Assembly: GCA_903919615.1 (NCBI GenBank)
Contig: CAIXIX010000209.1
Coordinates: forward strand, 1-60,286
Reading direction: 5' to 3'
Source of the DNA: an uncultured Chthonomonas sp.
GTDB taxonomy: Bacteria > Armatimonadota > Chthonomonadetes > Chthonomonadales > Chthonomonadaceae
Length of the DNA stretch: 60,286 nucleotides
Positions 1 through 60,286 of the stretch are shown piece by piece. The notes beneath the pieces are model-generated. The model was not told the origin of the DNA. It searched no databases and saw only the letters and a list, made by a program, of their open reading frames with translations. Within the stretch, counting starts at the first letter, position 1, and each line of letters begins with the position of its first letter. The translations under genes were made by a program, and so were the position numbers.

Positions 1-976
1 GAGCGGGAGGAAGTGGTGCATAAAACAGAGATGCAGCCTTGCTCTGAGCCGCAGGCTGTATCGCCCAATTCCAGAGCTTAACGGCATCTGCTTTCGCTGA
101 GTTCCGATAAAGCAGTACGTAAGTTAAACTGCAAATAGGGTAGCTGGCCTTGCCTTTCGCATCTACGGTAGGCGTCTTCACGTCTCGCTTTAGCTCACCG
201 ATGTAGTCTGCGATTGCAGCGGTTGTCGACTCCGACGAAGGCAGTACAAATACCCCTGCCCTGTTTTGAACTGCTGCAAAAGGCAGCTTTTGAGTGATGG
301 CGTAAGCAAGTTCAACGTAACCGATTCCACCAGGGGTTCTGCTAAGTGATGCTGCGACTCCCTGGCTGCCCTTGCCTCCGAGCCCAACGGGCCAATTTAC
401 AGACTTTCCGGCGCCCGGGCCAGCAGACCATACGGTGCTAGCTTTCTTCAGGTAGTTGGTAAAGATGTAGGTGGTGCCAGACCCATCGGTACGGTGAACA
501 GGCTGGATTTTAAGTGATGGAAGCTTCGCGCCCGGGTTGAGCGCCTTGATTCTAGGATCGACCCAGCTCGTAATCTGGCCAAGGAAGATGCCCGCAATAA
601 CGTCGGAATTTAGGTGGAGTCCCGTTGGCACGCCAGGCAGATTGTACGAAAGCGCTACGGCGCCACCTACTGTTGGAATATGCACGACAGGTTCCGGCAT
701 CGCGGCTTCTTCTGATGCAGTTAGTGGTGCATCCGTGGCACCAAAGTCGACCTGTCGGTTTTTTAGCGCATTAATACCTGCGCCTGAACCAACTGCCTGA
801 TAATCTACTGATGTGCCACCGGACGCACGGAAACCGGCAAACCATTGTGTATAGATCGGTGCAGGGAAAGTAGCTCCAGACCCACGTATCTGCCCAGATG
901 CGCACGTAGCGCCTCCTGCTAGAATGGATACGGCAATTACAGTCAACTGCAAATTGTTGCTGCGTGCAAACATCAT
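1..976 (-). CDS. pstS: PstS phosphate ABC transporter substrate-binding protein (3' end beyond window)
   Basis: Periplasmic phosphate-binding protein that feeds the PstCAB importer. The minus-strand frame is open from an ATG at 976 to the window edge (about 325 residues), so the C-terminus is cut off. It opens with a signal peptide, possibly lipoprotein-like (LAGGATC near residues 19-25), followed by the PstS hallmarks SGATFPAPIY, QAVGSGAG, FGATDAPLT, HRTDGSGTTYIF and GGIGYVELAYA. A second in-frame ATG at 973 is better spaced from the GAGGAG Shine-Dalgarno and is an equal candidate start. It lies downstream of phoB-phoR on the same strand and is preceded by a Pho box, so induction by phosphate starvation is expected. 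The family assignment is firm; transporter partners would lie to the left of the window. Confidence 0.93.
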   Translation of the reverse strand, partial: MMFARSNNLQLTVIAVSILAGGATCASGQIRGSGATFPAPIYTQWFAGFRASGGTSVDYQAVGSGAGINALKNRQVDFGATDAPLTASEEAAMPEPVVHIPTVGGAVALSYNLPGVPTGLHLNSDVIAGIFLGQITSWVDPRIKALNPGAKLPSLKIQPVHRTDGSGTTYIFTNYLKKASTVWSAGPGAGKSVNWPVGLGGKGSQGVAASLSRTPGGIGYVELAYAITQKLPFAAVQNRAGVFVLPSSESTTAAIADYIGELKRDVKTPTVDAKGKASYPICSLTYVLLYRNSAKADAVKLWNWAIQPAAQSKAASLFYAPLPPA

Positions 977-1177
977 AATCTCCTCTATTTCGGATCTGCC
1001 TGCAACATGATGGCTCCGGAGCATCAACGACAGGCCCAAAACAGCATTGTCTTGATCTCAATCCTTGTCGGCGAACGACTCGCGCTTCTATATGTTGCGT
1101 CAATTCGACGTCTTGCCATGTCAGCCTAAAGCATCGGAGTGAAGGCGCTTCAGGTAACTCAGCGTACGATCCGAGTA

Positions 1178-1216
1178 TGGTTAGCAAATGTTAATGCAAG
1201 ATTAAGACAATGTTAA
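1178..1216 (-). promoter_or_regulatory. Pho box (four 11-bp-phased repeats) upstream of pstS
   Basis: On the minus strand, hexamers TTAACA, TTAATC, TTAACA and TAACCA start exactly 11 bp apart (plus-strand ends 1216, 1205, 1194, 1183). This matches the direct-repeat PhoP/PhoB boxes of Bacillus and cyanobacteria. It lies in the 285-bp phoR-pstS gap, about 200 bp before the pstS start, pointing at pstS. A long leader or an unseen downstream promoter element is implied. I see no convincing -10. Confidence 0.75.
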
Positions 1217-1261
1217 CCGAGCGTGAAATTTAGGTAAGCGGAGCGCCTGATAGTACTGCGA

Positions 1262-2446
1262 TTACGTGAGGGGAATTGTCACGATAAAGGTCGAGCCTCT
1301 GTTGAATTCAGACTCAACGTTAACGCATCCACCATGCGACTCAACAATGTGTTTAACGATCGCAAGACCGAGACCTGTGCCGCCAGACTCACGCGATCGC
1401 GCTTTGTCGACACGATAGAATCGCTCAAATATCCGGGGCAGGTCTTGGTTCATTATTCCAATGCCTGTATCGGTGACACAGACCCGCGCGCTTCCGATTT
1501 GTGCCTGGGCTCTTACTACAACGCGTCCGCCTTCAGGTGTGTATTTGATAGCATTATCAATCAGGTTGATAAGCACCTGCTCTAGCTGATCGGCGCTGCC
1601 CGACACATTCAAACCTGGTTCCGTTTCTGCAAGCAATTGAATTCCTGAGTTGGCAGCTTGTTTCTGGAAGCGCTGCGCAATCTGATCCACCATGAGAGAT
1701 AGATCGACGGGCGACAGCTCCGTTGGACGCGATTCGGCATGGCTCAGAACAAGCAGGTCTTCGGAGATGCGAGTAAGACGCTGCGCCTCTGCGGAGATAA
1801 TGCCAAGGAACCTGTCCGCAACGGTTGCATCATTCAGGGCGCCATCTTGAAGTGTCTCGGCCATCGCACGGATCGATGTTAGCGGTGTTCGCAGTTCGTG
1901 GGAGACATTGGCAACAAAATCGCGCCGCATAGTTTCGAGACGGCGAAGCTCAGTTACATCATTAACAATGACTACACATCTGCACGGTTGTTCGGTCGAT
2001 CCCACTGGCACGATCGTCACTGAGAGAGTGTTTACCGCACCAGGAGTTCGAAACTCGCATCGCCGAATTTCGCGCTGGCTCCTCGCAATTTCGAGACACT
2101 CATCGAGATCGGGAGAGAGTGTTGCATGTAAGAGGGATTTTCCTTTGAGGTGCAACTCGGATGCGCTGAGCGTTTTTGCTGCTGAAGGGCTAGCCTCAAC
2201 AATGTTGCCAGCGCCGTCTAACAAAAGCACGCCCGCGCCACAGCCCGATACCAGCGCAGCGTATTCCGAACTTGCACGTAGACCCTGGGCGCGACACGCC
2301 GTCAATTGCGCGTTGAGGTCATTAATCTCACTTTGTGTCGCAGTCAGCTGGTGCCTGTTACGGACATAGAGCCTGTAATAATGAACCGCAACTGCAGCAA
2401 TGGCTGCAGCCAACGTTAATGAGGAGATCCATGCATTCAAGTGCAT
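1262..2446 (-). CDS. phoR: PhoR-type sensor histidine kinase
   Basis: Membrane sensor kinase of the phosphate-starvation two-component system (394 aa). One N-terminal transmembrane segment (about residues 8-25) is followed by a short linker and a PAS-like domain (about 60-165). The HisKA domain has the phospho-acceptor H183 in NVSHELRTPL. The HATPase domain shows the N box (LINLIDNAIKYTPEGG), G1 (VTDTGIGI), F box (FERFYRVD) and G2 (GGTGLGLAIVKHI). Every catalytic box is intact. It follows phoB by 62 bp on the same strand and precedes pstS, the usual phoB-phoR-pst order, so it probably phosphorylates the adjacent PhoB. Start is the ATG at 2446. The single TM and PAS sensor match PhoR proteins that sense Pst activity rather than a periplasmic ligand. 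Confidence 0.92.
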   Translation of the reverse strand: MHLNAWISSLTLAAAIAAVAVHYYRLYVRNRHQLTATQSEINDLNAQLTACRAQGLRASSEYAALVSGCGAGVLLLDGAGNIVEASPSAAKTLSASELHLKGKSLLHATLSPDLDECLEIARSQREIRRCEFRTPGAVNTLSVTIVPVGSTEQPCRCVVIVNDVTELRRLETMRRDFVANVSHELRTPLTSIRAMAETLQDGALNDATVADRFLGIISAEAQRLTRISEDLLVLSHAESRPTELSPVDLSLMVDQIAQRFQKQAANSGIQLLAETEPGLNVSGSADQLEQVLINLIDNAIKYTPEGGRVVVRAQAQIGSARVCVTDTGIGIMNQDLPRIFERFYRVDKARSRESGGTGLGLAIVKHIVESHGGCVNVESEFNRGSTFIVTIPLT

Positions 2447-2508
2447 TAGCTATGTTTACTGCTTAGAAGTGTATTTTGTCAAACGGGAAGGATGAAGCGC
2501 GAATGGGA

Positions 2509-3189
2509 TTATTCCGCTCGAAATTTATAGCCGACGCCTCGAACTGTAAGCAAACGCTCTGGCTGAGATGGGTTCGTTTCCACCTTTTCACGCAGCCATC
2601 GAATATGTACGTCCACAGTCCGTTCTTCCACGTAAGCATCTGCCCCCCAAACTCGATCTAGCAGAGACTGTCGGGAAAACACTTGCCCCGAGTGTGAAGC
2701 CATAAATCGAAGCAGCTCAAACTCTTTCGGCGAGAGATCAACTCGCTTGCCCGATACGGTGACTTCGTAACGCACTGGATCAATTGTAAGTGAGCCAACG
2801 GTCACAATGCGACCAGTTGGGAGCTCTGCAGCCTGGGTGCGCCGCAGAATGGCCTTGACCCTTGCCATTAGTTCGCGAGTGCTAAACGGTTTCGTAATGT
2901 AGTCGTCAGCCCCAAGCTCCAGGCCAACAACTCTGTCGGTCTCTTCTGCTCGCGCGGTCAGCATAATGATAGGTACGGTGCTGTGCCGACGCAACGAACG
3001 ACACACATCAAATCCGCTTGCTGCCGGCAGCATGACATCAAGAATGATCAAATCCGGATTTTCATTGCGCACTATTTCAAGGCAGCTTTCTGCATCTGCA
3101 GCCGTGAAGGTTTGATACCCGTCTTTACGCAGATTATAGGCGATTGCCTCGACGATAGGCGCCTCATCATCAACGACTAATACTTTCAT
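2509..3189 (-). CDS. phoB: PhoB/PhoP-type response regulator
   Basis: OmpR/PhoB-family transcription factor (226 aa). The receiver domain (1-120) has acidic pocket D7/D8, phospho-acceptor D51 in LIILDVMLP and conserved K100 in ITKPFS. The C-terminal winged helix (about 130-226) contains the family signatures LSPKEFELLRFM and VDVHIRWLREKVE. It is the first gene of the phoB-phoR-pstS run. The repeats at 1178-1216 and 3429-3467 are probably its binding sites. Family and pairing are firm; the regulatory inference rests on sequence only. Confidence 0.93.
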   Translation of the reverse strand: MKVLVVDDEAPIVEAIAYNLRKDGYQTFTAADAESCLEIVRNENPDLIILDVMLPAASGFDVCRSLRRHSTVPIIMLTARAEETDRVVGLELGADDYITKPFSTRELMARVKAILRRTQAAELPTGRIVTVGSLTIDPVRYEVTVSGKRVDLSPKEFELLRFMASHSGQVFSRQSLLDRVWGADAYVEERTVDVHIRWLREKVETNPSQPERLLTVRGVGYKFRAE

Positions 3190-3428
3190 ACGAAGTCAAC
3201 TCCCAGAACCAGTTAACCTTAATATTAAACGTGGTCCCTGTCCTACGGCCACCGGCATCGGTCTACGGCCCACAGTACCGCCAGCAGCCAGATTAGACGC
3301 TGAGGTGCGCTCGTTTTTTGTACCGCGCGCCACTAACTCGCATTATTACGAGGCATCACAATGCAATGTGCAGCAAGCCGCGCCACTTCCACGCATGAAT
3401 AATGTTTTCAAAGTTTAGATCGGTGGAG

Positions 3429-3467
3429 TTAACGCAATGTTATGAAAATATTAAATTACTATTAACA
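3429..3467 (-). promoter_or_regulatory. Pho-box-like array upstream of phoB (autoregulation candidate)
   Basis: Four AT-rich repeats at exact 11-bp spacing: plus-strand TTAACG (3429), TTATGA (3440), TTAAAT (3451), TTAACA (3462). Because TTAA is self-complementary, the array can also be read toward phoB as GTTAAT, TTTAAT, CATAAC, GTTAAC. It sits 21 bp after the metF stop and about 240 bp before phoB, in an otherwise empty 298-bp gap. Confidence 0.6.
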
Positions 3468-3487
3468 CAAGAAGGCAGGCGCTGGCT

Positions 3488-4408
3488 TCAATACTTGGCA
3501 AGGTGGTGTGCGTCTGCTCCACCTAGAAAGCTGAAGATCTCACGGGTAGCTGTCGACCTGTTGAGAGTGTAGAAGTGTATGCCTTTGACCTGATTGTCCA
3601 ACAGATCTCTGCACTGTTCTGTTGCCCACTGAATTCCTACTTTTCGAACGTACGACTCAACTCCGTTGCAGCGACGGATTGCCCGCAGAAGCCGCGCAGG
3701 GAAGCGTGCGCCGAGAGCAAGTTCAGACATGCGTTGTAACCCCTTTTCGGATGTTACGGGCATAATGCCCGCAAGTATGGGCACGGTAATCCCGGCAAGG
3801 TCGCAGCGCTCCCGAAAATCAAAAAAATCACGATTATCAAAGAAGAGCTGGGTCACGATGTAGTCTGCCCCCGCATCGACCTTCGCCTTTAAATAGTCCA
3901 TCTCGAGCAATCTGTTAGGTGTGGCAGGGTGCCCTTCTGGAAAGCCTGCTACGCCGATACCAAACCCACGCGGATCAGGATGAGCGCCCGTATCGTTATA
4001 ATCCTTCAGATAGCGTACCAGGTCAGCTGCATATCGGAAGGCATCCTTCGATCTATCATACTCTCCTAGCGCTCTTGGTGGATCGCCAGCAAGGGCGAGT
4101 AGGTTAGAGATGCCAATAGCCGCGTACTTATCGATAATAGCGCGGACCTCTTGTTCGGAGTGACAGACGATCGGCAGGTGCGGGATGGGATCGCATGTCG
4201 TCTCACTCTTTAATCTGGCAACAAGCTCCTGAGTTAAGCGTCGCGTCGCTCCGCCAGCGCCATAAGTAACTGAGACAAAGGACGGCTTTAGCGCTTCTAG
4301 CTCCGAGATATTCGCAAAGAGCCGCTCTGATGCTGCGTCGTCAACCGGAGGAAAGAACTCGAAACTGAAGGTGGTCTTGTTATTAGCGAAAATGTCCTGA
4401 ATATGCAT
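3488..4408 (-). CDS. metF: 5,10-methylenetetrahydrofolate reductase
   Basis: FAD-dependent enzyme reducing 5,10-methylene-THF to 5-methyl-THF, the methyl donor for methionine synthesis; cytoplasmic. The 306-aa length is typical of MetF. Visible signatures are FSFEFFPP at the N-terminus, FVSVTYGAGG, HLPIVCHSE, LALAGDPP, GVAGFPEGHP and the substrate-contact region DYIVTQLFFD. The ATG at 4408 has a GGAG Shine-Dalgarno 5 nt upstream. It is on the same strand as, and upstream of, phoB, but 298 bp and a Pho-box-like array separate them, so co-transcription is doubtful. I looked for SAM-type riboswitch elements in the leader and found none. Confidence 0.95.
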   Translation of the reverse strand: MHIQDIFANNKTTFSFEFFPPVDDAASERLFANISELEALKPSFVSVTYGAGGATRRLTQELVARLKSETTCDPIPHLPIVCHSEQEVRAIIDKYAAIGISNLLALAGDPPRALGEYDRSKDAFRYAADLVRYLKDYNDTGAHPDPRGFGIGVAGFPEGHPATPNRLLEMDYLKAKVDAGADYIVTQLFFDNRDFFDFRERCDLAGITVPILAGIMPVTSEKGLQRMSELALGARFPARLLRAIRRCNGVESYVRKVGIQWATEQCRDLLDNQVKGIHFYTLNRSTATREIFSFLGGADAHHLAKY

Positions 4409-4516
4409 CCGTGCTCCATAGAATGATGCGAAGAATTGTTATAGCGTGATGGTCATATGATACCTTATGCACATTTTTGCAGCCAGAGCCGGGGGACTCA
4501 TCGGGCGTCCAGCGCG

Positions 4517-4546
4517 TTGACAGGTGAATGTCCACCGTGTCATACT
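4517..4546 (+). promoter_or_regulatory. Sigma-70-like promoter with overlapping dyad before the MFS exporter
   Basis: TTGACA (4517-4522), 18-bp spacer, CATACT (4541-4546). An inverted repeat, TGACAGGTG / CACCgTGTCA (4518-4542, one bulged base), runs from the -35 into the -10, as TetR/MarR-type operators often do. A second perfect stem, GGAAGT/ACTTCC (4556-4574), lies at the predicted transcript start. No regulator gene is adjacent. Confidence 0.5.
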
Positions 4547-4613
4547 CTGCATTCTGGAAGTGCTAATTACTTCCGGGCAAAGGAATCTAGTCGCATCCGT
4601 AGCCTACATATAA

Positions 4614-6005
4614 ATGAAACGATCACCCTTAATTATTCTGTTCATAACCATCTTTATTGACCTTCTTGGATTTGGGTTAGTACTGCCTCTCCTGCCAATT
4701 TACATTCAGCACTACGGTGGTAAACCGTGGATCGGCGGTGTATTACTGGCGTCCTTTTCAACGATGCAGTTTATTTTCTCGCCGATTTGGGGCAGAGCTT
4801 CGGATCGCTTCGGCCGCCGACCAATGATACTGTTGAGTTTACTCGGCTCTGCTGTTAGCTTTATGGCATTCGGTTCCGCGCGGACCCTTGCAATCCTCTT
4901 TACAGCGCGTGTTGCAGCTGGAATTTTGAGCGCCGCTAGCCTACCGGCTGCATATGCGTATATCGCAGATGTAACCACGCCCGAAAAGCGATCCGGCGGC
5001 ATGGCGATGATTGGGGCGGCCTTCGGGCTTGGATTCGCGCTTGGACCAGCGATTAGTGGTCCGCTGTCGCAGCACCCGATCCTTGGTATACCTCCTCTCG
5101 CAATGCCTGCGTACTTTGCCGCGTTGCTGTGTCTGTTCAACTTTACCTGGGCAATATTTAATCTGCCAGAGACTCACACTGATCGAAGTCAGCACAGTGA
5201 AGCAAAGGGCGTAAAGGATATCTTTGTGGGTGTCTTCATGGCCCTCAAAAATCCGGCGATTAAGTTCCAGCTAACCGTGTTCGCGTTCACAACGTTTGCA
5301 TTCACAGCCGTTGAGTCCTCATTTTCGTGGTTGACGCTTTTACGATTTAAGTCAGATATTGAATCTGTGGCTTCGGCCACATGGCACAGTTACGCTTCGC
5401 TTCCATTTGCATCGGTACCTCTGGAAGTTCGAAAACTCATCCCAGCAGGTATTAACTGGAGCCAGTACGGGCAATTGGGTCTCAACGATATTGCTGCGCC
5501 AGTAGCTTCACTCTTACGCGAAAAGGCGGAAGCAGGGATAAACACGCACATCTTTATGATCGTAGGGCTTACGATTCTTGTCGTCCAGGTTGCAGTAATG
5601 CGTGGTGTTGCGGCTCGGGTTGGTGAGAAGCGGTTGATCGTGCTTGGCGCACTAATATTGACATTAACGCTTTTTGGGATCGCGCTTGCACAAAAACTGC
5701 TCTATATCGAAATACTTAGTGGATTTATTGCGATTGGCAATGGCATTCTAAACCCCTGCCTCAGTTCAATTATCAGCCAGGCTGCAGGCAAGGAGAATCG
5801 TGGTACGGTTAGTGGCGCACAGCAGGGAATTGGTAGCCTTGCACGCATCATCGCACCGCCGATCAATAACTATATGGTTGGCCGTAATAGTGCAATCCCA
5901 TTTCTCACTTCTGGCGTATTGATGGCGACAGCTCTTTCTCTCTCGGTTAAGCTAAAGCAGCCCGAAAAGGGCAAATCAGACCACGAGCAAACTGCTGGTC
6001 ATTAG
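4614..6005 (+). CDS. MFS drug/metabolite exporter, TetA-like
   Basis: Twelve-helix major facilitator resembling the TetA/DHA1 antiporters (463 aa). The N-terminus gives the TM1 motif (FIDLLGFGLVLPLLP). The loop 2-3 signature is GRASDRFGRRP, with the family D and RR. TM4-TM5 contain AAYAYIADVTTPEKRS and GLGFALGPAISG. TM7 has AVESSFSWL. Between TM7 and TM8 is an extra stretch of roughly 60 residues (around positions 245-310), mostly hydrophilic, which makes the protein longer than the usual 400 aa. Substrate cannot be assigned; tetracycline or fluoroquinolone-like export is only family precedent. Start is the ATG at 4614, without a clear Shine-Dalgarno. It is divergent from metF and preceded by a promoter with an operator-like dyad. 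Confidence 0.85.
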   Translation: MKRSPLIILFITIFIDLLGFGLVLPLLPIYIQHYGGKPWIGGVLLASFSTMQFIFSPIWGRASDRFGRRPMILLSLLGSAVSFMAFGSARTLAILFTARVAAGILSAASLPAAYAYIADVTTPEKRSGGMAMIGAAFGLGFALGPAISGPLSQHPILGIPPLAMPAYFAALLCLFNFTWAIFNLPETHTDRSQHSEAKGVKDIFVGVFMALKNPAIKFQLTVFAFTTFAFTAVESSFSWLTLLRFKSDIESVASATWHSYASLPFASVPLEVRKLIPAGINWSQYGQLGLNDIAAPVASLLREKAEAGINTHIFMIVGLTILVVQVAVMRGVAARVGEKRLIVLGALILTLTLFGIALAQKLLYIEILSGFIAIGNGILNPCLSSIISQAAGKENRGTVSGAQQGIGSLARIIAPPINNYMVGRNSAIPFLTSGVLMATALSLSVKLKQPEKGKSDHEQTAGH

Positions 6006-6348
6006 TTTATAACTTTCACTTATTTGAGGTTTTGCTTCGTTTCTATTTGCCGCCGTCACAACTACGTTTAATTTAGATTTGCTTAAGTTCTATAAATAAT
6101 CGAAAATTTCTTTAATCTATGTGAAGTAAGGGAACAACCGAATGAGCAAATACGTCACCAAAGGTACTGGACTCAAATAACGTAGATTGTTCCACGGCAT
6201 GTCTGTGCCACATAATTTTATCACGGTTTTCGACAGCACGTGAGCGAATTGAGTGGAGATTGATTCAGCCGTAATTCTGATCAATTGCAGGATGCCGTGC
6301 AACCTCATCCCTGTTCGGTTGCTTGCAAATATAAGGAGCACAACACTA
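6006..6348. other. 343-bp AT-rich intergenic region
   Basis: Between the MFS gene and the KGG-repeat gene. AT-rich, with several TATA-like strings (for example near 6092-6100), but no well-spaced -35/-10 pair that I trust. No coding frame, RNA gene or repeat is evident. It presumably contains the stress promoter of the following gene. Confidence 0.5.
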
Positions 6349-6645
6349 ATGACACAGGAGCTCGTAGCCTCATCCAGGATTGAGGCAATTTCAACTGATG
6401 ACGGTTCACGTTCTGGCCGAGGATGGCACGGTAACTCTGTTGGCCATGCACAGGCGGGGCGTAAAGGCGGAAGCAAGGTGTCGCAGGACCGTGAGCACAT
6501 GGCCGAGATTGGTCGGCGCGGTGGTTCAAAGGTGGCGCAAGATCGCGAACACATGGCGGCAATTGGTAGGCGGGGTGGTTCGAAGGTCGCACAAGACCGT
6601 CAGCACATGGCCGACATTGGCAAAAAGGGCGGAGAAAGCAAGTAG
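6349..6645 (+). CDS. KGG-repeat stress-induced protein (GsiB/YciG-like)
   Basis: Small, highly hydrophilic protein (98 aa) built from the stress-induced KGG motif (Pfam KGG family). Four glycine-basic cores (GRKGGSK, GRRGGSK, GRRGGSK, GKKGGES) are separated by about 18 residues of the form QDREHMAEI. Residues 1-45 are non-repetitive. Relatives include Bacillus GsiB and enteric YciG, linked to general stress, desiccation or acid tolerance. A longer frame begins upstream at 6253, but the ATG at 6349 is preceded by AAGGAG at good distance and gives the family-like protein. It is a stand-alone gene closed by a very strong hairpin. The molecular function of KGG proteins is unknown. Confidence 0.85.
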   Translation: MTQELVASSRIEAISTDDGSRSGRGWHGNSVGHAQAGRKGGSKVSQDREHMAEIGRRGGSKVAQDREHMAAIGRRGGSKVAQDRQHMADIGKKGGESK

Positions 6646-6657
6646 CTTGCATAATAA

Positions 6658-6696
6658 CGAGCCCGGATAAGTGTTACTCACACTTATCCGGGCTCG
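6658..6696. terminator. Long perfect hairpin, probable bidirectional terminator
   Basis: Seventeen-bp perfect stem beginning CGAGCCCGG with a TACTC loop (6675-6679), 12 bp past the KGG gene stop. No U-tract follows immediately; the nearest T-run is at 6711. It separates the KGG gene from the convergent dehydratase gene. Confidence 0.7.
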
Positions 6697-6791
6697 TCCC
6701 TCTAGATCAATTTTTGCGTAATTCTATTCAGCTACTAATTTGCAAATATTGAACCCGGCCTAGCATTACTGATGTCCGGGCAGGCCTAGAA

Positions 6792-7916
6792 CTACCAATC
6801 AGCAACGGAACCGTCGTCCTCGTGGAACCATCTCCCTACATCAGGCAAAGGCGAGAGAGGGTGATTTCGAACGTACTCCTCGTCAAGCTCGATACCGATT
6901 CCCGGCGCCTGGGGCACATCAATATACCCATCCGTTACCGCAAACGGTGTCTTCAAGTAGCCCGATCCCAACCCGATTGGATCCACAAACTCCTGAATCA
7001 GGAAGTTGGGCGTGCAGGCATCCACCTGAAGGCATGCAGCCAGATTTATAGGACCATACGGATTGTGTGGAGCAAGTGCTGCATACCAGGTTTCGGCCAT
7101 CGTGCCAATCTGCCGGGTCTCAAAAATACCACCACAGATACACGGGTCGGGCTGCAGGATCGTTGCGGCGCCCTTCTCCAACACCTCTCTGAAACCCCAC
7201 TTTGTAAATAGGCGTTCGCCCGTGGCGACGGGAGTTCCGGACTGTGCCGTGAAACGCGCGAGTGCATCCACGTTTTCTGGCAATACTGGCTCTTCGATGA
7301 ACATTGGATGAAATGGGCGAACGGCAGCTTCCAGCCACATTGCCATCGTAGGGCTCACGCGCCCATGAAAATCCAGCATAATATCAACGTCATTGCCCAC
7401 AGCCTCTCGTATTGCCTGAACACGAGCGGCGGCATCCTCTACAATGCCATAGTGATCGACGACATGAACCTTTTCGAACGGGCAGAGCTTCATGGCTGTG
7501 TAGCCCCGCGCCACGACCTGTTTTGCAGATGCGGCCAACTCTTCCGGCGTGACACCGGATGGACGAGTGTAGACGCGAATCTTATCACGGACGGCGCCTC
7601 CCAGCAATTGCCACACAGGAACACCAAGCGATTTACCAAGAATGTCCCACAAGCACATCTCGATACCACTGATTGCTGCGCATAATACAGGTCCACCTCG
7701 CCAGAAGGCGCCGCGATACATGCTCTGCCAGTGATGAACAACTTTGCGAGGATCCTGGCCGATTAAGGCATGTTCATAGCTATGAACTGCTTCCGCGATG
7801 ACAAATGCCTTATCTCCTAGGCATTCACCGTATCCGATAAGGCCGCACTCTGTTTCAATTCGGACAAACAGCCAACGTGGCTGAACTGGAAGAGTCGTCA
7901 CTGACTGTATCTTCAC
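6792..7916 (-). CDS. Mandelate racemase/enolase-superfamily sugar-acid dehydratase, D-galactonate dehydratase type
   Basis: Mg-dependent acid-sugar dehydratase (374 aa) giving 2-keto-3-deoxy sugar acids. It matches the galactonate dehydratase branch over its length: capping domain with RGGPVL, then a TIM barrel with K in TAMKLCPFEK, metal ligands around LDFHGRVS (whose His is the branch-specific catalytic acid), FIEEPV and GERLF. The second catalytic His is in LAPHNPYGP. GTG start at 7916 has AAGGGG 6 nt upstream. It lies 11 bp after the NIF3-like gene, so the two may be co-transcribed. No other sugar-acid genes are nearby. The barrel assignment is firm, but substrate within the group (galactonate or another aldonate) is uncertain. 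Confidence 0.85.
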   Translation of the reverse strand: MKIQSVTTLPVQPRWLFVRIETECGLIGYGECLGDKAFVIAEAVHSYEHALIGQDPRKVVHHWQSMYRGAFWRGGPVLCAAISGIEMCLWDILGKSLGVPVWQLLGGAVRDKIRVYTRPSGVTPEELAASAKQVVARGYTAMKLCPFEKVHVVDHYGIVEDAAARVQAIREAVGNDVDIMLDFHGRVSPTMAMWLEAAVRPFHPMFIEEPVLPENVDALARFTAQSGTPVATGERLFTKWGFREVLEKGAATILQPDPCICGGIFETRQIGTMAETWYAALAPHNPYGPINLAACLQVDACTPNFLIQEFVDPIGLGSGYLKTPFAVTDGYIDVPQAPGIGIELDEEYVRNHPLSPLPDVGRWFHEDDGSVADW

Positions 7917-7927
7917 CGCTAACCCCT

Positions 7928-9076
7928 TTATGGCACGTAAACGACCTGAACTCCGTCTGTATCAAACGTATTCCTCAGTTGATCTACCAGCCTTTGCATC
8001 CCTGGTGCAACCGAAGGTCCGAACCCTACATCGATCACGACGGTTGGACCGCCATCTGCAAGCGCCAGGTCGGTTAAGGAAACGCCACCTACGACCATTG
8101 CCCCGGCCTCTTGCCTGTGCGCCGCCCACAGGAGCTGTTCTCCTTCGCCGGTACCGCTGGCGACTGCGAGCGATCCGATAGAGAGTCCGGGGCGGTGTGA
8201 ACACCTAGCCCGATTATCAATATCCAACTCTAAGGCATCATTGACCTGCGCTAAGACAGTATCCAGCGACACCTTTAACGGAAGTTCACCTATTCGGCCA
8301 CGTCCATACAAAATGCCAGGATTGTGAAGTGGGTAGATGTCGTAGGCGACCTCTTCATAGGGGTGAGCTTCCAGAACAGCAGCAATAACACCCTGAAGTT
8401 CACGCTGCGGAACAAGCATTTCGAGGCGCATTTCTGCTACTTCTTCGAGTTTCCCTGCTTTGCCGATCGTCGGATTAGCGTCTGGCTGAGGCACAAAAGT
8501 TCCAGTACCTGATGTAGAGAACGAGCAGTTTTGATACGCGCCGTGAACGCCGGCTCCTGCCTCTGCTGCTGCCTGGCGGACCTGTTGAAGCGCAGTAACA
8601 GGAGTAAAAACGACGAGTTTGAGCTGCGATTCCGCTCTGGTTGGTGCAAGCGCTCCACTTGGCGCCAGGCCCAAGCGTTCCGCGAGGCAGTCATCAAATC
8701 CTCCAGGTGCTGCAGCATATGCGTTAGAGAGGGCGTAGAGAGACACCTGGCGCTGCACAAGATGTGCAATTTTGGATCCGATAGGATCATCCCACCGCAA
8801 CGAATTTAGAGGTTCAATGAGGAGCGGCGCAGCAGCAATGACAAGGGCTGATTTATAAACTGCCGCGCAGGAGATTGCGCTGTAGGTAGGAAGCGGCGTA
8901 ACGATTAAGGTCTTTACCTGATTTGCCGCTGCGCCAACCTGGAGCCCAAAGGGCCGACGAGGCGATTCCAGTGAGGGTGGAGCAAGATACTCCAGGAAAT
9001 CAATAACTTCTGAGATGCTAACCAAACGCCTTCGGCGGCGCCGGATGGGTTCTTCTGATATTGATGATCGCTTCAT
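7928..9076 (-). CDS. NIF3/YqfO-family protein with degenerate metal site
   Basis: NIF3-fold protein (382 aa) with the PII-like domain inserted in the middle, as in Bacillus YqfO. The N-terminal half (about 20-150) retains FGLQVG and APGGFDDCLAERLGL. The inserted domain (about 165-265) retains VVFTP and HPYEEVAYDIY. The C-terminal half covers about 270-382. The residues that bind the di-metal centre in the family are gone: the usual HHP is AAP (VIAAAPLL), the His-Thr-Asn-Leu-Asp region reads SNAYA, and the C-terminal GDxxYH and His-containing PGH regions read GGVSLTD and VGFG. The frame is full length with no stop, so this looks like a maintained pseudo-enzyme rather than a decayed gene. Basic N-terminus (RRRRRR). 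The gene sits upstream of the dehydratase; its role is unknown. Confidence 0.8.
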   Translation of the reverse strand: MKRSSISEEPIRRRRRRLVSISEVIDFLEYLAPPSLESPRRPFGLQVGAAANQVKTLIVTPLPTYSAISCAAVYKSALVIAAAPLLIEPLNSLRWDDPIGSKIAHLVQRQVSLYALSNAYAAAPGGFDDCLAERLGLAPSGALAPTRAESQLKLVVFTPVTALQQVRQAAAEAGAGVHGAYQNCSFSTSGTGTFVPQPDANPTIGKAGKLEEVAEMRLEMLVPQRELQGVIAAVLEAHPYEEVAYDIYPLHNPGILYGRGRIGELPLKVSLDTVLAQVNDALELDIDNRARCSHRPGLSIGSLAVASGTGEGEQLLWAAHRQEAGAMVVGGVSLTDLALADGGPTVVIDVGFGPSVAPGMQRLVDQLRNTFDTDGVQVVYVP

Positions 9077-9102
9077 CGTCTGCTGACTAATCCTGATAGT
9101 TT

Positions 9103-9143
9103 AAAAGGGAACAGGGGTTGCAGTTTACTGCCCCCTGTTCCCT
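9103..9143 (-). terminator. Rho-independent terminator of the Gly-rich gene
   Basis: Minus-strand stem AGGGAACAGGGG / CCCCTGTTCCCT (9132-9143 with 9106-9117), whose loop can pair further through GCAGT/ACTGC. The run TTTTAAA follows on the minus strand. It begins 36 bp after the stop of the Gly-rich gene at 9179. Confidence 0.85.
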
Positions 9144-9178
9144 GAAGTTACACTCTAAGGTTTGGAAACGCGGAACTG

Positions 9179-10129
9179 TCAGTCGGCTCCAACGCCACCA
9201 CGTGGACTTCCACCGCCACCAGCAGACGCTCTACCTCTGCCGCCACCTGCGGGTCCGGCAGGTCCGCCGCCCTTACCAGCGCCACCGCCGCTGCCATTGA
9301 TCGGGAAGAAGGGAACCGTCTGGCTCTCTTCGAGCACAACGCCAATTCCCACGACCTTATCTTTAATAATGGCAATCTTCAGGTGGTATTTAGAACCGTA
9401 GTCGAGCACGTAACCTGGCTCGATCTCCTGGATGGTGTCTGGCCAGCCATAGGTCTCATACACGCTTGCGAGCGAGCTGCCAAGATGGAGGCCGCGCTGA
9501 GTTGGCATGCCACCGTCTCTACCACGCTCGGCAACGTATACGACACGACCCTCGAGGTTAAAGTCGAACAGGTAGAAGATCTCGTGCCTTGGATCGTGGT
9601 AGACCCACTTATAGGAGCCAGACTCTCCAAAGCTCGTATCCGCACCGCCATCACCAGCGCCACCTGCGCCACCAGGGCCTGCGCCCGCTGCTGCGCCACG
9701 GCCTGGGCCTGCGCCAGCAGAGGATGGGCCCATGTCACCCTTTCGGTTCGACATACCCATAGGCCCTGGGCCACCGCCAGATCCGGGAGGCGCCATTCCT
9801 GTAGCCCCAGCGCGACCACCTTTGGCGCCCATGCCGGGGCCGCCGCCAGCGCCTGCTCCGCCAGAGCCACCAAGATAGCTAATACTATGTATACCGCCGA
9901 GATCGTTGCCTTCGGGATCTAAAACGGGCTCATAAAGGAGCGTTTCGCCGCCTCTTGCAATCAACTTTGGCGGACCCCACTTTGCCAGAACATCTTTGTA
10001 GTTCTGCAATATGCGGATGCCCATCAGGCTTTTCTCAATTGTCACGGGCGCCGCTGCACGCGCAGGGGCCAGAGCAATAAGGCCAATTGCGGCAGCTGAG
10101 CCTAACAGGATTCCAGATGCAGTACGCAT
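9179..10129 (-). CDS. Secreted Gly-rich two-domain protein, paralogue A
   Basis: Unrecognised exported protein (316 aa). The signal peptide ends near residue 25 (PARAAA). A short N-terminal module (LMGIRILQNYKDVLAKWGPP) is followed by a Gly/Pro/Ala-rich stretch of about 90 residues (about 85-170). A second folded segment includes FYLFDFNLEGRVVYVAERG, LGSSLASVYETYGWPD and DKVVGIGVVLEE. It ends in another Gly-rich tail closing in GVGAD. The same order of modules occurs in the next gene upstream, so the two are tandem paralogues. The repeated G.SL..V...YG.P pattern resembles the SmpA/OmlA (BamE-like) helix motif, but I would not assign that fold. Envelope location is likely from the signal peptide; function unknown. 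Confidence 0.75.
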   Translation of the reverse strand: MRTASGILLGSAAAIGLIALAPARAAAPVTIEKSLMGIRILQNYKDVLAKWGPPKLIARGGETLLYEPVLDPEGNDLGGIHSISYLGGSGGAGAGGGPGMGAKGGRAGATGMAPPGSGGGPGPMGMSNRKGDMGPSSAGAGPGRGAAAGAGPGGAGGAGDGGADTSFGESGSYKWVYHDPRHEIFYLFDFNLEGRVVYVAERGRDGGMPTQRGLHLGSSLASVYETYGWPDTIQEIEPGYVLDYGSKYHLKIAIIKDKVVGIGVVLEESQTVPFFPINGSGGGAGKGGGPAGPAGGGRGRASAGGGGSPRGGVGAD

Positions 10130-10209
10130 TTATCTATATCCTTATCTTGCAGCGCTGAGGACCGAGAGCTGAGCTTTCGCCTCACGGCTGCGTCTGGACG
10201 GACAAGCCG

Positions 10210-11232
10210 TTACTTCGTCACCCCGACAGTAATGCCAAGTACGGCATTGTTAACCATCTGGAAAGCAATCTTGGGTCCATGACCAAAACGCATAATCACG
10301 TTTTCAGCATCGTGGGCGCCGTCAAGGCTAAAGCCATACTTGCCAATTACAGTGCCAAGTGACCCGCCGAGCGCAACTCCCTTACGGGTTGCACCACCAT
10401 TGGGCACGGCTACCTTGTTGAACTTCTCCATCTTGCGCGGGCCGTATTCACCGATTTGGATGACTTGGCCATTGCGATTGAAGACGAAGGCCATGTGCAT
10501 GCCCTTCAGGTGATCGTGATACCACCAGGTGGTCTCTTTCAACGGTCCAGTTGGATCCTCTTCGGTACCTGTGCCGGGAGTATCACCTTCACTGCCATCA
10601 CCACCAGGGCCGCCAGGACCACCGGGGCCAAAACCTGGGAGACCTGGGCCGCCACCATCGCCGCCCTTGCCCTGGCCGCGTCCTGGGCCACCACTGCCGG
10701 CTCCCATCATTGGTCCACCGCCCATGGGTCCAGCGCCTGCTGCGCCGCCGCCGCCAGCTCCACCGCCATTACTGCCCGGGAAACCGTTCTTGCTTGTCTG
10801 ACGGCTTCCTGCACCACCACCCGCTGCACCGCCGCCGGCTGCGCCACCAGCAGAGCCCGGGCCAGACATACCTTTGGAGCTCATACCTCTACCGCCGCCC
10901 ATACCCATTGGGCCCATGGGACCGCCAGGTCCTCCTGGCCCCATGCCTTTGCCACCGCCAGCTGCATCTGCACCATTGCCTGCTGCGCCGGGCGGAGGTG
11001 TGGGTGAATACGGACCACCAGCCTGAATCTCAGTCGGCTGACCATATTTCTTCAAGACGTCACGAAACGTCGAAAAGGTCAGGCGAATTCCCAGAAGAGA
11101 GTCCTCAGAATTCGGGTCAACAATATGAACTTCTGGTTCGGGTCCCTGCCGTGCTAGCAACGGGCTAGAGGCCAGTGCTGCAACGGCTGTCAGCGCGGCG
11201 ACTCCGCCCAGGCGACCGAAGTTTTTGTACAT
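10210..11232 (-). CDS. Secreted Gly-rich two-domain protein, paralogue B
   Basis: Exported protein of 340 aa from the ATG at 11232, which has GGGGGAG 7 nt upstream; a longer frame to 11295 lacks a start signal and would hide the signal peptide. Signal peptide residues 1-29 (ASSPLLARQG). N-terminal module LLGIRLTFSTFRDVLKKYGQP, then about 140 residues dominated by Gly, Pro, Met and Ala (roughly 85-225). The C-terminal module has WWYHDHLKGMHMAFVFNRNGQVIQIGEYG, LGGSLGTVIGKYGF and NNAVLGITVGV. The flanking modules match those of paralogue A, while the linkers differ. The 80-bp gap to A suggests an operon. No known family recognised. Confidence 0.75.
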   Translation of the reverse strand: MYKNFGRLGGVAALTAVAALASSPLLARQGPEPEVHIVDPNSEDSLLGIRLTFSTFRDVLKKYGQPTEIQAGGPYSPTPPPGAAGNGADAAGGGKGMGPGGPGGPMGPMGMGGGRGMSSKGMSGPGSAGGAAGGGAAGGGAGSRQTSKNGFPGSNGGGAGGGGAAGAGPMGGGPMMGAGSGGPGRGQGKGGDGGGPGLPGFGPGGPGGPGGDGSEGDTPGTGTEEDPTGPLKETTWWYHDHLKGMHMAFVFNRNGQVIQIGEYGPRKMEKFNKVAVPNGGATRKGVALGGSLGTVIGKYGFSLDGAHDAENVIMRFGHGPKIAFQMVNNAVLGITVGVTK

Positions 11233-11405
11233 GTTCCAACTCCCCCCTGAGAGATGAGTGTCTAAAGTATATCTGCCCCACCTAGACAGAGGCATAGTAT
11301 TGTGTCTAATTCCCGTCAGTGACGCACGAATCCTGCTACATCATACCCCGATTCGGTTCGAATATTGCAGATGTTTCGCAATAGTTCGCCTGTCATTTCT
11401 CCGCT

Positions 11406-13238
11406 TCATTCAGAATGAGTTCCAATTCGCCCTGTGGCGGCAGAATGCACGTTCCCGGCTTTGCTTGCCAGATCGCTAACCGTAACGAATCGATATCCGC
11501 GCTGCCTCAGCGTCTTTATAATTGTAGGCAGCGCCTGCAGGGTAGATAGTTTGCCATTATGCATCAGCACAATCGCTCCAGGCTTAACCTGCGACAGGAC
11601 TGCTTCGGTTACCTTCTGCGCCGAAATGATCTCCGAATCGAAGACGTCCACGCTCCACATACAGGGAGTTAAACCTATCTGTCGAGCGGCTTCGGCAACC
11701 TGATTGTTCCAGTTGCCACCCGGTGGCCGCACAAATACCGGTCGCTTCCCGGTAAGGGTCATCACGGCTGCCTGGGTTTGCAGCATCTCCTGCTGCGCCT
11801 CGGCAATGGTCAAACTTGTTAGGCTTCGATGCGTATAGCTATGGTTCGCTATTTCCATACCGGCGGCCGCAATAGAGCGAGCCAGATCCGGATACTCCTG
11901 CATATGTTTGCCAATCACAAAAAACGTGGCGGGCACCTTCTCCGTCGTGAGAAGTTCCAAAAGCGGTTCGGTTATTCCGGGCTTTGGCCCATCATCAAAC
12001 GTAAGGGCCACCATCCGAATATCAGCCCGGCCACTGTAGAAGGCCCGGCTCTCGGCCTGAACTCTGTCGCCCGCTGCCTTCGCCACAATCCCTGGCCGGG
12101 TAGGGTCGATTGCCGCCGCACGTGTAAACCACGTTCGCTCAGCTCTCACGTCCCCTTGCTTCCGCCGGACATTTGCAACAGCGTCAGCGCATCTCGCCCG
12201 ATCGGGCTTTAGCGCAAATAGAGACCAGAGCCACTGATCTTCAGCTCTGCCTCGTGAGCGACCTTCATCAAGGTTAGCGCCAACCTCGATTCGGTTTGCT
12301 ACATTGATCTTTCGAACCGCCCTGCTTATCTCAATTCCAGAACGGTCGTAAAGCACGATTGATACGTCGTGCAGACCATTTCTCGCTCGAGTACTGTCCC
12401 AGGTATAGGTGAACGGCTTCGATCCGACGATGCTCAGCGGAGCGCCATCCAACTCGTACGAAGCATATGCTGCCGACACCGGCGCATCTTCCGGCGAAAG
12501 TGTCACATCTCCGGTCACACTATCGCTTTTTGTAGCCTGATGCTTCTGTGGCTCGTGCGACTCGAGCAGCGGACGCTGCGCATCGAACGACATAATTGGC
12601 GCATCGCTCTGCACGAAAGGATCGCCCTCTGCCGTATCAAAGGCGTGCTGCATCTGAACTGCGCCCGCTTCCCCTGCGCCTTGCCGTATCAACGTCATGG
12701 CCTGCAGCGCGATAGCTCCAGTTCGAACGCCTTTTCCTATCGAAGCACTCTGACCACCACGCAGCCAGACGATATAGGATTGGGCAAGCGCAATCACCTC
12801 TGGATCTCCGCCGAGCTTTAATGCCGCAGCAAATTTACCGTCCGCCGAAGTAAGATCACCGCCAGCAAGTGAGCACAGACCCAGCGCATATTCCGCAATC
12901 GAAGAGTCCGGCGCAATGCGCTCAATATTGCCGAAAACCTGTGCAGCCGTCGCGCGGTCTCCCAGAGCAAGCGAACAGAGACCCGCTGTCATCTGTAGGT
13001 CCTGATTATCTGGGATTTCGCGCAATGCGCTCTCAATTTTAAGGCTCGCATCGCGGTAATGCCCGTAGTGCATCAGCTTCGCGACTGACTCCAGGAGTTC
13101 GTCTTCAACGGCAGGAACCATGACGGTGGTGCATGGAACCGGATCCGCGAAACTCGCAAGCGGAATTAAACAGCAGCACAGAACCGAGGCTGCAACCCGG
13201 TTTATTTTTCGTTTCTGTATTATTTGTCGGTTAAACAT
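11406..13238 (-). CDS. Secreted TPR-Ig-polysaccharide deacetylase (NodB domain)
   Basis: Exported multidomain carbohydrate esterase, about 610 aa. From the ATG at 13238 it starts with a clean signal peptide ending at PLASFADP. A longer frame to 13289 would bury that signal; neither start has a good Shine-Dalgarno. Residues about 30-170 are TPR-like (SLKIESALREIPDNQDLQM, TAAQVFGNIERIAPDSSIAEYAL). An Ig-like domain follows (PFTYTWDSTRARNGLHDVSI), then another TPR-like stretch. The C-terminal NodB domain is complete: TFDDGP with both Asp, metal-binding NHSYTH, RPPGGNW, SVDVFD and the LMHNG catalytic His. The likely activity is de-N-acetylation of peptidoglycan or an extracellular polysaccharide. 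The substrate is not readable from sequence. Confidence 0.85.
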   Translation of the reverse strand: MFNRQIIQKRKINRVAASVLCCCLIPLASFADPVPCTTVMVPAVEDELLESVAKLMHYGHYRDASLKIESALREIPDNQDLQMTAGLCSLALGDRATAAQVFGNIERIAPDSSIAEYALGLCSLAGGDLTSADGKFAAALKLGGDPEVIALAQSYIVWLRGGQSASIGKGVRTGAIALQAMTLIRQGAGEAGAVQMQHAFDTAEGDPFVQSDAPIMSFDAQRPLLESHEPQKHQATKSDSVTGDVTLSPEDAPVSAAYASYELDGAPLSIVGSKPFTYTWDSTRARNGLHDVSIVLYDRSGIEISRAVRKINVANRIEVGANLDEGRSRGRAEDQWLWSLFALKPDRARCADAVANVRRKQGDVRAERTWFTRAAAIDPTRPGIVAKAAGDRVQAESRAFYSGRADIRMVALTFDDGPKPGITEPLLELLTTEKVPATFFVIGKHMQEYPDLARSIAAAGMEIANHSYTHRSLTSLTIAEAQQEMLQTQAAVMTLTGKRPVFVRPPGGNWNNQVAEAARQIGLTPCMWSVDVFDSEIISAQKVTEAVLSQVKPGAIVLMHNGKLSTLQALPTIIKTLRQRGYRFVTVSDLASKAGNVHSAATGRIGTHSE

Positions 13239-13301
13239 CCGGGAGGGTTCACGTAGATTGCACAACAATATATTCTCCGGTCCACACATGACCAGAAGGC
13301 A

Positions 13302-13856
13302 TCAAGGTGCCGCGTCGCGCAGATTTGTGTACGCATCGATCATCAATTGCACGGTTTCGAGAATCTCGGTCGCAAGCGCCTTCGTCTGCTCTGGTTCGGT
13401 GTGCTGCTCGGCGTGAGACCACGCTGCAGCCACATGGTCCATTCTTTTAGGCAGATAGCTAATGTCTCGTGTGGCACGCTGCCATAGCGATTGGTTTGCT
13501 GCGTCGGCATGTTTTAAGGTGGGTGGAACTCGAAAACTGGCAGTTTCGTTGGCAGTCCTGGCCAAAGCTCGGACATAACTGGAGACACGTTTAAGGTAAC
13601 CCGTTTTGCTTTCGCCAACAAGTGGCGCCGAAATTCGTTGGATGTAGGCTGGCAGAGTCTCACCCTGCTGGCGAATCGCCGGTGTCTCGATGAGGGTCCT
13701 GCGGCACCGATCGAGGGATGCTGCCATCTCATTGATCTTGCGTTGGGACACTGCAGGGCCTTGCTGTGCCCTGCATCGTGATGCATTACCGCACACTACC
13801 GCGGCGATACACACGACGACCAGGGTTATATGCTTTGCACTCTTCACAGACGCCAT
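13302..13856 (-). CDS. Small secreted protein of unknown function
   Basis: Not recognised. About 184 aa from the ATG at 13856 (a longer frame reaches 13883). An N-terminal signal peptide (HITLVVVCIAAVVCG) ends near ASRCRAQQ. The rest is mostly helical, without low-complexity sequence; I can pick out ETPAIRQQGETLPAYIQRI and the closing EILETVQLMIDAYTNLRDAAP. It sits directly upstream of the deacetylase on the same strand and is divergent from citrate synthase, so it may share a transcript with the deacetylase. Confidence 0.65.
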   Translation of the reverse strand: MASVKSAKHITLVVVCIAAVVCGNASRCRAQQGPAVSQRKINEMAASLDRCRRTLIETPAIRQQGETLPAYIQRISAPLVGESKTGYLKRVSSYVRALARTANETASFRVPPTLKHADAANQSLWQRATRDISYLPKRMDHVAAAWSHAEQHTEPEQTKALATEILETVQLMIDAYTNLRDAAP

Positions 13857-13888
13857 TATACCTGCCATGCATCTGAGCCGCAATTTGG

Positions 13889-13917
13889 TTGTAATAGGGG
13901 CTCAAAAGTGCTAGAAT
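13889..13917 (+). promoter_or_regulatory. Sigma-70 promoter of citrate synthase
   Basis: TTGTAA (13889-13894), 17-bp spacer, TAGAAT (13912-13917). The predicted transcript start is about 55 nt before the gltA ATG. It lies in the 120-bp gap shared with the divergent small secreted protein. Confidence 0.65.
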
Positions 13918-13976
13918 AACCTGTCTGGCATTTTACTGCCAAACCAATTTATTTTCTCGAATGAGGTACGTGTACC

Positions 13977-15137
13977 ATGACCACTCAGGCGGGTGGGTTG
14001 CGGGGTGTTGTCGTAGGCGAATCGGAGATTTGCGACGTTCAGCCCGAGGGCAACCTTTACTATCGCGGTTACAACATTCACGATCTTGCCGACCACGCCA
14101 CCTTTGAGGAGGTGGTCTTTTTATTGTGGAAGGGCAAGCTCCCGAATGCAGCCGAACTGGCCGAATTTAAGGCAGAGCTTGTAGCAGAGTATGCTGTCCC
14201 TGAAGGCGTAATCGCGATTCTGCGAGATTTCCCAAAGAATGCCGTAGCAATGGACGCCCTGCGTACAGGGATCTCCGCACTGGGTATGTACGATCCGGAC
14301 ACTGGCAACAATACTCCTGAGGCGACACTGCGCAAAGCGCTCAGATTGCAGGCGAAGATTCCAACGATCGTGGCTGCCATTGAACGGCTAAGCAAAGGTC
14401 TTGAGCCTGTTGCACCACGTACCGATCTTGGTATTGCTGCAAACTTCCTGTATATGTTGAACGGCGTGGAGGCAGATCCGCTTTACGTTCGCACGATTGA
14501 TATCGACTTTACGCTCCACGCAGACCATGAGCTGAACGCATCGACTTTTGCGACGAGAGTTACGGTAGCGACGGGAGCGGACATCTATTCCGGTGTCGTT
14601 TCTGGCCTCGGAGCGCTCAGCGGCCCAAGACATGGCGGCGCAGCGGAAGAGACCATGGTGATGCTGCTTACCATCGGCTCGCCTGATAACGTGGACGCAT
14701 GGGTTCGACCGAAGCTGACTGGCGAAAAGCGAACACCTATAGCAGGTTTTGGTCACGCGGTATATCGCGCACCCGATCCTCGCGCCACACACCTTCGAGA
14801 CATGAGCCGACAGCTTGGCGAACTGCACCATGATACGAAATGGTGGCAAATGACGACAGCGATCGAGTCGATCGTTGATGAGCTCAGCAACACTCCGGAC
14901 AGACTGGCTGCTGGCAAGCAGGGCATCTACGCGAACGTCGACTGCTTCTCAGCTTCCTGCTACTACGAGATGGGTTTGCCGATGCATCTATACACCCCAC
15001 TGTTTGCGATCAGCAGAACTTCAGGCTGGTGCGCGCACATGATCGAACAGTACAAGCCCGGCCAGAAGATTATTCGACCACGAGCCGAATACGTCGGCCC
15101 GGTCGAACTTCCGTGGCTGCCTCTCGAACAGCGCTAG
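13977..15137 (+). CDS. gltA: Citrate synthase (type II-like/methylcitrate synthase family)
   Basis: Condenses acetyl-CoA and oxaloacetate to citrate (386 aa, the short bacterial/archaeal form). Motifs are LYYRGYNIHDLA near the N-terminus and the three active-site segments HADHELNAST, GPRHGGAAEE and GFGHAVYRAPDPRA. The later residues of the catalytic region are around SASCYYEMGLP, with an Arg in the FAISRTSGW segment. GAGGT lies upstream of the ATG. The propionate-specific 2-methylcitrate synthases are close relatives, and sequence alone does not exclude that activity; no prp genes are nearby, favouring the TCA-cycle role. Single-gene unit with its own promoter and a downstream hairpin. Confidence 0.93.
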   Translation: MTTQAGGLRGVVVGESEICDVQPEGNLYYRGYNIHDLADHATFEEVVFLLWKGKLPNAAELAEFKAELVAEYAVPEGVIAILRDFPKNAVAMDALRTGISALGMYDPDTGNNTPEATLRKALRLQAKIPTIVAAIERLSKGLEPVAPRTDLGIAANFLYMLNGVEADPLYVRTIDIDFTLHADHELNASTFATRVTVATGADIYSGVVSGLGALSGPRHGGAAEETMVMLLTIGSPDNVDAWVRPKLTGEKRTPIAGFGHAVYRAPDPRATHLRDMSRQLGELHHDTKWWQMTTAIESIVDELSNTPDRLAAGKQGIYANVDCFSASCYYEMGLPMHLYTPLFAISRTSGWCAHMIEQYKPGQKIIRPRAEYVGPVELPWLPLEQR

Positions 15138-15168
15138 ACCTGGCAGATACATTCGAGTGAGTAAATAA

Positions 15169-15200
15169 TGAGGCCGCTGCCTGAATAGGGCGCGGCCTCA
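15169..15200. terminator. Hairpin between convergent gltA and M20 genes
   Basis: TGAGGCCGC (15169-15177) pairs with GCGGCCTCA (15192-15200). On the minus strand the stem is followed by TTATTTAC, so it probably terminates the M20 transcript and may act on gltA too. Confidence 0.6.
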
Positions 15201-15238
15201 ATTGATTCCGTATGTGCCTTGCTTCATGCAAAGGTGAT

Positions 15239-16447
15239 TTAAGCAGCCAGAAACTTAAGCGCTGCTCTAACAAATATTTCAATACTGTGGGGCAATGCAT
15301 CGTCCGCGAAGTTATAAGTAGGTGTATGCAGTGCAGTCATCTGTTCTCCTACTCCCAAGCGGAACATCGCGCCGGGCGCGTGCTTAAGGTAGATCGCAAA
15401 ATCCTCAGCGCCCATACTGGGTGAGTCCAGCGTGACGACATTTTCCGGCCCGAGCACTTCCACTCCCGTTTCGGCAACCAGTTGATTGATAGCGAAATCG
15501 TTGACTGTTACCGGTGTTCCCCGCTTAAACTTGAACCGATATTCCGCGCGAAGACCGGCGCATATACCTGCTGCAATCCGCTCTATTCGTTCAGGAATCT
15601 CTGTGCGGTGCTCTTCTGTAAGGCACCTTATGGTTCCTTTTAGCTCTGCGACCCCCGGAATGATATTATAGGCGGTACCTGCATGGAACTGGGCGACGGT
15701 AACCACGACCGGTTCTGTAGGGGACATCTCACGACTGGAAACTGTCTGAAGCGCGAGGACAACATGCGCTGCAGCTACAATGGGGTCGATGCCATTATGC
15801 GGCTGCGCAGCATGTGCCCCTTTCCCAGTAATCGTGAGGTCAAACGTATCGGATGAAGCCATCATTGGCCCGGGCCGCACCGCGATCCTGCCTACCGATA
15901 GTCCTGGCCAACCGTGGAGCGCAACAATGGAATCGACACCTTGCATCACTCCGTCTTCGCACATACGCTTTGCGCCGCCGACGGTCTCTTCTGCAGGTTG
16001 AAAGATCAAGCGGACCGTACCGGAAAACTGATTTCTCAGCCCCGCCAATATCGTTGCTGCCCCGAGTAGATTCGAAGTGTGGCCATCGTGTCCGCATGCG
16101 TGCATTACGCCCGGAACACACGAGCGGTAGGGAAGGTCGCTGGTCTCCTGAATGGGAAGCGCATCCATGTCGCCGCGCAGCGCAATGGTCTTCACTGGCC
16201 GGGTTGTCGCCGCCGTTCCGCGAATCTCGCCGACTACTCCGTAGCCGCCAACATCTGTTCGCACTTCATCGAGTCCCAGATCGCGTAAACGTTTAGCAAC
16301 AAATGCAGAGGTCTTGTCTTCCTGATGACTTAACTCCGGATTCTGATGGAGATATCTCCGCACGGCCACGATATCTGAAACAATATCGTGAATCGCCCTC
16401 TTAATATCTGCAGGCGCAATTAGGTCTGCTTCCGAATCCAGCGGCAT
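15239..16447 (-). CDS. M20-family amidohydrolase (N-acyl-amino-acid/hippurate hydrolase type)
   Basis: Metal-dependent cytoplasmic amidase (402 aa) removing acyl groups from amino acids. M20D signatures: ALRGDMDALPIQE, MHACGHDGHT (metal-binding His/Cys), FQPAEETVGGAKRM with the catalytic Glu pair, dimerisation-domain GKGAHAAQPHNGIDP, NIIPGVAELKGTIR and SMGAEDFAIY. The ATG at 16447 has GGGAG upstream. The downstream end meets gltA tail to tail; 53 bp upstream is the Cys/Met PLP enzyme on the same strand, so they may form an operon. Annotated relatives act on N-acetyl amino acids, hippurate or auxin conjugates; I cannot choose among them. Confidence 0.88.
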   Translation of the reverse strand: MPLDSEADLIAPADIKRAIHDIVSDIVAVRRYLHQNPELSHQEDKTSAFVAKRLRDLGLDEVRTDVGGYGVVGEIRGTAATTRPVKTIALRGDMDALPIQETSDLPYRSCVPGVMHACGHDGHTSNLLGAATILAGLRNQFSGTVRLIFQPAEETVGGAKRMCEDGVMQGVDSIVALHGWPGLSVGRIAVRPGPMMASSDTFDLTITGKGAHAAQPHNGIDPIVAAAHVVLALQTVSSREMSPTEPVVVTVAQFHAGTAYNIIPGVAELKGTIRCLTEEHRTEIPERIERIAAGICAGLRAEYRFKFKRGTPVTVNDFAINQLVAETGVEVLGPENVVTLDSPSMGAEDFAIYLKHAPGAMFRLGVGEQMTALHTPTYNFADDALPHSIEIFVRAALKFLAA

Positions 16448-16500
16448 ATATTTCTCCCGGATAGCTTATAGCGGTTCTAACGATCTCTCACCATGAGAGC

Positions 16501-17730
16501 CTATATGGCTTTCAGAGCGGCTTCGATATCATCCCACAGATCCTCTGCGCTTTCCAACCCGATATGCAGCCGAACAAAAGATCTGTGTGCGGTACCCACA
16601 CCGCCCAGGCTCTTTTCCATGGCGCCAGCGGGAATTGCGAGGCTCTCAAACCCACCCCAGCTGCAACCGATTCCAAAGTACTTGAGGCTGTTGACAAATC
16701 GGCGTACCGCCTCAGGACCAGACTGCTTGAACTCAACCGAGAAGAGGCCCGAGGTCCCACGCAGTTGAGTGCGTGTGATCTCCGGCTGACGGTCTGTTCG
16801 AAGGCCCGGATAGTAAACTGCCGCCACTGCAGGGTGATCGAGCAGGGCATTTGCAATCTTTGTTGCGCTCTCCTGATGTCTCTGGAGCCTTACTGGCAGC
16901 GTCCGTAACCCACGAATCAGCAGCCACGATGCAAACGGATCCAGAATTCCGCCCAGCAAGCAGCCCTCTTCCGCCTGCAGTTTTTTCATTCGGGCTTCGC
17001 TGCCGGCTACAACGCCAGCGACGATATCGCTGTGCCCACCCAAATATTTTGTTGCGGAGTGAAGCACCAGGTCTACGCCAAACCGGATGGGATTCTGGTA
17101 CACCGGCGTAGCCCACGAATTATCAGCAATAGTTGCGATCCCATGTTCCCGCGCGATGGCAGTGATCGCGCGCAGATCTTGCTGCTTGAATATCATACTG
17201 GATGGCGTTTCGAGATAAAACAGGGTGGTATTGGGCAGCACAGCGTCGGCCCATTCGCCTGGATCATCTCCATCAACATAGGTAACACTGATACCGAAGC
17301 GGATAAGGTAATCTGAGAGAAACTGTCGGGTCGGCCCGTAAGAGGTCTCGAGCGCTACAACGTGATCGCCCGATTTGACGCACGAAAGTATCGCTGCAGA
17401 GATCGCCGCCATCCCGCTGCCGAAACATCGTGCACGATCTGCACCCTCGAGAGCTGCAATCTTGGCTTCCGCAATATCCGTTGTAGGATTAGAAACTCGG
17501 GTGTAATCGTAAATTTCTGCATCGTGAGGAAGCCATTTTCGGCTTCGTTCTTCACAGCTGGGAAATGTGAAAAGTGAGTTCTGATAAATCGGCGGAATAA
17601 CTGCGCCGCGATGCAGCTCACGGTCCTCACCATGGTGAGCGCAGATCGTCCCGGGATCTGGCACATTTAAATACTCAGGTGCGCTATTTTCGTCGAAAAT
17701 TGGGTTTCCACCATTGTGTGCAAGTGGCAT
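16501..17730 (-). CDS. Cys/Met-metabolism PLP enzyme (cystathionine gamma-synthase/beta-lyase-like)
   Basis: Fold-type I PLP enzyme of transsulfuration (409 aa from the ATG at 17730; the frame continues to a TTG at 17826 but without support). Signatures: PPIYQNSLFTF, YDYTRVSNPTTDIAEAKIAALEG, CFGSGMAAISAAIL, ETPSSMIFKQQDL, IADNSWATPVYQNP. The PLP-binding Lys is in HSATKYLGGHSD. The C-terminal SLGGVGTAHRSFVRLHIGLES is also diagnostic of the family. Homologous enzymes include cystathionine gamma-synthase, beta-lyase and methionine gamma-lyase; sequence alone does not decide. An unusual N-terminal extension of about 25 residues precedes the usual start region. Probably co-transcribed with the M20 amidohydrolase. 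Confidence 0.87.
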   Translation of the reverse strand: MPLAHNGGNPIFDENSAPEYLNVPDPGTICAHHGEDRELHRGAVIPPIYQNSLFTFPSCEERSRKWLPHDAEIYDYTRVSNPTTDIAEAKIAALEGADRARCFGSGMAAISAAILSCVKSGDHVVALETSYGPTRQFLSDYLIRFGISVTYVDGDDPGEWADAVLPNTTLFYLETPSSMIFKQQDLRAITAIAREHGIATIADNSWATPVYQNPIRFGVDLVLHSATKYLGGHSDIVAGVVAGSEARMKKLQAEEGCLLGGILDPFASWLLIRGLRTLPVRLQRHQESATKIANALLDHPAVAAVYYPGLRTDRQPEITRTQLRGTSGLFSVEFKQSGPEAVRRFVNSLKYFGIGCSWGGFESLAIPAGAMEKSLGGVGTAHRSFVRLHIGLESAEDLWDDIEAALKAI

Positions 17731-17934
17731 CGGTCGCGTTACGTCTCCCCACAATTCATATGTTGGAGCAATAATACCCGATCCATTTGCGTGCCAATAA
17801 GGGAACTGCACCTGGCATGATGACAACCAGTTATCAGCGCCAACCGTAGTAACCTAGGCACACGGCCCTAAATGCTCAATAAATAGCGAGTTATCCTGGA
17901 GGTAAAGCACATCGCAGCAGGAACAGACATTGGG

Positions 17935-19554
17935 ATGGTGTTTGATACAATCGTTCGTGGGGGAACGGTATTTGATGGTTCTTCGTCGGCGCAGGCTGGC
18001 GCTGTAATCGACATCGGCATTAAAGACGGCCGAATTGCCGCCACAGGCAACCTGTTGGGCAGCACGGCCTCAGAAGTATACGAGGCACGTGGACTGGTTG
18101 TTTCCCCTGGCTTTATTGACATTCACACACATTCTGATATCTCTCTGGGTTACAATCCCGGGCAAGCCAGTTCCATTAGCATGGGTGTAACCACTCAGGT
18201 TGTAGGTAATTGCGGCCTCTCGATGGGACTAGCAACCGATTCGGACACATTCTCATTTGAAAAGCGCTGGTTGGCGCCGCATCGAGCGAGAATTACATGG
18301 GACAACTTCGATGAGTATTTGCGTAACGTCGAGGCAAAAGGTTCTGGCAACAACATTGTGCCGCTCGCCGGACATGGAACCCTGCGCAAACGCATTACTG
18401 GCGATGCAGATAGAGCGGTAACATCCGATGAGCTCGCCGAGATGGCTGCCTGCCTGCGGGAAACCATGGAGTCGGGCGCATGGGGAATTTCAAGCGGACT
18501 TGAGTACCCGCCATCATCTTACGCCAATGTAGAAGAATTGACGAGCCTTTGCCGCGTAGTGGCGGAGTTCGGGGGGCTATATGCCACGCATCTGCGCAAC
18601 GAAGGCGACACCCTGATCGAATCGGTGCAGGAGGCGCTGCAGGTGGCTGAAGCATCTGGAGCGCCACTACAGCTATCGCATCACAAAGCAGAGGGCCGTA
18701 ACAACTGGGGCAAAATCAACAAGACGCTGGCCATGGTTGAAGCGGCGCGAGAGCGTGGGCTAGACGTTCAAACGGATCAGTACCCCTACACCGCCTTTAT
18801 GACGAGCCTGAGCATACAGGTTTTGCCGCGCAGAGCGCTCACTGGTTCGCCTGACGATGTATCGGCAAGGCTTAAGGATAACGAGTATCGCGCACAAGTT
18901 CGGGCGGAGATTATTGCTGATCGCCCTGAGTTCGGAGACACTGGAGAGCAATCTCCATGGAGACAGATGCAACTTGGCGTGTGCCGGCCACGGCCAGCGG
19001 CACAGGGAAGCGTTATTGCCGACATCGCAGCACGAGAAGGCGTCCATCCCCTCGATTGGGTGCTCGATCTGCTATCAGAATCTGGCTACATTAGTGCAGT
19101 CAACTTCGCCATCTGTGAGGAGGACATCGCTGCGGTTCTGCGATATCCGTGGACGTCGATTGGGTCGGATGGATCTGGTTCGGATCCCTCCGGGTCAACC
19201 GGCAAGGACCAGATACATCCGCGTACCTACGGCACGTTTCCGCGTGTACTGGGCCACTATGTGAGGGAACTCGGAGTACTAACTCTCAGCGAAGCAATCC
19301 ACAAAATGACGGCGCTGCCTGCAAGAAGGATGGGACTCACTCATCGGGGAATGATCGCGCCGGGGTATATTGCCGACCTGACGCTCTTCAATCCTGATAC
19401 TGTTTGCGATCTCGCAACTTTTGATACTCCGCACAGGCTCGCATCCGGGATCGAAGCAGTCCTGGTTAATGGTTCGTTTGCCCTAAAATACGGAGAGCTG
19501 ACCAAGCGGTTGGCAGGTAAGGTAGTACGAAAAAATCGTACCTTTGGGGAGTGA
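17935..19554 (+). CDS. N-acyl-D-amino-acid deacylase (D-aminoacylase family)
   Basis: Amidohydrolase-superfamily enzyme (539 aa) that hydrolyses N-acyl-D-amino acids. It shows VSPGFIDIHTHSD with the HxH metal ligands, TTQVVGNCGLS with the bridging Cys of this family, GLEYPP, YATHLRNEGD, LSHHKAEG and the catalytic Asp in SIGSDGSG, and ends with MGLTHRGMIAPGYIADLTLF. All expected ligands are present. It opens a forward run with kynureninase (next start 1 bp after its stop), kynurenine formamidase and purB. No strong Shine-Dalgarno precedes the ATG at 17935; GGAGG lies about 35 nt upstream. Confidence 0.9.
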   Translation: MVFDTIVRGGTVFDGSSSAQAGAVIDIGIKDGRIAATGNLLGSTASEVYEARGLVVSPGFIDIHTHSDISLGYNPGQASSISMGVTTQVVGNCGLSMGLATDSDTFSFEKRWLAPHRARITWDNFDEYLRNVEAKGSGNNIVPLAGHGTLRKRITGDADRAVTSDELAEMAACLRETMESGAWGISSGLEYPPSSYANVEELTSLCRVVAEFGGLYATHLRNEGDTLIESVQEALQVAEASGAPLQLSHHKAEGRNNWGKINKTLAMVEAARERGLDVQTDQYPYTAFMTSLSIQVLPRRALTGSPDDVSARLKDNEYRAQVRAEIIADRPEFGDTGEQSPWRQMQLGVCRPRPAAQGSVIADIAAREGVHPLDWVLDLLSESGYISAVNFAICEEDIAAVLRYPWTSIGSDGSGSDPSGSTGKDQIHPRTYGTFPRVLGHYVRELGVLTLSEAIHKMTALPARRMGLTHRGMIAPGYIADLTLFNPDTVCDLATFDTPHRLASGIEAVLVNGSFALKYGELTKRLAGKVVRKNRTFGE

Positions 19555-19555
19555 C

Positions 19556-20842
19556 ATGTTAGACGAATCTGCTCAGTTGGATCAGAAAGATGAGCTAGCA
19601 GGATATCGGTATGAATTCTATGTGCTGCACGATACGATTTATCTGGATGGTAACTCACTGGGATTGATGTCTCGTCCGGCAGAAGCCGCGGTTCTGAGAG
19701 TCCTTGACGAGTGGCGCAGGCTCGCTGTTGGTGGATGGGCAAACCAGTCAGCAACTCCTCCCTGGTTTTTCCTCGCCGAGGAGTTGGGCCGGTCCATGGC
19801 GCCACTAGTCGGCGCTTGTTCGGACGAAGTCATCATTACCAATTCCACAACGGTTAACCTGCATCAGCTTCTGTACACTCTGATCGACTGTCCGGACAGC
19901 GATGAAGCACAAAGGGCCATCCTCACCGATTCATTGATCTTTCCGTCCGATCGGTACGCTATAGAGAGTTATATAAATACCTATAACGTGGCACGTGGCT
20001 CCAAGGCATTTACGCACAAAACAATCCCTCCTCGGAAGAACGGGCTGCTGAATGATGAGGACCTGATTGCGGGCATGACGCCTGACGTGACGGCAGTGTT
20101 GCTTCCCTCGGTGGTCTACACCACCGGACAGCTATTGGACATAGAAAAGCTCGCATCAGAGGCAAGAAAAAGAGGTCTGCTCTTCGGTTTGGATCTGTCG
20201 CACTCTATTGGCGCAATCCCACATCGCTTGAATGAGTGGGGAGTCGACTTCGCGTTCTGGTGCGGATATAAGTATTTGAACGGCGGCCCGGGCGCAACTG
20301 GCGGGCTCTATATTAACCGACGGCACTTTGGCCGTAAAGCTGGCCTTGCAGGTTGGTTTGGGTCCAACAAACAGGTACAGCTTTCGATGCCCGATGCCCT
20401 ACAGCCTGCGGATGGGGCTGGTGCGCTGCAGATTGGAACGCCAAACATACTCTCGATGGCGCCATTATCTGGAACGTTACAGACCATTCTTGCCGCTGGA
20501 ATCGACCGCATTCGCATGCGGTCTCTGCTTCAGACGAAGTACATGATGAGTCTGATCCAAACCTATCTACAGTCGACCGATCTTCAGTTGTTGACGCCCC
20601 TCGAGGATTACCGGCGAGGCGGACATGTTGCCATTGCGCATCCGGAAGCGATGCGGATATGCAAGGCGCTTAAGGCACGCGGAATTGTGCCGGACTTTCG
20701 GACGCCGAACATTGTCCGACTATGCCCCGCGCCATTGTACACTTCGTTCACGGAGTGCCGTGTCGCCATTGAGACACTTACGGAGATAGTTCACGCTCGA
20801 GCCTGGGAATCGATCTCGCGTGAGACGCCCATTGTGCCGTAA
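19556..20842 (+). CDS. kynU: Kynureninase
   Basis: PLP-dependent hydrolase converting kynurenine to anthranilate and alanine (428 aa). Typical KynU features: YLDGNSLGLMSRPA near the N-terminus, FPSDRYAIES, DLSHSIGAIPHRLNEWGVDFAFWCGYKYLNGGPGA (broken here into separate motifs: DLSHSIGAIPH, then PLP-Lys in GYKYLNGGPGA), LAGWFGS, and the late RGGHVAIAHPEA and PNIVRLCPAPLYTSF. The ATG at 19556 has GGGGAG just upstream and begins 1 bp after the D-aminoacylase stop, indicating an operon. With the following formamidase it covers two tryptophan-degradation steps; tryptophan 2,3-dioxygenase is not in the window. Confidence 0.94.
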   Translation: MLDESAQLDQKDELAGYRYEFYVLHDTIYLDGNSLGLMSRPAEAAVLRVLDEWRRLAVGGWANQSATPPWFFLAEELGRSMAPLVGACSDEVIITNSTTVNLHQLLYTLIDCPDSDEAQRAILTDSLIFPSDRYAIESYINTYNVARGSKAFTHKTIPPRKNGLLNDEDLIAGMTPDVTAVLLPSVVYTTGQLLDIEKLASEARKRGLLFGLDLSHSIGAIPHRLNEWGVDFAFWCGYKYLNGGPGATGGLYINRRHFGRKAGLAGWFGSNKQVQLSMPDALQPADGAGALQIGTPNILSMAPLSGTLQTILAAGIDRIRMRSLLQTKYMMSLIQTYLQSTDLQLLTPLEDYRRGGHVAIAHPEAMRICKALKARGIVPDFRTPNIVRLCPAPLYTSFTECRVAIETLTEIVHARAWESISRETPIVP

Positions 20843-20973
20843 TCCAAAGCGCTATTTGACGCTAACGTTGCGGCTCCTCGCCTCTCACAAGAGCCAGATG
20901 GGTATACTCATGGCGGCACTGCCAATTGCAAACTACAAATGCCACAGGAATCGCGACTAGAGGGCAATGTGCT

Positions 20974-21606
20974 TTGAACTGCATCGATATTACACTTCCA
21001 TTGTGCCCCGAGCTGGCAGTTTGGCCGGGAGATGTGCCCTATAGCAGGCTGCAATCGCTAGCTCTAGACAGTGGCGCCTCGGTTAATCTGAGCAGCATCA
21101 CAATGAGTTTGCATGCGGGTACCCATTTTGATGCCCCATGCCACTTTACGGAAAGTGCGGGTGAGGCTGGAGATATCTCGCCGGAAACGGGTATGGGCCT
21201 CGCATTCGTGGTTGATGTGCGAGGCAAGCAGTGTATAGGTCGGTCGGATTTGAGCATCGTTGAGACTGCTTCGGTTGAGAGAATTCTGCTGAGAACCGAT
21301 GTTTGGAGCGATTGGACGCAGTTCCCGGAGAGCATACCAGTCCTCGATTTGGATGTGCCTGAATATCTGAGCTCTCATGGAGTTCGGCTAATTGGGATTG
21401 ATTTACCCTCTGTAGATACGATTGACAGCAAGACCCTTCCGATTCATCATGCATTGCATGATTATGGAATTACGATTTTAGAATCTCTGAAGCTTACTGC
21501 CGTTGCAGAGGGCTTCTATCAACTTGCAGCGCTGCCGCTGCGGATCGTTGAAGGTGATGCTGCGCCCGCACGTGCGCTTCTCTTCAACATAGAGCGAAAG
21601 GACTAG
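20974..21606 (+). CDS. kynB: Kynurenine formamidase (cyclase family)
   Basis: Metal-dependent arylformamidase hydrolysing N-formylkynurenine to kynurenine (210 aa). The metal-binding signature HAGTHFDAPCHF is complete, and the N-terminal IDITLPLCPELAVWPGD matches the family start. I chose the TTG at 20974 because homologues begin right at that motif and AGAGGG precedes it; the frame extends to another TTG at 20926. Further motifs are ILLRTD, LIGIDLPSVDTIDS and HHALHDYGI. It follows kynU and precedes purB by 8 bp. The pairing with kynU makes kynurenine formamidase more likely than other cyclase-family activities. Confidence 0.9.
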   Translation: MNCIDITLPLCPELAVWPGDVPYSRLQSLALDSGASVNLSSITMSLHAGTHFDAPCHFTESAGEAGDISPETGMGLAFVVDVRGKQCIGRSDLSIVETASVERILLRTDVWSDWTQFPESIPVLDLDVPEYLSSHGVRLIGIDLPSVDTIDSKTLPIHHALHDYGITILESLKLTAVAEGFYQLAALPLRIVEGDAAPARALLFNIERKD

Positions 21607-21614
21607 TTTTCACA

Positions 21615-22904
21615 ATGATTGATAGGTATGTAACGCCAGAACTCAGTGCACTCTGGAGCCCGACAAATAAGACTCAGCGCTGGCTTGATGTTGAGATTGC
21701 AGTGTGCGATGGTCTCGAGCATTTTGGAAAGATCCCGGCTGGAACAACGGACGCGATCCGCAGCGGTGCAAAATTCGACCTTGAGCGCATGGCAGAGCTT
21801 GAAAAAGAGACTCGACACGATGTGATGGCGTTTGTAAAGAACGTAGCCGAGAATCTCGGCCCTGAAGGCCGATATGTTCATTACGGAGTCACTTCGTACG
21901 ATATTGTTGACACGGCCCTCGCTCTGATTTTGCGCGATGCAACTGATACGATCATTGCGAGTGCAGAGCGCCTCACGGAAGTTATTCGCAAACGCGCCAG
22001 GGAACATAAGAACACCGTGATGATTGGCCGCACTCATGGCATTCACGCGGAACCCATTACATTTGGCTTCAAACTGGCCACTTGGCTCGATGAGATGAAC
22101 AACAACCTGGTACGGCTAAAACAGGCGCGCGAAGCCATCGCTGTTGGGAAAATCTCGGGAGCAGTTGGCACCCACGCGAATATCGGGCCAGAGGTCGAGC
22201 TGTACGTGTGCACAAACCTCGGTCTGAAGGTCACGCCGATATCCACACAGATCGTGGCAAGAGATCGTCATGCGCAGCTTATGTGCACACTGGCCATCCT
22301 TGCCGCCTCACTGGAGCGGTTTGCGACCGAAGTTCGCAATCTTGCACGCACCGAAATTCGAGAGGTGCAAGAGTATTTCGCAGTCGGCCAGAAGGGCTCT
22401 TCCGCGATGCCGCACAAGCGTAATCCGTGGAACTCTGAGACGGTGACGGGGCTGGCGCGTGTCGTTCGTGGAAACCTGGTTGCGATGCTGGAGAGCATGG
22501 CGACGTGGCACGAGCGAGATCTGACAAATAGCAGCGTGGAGCGAGTGATTCTCCCGGATACAACCATGCTGGTTGACTGGATGCTCAACAAATTCGCGGG
22601 CATTCTCGATACCCTCATCGTCTACCCTGAGAACATGAAGCGCAATCTGGAGCAGATGGGTGGCCTCGTCTGCTCGGAGCAGATCATGCTGGCGCTAATT
22701 ACGACAGGACTGTCGCGCGAAGATGCCTATGCTGTTGCGCAGCGCAACGCCGCAAAGGCGTGGGATGGGGCCGGTTTCCGTGAGGCTATAGAGGCAGATC
22801 CCGTTGTGCAAGAGCGGTTAACCGCGGAAGATATCGAACATGCGTTCAACGTGGAGTACCACTTAAAGAACCTGACTCACACTTTTGAAACACTGGGCAT
22901 CTAA
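21615..22904 (+). CDS. purB: Adenylosuccinate lyase
   Basis: Fumarase-superfamily enzyme cleaving SAICAR and adenylosuccinate in purine synthesis (429 aa). The signature SSAMPHKRNP is intact, with the first active-site segment HYGVTSYDIVDTA and the catalytic-His region GRTHGIHAEP. The length matches the bacterial PurB of about 430 aa. It starts 8 bp after kynB and is probably translated from the same message, an unusual pairing of purine synthesis with tryptophan breakdown. It converges with miaB. Confidence 0.95.
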   Translation: MIDRYVTPELSALWSPTNKTQRWLDVEIAVCDGLEHFGKIPAGTTDAIRSGAKFDLERMAELEKETRHDVMAFVKNVAENLGPEGRYVHYGVTSYDIVDTALALILRDATDTIIASAERLTEVIRKRAREHKNTVMIGRTHGIHAEPITFGFKLATWLDEMNNNLVRLKQAREAIAVGKISGAVGTHANIGPEVELYVCTNLGLKVTPISTQIVARDRHAQLMCTLAILAASLERFATEVRNLARTEIREVQEYFAVGQKGSSAMPHKRNPWNSETVTGLARVVRGNLVAMLESMATWHERDLTNSSVERVILPDTTMLVDWMLNKFAGILDTLIVYPENMKRNLEQMGGLVCSEQIMLALITTGLSREDAYAVAQRNAAKAWDGAGFREAIEADPVVQERLTAEDIEHAFNVEYHLKNLTHTFETLGI

Positions 22905-22925
22905 GTCCAGCGTTTCTGGTGACGA

Positions 22926-24458
22926 TTAGCTGGCCGGATGTACCTCGGCCAGCTCTCCAATGAACCCTGTTAAGTGGGCTTCTCGAACTTTTACCGGTAC
23001 GATTTTACCAATCAATGACGACCTGGAACGAGTTTCGGCTTCGGGCGCCACGAAGTTCACGGTTTTGAGGGTGCGAGTGTTCCCCGTGAGCCTTGTTCGA
23101 TCTTTCGGGCTTAAGCCTTCCACGAGTACGTCGACGACGTCTCCGATCTTCTGTTTGTTAATCTGTACGGTGATGCCATTTTGCAGCGCGATTAACTCGT
23201 TCAGGCGTTCAATCTTCACAGGGTGCGGCACCTGATTTTCAAGCGAAGCTGCCTTAGTGCCTGTTCTGGGGCTGTACGCAAACATAAACGCGGAGTCGAA
23301 TCGGGTCTGCTCCACGTAGTTCAACGTATTGCGAAACTGCTCATCGGTCTCACCGGGATAACCAAGCATAATGTCGGTTGTAATTGCGATGCCCGGAACC
23401 TGGGCACGCAGTTTCTCAACGATCTCCTGGTAACGCGCCACTGTGTATCCCCGGTGCATCTCAGTTAACAGCGCATCGTCCGCAACCTGCAGCGGCAGAT
23501 GGATGTGCTCACAAACTGATTCGAGTCGTCCAATGGCATCGATAAGTTCGTCGGTAAAATCGCGGGGATAGGGCGACGTAAAGCGAATACGCGAAACTCC
23601 CTTGATTGCGTCGATACGCTCGAGCAAGCTCGCAAACGGGACTCGGCCTTCCGCGAGATTCTTGCCGTAGGAATTTACGGTCTGACCCAGCAGGGTTATC
23701 TCTCGGGTGCCATTCTGAGCTAGCGTCTCAATTTCGGCGATAATCTCATCCGATGGCCTGCTTCGTTCGCGGCCACGAGTTAATGGCACGATACAAAAGG
23801 TACAGAACTTATCGCAGCCATACATGATTGGCACATGCGCCTTGAGCTTGGGTTTCCGCTCTGCTGCGCGATCGGGAATATCGGTGACGACTGCCCCCTT
23901 GCGCTCCGGCAAATCAAGCGCAGTGATCGTCTTGGTGTTCGGTGCAGACTTCGTAACCCGAAGTTGCATAAGGTTGCGGTTGCGAAACGTCGATTGGGAG
24001 TCGTCAGCCCCAAGCTCCGGCTCCAGCCCTTTAACACGCCGGATAATATCTGGAATCGCCGCAATGTTTCCCGTACCAACAACCATATCAATAAATGGCG
24101 CGCGTCGCTTTAGCTCAACACTTTCGACCTGAGCCATGCAGCCACACACACCAATGACCATTTCGGGTCGTTCCTGCTTCATCTCTCTGAGGCGTCCGAG
24201 CTCGCTCCAGACCTTCTCCTCCGGCTTTGCGCGCACCGAACAGGTATTCAGTAGAACCACTTCGGCATCGGCAGCGTCTGCAACCGGGCGATAGCCCATG
24301 CGCTCGAGATAGAGGCTCATCTGCTCTGAGTCTTCCTCATTCATCTGGCATCCCCATGTCATGATGTGGTAGCCAGGCGCAGCAACCTCTGTTGCAGCTG
24401 CAGAATTCACATTGGTCTCGGCCCTATTTGTGGGAATTTCTTGCTCGATGACTGCCAT
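22926..24458 (-). CDS. miaB: tRNA-2-methylthio-N6-dimethylallyladenosine synthase
   Basis: Radical-SAM methylthiotransferase that modifies A37 of tRNAs (510 aa). The N-terminal UPF0004 cluster cysteines are at about C37 (WGCQMN), C73 (LNTCSVR) and C107 (GCMAQ). The radical-SAM CxxxCxxC is at C215/C219/C222 (YGCDKFCTFC). A TRAM domain is at the C-terminus. The ATG at 24458 is chosen over a TTG two codons earlier. Compared with the usual 440-470 aa there is an extra stretch of about 40-50 residues between the two cluster domains (about 145-205), with no recognisable domain. Confidence 0.93.
   Translation of the reverse strand: MAVIEQEIPTNRAETNVNSAAATEVAAPGYHIMTWGCQMNEEDSEQMSLYLERMGYRPVADAADAEVVLLNTCSVRAKPEEKVWSELGRLREMKQERPEMVIGVCGCMAQVESVELKRRAPFIDMVVGTGNIAAIPDIIRRVKGLEPELGADDSQSTFRNRNLMQLRVTKSAPNTKTITALDLPERKGAVVTDIPDRAAERKPKLKAHVPIMYGCDKFCTFCIVPLTRGRERSRPSDEIIAEIETLAQNGTREITLLGQTVNSYGKNLAEGRVPFASLLERIDAIKGVSRIRFTSPYPRDFTDELIDAIGRLESVCEHIHLPLQVADDALLTEMHRGYTVARYQEIVEKLRAQVPGIAITTDIMLGYPGETDEQFRNTLNYVEQTRFDSAFMFAYSPRTGTKAASLENQVPHPVKIERLNELIALQNGITVQINKQKIGDVVDVLVEGLSPKDRTRLTGNTRTLKTVNFVAPEAETRSRSSLIGKIVPVKVREAHLTGFIGELAEVHPAS
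22928..22954. terminator. Hairpin between convergent purB and miaB
   Basis: AGCTGGCCG (22928-22936) pairs perfectly with CGGCCAGCT (22946-22954), 24 bp after the purB stop and overlapping the last codons of miaB. No T-run follows, so termination is a guess. Confidence 0.4.
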
Positions 24459-24544
24459 AAGCAACAGGATCTCCGGATAATATGCAAGGATGAATCGACC
24501 CTACAGTATACCAGTACGGCAGGAAGTCCAAGGTGAAACAGACG

Positions 24545-25150
24545 CTATTCGCCACTCAAGCGCTGATAGAGGAATCGTGCCGCGATACGCAACGTGCCGG
24601 TTTTGGCAGCGCTTTGCACTGGCAGTGATGTGGCATCGGGAGAGGCATCTGGCCCGGCCACAAATTCGTCGTACCGAGACATCTCTGCCCTGATGTTGTA
24701 CGGAGTAAACGGTTCTGCGGTGGTTGGTGCCGTCATGCAGTATTTCAGTATTGCCGTGTTTACAGACTGTAGCTGCTCGAGATAGTTCCGTCGCGCGGCA
24801 GCATGCCAGCCAGCGTAGGCGGACATATAGGCCTCGGCCTGTTTTGCGGTTGCGTCCTCGAGAAGCGCCTGTAGCCGCGCCTTTCGAGACCGATTTTCGC
24901 GAATGGCTTTCTGGAGCGCATTCTCCGACGCTTTGCGTTCGTCGAGCACTTGCTGGCGATTCTGGATCCACTCCGGCGCGATCCCAGCATTGCCGAGCAC
25001 GCGATTCGCGATGCGAACGTGAGACGGCAGCGACGCATCTTCCACAAGGTTCAGTGGCTTGCCTTGCCCGGGCAGGTTATCGAGCTTGCCTTGCTCGATC
25101 GCCTCCTGAATATGACCCTCTGCAACATGAGCAACGAAATCGAAGGGCAT
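24545..25150 (-). CDS. DUF1992 (DnaJ-subfamily C28-like) protein
   Basis: Protein of unknown function (201 aa) with the DUF1992 domain in its first 75 residues: IQEAIEQGKLDNLPGQGKPL, a segment found in many bacteria and in DNAJC28. The rest is charged and helical (ENALQKAIRENRSRKARLQALL), likely coiled coil. The ATG at 25150 follows the murQ stop by one base, so translational coupling is likely; an alternative GTG at 25162 overlaps murQ. No J domain is present. Role unknown. Confidence 0.8.
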   Translation of the reverse strand: MPFDFVAHVAEGHIQEAIEQGKLDNLPGQGKPLNLVEDASLPSHVRIANRVLGNAGIAPEWIQNRQQVLDERKASENALQKAIRENRSRKARLQALLEDATAKQAEAYMSAYAGWHAAARRNYLEQLQSVNTAILKYCMTAPTTAEPFTPYNIRAEMSRYDEFVAGPDASPDATSLPVQSAAKTGTLRIAARFLYQRLSGE

Positions 25151-25151
25151 T

Positions 25152-26075
25152 TTATACCCCACTCCTCTCCCTGATCGCGGAGGAAATATGGCCGCTTCCT
25201 CTCTGCAATGCAGATTCAGCTTCGGCGGACGTGCACCCAGTTAGTATAACCACTATTGCAGGCTTGACCTGCCACTCGTTCTGCTCGAGAACGTGGCGCG
25301 CCTCATTGTTATCGATCCCGGTCGCAGCCGAGACGATCCGGATCGCTCTGTCTACCAGTTTTACATTAGATGCCTTAACATCCACCATTAAGTTACTATA
25401 CGCTTTTCCCAGCCGAACCATCACAGCAGTGGTGATTAGATTCAGCACCATCTTCTGGGCAGTGCCGGCCTTTAATCTGGTTGAGCCTGTAAGCGCTTCC
25501 GGCCCCGTGACGACCTCGATCGTAAACTCAGCGTGACGCGACAGTATTGACCTGGATACATTTACCAGGACGCATGTAAGGGCTCCAGCGGAGCGAGCTG
25601 CATCCAGAGCTCCCGCGACATAAGGAGTTCGGCCGCTGGCCGCGATTCCAATCACCACATCCTTCGCACTAACTCCGCGATCAATAATATCACGCGCGCC
25701 CTGATCTGGCTGGTCCTCGGTGCTCTCTACCGAACTCCTGAGTGCGATATCGCCACCCGCTATGATTCCCTGCACAAGTTCTGGTGGAACGCCGAACGTT
25801 GGTGGGCATTCACTCGCATCCAGCACACCAAGTCTTCCACTGGTTCCGGCGCCAATGTAAAATAGGCGCCCACCGCGCTCCATCCGTTCAACGGATTTTT
25901 CTACAATCAATGAGACAGAGTCGAGGGCGGTCTCCACCGCTGCGGCTACCCCATAGTTCTGGGCATGCAATCGGCTAACCAGATCGCGCGTCGATAGCTG
26001 ATCTATATCCAGTGTTACGGGGTTTCTCTGCTCTGTCTCTAGCTCAGCCAGATACTGCAGGTTTTCAGGCTCCAT
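25152..26075 (-). CDS. murQ: N-acetylmuramic acid 6-phosphate etherase
   Basis: SIS-domain lyase that removes lactate from MurNAc-6-P during cell-wall recycling (307 aa). Diagnostic stretches are YIGAGTSGRLGVLDASECPPTFG (start of the SIS fold, here cited as YIGAGTSGRLG and DASECPPTFG), IAGGDIAL, GIAASGRTPYV and GPEALTGSTRLKAGTAQK (cited as GPEALTGSTRLKAG). A UBA-like C-terminus follows (NEARHVLEQ). The ATG at 26075 with GAGGA 6 nt upstream gives the family length; the longer GTG frame overlaps ribE. It lies between ribE and the DUF1992 gene in one tight operon. Recycling partners such as anmK are not in the window. Confidence 0.93.
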   Translation of the reverse strand: MEPENLQYLAELETEQRNPVTLDIDQLSTRDLVSRLHAQNYGVAAAVETALDSVSLIVEKSVERMERGGRLFYIGAGTSGRLGVLDASECPPTFGVPPELVQGIIAGGDIALRSSVESTEDQPDQGARDIIDRGVSAKDVVIGIAASGRTPYVAGALDAARSAGALTCVLVNVSRSILSRHAEFTIEVVTGPEALTGSTRLKAGTAQKMVLNLITTAVMVRLGKAYSNLMVDVKASNVKLVDRAIRIVSAATGIDNNEARHVLEQNEWQVKPAIVVILTGCTSAEAESALQRGSGHISSAIRERSGV

Positions 26076-26101
26076 ATCTATTCCTCGGAAGAATCGCGCC
26101 A

Positions 26102-26710
26102 CTAGACGCTTGCAGTTATTTCGCGCTCCTCTAGGAGCTTTTCGATATACTTGCCGAGTAGGTCACATTCCAGGTTCACGCGATCACCCACTTTGAGGTC
26201 GCCGAATGTAGTAACTTCTCGCGTATGGGGAATGATCCACACGGTGAACTGATTGCCTTCGATTCCGGCAACGGTAAGGCTGACTCCATCGACAGAGACG
26301 GAGCCTTTCTCGATGAAGTACCGGCGCAAAGAACCTGGGATTTCAATGGTATAGATCACTGCATTTTCATCAGGTGCCACATTCGTCACCACGCCAACCC
26401 CATCGATGTGCCCTGAGACAAAGTGACCGCCCAACCTCGCACCTACCTGCAAAGGACGTTCGAGATTCACTTTGGCGCCTGGGTTAAGTGCTCCGAGGTT
26501 TGTGCGCGCAAGCGTCTCTGGCACGGCATCAAACGTCAGCTGATCTCCATTAACTGCTACTACTGTAAGGCAGGTTCCGTTAATCGCAACGCTATCGCCT
26601 ATTTGAATACCATCACTGACTAATTGCGCTGCGACGGTTAACGACGCACTCCGACTCTGAACTTCGCATCCAACAACAATGCCTGCCTCTTCAACCAATC
26701 CTGTGAACAT
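26102..26710 (-). CDS. ribE: Riboflavin synthase, alpha subunit
   Basis: Catalyses dismutation of two 6,7-dimethyl-8-ribityllumazines to riboflavin (202 aa). It has the two lumazine-binding repeats: MFTGLVEEAG with GDSVAINGTCLTV, and HFVSGHIDGVG with SVSVDGVSLTV and WIIPHTREVTTFG. The ATG at 26710 has GAGGAG 8 nt upstream. It follows ribD by 12 bp. The other riboflavin genes (ribAB, ribH) are absent, and I saw no FMN riboswitch upstream of the operon. Confidence 0.95.
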   Translation of the reverse strand: MFTGLVEEAGIVVGCEVQSRSASLTVAAQLVSDGIQIGDSVAINGTCLTVVAVNGDQLTFDAVPETLARTNLGALNPGAKVNLERPLQVGARLGGHFVSGHIDGVGVVTNVAPDENAVIYTIEIPGSLRRYFIEKGSVSVDGVSLTVAGIEGNQFTVWIIPHTREVTTFGDLKVGDRVNLECDLLGKYIEKLLEEREITASV

Positions 26711-26722
26711 TTTCAAAACTCC

Positions 26723-27847
26723 TCAGCTTCCAGAAACCCCAGACGGGACAATGTCTGCTTCTAAGGTAACATCCGCTCCGTAGCGCTTCGAGACGAGTTT
26801 CCCGAGCCGAATTGCGCTTTCAACCTGATCAATACCGCCGCCTTCAACCGGCGTTCGTGCTTCCTTACCTCCAAACAAAAGTGGTGCGACGAACACAACC
26901 ATCCTCTGCGCGAGGTTGCCACGAATTAATGACGCATTGAGTTCGGCCCCGCCTTCGACGAGAATACTGATAATCGACCTTTCTGCAAGGGCACGCATCA
27001 GATGCCTGAGGTCGACCCTGTTGTCGGTGGATGGCAAACGCAAGACCTCTGCGCCCACATCAATCAGTCGCTGCCCGGCATCATAACTTGCGCCTTCTGT
27101 GGTTGCGATCAACAGTTGAGCCTCCTCAGAAATTGCCCGAACTGCACTGCAATCTACCGGAGTCCGCAGGCGGCTATCGACGACTATGCGCATTGGCTGC
27201 ACGGGAGGTGGCGGGGACAGCCGAGCCGTTAAAGTCGCGTCATCTGCTAGCAGGGTGCCGACGCCAACCATTACCGCGCTGCTGCGGGCGCGCATCTTAT
27301 GTACTTCTCGGCGCGATTCCGTACCGGTGATCCACCTCGACTTGCCGGTACTTGTAGCGATCTTGCCATCGACCGTCATGGCAGCCTTTATTATTGTATA
27401 CGGTGATCGCTGCGTATGATAGTGAACGAATGCCGCATTTAGTTGGTTTGCGCGCTCAGCAAGCACGCCGCTTGTCACATCCATTCCGGCAGCCCTAAGT
27501 ATTTCCAAACCTTTGCCGGAGACGCGAGCGTCGGGATCGACTGCAGCGACAACTACGCGCTTAACACGTGAGGCAATGAGAGCATCGGTACAGGGGGGAG
27601 TTCGGCCGAAGTGACAACAGGGTTCAAGCGAGACATACGCCGTTGCGCCTTCAACGCTCTCGGTTAGGCTTCGGAGCGCCTCAACTTCTGCATGTGGCTG
27701 GCCGGCAAAATGGTGGTATCCTTCACCGATTTTCCGCCCATCTTTGACGAGAACGCAACCGACCATCGGGTTGGGACGGGTGTATCCCTTTGCAGCGAGC
27801 AGGAGGGCGCGTCTCATCCACTTTTCGTCTTCGCTATTTGCCGCCAT
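26723..27847 (-). CDS. ribD: Bifunctional pyrimidine deaminase/reductase RibD
   Basis: Second and third steps of riboflavin synthesis (374 aa). N-terminal deaminase (1-145): zinc site HAEVEAL and PCCHFGRTPPC, with NPMVGCVLV. C-terminal reductase (about 150-370): KAAMTVDGKIATSTGKSRWI and ILVEGGAELNASL. Its ATG overlaps the stop codon of the upstream two-TM protein (TAATG), so the two are translationally coupled. ribE follows at 12 bp. Confidence 0.95.
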   Translation of the reverse strand: MAANSEDEKWMRRALLLAAKGYTRPNPMVGCVLVKDGRKIGEGYHHFAGQPHAEVEALRSLTESVEGATAYVSLEPCCHFGRTPPCTDALIASRVKRVVVAAVDPDARVSGKGLEILRAAGMDVTSGVLAERANQLNAAFVHYHTQRSPYTIIKAAMTVDGKIATSTGKSRWITGTESRREVHKMRARSSAVMVGVGTLLADDATLTARLSPPPPVQPMRIVVDSRLRTPVDCSAVRAISEEAQLLIATTEGASYDAGQRLIDVGAEVLRLPSTDNRVDLRHLMRALAERSIISILVEGGAELNASLIRGNLAQRMVVFVAPLLFGGKEARTPVEGGGIDQVESAIRLGKLVSKRYGADVTLEADIVPSGVSGS

Positions 27848-28347
27848 TAATCCGGCTTCCCGGGCAATTCCTGATGTACTGCCGTAGATGGCTGCTCAAT
27901 CGTCGCCTCGGAACTAGATTCAGCGATCGATCCTTGCGTACCTGAAGGTTTGAGGGCATCGGTATAGAGCCGCTTACGCTGCATCAGATAGGCGCGAGAT
28001 ACTTCTCTGAGATCGATCCATGCGAGTAATATTAGGGTGAGAACAAGCAGAGTCCACACTGTCCAATAGGCGTAAGCAAACAGTATTTCGAACCTAACAA
28101 CCTTCACGAGATGGGTTCTCTCGGTAAGATCCGATGTGGAGGGGTGTGGAGGGGCTATCCCTGTTGCATCATGACGCTGTATCGCAGAAAAGTTGCGGGA
28201 TGTATTGCGCACTTGAGGCATCAGGCGTAGCGTGCCGTAAGCTCCCATGAGTATGACCGCTGCCAGAACGACAGCCGCAACGTACCTTATTCGTCTCGAG
28301 CGAGCTGAAACGATACCTTGCGAATAAACAGATGAGGGTCCGAGCAT
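27847..28347 (-). CDS. Two-TM protein of unknown function coupled to ribD
   Basis: Not recognised (166 aa). Two transmembrane helices, at about 22-42 (VAAVVLAAVILMGAYGTL) and 90-108 (WTVWTLLVLTLILLAW), are separated by about 45 polar residues; the C-terminal tail of about 55 residues is polar. The N-terminus is basic (SARSRRIRY). AGGAGG lies 10 nt before the ATG at 28347, and its stop overlaps the ribD start. The context does not suggest a flavin role beyond the coupling. Confidence 0.7.
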   Translation of the reverse strand: MLGPSSVYSQGIVSARSRRIRYVAAVVLAAVILMGAYGTLRLMPQVRNTSRNFSAIQRHDATGIAPPHPSTSDLTERTHLVKVVRFEILFAYAYWTVWTLLVLTLILLAWIDLREVSRAYLMQRKRLYTDALKPSGTQGSIAESSSEATIEQPSTAVHQELPGKPD

Positions 28348-28420
28348 ATCGAAACTACCTCCTCGTGCATTGAACTAGTATTAAATCACAGCCGCAAGTT
28401 GTGACCTGTAACTCACTCGC

Positions 28421-29098
28421 TTACAGAGACATTGCGGTGTTTCGTAATGCTTCGATGCCTGCTGCGAATCCTTGCGGGTAGTGGTACAGCGATGTCCCGG
28501 CTACGAGCACATTCGCGCCTGCACGAACTGTGGCACCCGCTGTTTCGTGTGTAATCCCACCGTCGACTTCAAGGTGTATAGGTCTGCCTGAGTCCGTAAT
28601 CATCTGTCGCACACGCTGGATTTTAGGCAGCGTAGCTGGTAGTAGCTTCTGGCCGCCAAACCCAGGGTTAACGGTCATCACAAGAATGAGATCCAGATCA
28701 TCCATCACGTACTCAAGCTGCTCTGGGATCGTGGCCGGGTTCAGTGCAACCCCAGCCTGGGCGCCGAGAGACCGGATAAGGGAGAGCGTTCGCTGAAGGT
28801 GAGTGCAGGCTTCGATCTGGACCGTGATACCATCTGCGCCTGACCGGACAAACTCTTCGATGTACTTTTCAGGTTCAACGATCATCAGGTGGACATCGAA
28901 GAAGGCTCGGGAAACAGTTCTTAGGGCCTTTACTGCGGATGGCCCCATAGAGATATTGGGGACAAATCTGCCGTCCATTACGTCGAAGTGCAGATACTCG
29001 GCGCCGCCGCTTTCTGCTTCGCGCGCTGCATCGGCTAATCTCCCGAAGTCGGCAGCAAGGAGAGACGGGGACACTATCAAGCCGTCGCTAGAGCTCAT
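28421..29098 (-). CDS. rpe: Ribulose-phosphate 3-epimerase
   Basis: Interconverts ribulose-5-P and xylulose-5-P (225 aa, TIM barrel). Motifs: SPSLLAADFGRL, YLHFDVMDGRFVPNISMGP (cited as HFDVMDGRFVPN), FFDVHLMI, MTVNPGFGGQKLLP and HLEVDGGI, which include the metal-binding His/Asp residues. The ATG at 29098 shares its A with the kinase stop codon (TGATG), so it is translationally coupled to the kinase; a longer GTG frame would overlap the kinase. In Firmicutes a PASTA kinase, rsgA and rpe are also neighbours; here rsgA is missing. Confidence 0.95.
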   Translation of the reverse strand: MSSSDGLIVSPSLLAADFGRLADAAREAESGGAEYLHFDVMDGRFVPNISMGPSAVKALRTVSRAFFDVHLMIVEPEKYIEEFVRSGADGITVQIEACTHLQRTLSLIRSLGAQAGVALNPATIPEQLEYVMDDLDLILVMTVNPGFGGQKLLPATLPKIQRVRQMITDSGRPIHLEVDGGITHETAGATVRAGANVLVAGTSLYHYPQGFAAGIEALRNTAMSL

Positions 29099-30993
29099 CA
29101 GTTCGTGGTCTTTCTGCTCGTGTCGGGTGATAGTGTCCACGAAGACTTGAGAACGTCGTCGTAGTAAACCTTCAGGACTATCGTTTTCCCGGTGTAATCA
29201 AACTTGATCTGAATTCGATCGCCCTCATCATGGCCCTCATCAATCACGGGAGGGTGCGTTCCAGTGGCATCAGAAAACTCAACGCGCACACGTCTTCGGC
29301 CTCTGCCATCTCGGTTAATACCGATATAGCGCGAGAAGGAGTGCTGCTCTGTATCTGCAGCGCCATTATCGGGTGCATGCGTACCGTCGCCGGCATTGCC
29401 GCCGTCGGGGTTGGTTGTTGGCGGATTTTCGGTTGTCGATCCGTCGGGCGCGCCTCCAGGAGGGGTATCGGAAGCGTGAGGCGAAGCGGGATCCGGACCA
29501 TTGCTGACAGTGAGGCTCACTACCGTATCGTGGAAGACGCGCTTTTTGAATGTGACGTCCTGATTGATTACAACGTTTTCGGCTATGTGGTCATTATACT
29601 CAGGAGTAACCCTGCCTACCTTGAGGCCTGCGTCCTTCAGTTTCTGTTCTGCTTCTTCACGTGACATGTTCACTACGTTCGGAACATTTACGTATTCTGA
29701 TCCGCGGCTGAACCAAACATTTATCGAGCGACCGGGCCGCAACCGCGCGTTCTTTTCCTGGTCTGTTTGGTACACGATCCCGCGGGCATTATCATTGTAT
29801 TCTGCGTGCTCAATCAGCTTGAACTTCTTCTCAGCAGCGATTTTACGGACATCTTCGATCGTCTTTCCTACGATTTGTGGCACATCCACGGCTGCAGGTA
29901 CGAACTTAAGGGAAAGGTATATTCCATATAACCAGAAGAAGCACACGAGAATAATTACTGTGACGGTGCCGATGGCTACCTTAATGTATACAGATACCTT
30001 CTCTTCTCGTGCCCGCAATCTGTTCCTCTCAGTCGGGATAGTTGGGGTTTCAGGCGCTGATGGTCGGTTAGGTGCTGCAGTCGGTCGTTCTATCCCTGAG
30101 ACGGCCGATGCAGGTTGATTTGTTCTGGACGCCTCTGTCGCGCTTGTGCCGCTCGTGAGGGGCCGTCCAAATCGGAGAGCGTCCCTCATGCCCTTAAGTT
30201 CCGCCAGTAGCTCCGCTACGGAGTTGTATCTATCGGCGGGTTTCTTTTCCAGACATTTTAGAAGAATAGCTTCCATCTGACGCGGCACACCCGGATTTAT
30301 TACCCGTGCAGACGGGATAGGCGCTAACGCATGGGCGTCTGATTGCTCTTCCGGAGTCGCTCCCGCGTACAGAGTGACACCCGTCAGCATTTCGTGAAGG
30401 ATGGCGCCCATCGCATAGACGTCTCCCTGAACGGTTCCAGGGCCGGTGGTTGATAGTTCCGGGGCATGGTAAGGGGCAGATTGGGATAGAAGTGCAACTT
30501 GCGCGGCCGGACACCTGCTGATTGCCTTCTGAATGCCAAAACCTGATACCTTAACGACACCTTCGGGTGATACGATAATGTTTTGCGGTCTCAGGTCGCC
30601 GTGAGTCTGGCCTGTACTGTGGGCATAATGCAGCGCCTCGGCGATGCTGCATCCAAAATCAACTACAAGCGAGAGCGTAAACGGCGCAATCCTGCGTATG
30701 CGCTCTTTAAGGTCGATGCCGCGCACAAATTCAGTTACGAGGTAGCAGAGTTCGCTCTCTTCACGGTACTCGTAGAACCTTGTAATTCCAGCGTGATTTA
30801 GCGCAACCGTCTCGTTGAGCGCAGCGCGCAACGATCCTCGTAGTGTGGCGTCGCCCAGAAATTGGCTGTGCAAAACCTTAACCGCGACCACGCGATTCAT
30901 TGCCGTGTCCCGCGCTTTATACGCTGCAAATAACGGCCCCTCGCCTACCTTCTCGAGGATCTCGTATCGCTGGCCGATTACCTGGTTTATCAC
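29098..30993 (-). CDS. PASTA-domain Ser/Thr kinase homologue with degenerate active site
   Basis: PknB/PrkC-like membrane protein (631 aa). The kinase-fold domain (about 8-270) keeps the ATP-binding K39 (AVKVL), catalytic D133 and N138 (HGDLRPQN) and the APE motif (HAPEL, E179). The Mg-binding DFG motif reads GFG (G151), the HRD Arg is Gly, the Gly-rich loop reads GEGPLF, and the alpha-C Glu seems absent. It is therefore a probable pseudokinase. A TM helix lies at about 335-358, followed by two extracellular PASTA repeats (about 362-430 and 433-502). A Pro/Gly-rich linker leads to a basic C-terminal segment of about 85 residues that I do not recognise. GTG start at 30993. Coupled to rpe. PASTA repeats bind peptidoglycan or muropeptides, so a sensing or scaffolding role is plausible. 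Confidence 0.85.
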   Translation of the reverse strand: MINQVIGQRYEILEKVGEGPLFAAYKARDTAMNRVVAVKVLHSQFLGDATLRGSLRAALNETVALNHAGITRFYEYREESELCYLVTEFVRGIDLKERIRRIAPFTLSLVVDFGCSIAEALHYAHSTGQTHGDLRPQNIIVSPEGVVKVSGFGIQKAISRCPAAQVALLSQSAPYHAPELSTTGPGTVQGDVYAMGAILHEMLTGVTLYAGATPEEQSDAHALAPIPSARVINPGVPRQMEAILLKCLEKKPADRYNSVAELLAELKGMRDALRFGRPLTSGTSATEASRTNQPASAVSGIERPTAAPNRPSAPETPTIPTERNRLRAREEKVSVYIKVAIGTVTVIILVCFFWLYGIYLSLKFVPAAVDVPQIVGKTIEDVRKIAAEKKFKLIEHAEYNDNARGIVYQTDQEKNARLRPGRSINVWFSRGSEYVNVPNVVNMSREEAEQKLKDAGLKVGRVTPEYNDHIAENVVINQDVTFKKRVFHDTVVSLTVSNGPDPASPHASDTPPGGAPDGSTTENPPTTNPDGGNAGDGTHAPDNGAADTEQHSFSRYIGINRDGRGRRRVRVEFSDATGTHPPVIDEGHDEGDRIQIKFDYTGKTIVLKVYYDDVLKSSWTLSPDTSRKTTN

Positions 30994-31064
30994 GTGTGCT
31001 AAACCCTAACCCTTCCGCTTATGGGTGGCATGCAGGCGCCACAGACGACCGGACTCTTCATTCT

Positions 31065-31316
31065 CTAATTCGACTTTTGACTTTGGTTCGACGTAAATCG
31101 GAGCGCAGCTTTGATGATTAGAATACTCGCAAGCAGTAGATATGCAATCAGCAAGGGACCGCGATCCCATATTGCAACGCGAGCCTGCAATCCTGGATCT
31201 CCGAACATAATCAAGGGAGTGGCAACCCATCTCACACCGATCAGGAGAAGCCACAGCAGTATTGCTGTTGCCGTAAGCGCGTCGCCCTTATCTGATGTTA
31301 TGCTATCCTTCTGCAT
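31065..31316 (-). CDS. Small two-TM membrane protein
   Basis: Unrecognised 83-aa protein from the ATG at 31316 (the frame extends to a TTG at 31340). Two hydrophobic helices, at about 17-36 (ATAILLWLLLIGVRW) and 57-72 (LLIAYLLLASILII), with a basic C-terminus. It lies 72 bp before the PASTA kinase gene on the same strand and could be a partner of it. No Shine-Dalgarno of note. Confidence 0.6.
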   Translation of the reverse strand: MQKDSITSDKGDALTATAILLWLLLIGVRWVATPLIMFGDPGLQARVAIWDRGPLLIAYLLLASILIIKAALRFTSNQSQKSN

Positions 31317-31398
31317 ATTACACCGCCAGTTGCCACTCAAGGCACTGTTTCGCTAGCTTAAGTTCTTTGTGTCACCTGATTACTAGACGTGGATTGGT

Positions 31399-33105
31399 TC
31401 AGTTGCGTTTCTGCCGTGCCAGTGCACGGAATACCAGCTCTGGCGACACGTTGTCGACAATACGAACGTTTCCAATCCGCTCAGCAATAACAAACCTGAG
31501 TTTGCCAGATTGTGTCTTTTTGTCAAGAAGCATTGATTGATGGATTGCTTCAAGATTGAGAGTCTGCGGGAAATCAACCGGAAGTCCTGCCGATATCAAG
31601 CATGATCTGACATCACGTGTTATTTCATGCGGAGTTATTCCCAACTCTTCACCTACCAGGCAAGCCGATACCATTCCAATCGAGATCGCCTCACCGTGGC
31701 GGTAGACGCTGTAATTCGTTACGCTCTCAATCGCGTGACCCACGGTGTGACCGAAATTCAGAATAGCGCGTAGACCCTGTTCTGTCTCGTCTTCAGCTAC
31801 AACTGCAGATTTAATTTCGCAGGAGCGCATAATCGCATGCTTCAGGTGCTCGTGATCTCTTGCGAGCAATTCTCCCATGTGTTCTTTCAACCAATTGTAG
31901 AACACATTATCAATTATGATGCCGTATTTAATAACTTCTGCTAGTCCGGACGTAAGTTCACGCTGGGGAAGCGTGCCTAGAGTATTAAGATCGATGATAA
32001 CCGTCACTGGCTGATGAAATGCACCAACAAGGTTCTTGCCTGATGGCAAGTCTACACCTGTTTTGCCACCAACACTCGAGTCTACCTGTGCAAGCAATGT
32101 GGTGGGCACTTGAACAAATCGAATCCCGCGAAGGTAACTCGCGGCTGCGAAGCCGACCATATCGCCAATGACACCACCGCCTACCGCAATCGCGACACTC
32201 TTACGATCCAGAGCCGCCAGAACAAACGCGTCATACAAACGTTCCACCGTTCGCAACGTCTTGTACTGCTCTCCCGCGGGAATGCATCTTATAGAGCTTG
32301 AAATGCCACCTGCTTCCAGCGCAGCGCACAATGGATCTGCATAGGCGGCTTTGAGACGAGGGTGTGTAACGATACAGGCTCGGTTTATCGATCCACATTG
32401 AGCGACTAAGTTACCGGCAACGTCATTTAACAGCTCCCGTCCGATGTGAATGGGATACGATCGTTCGCTCAACGGAACGACTAAGGTTGAAAAATCCGAA
32501 CGTCTGATCTCTCTGTCATGAATGTACTCCCTCAGCCGGTTAACAATCAGTTCAGCTGCAGCGCGCGGTGACAAAGTACCAGTATCTATGCTCCCATCCG
32601 CCAGCCGCGAATAGCTCCCTTTGCGAAGTTCGTGGAGTTTGGTCAAGTGCGCAACTGGATCCTGAGCAACCGCGAGTATTGGTCGGCTCGCAGGATCTCC
32701 AATCCGTTGCGCTAAAATATGTGGACGCGCCTTAAGGTAATAGATCAGGCCAGTAGCCTTCAAATATTTGGCGTTCTGAGGATCGATCGGAGCCCCACCG
32801 CCTGTCGCTATGACGACATTGTCGCGTATCGAAACCTCAGCAATTACACTTCGTTCAAGATCGCGAAAATGGGCCTCTCCAAACTTAGAAAAGATCTCAG
32901 GTATTGACATTCCCGTGGTAGAAACAATTAGATCATCGGTATCCACGAAATCATAGCCGAGGCACTCAGCACACAGTGGGCCTATTGTTGACTTACCAGC
33001 ACCCATGATACCAATCAAAACGAGATTGTTACCGGCAGTCGATGAGGATCGAGGTCTAGTGAGCGGAGGGGATGTTTGTTGCGAAAAGCGGTTCTCAATC
33101 AACAT
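31399..33105 (-). CDS. aroKB: Shikimate kinase / 3-dehydroquinate synthase fusion
   Basis: Bifunctional shikimate-pathway enzyme (568 aa). The N-terminal shikimate kinase (about 26-195) has the P-loop GIMGAGKSTIG, FVDTDDLI, FGEAHFRDLE with the shikimate-binding Arg, and ATGGGAP. The C-terminal dehydroquinate synthase (about 210-568) shows VGGGVIGDM, PTTLLAQVDSSVGGKTGV, LAEVIKYG and NFGHTVGHAIE with the zinc His residues. No frameshift: the fusion is one continuous frame. It lies downstream of the pilus cluster A secretin but is separated by a strong terminator. The order pilMNOPQ-aroK-aroB is well known in gamma-proteobacteria, so this recurring synteny is notable. Confidence 0.95.
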   Translation of the reverse strand: MLIENRFSQQTSPPLTRPRSSSTAGNNLVLIGIMGAGKSTIGPLCAECLGYDFVDTDDLIVSTTGMSIPEIFSKFGEAHFRDLERSVIAEVSIRDNVVIATGGGAPIDPQNAKYLKATGLIYYLKARPHILAQRIGDPASRPILAVAQDPVAHLTKLHELRKGSYSRLADGSIDTGTLSPRAAAELIVNRLREYIHDREIRRSDFSTLVVPLSERSYPIHIGRELLNDVAGNLVAQCGSINRACIVTHPRLKAAYADPLCAALEAGGISSSIRCIPAGEQYKTLRTVERLYDAFVLAALDRKSVAIAVGGGVIGDMVGFAAASYLRGIRFVQVPTTLLAQVDSSVGGKTGVDLPSGKNLVGAFHQPVTVIIDLNTLGTLPQRELTSGLAEVIKYGIIIDNVFYNWLKEHMGELLARDHEHLKHAIMRSCEIKSAVVAEDETEQGLRAILNFGHTVGHAIESVTNYSVYRHGEAISIGMVSACLVGEELGITPHEITRDVRSCLISAGLPVDFPQTLNLEAIHQSMLLDKKTQSGKLRFVIAERIGNVRIVDNVSPELVFRALARQKRN

Positions 33106-33127
33106 GCAATCAGTCTCTATAGCAATT

Positions 33128-33171
33128 TGAAAAAACGATCCGCCTCCGGAGGCTCCCGGAGGCGGATCGTT
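33128..33171 (-). terminator. Rho-independent terminator after the cluster A secretin
   Basis: A 16-bp perfect stem (AACGATCCGCCTCCGG with its complement, 33134-33149 and 33156-33171), six-base loop, then TTTTTT on the minus strand. It starts 27 bp past the secretin stop and isolates aroKB from the pilus operon. Confidence 0.93.
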
Positions 33172-33197
33172 ACATACTAGCCGCCCGAACTAGGTAG

Positions 33198-35021
33198 TTA
33201 GTTCCCGGTTGGGCCAACGGAAGTCGTAAGACCGCCGCTAGTTGCGGTAACAGTGGTACCTGGCAGTGGGTCTGGCAGAATATTCGCAGTGATGAACACC
33301 AACAGCTCAGAATCGTTGGTATTGACACTATGCGATTTGAAGAGGCTGCCGATAAGGGGCAGATCACCGAGCAAAGGTACGCGCTGGGTGCTCGTGTTAT
33401 CCTGCTTACGGATAAGGCCAGCCAGTACCATCGTGTCTCCATTGCGGATAATTCGCGTAACTGGTGTTGTCTGCTGGATAAGGATTGGGTAGTTTGTTCC
33501 ATCCGGGCTCTGTGCGGTACCGTTCAAGTCAGTAAAGAGAAGTGTACCGTTCAGCGTAATGGTATTGTCACCATTAATTCTCGGCGTAACGAAGAGCACA
33601 GACGTTGCAGGGATTGGCTGCGGATAGTAAGTCGTCTGAGCTGCGCCACCTGGTCCAATAAACGTTTCCGGGATAAACGAATAGTAGGTGGTAGTGTTCT
33701 GGAAGGTAGCAGGTACGTTGTTAAACGTTGTCGCCATTGGCGCTGCAACAACCTTACCTCGGCCCGTTGTGAGAGCAAAGTTCATCTGGGTCTGCAGGTT
33801 GCCGGTAGCATACTGAAGTACAGCTTGACCGGTAGGAGCATACCCAGCGTTGAGTACTCCCAACAGGTTGACCTTCTGGAACTGCCAGTTGATACCGAAC
33901 TGATCGGCATCATTCTGGGTCACAGTTACGAACTGTGCTTTGACCTGGATCTGCTTCGGCTTAATGTCCAGCAACCGAATTCGCGTCTGGAGTTCACGGA
34001 AAGCCTGCTCGCCTTCCGGATCATCACGATATCGTACGATAATCGTGTTACTGTTTGAAAGAGCAGTGAGGTCTCTCGCCTGAATACCATCAGGCAAAAG
34101 GTTAGCTGCAGTCCCGCCGCCCTGACCGTTCTGGCCGCCGCCTAAACCGCCAGCGCCATTGCCGCCGCCGCCAATTCCGTTACCGCCGCCGCCTTGGTTG
34201 CCACCAAAGCCACCGCCGTTGCCCTGACCAAAGCCACCGCCGCCCATACCACCGCCGAAGCCCTGTCCCACGCGATTAAACCGGGGGTCGCTCGACCGAT
34301 TAGCCGTAGCTTCAACTGCGCCTGGAGTTGGGACTGCGGGTGCAACCTTCACCGGGTTCTCATAATTGGAATTAAAGCCTGGCACGAGTTTCGGCGCAAG
34401 ATTGGGAACTGCTGGTAAGGTTGGTGCGATGGGACTATCGTATCCCATAAGTTGAGACATGATCCCCGGAGTATTTACCTGAACCGCCGGACCACCCTCA
34501 CCTATAAGCTGTTGTTTAACGACTCGGGCGTCCGCATAGTTAAGCTTGATTTGGCCAAGTCGGGTTGGCACAGGGGCTGAAACATTGGTCGGAGCTACCG
34601 GAACGGAAACCTCTGTCAATACTGTGCTGGTTTCAACGTGTGTGCCCTTGGGCGCAATATGATACACACCAGCGTCCTGCCAAATATCCGCGCCAGCGGA
34701 AGCTGCGATATACTTCAGCACTTCGCTAACCGGCTTTGCGTGAACCGACAGAGTTACTCGATTATAACTTGTTTGATCGTTGTGAAACACAAAGCTGATA
34801 GCCTTGAGTTGTTTCTGGATCATCCCGATCGCAGCAGGCAACGACGTATCCGACAGCTCAACATCAAGCTTCGGGTCGCTGACAGGTGCTGCAACTTTGT
34901 GGCCAGCCGGAGAATCGTCATCGGCCAAGGCCTTCAGCGCGGCACCATTGAGCAGAGCAGCGCTCAATATACCTGCAAAAAGCAGGCTCGTCGCGTGCCC
35001 TTTCTGCCGTTGGAATCCCAT
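33198..35021 (-). CDS. pilQ: Type IV pilus secretin, cluster A (PilQ-like)
   Basis: Outer-membrane secretin subunit (607 aa). The ATG at 35021 has AAGGGGG upstream and starts a signal peptide (residues about 1-31, ending LKALADD); the longer frame to 35153 has no start signal. An STN-type N domain (about 45-115) contains VSEVLKYIAASAGAD. A second N domain follows and a Gly-rich insert (GGGMGGGGFGQGNGGG) around 235-290. The secretin core (about 310-585) contains VKAQFVTVTQND, GRGKVVAAPMATT, GDTMVLAGLIRK and VPLLGDLPLIGSLF, the C-terminal secretin signature. It closes with a Ser/Thr/Gly tail. Last gene of the pilM-N-O-P operon; partner in extrusion of the pilus. Confidence 0.93.
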   Translation of the reverse strand: MGFQRQKGHATSLLFAGILSAALLNGAALKALADDDSPAGHKVAAPVSDPKLDVELSDTSLPAAIGMIQKQLKAISFVFHNDQTSYNRVTLSVHAKPVSEVLKYIAASAGADIWQDAGVYHIAPKGTHVETSTVLTEVSVPVAPTNVSAPVPTRLGQIKLNYADARVVKQQLIGEGGPAVQVNTPGIMSQLMGYDSPIAPTLPAVPNLAPKLVPGFNSNYENPVKVAPAVPTPGAVEATANRSSDPRFNRVGQGFGGGMGGGGFGQGNGGGFGGNQGGGGNGIGGGGNGAGGLGGGQNGQGGGTAANLLPDGIQARDLTALSNSNTIIVRYRDDPEGEQAFRELQTRIRLLDIKPKQIQVKAQFVTVTQNDADQFGINWQFQKVNLLGVLNAGYAPTGQAVLQYATGNLQTQMNFALTTGRGKVVAAPMATTFNNVPATFQNTTTYYSFIPETFIGPGGAAQTTYYPQPIPATSVLFVTPRINGDNTITLNGTLLFTDLNGTAQSPDGTNYPILIQQTTPVTRIIRNGDTMVLAGLIRKQDNTSTQRVPLLGDLPLIGSLFKSHSVNTNDSELLVFITANILPDPLPGTTVTATSGGLTTSVGPTGN

Positions 35022-35191
35022 AAAGATGTCCCCCTTATCACGCGGGTAGTGAGCCAGCGTGGTTGATCGTGATGTAACCGCATCACTAAACGCTCGTGCG
35101 TTCTTTATCCGTTCGTAGTGTATTTCGTACCAGGAACCAAGCCGTGAGCTCACGTTGGCTGATCGTCAGCTCTCATTGATTTGACGCACAG

Positions 35192-35217
35192 TGTCAGGCA
35201 GAGCATTCTGCCTGACA
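35192..35217 (-). other. Intercistronic hairpin before the secretin gene
   Basis: TGTCAGGCAGA and TCTGCCTGACA form a perfect 11-bp stem with a four-base loop, just past the stop of the STN/MGGMGGG protein and about 170 bp before the secretin. No T-run follows on either strand. It could stabilise or partially terminate the upstream mRNA, giving unequal protein amounts. Confidence 0.6.
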
Positions 35218-35237
35218 TAAATTACACCATGCGGTAC

Positions 35238-35993
35238 TTAGAATCCTCTGCCGCCGCCACCGCCGCCAGACATTCCACCGCCCATGCCGCCGCCACTCAT
35301 GCCGCCGCCCATGCCGCCCATGCCGCCGCCCATGCCACCCATGCCGCCGCCCATACCACCCATGCCGCCGCCCATGCCGCCCATGCCGCCGCCCATGCCA
35401 CCCATGCCGCCGCCCATACCACCACCCATGCCACCACCCATACCGCCCATACCCATCTGCTGGACGCGGTACCCGACGTTAACGATATTTCCGCCGAATG
35501 CGGTAACTATATCGGTGGCGCTGAGGTTAGTGACATTGATGCGACCTAGCTTGTAGCCGCCGCTGTTGGGGGTATCTTTTTCTGGCTTCTCGGTACCTTC
35601 GGAGCTAAGGCTCTTATCGTCCTCTACCTTCGGCACCACGCTGTAGATGCCGTTCTCCACCTTGTATGTCAGTGGAGTATTGGTTGATTTTAATAAGGTC
35701 TCAAGTGCAACACGGAATGGCACCTGGGTCAGGTGAGCCGTGACCGTAAGCGCCTTGAGGGAGTCATCGATCGTAAAGTTAGCCTTTACCTGCGAAAAGA
35801 GCAATTTGAGACCGTAGTACAAATTGGTCGATTCAAGATCCAGGTCGATCTTCTTGTTTGCCGGGTCGTTCGTAGCTGTGTTCGACTGACCACCATCTTG
35901 TGCCTGCGCATTCGCGCAAACGGGCATAGCAACTAATCCCAGGGCCGTCAACGCGAGAGCTGACAGGCCAATTTTGGCGAATCTATCTAACAT
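35238..35993 (-). CDS. STN-domain protein with MGGMGGG heptad repeats
   Basis: Exported protein of 251 aa from the ATG at 35993, which has GGAGGAG 8 nt upstream. Signal peptide ending near residue 29 (CANAQAQD). An STN/secretin-N-like domain (about 45-115) has KKIDLDLESTNLYYGLKLLF and VPFRVALETLLKSTNTPLTYKV (each quoted in part). A short polar linker leads to INVTNLSATDIVTAFGGNIV, typical of secretin N1 folds. The last roughly 75 residues are almost only Gly and Met, in repeats of MGGMGGG. It carries secretin N-domain features but no pore domain. It lies between PilP and the secretin, so it may be a detached or plug-like N-domain partner of the pore. Confidence 0.8.
   Translation of the reverse strand: MLDRFAKIGLSALALTALGLVAMPVCANAQAQDGGQSNTATNDPANKKIDLDLESTNLYYGLKLLFSQVKANFTIDDSLKALTVTAHLTQVPFRVALETLLKSTNTPLTYKVENGIYSVVPKVEDDKSLSSEGTEKPEKDTPNSGGYKLGRINVTNLSATDIVTAFGGNIVNVGYRVQQMGMGGMGGGMGGGMGGGMGGMGGGMGGMGGGMGGMGGGMGGMGGGMGGMGGGMSGGGMGGGMSGGGGGGRGF
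35278..35440 (-). repeat. Tandem 21-bp coding repeat (MGGMGGG)
   Basis: About five to seven copies of a 21-bp unit encoding MGGMGGG, with silent and near-silent variants. Because 21 is a multiple of three, copy-number changes would keep the frame. Unit boundaries are approximate. Confidence 0.85.
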
Positions 35994-36269
35994 CGTTTCA
36001 TCTCCTCCGAACCATCGAACAGCATATAACAGATGCCCGGTGTTTCGGTATGTCCCGGGTGTATCAAGGTGCAGGCGTCTCTGCCTGGTGCGTAACATCT
36101 TACTGTTTAGCATCAGGATTTGATTAACGTAACGCCTACATAGTGATAGACGGGTCCAATAATCGAAACGACATTGCTAAACGAACATTCAACGATTCAC
36201 GATTCTACCAGATTATTCCTGCTGACTGGTGAGGTGACCGCTGATTTGTTTACATTGGAAACGAATCTT

Positions 36270-36995
36270 TTAGTCCGCTCCTTTACCACGCCCGGAACCT
36301 GGACCACCGCCAACCGGTCCAGCACCCCTTCCGGCGCGTCCACCAAATGATCCAGGGCCGCCAGGTCCTGGTCCTCGCGGCGCACCGCCGGTTTGACCGA
36401 ACGATGCAACGCTAGTACCAATCGGAGCATCGCTAAGTGGAACCTCCTGACGGTAGGTCACTTTGCCTTCTACACTCTCAAGGGTTACTGTCTGATCCTC
36501 GATGGATACGACTTTGTAACTGCGCGAGCCTGTAGACACTCCGATATCGATGCTGCTGCCGGGCTTTACAATATCGACTTTGTTAGACTGCTCGAGAATT
36601 GCAAAGACGCCGTCACCGGTCATGATTCCTGAGACTCTCAGCGCTGGTTCCTCACGGATAGTAACTCGTTTTGTAGGCGGTGGCTCTACATCAGGATCTG
36701 CCAACCGTACTGGCAATATCTTATCGAACACATACGGTGGCGGTGGCGGGACTGTCCACGGGATATAGAACGGGTCTTTACCCACGTGATGTGCAAGTTT
36801 ATACGGTGGAGCTGCGGGCGCCGCTTTACCGGCAGCCGGTCCAGCTCCTGGACCTTTTTGCCCGCCTTTTGGAACGCCCATCGGCGGTCCACCTGCCGGC
36901 GGCTGCTGTGCCAACGATACGCTGGTATGCATCACGCCTGCAACCAGTATCGCCGGAAGAGCCGCGGTCGCAGTGCATTTCAGTTTACGATTCAT
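36270..36995 (-). CDS. pilP: PilP-like pilus assembly protein with Gly-rich tail
   Basis: Periplasmic pilotin-type component linking PilN/O to the secretin (241 aa), placed where pilP always lies. Signal peptide about 1-29 (SVSLAQQPPAG). A Pro/Gly-rich linker (30-65) leads to KDPFYIPWTVPPPPP, like the PilP DPF motif. The beta-domain has LRVSGIMTGDGVFAILEQSNKVDIVKPGSSI (cited partially) and YKVVSIEDQTVTLES, matching the PilP/GspC homology-region fold. The C-terminal 45 residues are Gly-rich and end GGGPGSGRGKGAD, nearly the same tail as PilN and PilO. Identity rests on position and weak similarity. Confidence 0.75.
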   Translation of the reverse strand: MNRKLKCTATAALPAILVAGVMHTSVSLAQQPPAGGPPMGVPKGGQKGPGAGPAAGKAAPAAPPYKLAHHVGKDPFYIPWTVPPPPPYVFDKILPVRLADPDVEPPPTKRVTIREEPALRVSGIMTGDGVFAILEQSNKVDIVKPGSSIDIGVSTGSRSYKVVSIEDQTVTLESVEGKVTYRQEVPLSDAPIGTSVASFGQTGGAPRGPGPGGPGSFGGRAGRGAGPVGGGPGSGRGKGAD

Positions 36996-37028
36996 ACTGT
37001 GCTGTGCCTCCGTACCAATCCGTGCCGA

Positions 37029-37898
37029 CTAATCGCCGCCCTTTTTCGAGCCACTGCCAGGGCCGCCGCCGGACGCAGGTCCTCCTGTTGCAGGACCAGA
37101 CATTCCACTCTTGCCACCCATGCCACCCATGCCGTTTGCGGGGCCGCCGCCCATGATACCAGCGCCACCACCTGTACCACCACCGCCACCAGCGCCAATT
37201 CGCGTATCGGCCGCAGGAGGAGCAGTCCAGGGAATGACGTACATTGCAAGTGTATAGCTTAGCGTGAGTTCTGGGCTCTGACCGGAAAGCGCTACTTCGC
37301 TGATTACTGGCATCCCATGTCCAGTCATACCGTTTATTCTTCGAATATGCGCCATTGCCTGGTCAAAGCTCTTGCAAACAAGAGTTACATTCCAGGGTTG
37401 TTTTCCTCCGGGGAAGGTAATGCTCGTAAGCGAGGCCACACCGTTTGGATCAGTTGCAAGTGGTCCGATGGGAAACTCAACGCCTTCGGCGCGAGTGATA
37501 CCTTCGGATCGTTGGGCATCATACCATTTTGTGATCCAGGTGCCCTCTTCGGCGGGAATATCATTCACAGAGAGCTTCTGGCCTTTACCGCCACCGAAAT
37601 AGGCAACGAGTGGATCTTTGTCCAGATTGTAGTTGGGCATGTATTTTCGGGCATAGATCGACCAATCAGAGTTGATCTTGACGGTATCCTGTTTCGCGGA
37701 TACGAGATCCTTTTTGGCCTTGCTCAATGCCGAATCGGTACCGCCAGCTCCCTCAGCCGCGGATGCTGCCGCCTTGGCAGTCTCGGTATCCTGATTCTTC
37801 GGTTTGATCATGCCGAAGAACAGTATCAGGCCGAGAAGAAGAAATACGACGCCACCGATTATATGGACGTGCAAAGCGGATAATTTTGGTGATTTCAT
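37029..37898 (-). CDS. pilO: PilO-like inner-membrane pilus protein with Gly-rich tail
   Basis: Bitopic inner-membrane protein (289 aa): TM helix at about 12-29 (GGVVFLLLGLILFFGM), a coiled-coil-like stretch (about 36-75), then the ferredoxin-like periplasmic domain typical of PilO, with WNVTLVCKSFDQAMAHIRRING and SPELTLSYTLAMYVI. The last 65 residues are Gly-rich (GIMGGGP, GMGGMGGK) and end in GGGPGSGSKKGGD. It starts 7 bp after pilN. Known PilO forms a heterodimer with PilN; the Gly tail is not part of the usual family. Confidence 0.82.
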   Translation of the reverse strand: MKSPKLSALHVHIIGGVVFLLLGLILFFGMIKPKNQDTETAKAAASAAEGAGGTDSALSKAKKDLVSAKQDTVKINSDWSIYARKYMPNYNLDKDPLVAYFGGGKGQKLSVNDIPAEEGTWITKWYDAQRSEGITRAEGVEFPIGPLATDPNGVASLTSITFPGGKQPWNVTLVCKSFDQAMAHIRRINGMTGHGMPVISEVALSGQSPELTLSYTLAMYVIPWTAPPAADTRIGAGGGGGTGGGAGIMGGGPANGMGGMGGKSGMSGPATGGPASGGGPGSGSKKGGD

Positions 37899-37905
37899 GT
37901 TCTAA

Positions 37906-38853
37906 CTAATCCCCTTTGCCTCGGCCGCTACCCGGACCGCCACCGCCAGTTGAAGGCGCGCCCATTCCGGCTCCGCCTTTTCCACCTATACCGCCCATGC
38001 CACTGGAAGGACCGCCGCCCATGATTCCGGCTCCGCCACCACCACCGCCGCCTGCGGGCCAGCCTGGTGCAGGTTCGCCTCCATCGAGCGCTTCCTTGAA
38101 CACGATCGTGGCAGTAAAGTTAAGTCCATGCTTGCCGCGAAGTTCACCAGGACCTACTGCATCGCTTGCTGCAGCGCCGCGGCCGGCGCCGCCACTTAAG
38201 CCTGCTGCACCTGCGCCAGTCATAACCGCTTGCATACTCTTAAGCTTGTTGCCTGCGCTCATGGTTCCACCAGAGCCTGGTCCATTGCCACCACCCATCA
38301 TTGGGCCGCCGAATCCACCAGGGCCGCCAGCGCTCGCAAGTGCGGATTGTGGCGTGTAGGATTTCGGAATTGTATCGAAATTAACGTGGTCAAACAGCGG
38401 GTTGCTTCGGAGCTGCTTCCACCAATTAATGACTGTTGCTTCGTCTTTGCCAAATCCCACAATGCTAACAGTTTTGTGCTGCGCAGGATCGATGTACAAA
38501 GACTTCAGGATGATCGAAGCGTCTGTGGGAGTTACATCCCGCACAACTTCGAACATGCCAGCCCATGAGTCGTTATACTTGCGGCCAGCGACAACGAATT
38601 TCTGCTTAGTCTCGATGTCGGCTCGTCGCTGCTTTTCGTCGTTGATCTGCTTGGTTACACCATCGGTCTGGCTCTTGAGCTGTTCCTTGGCCGCCTGATC
38701 ATCCTTGGCTGCCTGCAGGTTATCAGCGGCTGTCTTGTTAATGAACAGCAGGAAGAGCGCCAGTGCGAATACTGCTACTCCCCAGCCGATGCCAAGGTTG
38801 CGAATTTTGTTTTTACTATGGATATAGTCTGGAAGCAGGTTGATGCGTAGCAT
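37906..38853 (-). CDS. pilN: PilN-like inner-membrane pilus protein with Gly-rich insert and tail
   Basis: Fimbrial-assembly protein (315 aa). It starts with the conserved MLRINLLPDYIHSK, the PilN cytoplasmic motif that docks in the PilM groove. TM at about 22-40 (GWGVAVFALALFLLF) is followed by a coiled coil (40-85) and the periplasmic domain (FEVVRDVTPTDASIILKSLY). A Gly/Met-rich stretch of about 60 residues splits the C-terminal beta-strand region (HGLNFTATIVFKEAL). The final 55 residues repeat GIMGGGP and GMGGIGGK and end GGGGPGSGRGKGD. The last module is shared with PilO and PilP. Between pilM (88 bp) and pilO (7 bp). Confidence 0.88.
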   Translation of the reverse strand: MLRINLLPDYIHSKNKIRNLGIGWGVAVFALALFLLFINKTAADNLQAAKDDQAAKEQLKSQTDGVTKQINDEKQRRADIETKQKFVVAGRKYNDSWAGMFEVVRDVTPTDASIILKSLYIDPAQHKTVSIVGFGKDEATVINWWKQLRSNPLFDHVNFDTIPKSYTPQSALASAGGPGGFGGPMMGGGNGPGSGGTMSAGNKLKSMQAVMTGAGAAGLSGGAGRGAAASDAVGPGELRGKHGLNFTATIVFKEALDGGEPAPGWPAGGGGGGGAGIMGGGPSSGMGGIGGKGGAGMGAPSTGGGGPGSGRGKGD

Positions 38854-38941
38854 CGATATGTTTCTCCCAATGTTTTACGAACGTATATATCACGGCAAAG
38901 TCACTCGCCATGCGGACTGCGTCGTGCGTGAGTGTGCCGAG

Positions 38942-40357
38942 TTATTTCTTCTTTTTCGGAGCCTTGCTCTTGGCCTTGTTTGCACTTGGATCAGAGATTA
39001 GGTCCCGTGCGCCAAGACCGATGCTTATCGGGAATAGCGGCGACAACTCGTGAGCGTAGGTGGGCGACATCGACTTGGCCGTAAGCTGAATGTTACGGAA
39101 TGTGTCGGGAACTCTAGCAGGAACCCCAAGCTCCAATTCCAGGAACTGTGCGAGGTTCTTAAGGTTAGACGTGCCGCCTACTAACAACAGTTCGTGAATT
39201 GGCACATCGCCGGCTCGACCACGATAGTAATCAAGTGAGCGACGTATTTCCTGAACAAGCTCTCCGAGTACCGGGGCAATCGCCGCAAAGACCTGTGCTT
39301 TGAAGGCATCTCGCGCAGGATCGGAAGCAGAAACTGACGCTGGCAGGTTATCGACCGGGGCAGGCGCCGCTTCAAGAGGCTCCTCAAAACCCAGCGGAGC
39401 TCCGCTGGGAGCTTCAAGCGATTCACCCGGTGTAGCAAAATCGAAAGGCATTCGACCGGAAGGTGACGCGGTTGCGGATTGATCCGGACTTGCAAACGGG
39501 TCGGTTGGGGAACCAAATGGATTTGGCGCTGGCGCAGAGAAATCCTGGAAACCGGGAGCGCCGAAGGCCGCGCCGCCACCAAAGTCTGGCACTGGCGCGC
39601 TTAGCTGATCGAGAAGGACTTCACCGTACTCAATCTTGTATTTCTCTGCAGTAGCCTGATCGACACCCAGTGTGGCAGCGATCGCACGAGTCAAATTATC
39701 GCCTGCAAGTGGTAGTGTTCGGGGAAAGGTCAACAGCCGATCTCGGAATATACCGATTTCGGTATTTGACGCACCGATATTGATGATCGCTACTGTGTGC
39801 CCTATCGGACTTTGGTCGGCATCCATATCGAGAAGCGTTCGTCCGAGAGCCAGTGGCTCGACGTCGATGTATTTCGGCTTTAGCCCTGCCGCATTCAGCA
39901 TCTCGATATGGCGATCCACAAAATCCTGCTGAGCAACAGCCAGCAGCACGTCCATGTTCTGACCCTCGGCGTAACCTTCGGGCCGATCGATCGGTGCATA
40001 GTCCATGATCACTTCGCTGTTCGCGAAGGGTACATGGCGCTCAACTTCCCACTTCATCGTTTCGGCCAGCTCTTTCGAGTCCATTTGAGGGACCTCGATT
40101 ACGCGGACAACGACCGCGGACTGCCCTGAAACCGAACTGACAACATCCTTTGTGCCTATACCCGATTGCTTGAGCAGCGCCTTTACGGCCTGTCCTAGCA
40201 ACTGAGCATCCACGACGTCACTCTGAGCGTAAGCCTCGGGAGGCGTCGGAGCAACACCTAGCGCAACAACTTGCACCTGATTGCCCGATCGGCGAAGCTC
40301 GGCAACCTTAATCTGGTTGGAGCCGATATCCAGCCCGACATATGATCCACCCGCCAT
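38942..40357 (-). CDS. pilM: PilM-like actin-fold ATPase of the pilus inner-membrane platform
   Basis: Cytoplasmic actin/FtsA-like protein (471 aa from the ATG at 40357, with GAGGT 9 nt upstream; a GTG-type extension to 40393 lacks support). N-terminal YVGLDIGSNQIKVAELRR, the PilM ATP-binding start, then EVPQMDSKELAETMKWEVERHVPF (cited partially), INIGASNTEIGIF and LLLVGGTSNLKNL. A Pro/Ala/Ser-rich insert of about 80 residues (about 245-325) interrupts the second half. The C-terminus is a Lys-rich tail (KSKAPKKKK). It is the first gene of cluster A, with the promoter at 40421-40449. Confidence 0.9.
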   Translation of the reverse strand: MAGGSYVGLDIGSNQIKVAELRRSGNQVQVVALGVAPTPPEAYAQSDVVDAQLLGQAVKALLKQSGIGTKDVVSSVSGQSAVVVRVIEVPQMDSKELAETMKWEVERHVPFANSEVIMDYAPIDRPEGYAEGQNMDVLLAVAQQDFVDRHIEMLNAAGLKPKYIDVEPLALGRTLLDMDADQSPIGHTVAIINIGASNTEIGIFRDRLLTFPRTLPLAGDNLTRAIAATLGVDQATAEKYKIEYGEVLLDQLSAPVPDFGGGAAFGAPGFQDFSAPAPNPFGSPTDPFASPDQSATASPSGRMPFDFATPGESLEAPSGAPLGFEEPLEAAPAPVDNLPASVSASDPARDAFKAQVFAAIAPVLGELVQEIRRSLDYYRGRAGDVPIHELLLVGGTSNLKNLAQFLELELGVPARVPDTFRNIQLTAKSMSPTYAHELSPLFPISIGLGARDLISDPSANKAKSKAPKKKK

Positions 40358-40420
40358 GCTGTATCTACCTCGATTCGGCCGCCACCTATGCAAACACTAG
40401 ATTTGCGGCAGATTGGCCTG

Positions 40421-40449
40421 AGTATATAACGGTTTCCGGGGCTCGTGAA
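40421..40449 (-). promoter_or_regulatory. Promoter of pilus cluster A
   Basis: Minus-strand TTCACG (40449-40444), 17-bp spacer, TATACT (40426-40421); transcript start about 55 nt before the pilM ATG. The dyad seen at the cluster B pilus promoters is not present here. Confidence 0.55.
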
Positions 40450-40737
40450 AACCCCATCACTGCGCTCAATAGACGTGGTCAACCGGCGTGCTGCCAGCAC
40501 ACGTACCCCGCATTGTATCAGCTTTGCAGAGGCATGTCAACTGTTCCAGAGAGGGGCCGCGATTTTTTCGCCCGCTCGATGTCGCACATCTGTTTGTTTT
40601 GTTGCAGGAAAGCTCTTCCGGGTTCACATTACCGGAATTCATCGCACACGTTATGGGAAATTGACGAACGAAGGAACTGTTGCGATTCGGAAGAAACCGC
40701 TTGTGGCTTCAATTACGCTTCGTCAGAAACCCAATGA
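40450..40737. other. Noncoding stretch between pilM promoter and phosphatase gene
   Basis: No conserved frame, RNA or clear repeat. A short forward frame (40445-40777) runs through it into the phosphatase gene in antisense and has no family features; I treat it as noise. Confidence 0.5.
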
Positions 40738-41511
40738 TTACCTACCGCCATTGATACCATCGTATAGTTTCGGATAATCGGCCTTAACCCATTCCCGAAG
40801 CGACTTGCCCCTCGATGTCTCGCGGTATAGGTCAAAGAACTTGTTCATCGGGCGGGTATTTGTGAACTTAAAATGGCCGTAACGCCAGGTCAGCTGGTTT
40901 GTTTCCGCCGTATCGATAGGCTGGCCTAAATAGGCATTCGCGTAGACCGTACAGGCAAGGCCAGTTCGGTCTGCCCCAGCTTGACAGTGAATCAGAATTG
41001 GGTATTTCGCATGATCGAAAACATCGAACAATCGCGCGACGACTTCCGGGGATGGCAGCGCGCGTGCGCTGAATGCGTCGTCGATGTGATCGGCTCCGTC
41101 TTGCGAGCAAACTGCTATCTCGTCGTGATACCGTTTGTCCTTATCGCTTCCACCGCGCAGGTTGAGAACCGTTTTGATTCCATATCTCTTAATGACGGAG
41201 TCGAGTGAATTGCCGAACAGCCCGGCTGAGACCGCGTCGTATCCGTTTCCCGTTAGCTGAGCGCTTCGGTAAAGCTTCCCAGGAACCACCTCCCGCACAT
41301 TCCCACCGAAGACTCCAATATACGTTAGAGCGCAGAGCAACAGGGTAATTACGATTACTGCAATTCGCCATCTGCGGCGCGGTTTTCGGTAAGATGCGTT
41401 GTTCTTGTTGTCTACTATAACGGTTTCGGGTTCGTTTAAGTCCGACGAATTGTCCAGCTTCTGCAACTCATCCCTCAATCTTTTCGTCACGTATTTACTG
41501 AAGTGTACCAC
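40738..41511 (-). CDS. Membrane-anchored dual-specificity/tyrosine phosphatase-like protein
   Basis: Protein of 257 aa: basic N-terminal region, one TM helix at about 50-68 (IAVIVITLLLCALTYIGV), then a phosphatase-fold domain with VPGKLYRSAQL and the general-acid region. The CX5R active site is HCQAGADRTGL with catalytic Cys and Arg intact. The VLNLRGGSD segment is typical of DSP/PTP-like (DUF442-type or Siw14-like) families. Substrate could be phosphoprotein, phosphoinositol or nucleotide. The GTG start at 41511 is the best available but without a Shine-Dalgarno. It is divergent from the next gene by 27 bp. Confidence 0.8.
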   Translation of the reverse strand: MVHFSKYVTKRLRDELQKLDNSSDLNEPETVIVDNKNNASYRKPRRRWRIAVIVITLLLCALTYIGVFGGNVREVVPGKLYRSAQLTGNGYDAVSAGLFGNSLDSVIKRYGIKTVLNLRGGSDKDKRYHDEIAVCSQDGADHIDDAFSARALPSPEVVARLFDVFDHAKYPILIHCQAGADRTGLACTVYANAYLGQPIDTAETNQLTWRYGHFKFTNTRPMNKFFDLYRETSRGKSLREWVKADYPKLYDGINGGR

Positions 41512-41538
41512 GCTGTTTGCAGGCGCAACTCACGTGGT

Positions 41539-42018
41539 ATGTATCATAATATACTTGACACAGTGACATCCGTAAGCCGAGAGGTGATACTTCTGAAATC
41601 ATCGTTAATCGTTGCCGCAGGCTGCATTCTGGTTGTAGCCGCTGTCCTTGCGCCATCGGTACTGTTTCACTGTGTGTCCGGCGCGTTGAGAGTTGCCATT
41701 CCGGCAATGCTCTCCGGATGCCTACTTGGCGCTTGCATGGCTTTGATCACGCGAATACGGCGACCTGCCGTTATCTATGCATCGCTTCTTATCGGCATCG
41801 CTACTGCCTGGCCACTAATCCATCCTTGGCCCGCGATTCGGCTCGAAGATGTTGTGTCTGCTGAGGGCTCTATTCAAAGAGCTATCATGTACCTGGAGAC
41901 TATTCGTCCGCTCGCGTTTCTTGCCGGTGTCCCAATCTTTTACATTGGGTTAGGGCAGCACAGTGCAGATGTGATCGCTTCAGACTCGACGGGCGAAGGT
42001 CCGTCTAGTGGTGGTTGA
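41539..42018 (+). CDS. Multi-TM membrane protein of unknown function
   Basis: Not recognised. About 159 aa from the ATG at 41539 (a GTG-started frame extends to 41503, overlapping the divergent gene). Four probable TM helices: about 22-40 (SLIVAAGCILVVAAVLAP), 48-72 (VAIPAMLSGCLLGACMAL), 78-95 and 118-140. The tail is polar. It precedes the HtrA protease gene by 75 bp on the same strand. Function and partners unknown. Confidence 0.55.
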   Translation: MYHNILDTVTSVSREVILLKSSLIVAAGCILVVAAVLAPSVLFHCVSGALRVAIPAMLSGCLLGACMALITRIRRPAVIYASLLIGIATAWPLIHPWPAIRLEDVVSAEGSIQRAIMYLETIRPLAFLAGVPIFYIGLGQHSADVIASDSTGEGPSSGG

Positions 42019-42093
42019 GTGAACTACTGATAATGAAAACATTCTGCCGTTGTGCCAGGATCGCCTGGTTTATCGGTTGGGAGGATATTGGTG

Positions 42094-43239
42094 ATGGTTA
42101 CCATTTCAGCGAATGAAAGGAAAGGCGGACGTAAGGCCGCACTGTTATTGGTTACTGGTTTCGTCCTTGGAGGCCTGATCCTGCCGCACATTCAGATCTC
42201 CTGGAGATGGCCGGCCGGCAAAGCGGATGGAGGCCCAACACTGGGCGTTGCACCTGGTGTGCAGAAGCCGCTTTCTCCATCCGAGGTCTACGTACACGCC
42301 GCTCAGGTAGCAAGCAGGTCAATCGTCAATATTGATCGCTTTCAGCGTTACCGATCGACGAATCTTGAAGATTGGTTTTCTGGCAACCGCACACATGTTG
42401 AAACCAGCGAAGGTTCGGGAGTGATTATTAACGCTACGGGCGATATTCTGACGAATGAGCATGTTGTTGGCCAGGTAAATGACCAGGGGAAATCGATTCA
42501 TGTAACCCTGAACGATGGTACAGGCAGGTCTTTCACAGGTCGCGTTATCGGCGCGGACCACACCACAGATGTCGCCCTTGTCCACATCGACGCCACCAAT
42601 TTACCAGCGGCACAGATGGGAACGGTTAACGGGCTGTTGCCCGGCCAAATGGCTGTAGCGATTGGAAATCCTCTTGGATATCGCTTCACGGTTACCCATG
42701 GAGTCATCAGCGCGCTTGGCCGACCAATTAACGACGAAGAGGAGAATCGGGTTTACGATAGCTTAATTCAGACAGACTGTGCGATTAATCCCGGCAACTC
42801 TGGCGGCGCACTTGTAAATATAGATGGCCAGGTCATTGGCATTAACACCATCGTTGCAACGCATGCGCAGGGTATCGGTTTTGCAATACCGATCGACACA
42901 GCGCTAAACGTCGCTACGGAGCTAAAGAAATATGGCCGCGTTAAGCGCCCATGGCTTGGAATGGCAGTCGTAACGAACACTCACGAGATCGCAGCGGCTA
43001 ACGGAATACCGGACGTCGAGGGAGTTATTGCGGCTCAATTCGCCAGGGATGGAGCCGGCGTGAACGGCGGACTTCAGCGCGGTGATGTGATTGTGCGAAT
43101 AAATGGTAAGCCAGTTCGCAATCAAGAAGAGTACAAAAATATCGAAAAATCCCTGAAAATTGGTCAATCAATCTCGGTGGATGTGCTCCGGCAGGATCAG
43201 AAGATGACGGGCAAGCTCACTGTTGGGGAAGCGCGTTAG
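42094..43239 (+). CDS. HtrA/DegP-like trypsin-type serine protease with PDZ domain
   Basis: Envelope protease (381 aa). N-terminal TM anchor (about 16-32, LLLVTGFVLGGLIL). The trypsin-like domain has a complete catalytic triad: H123 (LTNEHVV), D159 (TTDVALV) and S226 (NPGNSGGAL). One PDZ domain (about 285-375) contains GLQRGDVIVRINGKPV. The ATG at 42094 follows GGAGG by about 9 nt; the longer GTG frame at 42052 is rejected. Single-PDZ HtrA proteins degrade misfolded envelope proteins. Its stop overlaps a potential GTG of queC (TAGTG), suggesting one transcript. Confidence 0.9.
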   Translation: MVTISANERKGGRKAALLLVTGFVLGGLILPHIQISWRWPAGKADGGPTLGVAPGVQKPLSPSEVYVHAAQVASRSIVNIDRFQRYRSTNLEDWFSGNRTHVETSEGSGVIINATGDILTNEHVVGQVNDQGKSIHVTLNDGTGRSFTGRVIGADHTTDVALVHIDATNLPAAQMGTVNGLLPGQMAVAIGNPLGYRFTVTHGVISALGRPINDEEENRVYDSLIQTDCAINPGNSGGALVNIDGQVIGINTIVATHAQGIGFAIPIDTALNVATELKKYGRVKRPWLGMAVVTNTHEIAAANGIPDVEGVIAAQFARDGAGVNGGLQRGDVIVRINGKPVRNQEEYKNIEKSLKIGQSISVDVLRQDQKMTGKLTVGEAR

Positions 43240-43256
43240 TGGGGACTGGAGGTTAC

Positions 43257-43946
43257 TTGAGCAGAGCGATTGTGCTTGTTTCGGGCGGTATGGATTCCTG
43301 CGTTACCCTCTCTATGGCTGCACAGGCAGGCCACGAACTGTATCCACTGCACATTAACTACGGACAGAGGACGGAGATTCGAGAACTGCAGGCATTTAAC
43401 GATTTAGCCGCTCACTTCGCCGTTCCGCCGGAACACCGCCTCGTAGTATCCATTGCGCATCTGGCTGCGATCGGCGGAAGCAGTCTCACTGATCCGAACA
43501 TTCCGGTATCTGCAGCGGACCTTAGCAGCGATGAGATTCCTACATCATACGTGCCGTTTCGAAACGCGCATCTGCTTAGCATTGCAGTGAGCTGGGCCGA
43601 AGTGATTGGCGCTTCTCACATCTTTATCGGCGCCGTGTATGAAGACAGCAGCGGATATCCCGATTGCCGCCCGTCCTACTACGCAGCCTTTAATGAACTC
43701 ATTAAGCAAGGCACGGCAACAGAGCAGAGCATTCGCATCGAAACGCCAATCATTTACCTGAAGAAGGAGCAGATAATTACAGAGGGCAACGCACTCAATG
43801 CTCCCCTGCACCTAACATGGAGCTGCTATCAGAACAATGACGTGGCCTGCGGTATCTGTGATAGCTGTGCGCTTCGCCTTCGCGGTTTCGAGCGCGCCGG
43901 TCTGGCCGATCCGATCAGCTACAGCATTCGACCGCATTACGAATAG
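43257..43946 (+). CDS. queC: 7-cyano-7-deazaguanine synthase
   Basis: ATP-dependent PP-loop enzyme making preQ0 from 7-carboxy-7-deazaguanine (229 aa) for queuosine. The PP-loop is SGGMDS, followed by HINYGQRTEIRELQ, YVPFRNAHLL and the zinc-site cluster CYQNNDVACGICDSCALR with four Cys. TTG at 43257 (GGAGG just upstream) matches the family N-terminus; a GTG at 43239 overlapping the htrA stop is an alternative. No queD, queE or queF is seen in the window. Confidence 0.95.
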   Translation: MSRAIVLVSGGMDSCVTLSMAAQAGHELYPLHINYGQRTEIRELQAFNDLAAHFAVPPEHRLVVSIAHLAAIGGSSLTDPNIPVSAADLSSDEIPTSYVPFRNAHLLSIAVSWAEVIGASHIFIGAVYEDSSGYPDCRPSYYAAFNELIKQGTATEQSIRIETPIIYLKKEQIITEGNALNAPLHLTWSCYQNNDVACGICDSCALRLRGFERAGLADPISYSIRPHYE

Positions 43947-44010
43947 AAGATTCAGCGTACCGCCTGCTCGATACGGCGGCGCTTGTATTCGTATCCTAAA
44001 ACATCTGAGG

Positions 44011-44030
44011 CGCCAATAAATTGGCGTTTG
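44011..44030 (+). terminator. Possible terminator after queC
   Basis: CGCCAAT and ATTGGCG form a 7-bp stem with a two-base loop, followed by TTTG. It lies about 65 bp past the queC stop. The short loop and T-run make it weak. Confidence 0.4.
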
Positions 44031-44089
44031 AATGTGGATATTATTTAGATGCGATTCACTGCGGACCGCATTGATTGGAGAATCAGGAA

Positions 44090-44485
44090 TTGGAAGATAA
44101 CACAGCATCAAATCTACCGGCCCTGCGCCTGGAAGCCCCTCAAATTCTGGAGGACACACGGCTCTGGGGGACGCAAACTCAGCTCACGCTTAATGAGTCG
44201 ACGTCGGTTGCATTCTTAAAAGTCAATCCTGGGCAGGCGCTAAGTGAACAGAGTCACAAGCTTCGCAGCGAGCTCTGGATCGTCCTTGAAGGTGAGATGG
44301 ACGTGGAACTGGATAGCAAAATATTGAGACTATCCGGTCTCGGTGCCAAAGTATTTATACCGGCAGGAGCCCACCATCGGGCATATGGGCTGGATCAACA
44401 ATGCACGTACATGGAGATCGCATACGGACATTATGATCCAGAGGACATCGTTCGATACAAGGACATGTACAACAGGGCTATTTAG
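44090..44485 (+). CDS. Cupin-domain protein, mannose-6-phosphate isomerase-like
   Basis: Single-domain cupin (131 aa) resembling the C-terminal isomerase domain of type II phosphomannose isomerase/GDP-mannose pyrophosphorylase proteins: FLKVNPGQALSEQSHKLRSELWIVLEGE (cited in part; the RSE.W.VL.G cupin motif) and KVFIPAGAHHRAYGL for the second cupin motif. Start is a TTG at 44090 with a GGAG-type site upstream; an earlier TTG at 44075 is possible. The nucleotidyltransferase half is absent. Its stop codon overlaps the stop of the convergent pilus gene by four bases. Confidence 0.75.
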   Translation: MEDNTASNLPALRLEAPQILEDTRLWGTQTQLTLNESTSVAFLKVNPGQALSEQSHKLRSELWIVLEGEMDVELDSKILRLSGLGAKVFIPAGAHHRAYGLDQQCTYMEIAYGHYDPEDIVRYKDMYNRAI

Positions 44486-45156
44486 GGTGCAAACGATGCA
44501 GGAATACTGCCGGCTCGCATATCTGGTGGGTCTTGAAGGGCCGCAGTTTTTGACGAAGCCGCCCCACCGCCACGGATTAATTTTTGACCCAGTGTCAAGC
44601 GAATGGTGAGGCCATCCTGCGTGATGAAAACGGCGCCAGTTGAAATGCTTTTGAGCCGGGTAGAGGTATCAATTGCCGCTCCAGGAGAAAGATACCGAAC
44701 CGTCTCTCCCTCACGCAACACTGCGACAGCAACCCCTCGGTCGTCGGCCATAATGCCTTGCAGTTCAAGGTCTTGCAGCATGGACCGGATACCTAGTGGG
44801 CCGCCAGGGCCACCAGCGCCCAGCGCCGGTAGGCCATGAACGCCTGCCGTGCCTGGACCACCCTTGTTCTGCTTTTCTGCGTGCTGAGAAGCGTAAAGCA
44901 GCGGATTCGACTTCGCAACCTCGTCAACCACATAGGGCCGCCAAAACGGATCTGTTGGTGGACCCGCTGCTATCGGCGCAGTCACAATCGGGGCTGCAGC
45001 GGCTACATCATGGGACACAACCGTTATAGGCGGTGGCGCATTCTGTGGCGGCTTAGCGGCGCTAGCGCTCAACCTGAACGCCACAAATACGATTGCCAGT
45101 ATAATCAGCGGCAACAGAACCGCGATCTTGCCTTTGTCTCCAGGTTGAATGACCAT
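44482..45156 (-). CDS. GspC/PilP-like inner-membrane protein, cluster B
   Basis: Bitopic protein (224 aa). TM at about 13-32 (VLLPLIILAIVFVAFRL), Pro/Ala-rich linker with TDPFWRPYV, then a Gly-rich stretch (LGAGGPGGPLG). The beta domain has LQGIMADDRGVAVAVLREGETVRYL and LKSISTGAVFITQDGLTIRLTLGQ (each cited in part), which matches the homology region of GspC and PilP that binds the secretin N0 domain. Last gene of cluster B, 61 bp after the secretin. Start: ATG at 45156 with GGGAG upstream; a GTG one codon earlier is possible. It is the functional counterpart of PilP in cluster A, without the common GSGRGKG tail. Confidence 0.75.
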   Translation of the reverse strand: MVIQPGDKGKIAVLLPLIILAIVFVAFRLSASAAKPPQNAPPPITVVSHDVAAAAPIVTAPIAAGPPTDPFWRPYVVDEVAKSNPLLYASQHAEKQNKGGPGTAGVHGLPALGAGGPGGPLGIRSMLQDLELQGIMADDRGVAVAVLREGETVRYLSPGAAIDTSTRLKSISTGAVFITQDGLTIRLTLGQKLIRGGGAASSKTAALQDPPDMRAGSIPASFAP

Positions 45157-45217
45157 CACTGTCTCCCTTCACAGCACAGCAACTCCTCGCGCACGTAACG
45201 CTCGATTCGTGTTTGCG

Positions 45218-47146
45218 CTACTTGGTGAGGTGAGGCGTTATAAACACCATGATCTCACTCTTGGTATGGCTGGTAGAGGTGTTGCGGAAAAGCTGACCAA
45301 CCAGTGGAAGGCGGGATAAGCCTGGAACTTCCTGTACGGTTTTCGACATCTCATCCCTGATGAGCCCGCCGATAACGACTGTCTCTCCATCATGAATGCG
45401 TACAACGGTCTCAGCTTCTCTGGAGCTCGTCTGTGGTAGGTTGTCGCTGCCGATGCTTGTTATGGTGCTCACAACCGGATGCACACGCATTGTGATGTCT
45501 CCATCGGGATTCACGATAGGCCTAACCAGCAGAATTATACCGACTGGGAACTGAAATACCTGGACGGTTGTGCCCGAGATTCCGGATTGAGAGACTTCCA
45601 CATTTAGAGTGTCCCCAATGAAGATACTTGCATCGTCCTTATCCAAGACTTGTATTCGTGGTGTTGCCAGAATTTTTGCATCGTTATGACTCACCATAGC
45701 ATTGACGGTCGCCTGGATTGAGCTTGGTACTTTACTGAAATACCCGAACGGCAACGGTACTGTACTTGGTGAGCTAATAGTACTGCCTGTTAACGCTGTG
45801 CCAGGCTTAGTTTCTAATGCGTTTAGCGATGACCAGTTCCAGGTGACTCCGAGGTTTGAAGTAGATTGTGGTGAAATATCCACAACCTGGACCTCTATCA
45901 TCACCTGCTTCGGAGCAATGTCCACCTCTGCAAGCAGCTTAAATGCGAGATCAACGTTGGAGTCTAAACCGCTGATGACAAGTGACGTTGCCTTTTCGCC
46001 TTCATTTGCTTTGCCAACTCCGCCCGTGTCGGCTCCTGCGCCAGAGCCCGAACCGCCTGTTGCTCCACCGCCGGACGAACTTCCACTCCCCGATGAGCCC
46101 GATCCTCCACTCCCAGAGCCACCCGGCGAGCTGCCGCCGGCTCCTCCGGAAAGCGCAGACGTAAGGGGTTTAAAATCCGCTTCGCGTGGTGACGCATGCT
46201 CGGGTCCAATTATCGCCGTAATGTCCGGCATCGCCTTTTGTATGAACATGCGCAGCGAGCCTGGTTGACTGTATTTAACAGGATAGATTCTGTAGACTTG
46301 CTTAGGGGTCGTAACGACGGGTGTCGAAGCGTCCAGCTTGGCAAGGGTTGCCCTGGCCGCTGCAACCTGGGTCGCCGGCCCGACGAGTCCCACGGCGCCG
46401 CCAACCTTTGCCGCGCCAGCAACAGCCTGAGCTTTAACATCTGGATAGAGGGTTTGAAGTAGGGTCGCTGCCTGTTCTGCAACGAGGGCATTTACTGGGC
46501 AGACTTCAGAGCGCTGTTCAACGGGCGCTGGCGGGCGAACCTCTGCGGCAAGGAGCGTTTTGGCAAGGTTAATATCCTCCTGCGCGCCTACGAGCATTAA
46601 CTGCCTCCCGGCCGGTCGAACCGTTAGGTAGGGAACGGCGCCAGCCAGCAATGCAACTGCCTGCACTGTGGGAAGCCCGTCCAGGTTCACCATTGCGGTG
46701 TCACCAAAGGACTCGATCATCAGTTTCAAGTCGCCGCTTGTTGCGACAAAATACCTATGATTCATCTCGCGGAAAGTTAACCCGGCGGCAGCGGCGGCAA
46801 ATCCGATCGCCTCATTTACGGAGTTAGCGGTCATGTTGATCGATATCGGTCTTTTCAGCAGGGCGGAATAGACGATACTTGCGTGGGTCTTTATACTGAT
46901 AGCCTGCAATACATCGGAGACGTCGGTATTGACGAATTGCAGATGAAACTCGGTTCCTGGCGCACTTGCGCCTCTGGGACCGACCTGTGCCCATACTGGC
47001 CCACTCCAGGATGCAAGCAGCGACGAGACAGCACATATCGCAATCAATCCAGCTCCTGTGAATTGACGCTTGTTCGTCGTAGATGTCGACGGCGAAACTC
47101 GATTTTCGCGCGGATCGACCGTGTTGCATGGTCTAAATCGCATCAT
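45218..47146 (-). CDS. Secretin, cluster B (GspD/PilQ family)
   Basis: Outer-membrane secretin (642 aa from the double ATG at 47146/47143, with AAGGGA upstream). Signal peptide about 28-53 (GLIAICAVSSLLASWSGPVWAQ, cited in part). Two or more N-domains: FVNTDVSDVLQAISI and a second repeat with VNLDGLPTVQAVALLAGAV. A Gly/Ser-rich linker at about 330-385 separates them from the secretin core (VMIEVQVVDISPQSTSNLGV, NDAKILATPRIQVLD, GETVVIGGLIRDEM, VPGLSRLPLVGQLFRN). The C-terminal signature is intact. The distinct N-domain set and Ser-rich linker differ from the Gly/Met-rich cluster A secretin, so the two are likely to serve separate machines. Confidence 0.92.
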   Translation of the reverse strand: MMRFRPCNTVDPRENRVSPSTSTTNKRQFTGAGLIAICAVSSLLASWSGPVWAQVGPRGASAPGTEFHLQFVNTDVSDVLQAISIKTHASIVYSALLKRPISINMTANSVNEAIGFAAAAAGLTFREMNHRYFVATSGDLKLMIESFGDTAMVNLDGLPTVQAVALLAGAVPYLTVRPAGRQLMLVGAQEDINLAKTLLAAEVRPPAPVEQRSEVCPVNALVAEQAATLLQTLYPDVKAQAVAGAAKVGGAVGLVGPATQVAAARATLAKLDASTPVVTTPKQVYRIYPVKYSQPGSLRMFIQKAMPDITAIIGPEHASPREADFKPLTSALSGGAGGSSPGGSGSGGSGSSGSGSSSGGGATGGSGSGAGADTGGVGKANEGEKATSLVISGLDSNVDLAFKLLAEVDIAPKQVMIEVQVVDISPQSTSNLGVTWNWSSLNALETKPGTALTGSTISSPSTVPLPFGYFSKVPSSIQATVNAMVSHNDAKILATPRIQVLDKDDASIFIGDTLNVEVSQSGISGTTVQVFQFPVGIILLVRPIVNPDGDITMRVHPVVSTITSIGSDNLPQTSSREAETVVRIHDGETVVIGGLIRDEMSKTVQEVPGLSRLPLVGQLFRNTSTSHTKSEIMVFITPHLTK

Positions 47147-47192
47147 GCTCGTCCCTTCTGCAGCTCTGTGGTTAACGCTGTAAGCAGCCGAT

Positions 47193-47738
47193 TCATATTT
47201 TGCTGACAAAGCGAGTGATGTTGAACATGAGGGACTCGTCCGGCGGTTTCGCATTGCGCGTCCATTTCAGGTGCCCTACCACAACAAGCCTGTCAACTTT
47301 CACGAGCGCCGCCAGAAAACTGCGCAGTTCTCCATAAGAGCCGCAAACTGAAATCTGGTTGCAGCTTGGCATTATGGCGCTCAACTGAGCCTTTAACTCT
47401 GGGCTTATATTCGCCGGTGTTGAAACGCTGTTCGCCGTTGCAGAGGTCCAGCGCGTCAGCCTGACATGGTTCTGGTCCGCAACCGTTCGAATAAGATTTA
47501 AAAACTCCACTTGTTCCTGCCGAGAGTCGTGAACCGCAGCTACGAACCCTGCTTTGCCCCGCTTTTCGACACTGTCTATCAGAGCCATGGCGGAATCATT
47601 GGATACAGTTACTGTCTTGATATCACCTTCGATTGTGCTGATGCGAACCGACTCGTAAGCGCTCACAGCCCAGGCAACTAAGAGGCATAATACAGCGCTA
47701 ACTACGGCTGCAATCCTGTACTTAACTGTTCGGTTCAT
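47193..47738 (-). CDS. PilO-like protein, cluster B
   Basis: Inner-membrane protein (181 aa). TM at about 10-27 (AAVVSAVLCLLVAWAVSA), a short coiled coil, then a ferredoxin-like periplasmic domain with FLNLIRTVADQNHVRL, SYGELRSFLAALVKVDRLVVV and a terminal hydrophobic MFNITRFV. The ATG at 47738 has GGAG 6 nt upstream. It follows the PilM-N fusion with 16 bp and precedes the secretin, the standard M-N-O-(P)-Q order. Short for PilO but with the same plan. Confidence 0.75.
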   Translation of the reverse strand: MNRTVKYRIAAVVSAVLCLLVAWAVSAYESVRISTIEGDIKTVTVSNDSAMALIDSVEKRGKAGFVAAVHDSRQEQVEFLNLIRTVADQNHVRLTRWTSATANSVSTPANISPELKAQLSAIMPSCNQISVCGSYGELRSFLAALVKVDRLVVVGHLKWTRNAKPPDESLMFNITRFVSKI

Positions 47739-47754
47739 AGCTCGCTCCGAATTC

Positions 47755-49407
47755 TCATTGCAGGTTGAGTGAAACTTGATAGTGGAGCCTCGTGGTTTTC
47801 GCCGCGACATCGCGGTCGAGACTATCCAGAGAAACTTTGCTAAACTCAGGTCGCTGACGCATGGTGTCCATCATTCGCACCAGTACCGAGTCGGCGCCCG
47901 CATCGCCACTGACGGTTAATGTCGCATCGGAACCTTCCATAGAGATCTCGAAGACAGACGCCTGCTCCGGCACGGAAGAGCACACGGCATCCACGATTGC
48001 AGGTACAGGGGTTGCCCCCGGCTTTACGAGAACATCGCGCATTTCAGTCTGCATACGCAGGTCCTCGATTTTGAGACCTCTGTACGTCTCGAGCCGCCTG
48101 GCTTCGCGGCGTACTGCCGTTAGACGCTCGCGGGCAGTCTGCAGGTTATGAGTTAGTCTTATCGCATTAAGGCAAGATCCAACCATAATCAGGATGCAAA
48201 GCAGCAAGGCGACAACGAGATGGTTGTACGCGACCGGTTTTTTTGTCTCTTGTGGATCGCGCCACATAAGATCCATGCTTGGCACGTATGCGGGTATCTG
48301 GTCAATAACCTTTAACGCAAACCCACACGATGCCAGGTAACGCGTCTTCTCTTCTGCACTCACAGTTACAGACACGCGAGCGTTTTCGATCGAAGCGAAT
48401 TGGGTTAACTCAACCCAGAACGCCTCTACATGCGTGTTATGTTTTAACCATTGCGCCAGTGGTTCCAGGAGATCTGTATCCGAGCACACCACAATCCGAT
48501 CAAGGAGTTTAGCCTCAGGATATTCACGATAGTAATAGTCCATCGAACGGCTAAGCTCCATCAGGAGCTGGTTCGCTGATGACTCATCGGACTGACCTGC
48601 TGTATTAAAAAGGCTATCGAGTGGGTTAGACTCTACTTCTGGTGAATCGACGTCTCCAGCAAGGTTTGTGCGCTGTGGCGCAGCGGTCGGGGGAGAGGGT
48701 ATGTCCAGATCACCTGTCTGGCTAATTGTCGCGATGTCGGTTAGCAGCTCTCTGCTGCCCACATCGATCCTGCGGTATAGCCGCAGCGGTCCATTCTCAG
48801 CTATTGCGAGCTCCGTTGCAGTGGAACCCACCATTAAGTACAGTGTAGGTTTCGGCTCTGGATCGAACGCAGCAGCACAGCGAAAAAGACCGATTAAGCC
48901 AGGTTCCAGCCCGATAAGCTTTAGTCCCGCAAGGCTTGCAATGGCCAGGTACGGTTGAATGGCGGCAAGTTCAGCAGCCATCAAGACGACGCGCGGTCGT
49001 CCACGGCCTCCCGCATCGCGGGTATCGAGATGGTGAACGGCATACTTTCCACCCGGAGAAGCAAGAATGCGCTGATGCTTGATCTCACCCTGCATCAGGG
49101 CATCGAATTCGTTTTCCGGCACCTGTGGCACATCAATCACACGCGTTGCAATCTTGTTGGTGGGCACTCCCATCACAACGTTACGCGATGTGACCTGCAT
49201 GCTGGCTAGGAGCTGTGTAAGCGCCTTTGCAACCAGGTCGGGGCGTATGATTTCGCCATCGAACATACTGCCCGGCGGCAACGGTAGCCAATCGGCATTG
49301 ATAATTTCTGGCTTCGACCAGATACCGCTAATCTCGATTGCCCGAATTTCAGTCGGGGTAATGTCGATGCCCAGCAGCGGCTTGCCCCGTTTTTGAATAG
49401 TAGCCAT
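47755..49407 (-). CDS. PilM-PilN fusion protein
   Basis: Single 550-aa frame joining two normally separate pilus platform proteins. Residues about 1-380 are PilM-like: LLGIDITPTEIRAIEIS (actin-fold start), VVMGVPTNKIATRVIDVPQVP, YLMVGSTATELAI and LLMELSRSMDYYY. Residues about 398-550 are PilN-like: TM helix LVVALLLCILIMVGSCL, coiled coil (NLQTARERLTAVRREARRLE), then the periplasmic fold with PAIVDAVCSSVPEQASVFEI and LHYQVSLNLQ. The usual conserved INLLP docking motif of PilN is missing, as expected when the two chains are covalently linked. First gene of cluster B and downstream of a dyad promoter. Confidence 0.85.
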   Translation of the reverse strand: MATIQKRGKPLLGIDITPTEIRAIEISGIWSKPEIINADWLPLPPGSMFDGEIIRPDLVAKALTQLLASMQVTSRNVVMGVPTNKIATRVIDVPQVPENEFDALMQGEIKHQRILASPGGKYAVHHLDTRDAGGRGRPRVVLMAAELAAIQPYLAIASLAGLKLIGLEPGLIGLFRCAAAFDPEPKPTLYLMVGSTATELAIAENGPLRLYRRIDVGSRELLTDIATISQTGDLDIPSPPTAAPQRTNLAGDVDSPEVESNPLDSLFNTAGQSDESSANQLLMELSRSMDYYYREYPEAKLLDRIVVCSDTDLLEPLAQWLKHNTHVEAFWVELTQFASIENARVSVTVSAEEKTRYLASCGFALKVIDQIPAYVPSMDLMWRDPQETKKPVAYNHLVVALLLCILIMVGSCLNAIRLTHNLQTARERLTAVRREARRLETYRGLKIEDLRMQTEMRDVLVKPGATPVPAIVDAVCSSVPEQASVFEISMEGSDATLTVSGDAGADSVLVRMMDTMRQRPEFSKVSLDSLDRDVAAKTTRLHYQVSLNLQ

Positions 49408-49458
49408 CGCGAATTGCCTCGTCTGATGAGTCGTTCTTTGTGTCTAAGGCGCGTATCT

Positions 49459-49503
49459 ATTCTGGGTAATGGACGCGTAAATAGGCGTCTGCGTAGTGGC
49501 AGA
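49459..49503 (-). promoter_or_regulatory. Dyad-class promoter of cluster B (pilM-N fusion)
   Basis: Minus-strand dyad TCTGC-CACTAC-GCAGA (49503-49488) followed after exactly 23 bp by CAGAAT (49464-49459). No -35 hexamer. Leader of about 45 nt. Same geometry as the sites at 52883, 55995 and 57405. Confidence 0.7.
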
Positions 49504-49572
49504 TTTTGAAGATTGGCTGAATAATCGTGCTGAGCTGCTTATCAGTAGCACATTAGAAAGGTGAAATTCGGT

Positions 49573-49863
49573 ATGAGTGATACAGAGGTTCCGTGGAGGT
49601 CAGACGCATCTCTTGAGGATGTTCTGTCGATTATCGAGCTATGGATTAACAGGAATGACCTGTCACACGCCGATCCCGTAGAATTGAGAACATTCCCTGG
49701 CAGTCTTCACTGGCATCTTCGGCGTTCAGGAATTAGCGGGACCCTGGAGCTAACGGTGTGGCCGGCGCAACGCCGAATCTGGATGTCGCGACGTGCAAAT
49801 CGGGATGCCCCCTGGATTGGTGAACTTCCGGATGAGTTTTTTCGATTCATGAGTAGGTCGTGA
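49573..49863 (+). CDS. Small hypothetical protein
   Basis: Not recognised (96 aa from the ATG at 49573; a GTG at 49561 is an alternative). Soluble, Trp- and Arg-rich in its second half (LHWHLRRSGI, RRIWMSRRANRD). The only gene on the plus strand among the cluster B genes, facing the prepilin operon, with its start near the dyad at 49488. Could be an unrelated passenger. Confidence 0.5.
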   Translation: MSDTEVPWRSDASLEDVLSIIELWINRNDLSHADPVELRTFPGSLHWHLRRSGISGTLELTVWPAQRRIWMSRRANRDAPWIGELPDEFFRFMSRS

Positions 49864-49873
49864 TTTTGTGATT

Positions 49874-50506
49874 TCAGTGGCCCGAAACGGTTCGTGATCC
49901 ATTAGCAAGTCGCACGGGGCTTGTGTAGGTGCGCGTAGTCTGATCAATTACATAGGTGATTGTAATATTTACCGCTGTCACTTGCGGAAGTTCTGCTGCC
50001 GTTGGTGCATTGGGGTTCGCCGTCGTCTTCCAGCAGGAGCCGACGGACGGAGTGTATCCAGTTGGGATGTAGTAAGTGAACTGCAAGCTCTTTATGGAAT
50101 TTGACAACACGAGGCTCGTTCCTGAAATTGTGCTCTCCAGGCCACCTGGATCCGTAGTCGTATTGAACCAGTACTGCGCAGTATCACCAATCATGTCCGT
50201 ATAGATCGTAATGCTGGTTGAGGATGCAGCCGATAGCGCGGCGCCGCCTGAGCCGTAGGGCTGAGCCTTACGAATGCAATCCACAAGGTTATCAAGCGGA
50301 CGCCTGGCCTGAAAATCGGCCTGGTTCTGCTGCATTGTTTCTTGAATTGACGTGATATTAATCTGCATGAATCCCATGATCATCGTGCCTATCACCCCAA
50401 GGCAAAGGCACGTCATCAGCGTCTCGATCACCGTATAACCATGCAGTTTTCTCAGCCTCAGGGAGCGAATCTCTCGTTTCGAGCCATGGCCAACTCGGAT
50501 CATCAT
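49874..50506 (-). CDS. Minor type IV prepilin (PilW/GspJ-like)
   Basis: Prepilin of 210 aa. Prepilin peptidase site KLHG^YTVIETLMT with conserved Glu at +5 of the mature sequence, then a hydrophobic helix (CLCLGVIGTMIMGFM). The globular region contains YWFNTTTDPGGLESTI and ends YTSPVRLANGS. Start is the ATG at 50506, overlapping the stop of the preceding prepilin (ATGA); a second ATG follows at 50503. Likely part of the pilus-tip priming complex with the next two genes. Confidence 0.8.
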   Translation of the reverse strand: MMIRVGHGSKREIRSLRLRKLHGYTVIETLMTCLCLGVIGTMIMGFMQINITSIQETMQQNQADFQARRPLDNLVDCIRKAQPYGSGGAALSAASSTSITIYTDMIGDTAQYWFNTTTDPGGLESTISGTSLVLSNSIKSLQFTYYIPTGYTPSVGSCWKTTANPNAPTAAELPQVTAVNITITYVIDQTTRTYTSPVRLANGSRTVSGH

Positions 50507-50967
50507 AGTCCTCCCTGAGTCAGGTAGTAATTGACTGAGCAGATCACGGTGCCAGTTGCCTGCTGTTTTACAGATACTGTCACCAATCTTAAGGCTGTCG
50601 CGGACGGTTGCGCGGGTGTCGAGACCACGCTTGTGGAAACTTTAAATCGAGCATTGGACGAATTTGAGTCTTCGTTATCACCATTAATTCCATAATAGTG
50701 AACCGTGGGGCTTGCGACCGAAGCTTCAGGTGTGTTGGTCCATCCCATTTCGATCACCTGCTCGAGAGTCTGCCGTTCAAGGTTATATCCGACTGCCAAA
50801 TCGTTCCCTCTCGCAGAGATGTTGAATAAGACCAGCCATAGCTGGATCATCACTGAGAGACATAGCATTCCTATTAGCGAAGCTACCAGCACCTCCACGT
50901 AGCTCATGCCTCTGTGGCGCCGGCGCCGCCTTTGCGAATTTGATGTGCTTATTTCTGTGAACTTCAT
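50503..50967 (-). CDS. Minor type IV prepilin (PilV/GspI-like)
   Basis: Prepilin of 154 aa. Leader RRRRRHRG^MSYVEVLVASLIG with Glu5 of the mature chain and a long hydrophobic helix (LVASLIGMLCLSVMIQLWLVLF, cited in part). The C-terminal half has LRLVTVSVKQQATGTVIC, typical of the pseudopilin beta-sheet. It is coupled by an ATGA overlap to the next prepilin and follows the PilX-like gene by 16 bp. Confidence 0.8.
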   Translation of the reverse strand: MKFTEISTSNSQRRRRRHRGMSYVEVLVASLIGMLCLSVMIQLWLVLFNISARGNDLAVGYNLERQTLEQVIEMGWTNTPEASVASPTVHYYGINGDNEDSNSSNARFKVSTSVVSTPAQPSATALRLVTVSVKQQATGTVICSVNYYLTQGGL

Positions 50968-50983
50968 GTACGTGGCTTACCCT

Positions 50984-52249
50984 TCAGTAGAAGCCGCCAA
51001 CCTCTGTCCAGTTGTTGGAAACCGCATAATAGATGGATCCTCCAAGACTGAAATAGCCGCTTGTGTAGTTCACGGTTGGCGCGCCATTAAACGTAAACAT
51101 GTTGGAGATAATTGAACCGTTAATCACCGGGTTGCCGTTTATGATGACTCGGCCGCTGCCGCTGTTGTTTAAGCTGTAAATGCCTGCATCAATTTCTGTA
51201 TTACCGTTTTGCTGAATATCATTTGTGGTCCCGAAATAGATCTTTACGGGTTTCGTTGGGTCTGTGGCCATTTTGACAGTAGCGGTACCGCCGTTAAAGA
51301 CAAATGTGGAACTTGAACCGCTAGGGCCAACCCAGATATTAATCGGCCCATTGGTGTTATTGAACGCAATCTGACTGCCACCGTTGCAGGTAAGACTTGT
51401 GAGGTAATAGTTCGCGCCTCCCGCTTTTCCAACAAAGGTCTGTGTTCCGCTGTTTATCAAAAGCGTTGTACTGACTATTGCGGGGCTAGCCAGAGCGTTG
51501 TCGTTATGGCTTGCAACATAACTGAATCCTGTTGAGCCGAAGGCTGAGACGGCGACAGCCTCCGCGGTTGGCCACGATTGGGCAGTGGCATTGTGAACAA
51601 CGGTGTAAGTCTTGTTTGGGGGGCTTTGCCAGTTAGAACTGGCGCCATTAAATACAACGTTGCCATTTACTGTTGGCCCGTTATTGAAAGTGAAAAATCC
51701 ATTCGTACCTACACTGCCATTCACGACTGTGGACGACTGATCCATGATTCCCTGGGATGCTCCAAATGCAGCATACGCGCTTCCGCCGCCGCCGCTTCCC
51801 ACGGGAAGAGCCGTGACTTTTACAGTGCGGGAGATGCCGTTAACCGTGGCTGTTGAGTAGACATTCATGTTGTTTCCTGAAGTCCACGGTGTTGACTCGG
51901 TGCCGCCGGCGCTCACTTGCATTATATAAACAGAAAACGTGCCTGCGGCTGTGGTGTAGCTGGTGCCCGGCGCTCCAGAGCCGTTCTTTTGATCGGCATT
52001 CGCTGAATTAACCGCAATTTTATTGAGTTCATAATTCACGCCGGCCTGAGCCACATACAACGCGTTGTCGTACGCCTGACCTTTCTGAACCGCCATGTAG
52101 TCAGAAACGACAAGTGAGCCGATACCTGCAATGATGATGCTTGTGATGAGAACGAAAAAGAGAACGGTTAGCAGCACCGCTCCGCGATTACTGCTTGTGC
52201 TCTGTGGCACGCGAGAACTGCAGGTGATAAGTGTCGGCTCTGTTCTCAT
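50984..52249 (-). CDS. PilX-like/repeat-rich pilus-associated protein
   Basis: Protein of 421 aa from the ATG at 52249 (a TTG start at 52330 would overlap the terminator). One hydrophobic helix near the N-terminus (about 24-45: VLLTVLFFVLITSIIIAGIG, cited in part) without a clear prepilin peptidase glycine motif, then a helix with ALYVAQAGVNYELNKIA as in PilX family minor pilins. From about 185 onward it is rich in Asn, Gly, Ser and Thr with FNN/FNG repeats (FFTFNNGPTVNGNVVFNGA, VFNGGTATV, MFTFNGAPTVNY). This periodic, non-repetitive pattern suggests a beta-helix adhesin-like domain. It leads the minor pilin operon. Confidence 0.7.
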   Translation of the reverse strand: MRTEPTLITCSSRVPQSTSSNRGAVLLTVLFFVLITSIIIAGIGSLVVSDYMAVQKGQAYDNALYVAQAGVNYELNKIAVNSANADQKNGSGAPGTSYTTAAGTFSVYIMQVSAGGTESTPWTSGNNMNVYSTATVNGISRTVKVTALPVGSGGGGSAYAAFGASQGIMDQSSTVVNGSVGTNGFFTFNNGPTVNGNVVFNGASSNWQSPPNKTYTVVHNATAQSWPTAEAVAVSAFGSTGFSYVASHNDNALASPAIVSTTLLINSGTQTFVGKAGGANYYLTSLTCNGGSQIAFNNTNGPINIWVGPSGSSSTFVFNGGTATVKMATDPTKPVKIYFGTTNDIQQNGNTEIDAGIYSLNNSGSGRVIINGNPVINGSIISNMFTFNGAPTVNYTSGYFSLGGSIYYAVSNNWTEVGGFY

Positions 52250-52309
52250 TGGAGTGTCTTTTGGGCGCACTTGATCTTCGGATAACCAGGCATACTGGTT
52301 GGGAAATCT

Positions 52310-52352
52310 TAAAAAAGAGATCTCCGGCAAACTGTGTCGTCTGCCGGAGATC
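52310..52352 (-). terminator. Rho-independent terminator of the single pilin gene
   Basis: GATCTCCGGCA and TGCCGGAGATC form an 11-bp stem with a 12-base loop (arms 52319-52329 and 52342-52352), and on the minus strand a run of six T follows. It lies 65 bp past the pilin stop and isolates the pilin from the PilX-like operon. Confidence 0.9.
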
Positions 52353-52416
52353 CGCTAGATCAGCTCAACTGACCAACATCGCATAGTAAAACCATGTCGA
52401 GTTGTTTGTTTCGAGA

Positions 52417-52806
52417 TTAGTAACCCGGCTCGAAATCGGTGTGGCCTGCGATACTGCAGTGAACTTTAAAGCTGGCTGCTGTGGTACCAGCTACGATCGT
52501 GTAGGTACCACCTGCAGGGCAGACGGGAACCGTTTTAAGATCGGGCTCGAGCGCAACGCCAACCGCGCCAGCTATGTAGGTCGAGTAGTCGGTCTGTGTG
52601 GTACCGGCTGCTGTTCTTGCTGCCTGAACCGCGGTCGAGATCGTCTGCATGTTTGCATGGCAGGTTTTCGTCTGTGAATCTGCTACTGAGCTCAGGTAGA
52701 GTGGCATTGCAATCGCCATCAAGATGGAGAGGATGAGCACAACGACCAGCAGTTCAATCAGTGTGAAACCAGAAGCCTTGCGATTCGTCCGAGAATTGCC
52801 GTACAT
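52417..52806 (-). CDS. Type IV pilin/GspG-like pseudopilin
   Basis: Small pilin (129 aa). Class III leader: KASG^FTLIELLVVVLILSILMAIAMPLYL (cited in part), with the conserved Gly before the cleavage and Glu5. The globular part includes ANMQTISTAVQAAR, TVPVCPAGGTYTI and a Cys pair. The ATG has AAGGAGG upstream, the strongest Shine-Dalgarno in the area. It is transcribed alone, between terminator and dyad promoter, consistent with a high-expression major pilin. Homologous to the tandem pilins at 57558 and 58048. Confidence 0.92.
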   Translation of the reverse strand: MYGNSRTNRKASGFTLIELLVVVLILSILMAIAMPLYLSSVADSQTKTCHANMQTISTAVQAARTAAGTTQTDYSTYIAGAVGVALEPDLKTVPVCPAGGTYTIVAGTTAASFKVHCSIAGHTDFEPGY

Positions 52807-52882
52807 GTTGACCTCCTTATGGTCTGCAAACCTTTGCTATAGAGTGACGGCTCTTTGTCCGTCGTTTGTTGATTACGTCCCC

Positions 52883-52927
52883 ATTGTATAATATGCTGTT
52901 GCCACCTTTCGTCTGCCGAATAGCATA
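52883..52927 (-). promoter_or_regulatory. Dyad-class promoter of the single pilin gene
   Basis: Minus-strand TATGC-TATTCG-GCAGA (52927-52912; one mismatch in the distal half) followed by CGAA and, after exactly 23 bp in total, TACAAT (52888-52883). Leader of about 70 nt. It shares the ten-mer GGCAGACGAA with the promoter of the tandem pilins. Confidence 0.75.
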
Positions 52928-52949
52928 TTTTGTCAAACAGAATTAGAAC

Positions 52950-54164
52950 CTATTTTCGGATTACTTGCGTAAGACTGAAAACGGGCATATACAGAGCCAG
53001 CAGAATAACCAGAACGACGACTCCGATAACAATTGTCATCAGCGGCTCCATCGCTCGAGTCAGTCGATTTACGCTGAATTCAATGTCTCTAGCGTAAAAT
53101 CTCGAGATCTCTTCAAGCATCTGATCCAGATTTCCAGATTGCTCGCCAGCCGCAATCATGTAGGTGACCATCGAGGGAAATTCACCAGAAGCCTCGAGGG
53201 GCGGAGACATGGGCGAACCGTCCTTGACCTTAAGGGCGGCATTATCCACCACTTCTGAAATAATCACGTTTGCGCAGGTCTGGGACGACACGGATAACGC
53301 CTGCAAAATCGGAATACCGCTCTTTACGGAGCCGGCGAGCGTTTCAGAGAACCGCGCAATCGCGACCTTCCTGTTCAGTTTGCCAAGCATGGGAAGTTTG
53401 AGCATGATCCGATGGTAGATGCGCTTGCCGCGCTTCGTTGCGATAAACTTCTTAACACCATAGACCATCGCGGCAGTGACGATACCAACCATCCACCAAT
53501 AGGTTGTTAATATGTGGCTGAACGTGATCAGCAGCAAGGTGGGTGCTGGCAAGCTCGCCTTAAACTGCTTGTATACATTTGCAAATACCGGCACGATGAA
53601 CACAAGCATAAACATAACGACACCGACTGCTGAGAGTAAGACAATGGCAGGGTACACCATTGCAGACTTAATCTTTTCCTGAAGCTCGGCCTCCCGATCA
53701 AACTGGTCTGCAGCTACGTCGAGGGTCTGCTCAAGCACTCCACCGGCTTCACCCGCGCGGACCAGGGCAATATACTTGTCATTGAAAATCTTAGGATGTC
53801 GGCGCAGAGAATCGGCGATTGTGTTCCCTTCCAATACACTCTGGCGGACATCGTAAAGAGCTGCCGAAAGTGTTGCGTTCTCGCTCTGCCGCGCTACGGC
53901 GTTCAAGCATTCAACCACGGATATTCCCGCTTTGAACAGGGTTGAGAACTGTCTGCTCATGATGACGAGATCGCTGATTTTGACTTTTTTCTTCCGTTTG
54001 AAGGGTTTGGAAGGTTCTGCTCCAGAAGCTCGTGCAGCAATAGAAATCACGAAAAGCTCGCGAGCTCGAACGAGCGCTTGTGCCTCGTCTGTCGTGTTGG
54101 CTTCAACAACTCCATGTTTCTGATTGCCATCTCTGTCTCTGGCAACATATGCAAATGATGTCAT
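52950..54164 (-). CDS. PilC/GspF inner-membrane platform protein
   Basis: Polytopic platform protein of pilus/type II secretion assembly (404 aa). Two GspF domains (about 70-195 and 270-395): SRQFSTLFKAGISVVECLNAV and ARFSETLAGSVKSGIPILQAL (the duplicated signature), with DVRQSVLEGNTIADSL and SMVTYMIAAGEQSGNL. Three TM helices near 170-195, 220-240 and 375-397. It lies 2 bp after the ATPase gene. It couples ATPase rotation to pilin insertion; it does not by itself distinguish T4P from T2SS. Confidence 0.93.
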   Translation of the reverse strand: MTSFAYVARDRDGNQKHGVVEANTTDEAQALVRARELFVISIAARASGAEPSKPFKRKKKVKISDLVIMSRQFSTLFKAGISVVECLNAVARQSENATLSAALYDVRQSVLEGNTIADSLRRHPKIFNDKYIALVRAGEAGGVLEQTLDVAADQFDREAELQEKIKSAMVYPAIVLLSAVGVVMFMLVFIVPVFANVYKQFKASLPAPTLLLITFSHILTTYWWMVGIVTAAMVYGVKKFIATKRGKRIYHRIMLKLPMLGKLNRKVAIARFSETLAGSVKSGIPILQALSVSSQTCANVIISEVVDNAALKVKDGSPMSPPLEASGEFPSMVTYMIAAGEQSGNLDQMLEEISRFYARDIEFSVNRLTRAMEPLMTIVIGVVVLVILLALYMPVFSLTQVIRK

Positions 54165-54166
54165 GT

Positions 54167-55879
54167 CTACACCCCTTCTGAGAATAAGACTCTCAATAGT
54201 TCGTCGGGTGCTACAAGACCTTTCAGCACCTTCTCAATGCCGGCCCCTCGCATCGTCATCATGCCGTTCTTCGTAGCGCTTTCCTGAATCTCGTCTACCG
54301 GAGACGAATTAGCAATGAGATCTCTGATCTCATCTGTCACCGGCATAATCTCATAAACCGCCGTACGTCCTTTGATCCCTCGGCCGCCGCACTTATCGCA
54401 GCCGCGCCCGACCGGCAAGGTCGGTGGAATACGAGCCTCGTCGATTCCGAGCATCAGAGAGATTTTCTTCGCATCCACAGCCTTTTGCACCTGGCAGTAC
54501 GGGCAGATGGTTCGGAGCAGGCGCTGGCCAATTGCGCCAATCAGAGAAGATGTAATAAGGAAGGGCTCAATACCCATATTGAGCAATCTTGTAACCGCTC
54601 CTGCTGCGCTGTTGGTATGAAGGGTGGAGAGGACCAGGTGCCCGGTCAGCGCGGCTTGTACCGCGATCTCTGCGGTTTCATGATCACGAATCTCACCTAC
54701 CATGATCACATCTGGATCCTGGCGGAGAAGCGTCCTTAATCCAGCAGCGAACGTAACGCCAATCTGCGGGTTCACCTGCATCTGGTTAACACCGGGAACG
54801 TTGTACTCAACGGGGTCTTCAACGGTGTTAATGTTGCGCGTGGTCTGATTGATCTGATTGAGTGCGGCGAAGAGAGTAGTGGACTTTCCAGACCCAGTTG
54901 GCCCCGTAACCAGCATAATGCCATGGGACTGCCGGATGAACCGTTCAAAGAGCTCCTGCTGTGCTGGAAAGAAACCGAGGGTTGTTGAGTTAGCGAAGCT
55001 GCTGTTCTTGGCGAGCACTCGCATGACGATCTTCTCGCCATAGATTAGAGGTATTGTGCTGACTCGCAAATCATATTGCAGTTCATTACTCGCCGTGAAT
55101 GGGATACGGCCATCCAGCGGCCTTCGTCGCTCGGAGATGTTCATCTGACCCATTATCTTAATGCGAGAAGCCACTGCGGGCAGGTGCGTGCTTGGGAAAG
55201 TCGCTTGCTCGTATAATAGCCCGTCCTGACGAAAACGTACGCGTACTGTTTTTTCGAGCGGCTCGATATGCAGGTCGCTGGCGCCCATGGATATGGCAGA
55301 TTGTATCAAACTGTTCACGAGCCGCACTATTGGCGCATCTTCGGCCATTCCTCTGAGCGTGTCGACGGATAGTTCCGGCTCAAGCCCTGGCGCCTCAGCA
55401 ATCTCCTCAAGCACCTGTTTCGTCTTGATCGTCGCATCGAACGCGTGGCTAATCGCGTCCATCAGGTCGTTTTCGAAAACAATGTGTGGGAAAACTCGGC
55501 GTTGCAGTCTGCCGTTTAACTCGTCGACGAGGGTAAGGTTTAAGGGGTCGATCATCGCAACTCGGGCTGTACCCTCAGTTGCGGCAAAAACCATTATACG
55601 GCGCTCGCGGCAGTAAGCCTCAGGCAAAAGCGTTACGGCGCCAAGGTCGACTTTAGTTGAGGACAGCTCAATGTAGGGATAGCCAGAGCTGGCCTCTAGA
55701 TAGGGCGCAACCGTGGCCATCGGCAGGTAACCCAACGCCACCGCCGCCTGCTCAAGGAACATGTGGCCTTCACGCTCGTACTCCCGCGCATGCGCGAGCT
55801 GAAGCTCGTCTAATAACCCGAGAGAGACAAGCCGATCTCCGACACTCATCCTCCCAGATCTCAAACCAAGATTGGCCAT
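54167..55879 (-). CDS. PilB/GspE assembly ATPase
   Basis: Hexameric secretion ATPase (570 aa from the ATG at 55879). N-terminal GspE-N domain (about 10-140, VGDRLVSLGLLDELQLAHA), then the N2 domain (SDLHIEPLEKTVRVRFRQDG) and catalytic domain with Walker A GPTGSGKST (about 326-334), Asp box, Walker B DPDVIMVGEIRD and the His box GHLVLSTLHTN. The tetra-Cys zinc site (CPYC, CDKCGG) is present, typical of assembly rather than retraction ATPases. I prefer 55879 over the ATG at 55990 because the dyad promoter places the transcript start near 55988. No PilT retraction ATPase is in the window. Confidence 0.93.
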   Translation of the reverse strand: MANLGLRSGRMSVGDRLVSLGLLDELQLAHAREYEREGHMFLEQAAVALGYLPMATVAPYLEASSGYPYIELSSTKVDLGAVTLLPEAYCRERRIMVFAATEGTARVAMIDPLNLTLVDELNGRLQRRVFPHIVFENDLMDAISHAFDATIKTKQVLEEIAEAPGLEPELSVDTLRGMAEDAPIVRLVNSLIQSAISMGASDLHIEPLEKTVRVRFRQDGLLYEQATFPSTHLPAVASRIKIMGQMNISERRRPLDGRIPFTASNELQYDLRVSTIPLIYGEKIVMRVLAKNSSFANSTTLGFFPAQQELFERFIRQSHGIMLVTGPTGSGKSTTLFAALNQINQTTRNINTVEDPVEYNVPGVNQMQVNPQIGVTFAAGLRTLLRQDPDVIMVGEIRDHETAEIAVQAALTGHLVLSTLHTNSAAGAVTRLLNMGIEPFLITSSLIGAIGQRLLRTICPYCQVQKAVDAKKISLMLGIDEARIPPTLPVGRGCDKCGGRGIKGRTAVYEIMPVTDEIRDLIANSSPVDEIQESATKNGMMTMRGAGIEKVLKGLVAPDELLRVLFSEGV

Positions 55880-55994
55880 TAGATCAAACCCTGTTCTATT
55901 GCAGCTCGTAATGTCAAGGCGATCTGGCGCAGCCTGGTCCGAAAAGCCCGCCGAAGCCCGCGCCGATGCAACAGGAACGCACGGCTTCATCGGG

Positions 55995-56039
55995 ATTCTG
56001 CACCGTTTTGCTCAGTTCACGCATCTACAGACCGGCAGA
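55995..56039 (-). promoter_or_regulatory. Dyad-class promoter of the ATPase/PilC operon
   Basis: Minus-strand TCTGC-CGGTCT-GTAGA (56039-56024, one mismatch in the proximal half), then exactly 23 bp, then CAGAAT (56000-55995). Predicted transcript start near 55988, with a leader of about 110 nt to the ATPase start. Same layout as three other pilus promoters. Confidence 0.65.
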
Positions 56040-56347
56040 TTTTGATTGGAAATGTTGAGCATAACACGCAGAAGCATGATTTTCGGGGCTCTACGGGTGC
56101 GAAAAAGCGCGGATCAGGTGGTCGCAGCGACCGGATGAATTGATTGCCGTTAAATAAAGTTTGTAAAACGCATGTAATTGTTGTCTAAGTTTAATATGCG
56201 ACTATCGATTTTAGGGTAAAGAATACTATCTGTTCGGCTGCAATCCCGGGTTGTCACTCTCGCCTCCCTGCATAGTGGCTCTTTACGATGAATCGCAACG
56301 AATTTACCGCTAAATGAATACAGTCCGGCACTGGCCAGGGTAAAGAG
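56040..56347. other. Intergenic region before the response regulator
   Basis: 308 bp, AT-rich near 56155-56235. No convincing sigma-70 pair and no copy of the pilus dyad with correct spacing upstream of the response regulator. No gene seen. Confidence 0.45.
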
Positions 56348-57031
56348 ATGAGCTCAGAACACCTACTTCCAGTTAACAATCAGATTTTTGACGAATCGAT
56401 CGTGCCAGTTGTGCTTGTAGATGACCATGACATCTGGCGCGATGGCATGAAGAGCATGCTGTCCGGGACAGAATTTGTCGTTGTGGGCGAAGCTTCGTCC
56501 GGACGTGATGCCGCTGGCGTCGTAGAGTCGACGTTACCACGCATCGTCGTGCTGGATATCCGCATGGCTGGAGGTGACGGATTCGAGGCGCTGAAAGAGT
56601 TAAAATCACGATTCCCTAAGGTCTCCGTACTGATGCTGACCACGTATGACAGCCCCACATTTGTGGCGCGATCCGTCGCGGGAGGAGCTTCCGGCTACCT
56701 GTTGAAGGGATCGAGACGGTCAGAGCTACTTGATGCCCTCCGTCGAGTGAATAATGGCGAAACGCTCATATCTAAAGAGGACCTGATTCATTCGCTGCGC
56801 TGCGTGGACGCAGGTGCCCAGGAATCGATCGAGATGATGGAGCCTCTCACGCCGCGAGAGGTCGAGGTGCTTAGCCTGCTGGCAACCGGTTTGACGAACC
56901 GTGATATTGCCACCATCCTCTTCATCAGCGAAGGCACCGCAAAAACACATGTGGAGCACATTATCCGAAAGTTAGGCGTCTCAGATCGGGTGCAGGCCGC
57001 AGTGTTTGCCGCAAGAAACGGCATGATATAG
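56348..57031 (+). CDS. NarL/FixJ-family response regulator
   Basis: Two-domain regulator (227 aa). Receiver domain (about 20-135): DD pair in LVDDHDIWRDG, phospho-acceptor D70 in IVVLDIRM, conserved K120 in YLLKGS. C-terminal LuxR-type helix-turn-helix (about 163-225): LTPREVEVLSLLATGLTNRDIATILF and GTAKTHVEHIIRKLG (first cited in part). It is upstream of two pilins and a GAF histidine kinase on the same strand; the natural partner is the kinase at 58494. NarL-type proteins bind short inverted repeats as dimers, so the TCTGC-N6-GCAGA dyad is a fitting target (inference). Confidence 0.93.
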   Translation: MSSEHLLPVNNQIFDESIVPVVLVDDHDIWRDGMKSMLSGTEFVVVGEASSGRDAAGVVESTLPRIVVLDIRMAGGDGFEALKELKSRFPKVSVLMLTTYDSPTFVARSVAGGASGYLLKGSRRSELLDALRRVNNGETLISKEDLIHSLRCVDAGAQESIEMMEPLTPREVEVLSLLATGLTNRDIATILFISEGTAKTHVEHIIRKLGVSDRVQAAVFAARNGMI

Positions 57032-57404
57032 CGGCATACCCGGCTGGTTGAATCAAAATATGCCGTTCGGCATATAGCCAACTCTACATGATTGTTCTAG
57101 AATCGGCATGCTCTGCTCTACACAGATGCGAGAACATTCATGGAGCGGTTTGTCATGGTCCGAACATTACACCTGTCGATTTCATCATCCACAGCACCCG
57201 CAATACTTCAAGAGTTTTTGACCTTTGCCTGCGTGGTTACTCTGCTGGTTTCGGCCGGGAGACCCCGCGTGGTTACCCATGAGACCCACCATTCGACGGT
57301 CCCCATAACCGCATCACGACCAACAGTTGCCTCTAAATCCCACGGTGTGTCCCACCCTTCAACTCACCGCAACTCACCTCAGGTTGTTCCGTAATCATCC
57401 AAAA
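57032..57404. other. Intergenic region upstream of the tandem pilins
   Basis: Contains an inverted repeat ATATGCCG/CGGCATAT (57058-57075), possibly the end of the response regulator transcript. A forward frame (57140-57394, 84 codons) has an ATG but no ribosome site and an unconvincing composition, so I do not call it. No other features. Confidence 0.45.
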
Positions 57405-57449
57405 TCTGCCAATTGGCAGACGAATTCGCGAAGCTCCAAAAGATAGAAT
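57405..57449 (+). promoter_or_regulatory. Dyad-class promoter of the tandem pilin operon
   Basis: The 16-bp perfect palindrome TCTGCCAATTGGCAGA (57405-57420) ends exactly 23 bp before TAGAAT (57444-57449). Predicted transcript start about 100 nt before the pilin ATG. No -35 hexamer. The best copy of the dyad in the window. Confidence 0.78.
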
Positions 57450-57557
57450 TAAATCGATAGCAAAACAGTTGTTTGAATCTATCACATCAACCATCACTGT
57501 GGTGGGAAATTGATTCATCAAGAGTCTTGCACAGTCAAAGACTGAAGGAGAACCAGC

Positions 57558-57977
57558 ATGAAACAAAGCAGATCCCGTGGTCTGGTTCAGGGCCCCTCAG
57601 GCAGAGGTTTCACGCTCGTGGAGCTCCTGGTTGTTGTACTTATACTGTCAGTTCTGATGGCGATAGCAATGCCTCTCTACTTACAGGCTGTCTCTAACGC
57701 CCAGTATCGAACGTGCAGGGCAAACATGCAAACTATCGCCAACGCGGTACAGGCAGCAAGACTTGAGACCGGGGCACTCAACTACGGCACCCTGATAGCC
57801 GGAGGTGTTACAACAGTTAACCTTCCAGATCTAACAGCGGTACCCGTTTGTCCTAATGGCGGAACCTACACGCTCGCAAATGGGAACAGCTCCAGTAACA
57901 CAACTTTTCAGGTTGCATGCAGTTACGTCGGCGCGTACACGCATAGCACGTTCCAGCCTGGATTGAACAACAACTAA
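57558..57977 (+). CDS. Type IV pilin, tandem copy 1
   Basis: Pilin of 139 aa with class III leader GRG^FTLVELLVVVLILSVLMAIAM (Glu5, cited in part). Globular region: ANMQTIANAVQAARLETG, VPVCPNGGTYTLANG, and the conserved tail ACSYVGAYTHSTFQPGLNNN. The tail and Cys pair match copy 2 almost exactly. The ATG has AAGGAG 8-9 nt upstream. First gene of a probable pilin-pilin-kinase operon driven by the dyad promoter. Confidence 0.92.
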   Translation: MKQSRSRGLVQGPSGRGFTLVELLVVVLILSVLMAIAMPLYLQAVSNAQYRTCRANMQTIANAVQAARLETGALNYGTLIAGGVTTVNLPDLTAVPVCPNGGTYTLANGNSSSNTTFQVACSYVGAYTHSTFQPGLNNN

Positions 57978-58047
57978 TCTCTAAGCGCCGCAATATCTGC
58001 GGGGCAGCTAGTCATGACCAGACGGTCACCGACTCAGGAGAACCAGT

Positions 58048-58467
58048 ATGAAACAGGTTAAGAAAAGCGCCTTTGTTAAAAAACAGAACACCAGTGGCTT
58101 CACGCTAGTGGAGCTTCTCGTAGTTGTTCTAGTCGTGTCGATCCTAATGGCTATTGCTATGCCGCTGTACCTGCAAGCCGTCGCAAACTCACAGTTTCGC
58201 ACGTGTCGCGCGAACATGCTGACGATTGCAAACGCGGTTCAGACTGCAAAAGTCGAGACCGCTGCGACTGACTACAGCGCGATAATCACAGGCGGGGTAA
58301 CGTTAGCCACTTTACCAGACTTAATTGCATTACCCGTTTGCCCGAACGGCGGCACATATACACTGGCCAAGGGAAGCAGCGCGACCAACGCGACGTTCCA
58401 GGTGGCCTGCAGTTACGTTGGCACGTACACGCACAGCACGTTCCAGCCTGGATTGAACAACAACTAG
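58048..58467 (+). CDS. Type IV pilin, tandem copy 2
   Basis: Pilin of 139 aa, paralogue of the previous gene. Leader NTSG^FTLVELLVVVLVVSILMAIAM (Glu5, cited in part). Middle region differs (VETAATDYSAIITGGVTLATL) but the C-terminus CSYVGTYTHSTFQPGLNNN is nearly identical. The ATG has AGGAG about 8 nt upstream. It starts 70 bp after copy 1, with no terminator seen between them. Confidence 0.92.
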   Translation: MKQVKKSAFVKKQNTSGFTLVELLVVVLVVSILMAIAMPLYLQAVANSQFRTCRANMLTIANAVQTAKVETAATDYSAIITGGVTLATLPDLIALPVCPNGGTYTLAKGSSATNATFQVACSYVGTYTHSTFQPGLNNN

Positions 58468-58493
58468 CCTTTAAGCATGAACAGGGTGAGGTC

Positions 58494-59834
58494 ATGCGAA
58501 ACTACACCGAAATAGGGCAGCGCAAACGGGTTCACGCGCGCTGGAAGCGGCCATCCGGAAGTCGGGCATCTGCGACAGAAGCGCGAGCATTTATTGCAGC
58601 CCGGAACAATGTCAAGGAAAGTTTTGCGAGCTCCATTCCTCCGGCGGATGCCGAAAGGCTAGGCGCAACGCTGACTCTCCACGCAACAACGCATGCAGCG
58701 CTCGATATTCTGGCCGACAGGTTCGATATCGATGGTCTTCGTCACTTTGCCGAAGCTGCTTCACACCTGACGGGTGCCAGATATTCGGCGATTGTAATTG
58801 CTCCTTGTTCCGGCAATACGGTCCCGCGGAGATTTATCTGTTGTGGGATGTCGGAACAGGAGCAGATTGCGGTTGAGACGTCACCTGGATTGAACGCACT
58901 GCTCGAGATTCTTCTGCGGTCGCGAAAGCCTCTCCGACTTGCCAAGATTCAGGATCATCCGACCTTTGCGGGATGCCCGCCCGGCAACCCACGGATGCAG
59001 AGTTTCCTCGGAGTACCTGTTATCCAGGGCTCAGTGACGCTGGGTTGTATCCTGCTCGCCGATAAGTTATCTGGGCCCGAGTTTGTCGAAGAGGACGAAT
59101 GCATAATCAAATCGCTGGGCGTTCACACAGCTCTGGCGGTCCATCTGTTGAACGTCCTAGAAAAGCAGCGGCAGTTAGCGCGCGGTCTAATGGAAGCACA
59201 CGAGGATGAGCGCAGAGCCGTTGCATATGATCTGCACGATGGGCTAACTCAGTACGTGATGACGGCGTACGCGCATCTGCAGGCGTTTCAGGTGCGACAT
59301 CAGTGCAGCGATGCGCGAGAAGCTGAAGACCTAAATAAATGTGCGGATTTCCTCAATGAGGCGGTATTGGAATCACGCCGACTCGTGAATGGCCTGCGCG
59401 CATTAACACTGGAGGCCGCAGGGTTGCCGGGGGCGCTTGAACAGCTGCTCCTCGATGGCCGGAGCAAATATGGGTGGCAAACTGCCGAGCTTACCCACAA
59501 TATTGGGGAACGGCGATTCGACACAACCGTTGAAACGGCGCTCTTCCGAGTAGCTCAGGAAGCGCTGACAAATGCCGGCAAGCATGCATCGAGCCCAGGG
59601 GTTCAGCTTACCCTGCTCGTAGAGTATGGAAAACATGCTGTAGGCGCAAGACTAACGCTTAGCATACGAGACTGGGGACGCGGATTCAACAAGCAATCGT
59701 CCCGGACGGAACGCTCTAAGATCGGCCTGCATAGTATGAGTGAGCGAATACGACTGATAGGCGGCGAGTACGAGCTGCACACCGCACCAGACGCAGGCGT
59801 GCATATCACGGCATCGATACCGATATCGCTTTAA
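58494..59834 (+). CDS. Cytoplasmic GAF-domain sensor histidine kinase (NarX/DesK type)
   Basis: HisKA_3-type kinase (446 aa from the ATG at 58494; a longer frame overlaps pilin 2 out of frame and is rejected). No TM helix is visible, so it is soluble. GAF domain (about 75-225) with FLGVPVIQGSVTLGCILLADK. The phospho-acceptor His is H248 in YDLHDGLTQYV. The ATPase domain has RVAQEALTNAGKHA (N box) and IRDWGRGF plus GLHSMSERIRLIGGEY (G boxes). It begins 26 bp after pilin 2, so is probably co-transcribed with the pilins, and its likely partner is the regulator at 56348. GAF may sense a small molecule, gas or redox signal. Confidence 0.9.
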   Translation: MRNYTEIGQRKRVHARWKRPSGSRASATEARAFIAARNNVKESFASSIPPADAERLGATLTLHATTHAALDILADRFDIDGLRHFAEAASHLTGARYSAIVIAPCSGNTVPRRFICCGMSEQEQIAVETSPGLNALLEILLRSRKPLRLAKIQDHPTFAGCPPGNPRMQSFLGVPVIQGSVTLGCILLADKLSGPEFVEEDECIIKSLGVHTALAVHLLNVLEKQRQLARGLMEAHEDERRAVAYDLHDGLTQYVMTAYAHLQAFQVRHQCSDAREAEDLNKCADFLNEAVLESRRLVNGLRALTLEAAGLPGALEQLLLDGRSKYGWQTAELTHNIGERRFDTTVETALFRVAQEALTNAGKHASSPGVQLTLLVEYGKHAVGARLTLSIRDWGRGFNKQSSRTERSKIGLHSMSERIRLIGGEYELHTAPDAGVHITASIPISL

Positions 59835-59858
59835 CATAAAGCTGATTCAAACCGACCC

Positions 59859-59906
59859 ACGCTCTCCGCGGTTCTCGCGAGGGCGTTGGTCTCCGATTTT
59901 TATTTT
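59859..59906 (+). terminator. Probable terminator after the histidine kinase
   Basis: Imperfect hairpin ACGCTCTCCGCG / CGCGAGGGCGT (59859-59886), followed by ATTTTTATTTT at 59896-59906. The spacing between stem and T-run is long, so efficiency is uncertain. Confidence 0.5.
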
Positions 59907-60286
59907 GCGTTAAGTAAATTGTCCACGGACTTGTTTTCATTTTGAGAAGAAGTTAGGCTTCAGCCAACCGCTTTTCATTGCGTCCTAGCTCCCTTTGCGG
60001 CCTAGATATCAGGTAACAGCAAGAGCATCGAGACTCCGATTAACCTCTTCTGTATTTCTTGGCGGCTTTGCGGCTCGTTATGAACACATCGTCAGATGTA
60101 CACCTGTTAGCCACGGTACGATCGCTTCCGGAGGCGCCCTCTGGTCCCTCTCCCGTGCTTATCTTGGTTCATAGCGCTAGAGATAATCGGGCTGTGTCCG
60201 GTAGGCGGTGCATTGGCCCCTCTCCCTGCGAGCTTGCGAGCGGAGAAGGGAGAGGTGGGGTGAGGGTCCAGCACGCACGCCGTGAC
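59907..60286. other. Intergenic right edge of the window
   Basis: No gene visible in 380 bp. It includes CCTCTCCC-type strings at about 60139-60157 and again at 60217, the second within a hairpin repeat. Confidence 0.5.
60217..60260. repeat. Palindromic repeat element (CCCCTCTCCC type)
   Basis: CCTCTCCCT (60219-60227) pairs with AGGGAGAGG (60247-60255), flanked by CCCC and GGGG, with a loop containing GCGAGC twice. The sequence resembles dispersed palindromic CTCTCCC elements often seen between genes in high-copy families. Only one clear copy lies in the window. Confidence 0.5.

Follow-up and report, generated by a model that had tools for sequence, protein, structure and literature searches.

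Matching glycine-rich C-terminal tails on PilN, PilO and PilP in a type IV pilus cluster of an uncultured Chthonomonas sp.

The DNA analysed here, a stretch of 60,286 nucleotides from an uncultured Chthonomonas sp. (hereafter the window), carried a type IV pilus gene cluster (cluster A) on the minus strand. The cluster began with pilM (38942-40393), whose product matched TIGR01175 (E 3.4e-68) and was the cytoplasmic partner without a Gly-rich tail. It was followed by pilN (37906-38853, 315 amino acids), pilO (37029-37898, 289 amino acids), a pilP-like gene (36270-36995, 241 amino acids), a gene for an STN protein (35238-36113), which is secretin N0-like and carries its own (GGM)n tail, and a gene for a PilQ-like secretin (33198-35153; PF00263, E 2.8e-32) with an internal Gly-rich insert at about residues 301 to 340.

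PilN scored 20.6 bits against PF05137 in a protein scan, slightly below the 22.8 cut-off, and 23.5 bits, above the cut-off, in a genome search. A profile of PilN relatives matched Myxococcus PilN (3jc8, E 2e-10), and the N-terminus (MLRINLLP) fit a short cytoplasmic motif followed by one transmembrane helix; the protein had the domain, the motif and the helix of a PilN. No sequence match was found for PilO in Pfam and NCBIfam scans. Its AlphaFold2 model, with a transmembrane helix, a coiled coil and a ferredoxin-like domain reaching to about residue 221, gave Pseudomonas PilO (5uvr) as the top Foldseek match, with a probability of 0.99 but an E value of 0.024, and Akkermansia Amuc_1100 was among the next-best matches. 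This predicted architecture and the position of the gene after pilN were those of a PilO. The putative PilP had no match in the Pfam and NCBIfam scans either, and it was provisionally assigned by its operon position, its signal-peptide-like N-terminus and orthologues at the same place. The STN protein scored 18.0 bits against the STN family, which is below the Pfam cut-off, and had an N-terminal match to TIGR02515; its gene contained tandem repeats at 35260-35450.

The first-pass annotation had drawn attention to similar endings on PilN, PilO and PilP, and these were present on the minus strand. The tails covered residues 269 to 315 of PilN (37909-38049), 231 to 289 of PilO (37032-37208) and 200 to 241 of PilP (36273-36398), and they ended in GGGGPGSGRGKGD (37909-37947), GGGPGSGSKKGGD (37032-37070) and GGGPGSGRGKGAD (36273-36311), respectively. 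PilN and PilP had the 11-residue word GGGPGSGRGKG in common. The words GIMGGGP and GMGG(M/I)GGK, previously noted in PilN and PilO, were found in both, the first as part of the 11-residue GGGAGIMGGGP. When the tails were compared with 5000 composition-preserving shuffles, the longest common word had P values of 0.0004 for PilN-PilO, 0.0002 for PilN-PilP and 0.02 for PilO-PilP (7 residues), and the C-terminally anchored score had P values of 0.006, 0.0002 and 0.0004 for the same pairs. None of the tails of 48 other genomes equalled, against a window tail, the anchored score that the window tails reached with each other. The sharing was thus beyond chance, but the earlier description of the partners as non-homologous was too strong for PilN and PilO, which were not wholly unrelated: each had a transmembrane helix, a coiled coil and a ferredoxin-like domain. 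Outside the tails, the DNA of pilN and pilO was similar at chance level only.

AlphaFold2 models of PilN and PilO, based on alignments of about 20 sequences, placed their tails beyond the folded parts of the proteins. PilN was predicted to have a long helix and a ferredoxin-like domain, with a low-confidence tail from residue 269 (pLDDT below 50) and a second Gly-rich, low-confidence segment at residues 165 to 231 (38161-38361, minus strand; pLDDT below 50), which lay as a loop inside the ferredoxin-like domain between strands 154-160 and 234-238. The PilO tail also had pLDDT values mostly below 50. These values were consistent with disordered tails, although low pLDDT is no proof of disorder. 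The view that the tails are no part of the known family domains and are located on the periplasmic side was supported.

A profile of the PilN domain matched 224 of 291 Armatimonadota genomes. Named relatives belonged to the Armatimonadota, mostly to Chthonomonadaceae or Chthonomonadales. PilN and PilO were taken from 49 genomes and PilP from 48 of them; the open reading frames and partners were chosen automatically and checked in part by eye. With a Gly-rich tail defined as at least 12 Gly in the last 60 residues, such tails were found on PilN in 45/49 genomes, PilO in 42/49 and PilP in 36/48, and the ends were charged in many genomes, often basic and then acidic. Exceptions included PilO of genomes G055 and G248; in G248 (L177, 1482-2256), a highly acidic end, EEEEEDEEEDEDEDEEDEEEEEDD, replaced the Gly-rich tail. 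Comparison across species showed Gly-rich tails that were kept in most genomes while their sequences differed. The idea of one fixed tail module was not borne out, and a conserved or transferable module with the same sequence in orthologues was rejected, since the ending GGGPGSGRGKG(x)D was missing from all three proteins of G001, the one same-genus genome compared. We found no report of such tails in the open-access literature searched, a scope that takes in few subscription journals.

As judged from their sequences, each genome appeared to have its own tail vocabulary, common to its PilN, PilO and PilP. For example, the PilN and PilO ends were IKLRLGGGRN and KIRLRMGGGGRD in G207 (L174) and EEELEEELE and EEELEAELEE in G286 (L171), so the matched part exceeded the Gly-rich stretch. 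The PilO and PilP ends were SRYGMTGT and TRYGMQGT in G231 and GAEEY and LLEEY in G200. For all three pairs, local alignment scores were higher within than between genomes in global and in family-stratified permutations (p = 5e-5, the floor of 20,000 permutations, with phylogeny only partly modelled). After correction for composition, by z against shuffled partners, the mean z within and between genomes was 3.19 versus 0.98 for PilN-PilO, 1.42 versus 0.74 for PilN-PilP and 1.47 versus 0.71 for PilO-PilP (p = 5e-5 each). The matching was strong for PilN-PilO and modest for the pairs with PilP, and PilN-PilO was the only clearly significant pair in the f3 family. Met content co-varied between the PilN and PilO tails (rho 0.80), and tail lengths did not co-vary in the surveyed genomes. 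The STN tail, which is encoded by a neighbouring gene in the operon and has a higher Gly content than the PilN, PilO and PilP tails, did not match them in 35 genomes (p = 0.79, 0.03 and 0.11), which argued against a genome-level bias for Gly-rich sequence.

Recombination between neighbouring genes, which had been suggested as a source of the shared tails, was visible in several relatives but left no DNA trace in the window. The pilN and pilO tails were 94% identical at the DNA level over 111 nt in G016, 88% over 112 nt in G027, 84% over 117 nt in G042, and 82% over 74 nt in G014, compared with 68-69% in two sister species of the last. Because this identity of 82-94% in at least four genomes was limited to the tails, local recombination must homogenise them; the process was real, but episodic, and in these four genomes the PilN-PilO pattern was that of concerted evolution by gene conversion. 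PilN-PilO codon identity exceeded a within-tail codon shuffle in 5/49 genomes (2-3 expected by chance), with the top three at z >4, and PilN-PilP codon identity did so in 0/48 (292 versus 288.4 expected). Recent DNA copying was rejected for the window, where codon identity was at expectation for all three pairs (for PilN-PilO, 12 observed and 12.1 expected). In GGGPGSGRGKG, only 3/11 aligned codons were identical between pilN and pilP, and their Ser codons differed (AGC versus TCC), so a recent DNA copy cannot explain this word. Constraint at the amino acid level or very old copying is therefore needed. Whether the tails converged independently or were converted long ago and then drifted silently while keeping their residues, constraint on the residues would be required.

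Three partners of one periplasmic ring kept matching tails, and weak association between the tails is therefore proposed as their likeliest function. The reading that we favour, and to which we give about an even chance, is that the PilN-PilO-PilP alignment complex of one Armatimonadota type IV pilus system is extended in the periplasm by these disordered tails, and that the matched tails associate weakly and multivalently. The three tails would evolve in concert, with a vocabulary set genome by genome. Episodic copying of DNA, by gene conversion or unequal exchange, keeps the adjacent pilN and pilO tails alike in some relatives, and elsewhere, including the window, selection at the amino acid level for matching tails would have kept residues while codons diverged. 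The Gly/Met/Pro-rich chains with their short charged end, possibly extended in a polyproline-II- or polyglycine-II-like form, would bind each other, help keep the PilN/PilO/PilP ring together, presumably in the service of pilus assembly, and perhaps connect the ring to the STN protein and the secretin, which are likewise Gly-rich. The common added function proposed in the first-pass annotation was made likely by retention across the phylum and by within-genome matching in which STN takes no part.

The main rival is that the tails are tolerated spacers whose GC-rich Gly repeats are homogenised by frequent ectopic conversion, with no common function. No functional reading is needed if recombination among neighbouring stretches of Gly-coding DNA is simply frequent and the cell tolerates the tails, and gene conversion in the distant past, with synonymous drift since then, could mimic selection on residues. 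The confinement of DNA copying to the tails, the wide differences between genomes and the strongest match lying between the adjacent pilN and pilO all fit such homogenisation. However, the PilN-PilP match came with no codon-level excess, within-genome matching stayed when the five genomes with codon-level copying were left out, and the window tails showed expected codon identity and the AGC/TCC serine. The tails were also kept across the phylum, and the equally repetitive adjoining STN gene took no part. We consider neutral homogenisation possible, but somewhat unlikely.

A more specific form of the functional reading is that the tails are mutual, species-specific matching tags, which would bind one another, with gene conversion and selection keeping the three in step as the tag changes. 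This proposal is tentative and, in our judgement, rather doubtful; if it were true, a mixture of tails taken from several species would fail to function.

The tails might instead bind peptidoglycan or another envelope polymer, so that their flavour follows the envelope chemistry of the species and their likeness stems from a ligand that they share instead of from contact with each other. Their periplasmic position and the charged ends in many genomes would suit such binding, and a common ligand would explain a match among three proteins with no copying of DNA. Against this, Pfam and NCBIfam scans of the whole PilN, PilO and PilP proteins found no known peptidoglycan-binding motif (no LysM, AMIN, OmpA-like or SPOR domain), and the modelled PilN and PilO tails had no predicted fold. 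Nothing was found in favour of the peptidoglycan binding raised earlier, and we regard a common envelope ligand as improbable.

Within the genome, Gly-rich tails were rare. In a background set of 382 mechanically called open reading frames from 60 other contigs (512,778 bp), 3 had at least 12 Gly in the last 40 residues, compared with 4 of the 6 type IV pilus proteins of cluster A (Fisher test, P = 6e-7). The paralogous PilM/N, PilO, PilP and secretin genes of cluster B (44482-49407, minus strand) encoded proteins without Gly-rich tails, having 3-7 Gly among their final 60 residues compared with 21-31 in PilN, PilO and PilP of cluster A. A genome-wide tail vocabulary was rejected, since GRGKG occurred 21 times and a control pattern 17 times; the readable cases beyond PilN and PilP lay in unrelated non-tail contexts, and none of the proteins checked in a search of the genome for the tail motif was a further carrier. 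A genome- or operon-wide drift in composition toward Gly-rich, low-complexity ends, which two more Gly-rich exported proteins in the window (9179-10129 and 10210-11295) and the (GGM)n tail of STN might suggest, was largely refuted and is very improbable in view of the 3/382 background frames, the tailless cluster B paralogues, the matching that survived composition correction and the unmatched STN tail. For the same reasons, general Gly-codon expansion alone did not account for the pattern.

Low-complexity disordered tails are poorly tractable by alignment, and within-genome matching offers a sign of joint action by such tails that can be tested, here controlled by a negative from the same operon (STN) and by a tailless paralogous operon. 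The relatives, from a phylum that has hardly been studied, also show how a tail can pass from gene to adjacent gene by recombination and so come to be carried by several proteins of one machine.

Cluster A resembled the type IVa PilM-PilN-PilO-PilP systems of Pseudomonas, Myxococcus and Thermus in gene order, in its PilM and PilN families, in the fold of PilO and in the secretin gene downstream. To our knowledge, the well-studied type IVa PilN, PilO and PilP extend little or not at all beyond the folded domain, as judged by length and not residue by residue. In contrast, the window proteins had Gly-rich tails of about 40-70 residues, PilN had a further Gly-rich loop within its domain, and the STN (N0-like) part of the secretin was a separate Gly-tailed protein encoded upstream of the secretin gene. 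This split arrangement was also seen in many Armatimonadota loci. Relatives of PilM, PilO and the secretin were recognisable in the Akkermansia Amuc_1098-1101 system through the Amuc_1101 and Amuc_1098 family models and the fold of Amuc_1100, with scores of the window proteins against the NCBIfam models far below the equivalog cut-offs. We know of no Gly-rich tails in that system.

Two further comparisons bear on the nature of the tails. As when gene conversion makes tandem repeats or paralogues evolve in concert, neighbouring copies were closer to each other than to orthologues, but the homogenised parts here were low-complexity tails on otherwise dissimilar proteins of one complex. The C-terminal Gly/Met-rich tails of GroEL take up polyproline II helices (PMC12571646). 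GroEL/Hsp60 is likewise a ring-forming protein with a short, disordered Gly/Met-rich C-terminal extension, and by analogy it may show that a low-complexity tail which is extended and sticky is physically plausible. It differs in being a single cytosolic chaperone with a conserved tail, whereas several proteins carry genome-specific tails here.

Other loci with related genes or Gly-rich proteins were also seen. Cluster B was part of a second type IV pilus or type II secretion-like cluster without Gly-rich tails (44482-55990, minus strand). A third PilN-family locus, type II secretion-like, lay outside the window on contig C436 (L202), and its protein at the PilO/GspM position had no tail. The adjacent exported proteins encoded at 9179-10129 and 10210-11295 (minus strand) matched no Pfam family. 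They had long Gly-rich inserts, one with PGRGQGKGGDGGG and the other ending in GGVGAD, and they were 37% identical, partly through Gly-rich stretches, so they were probably paralogues.
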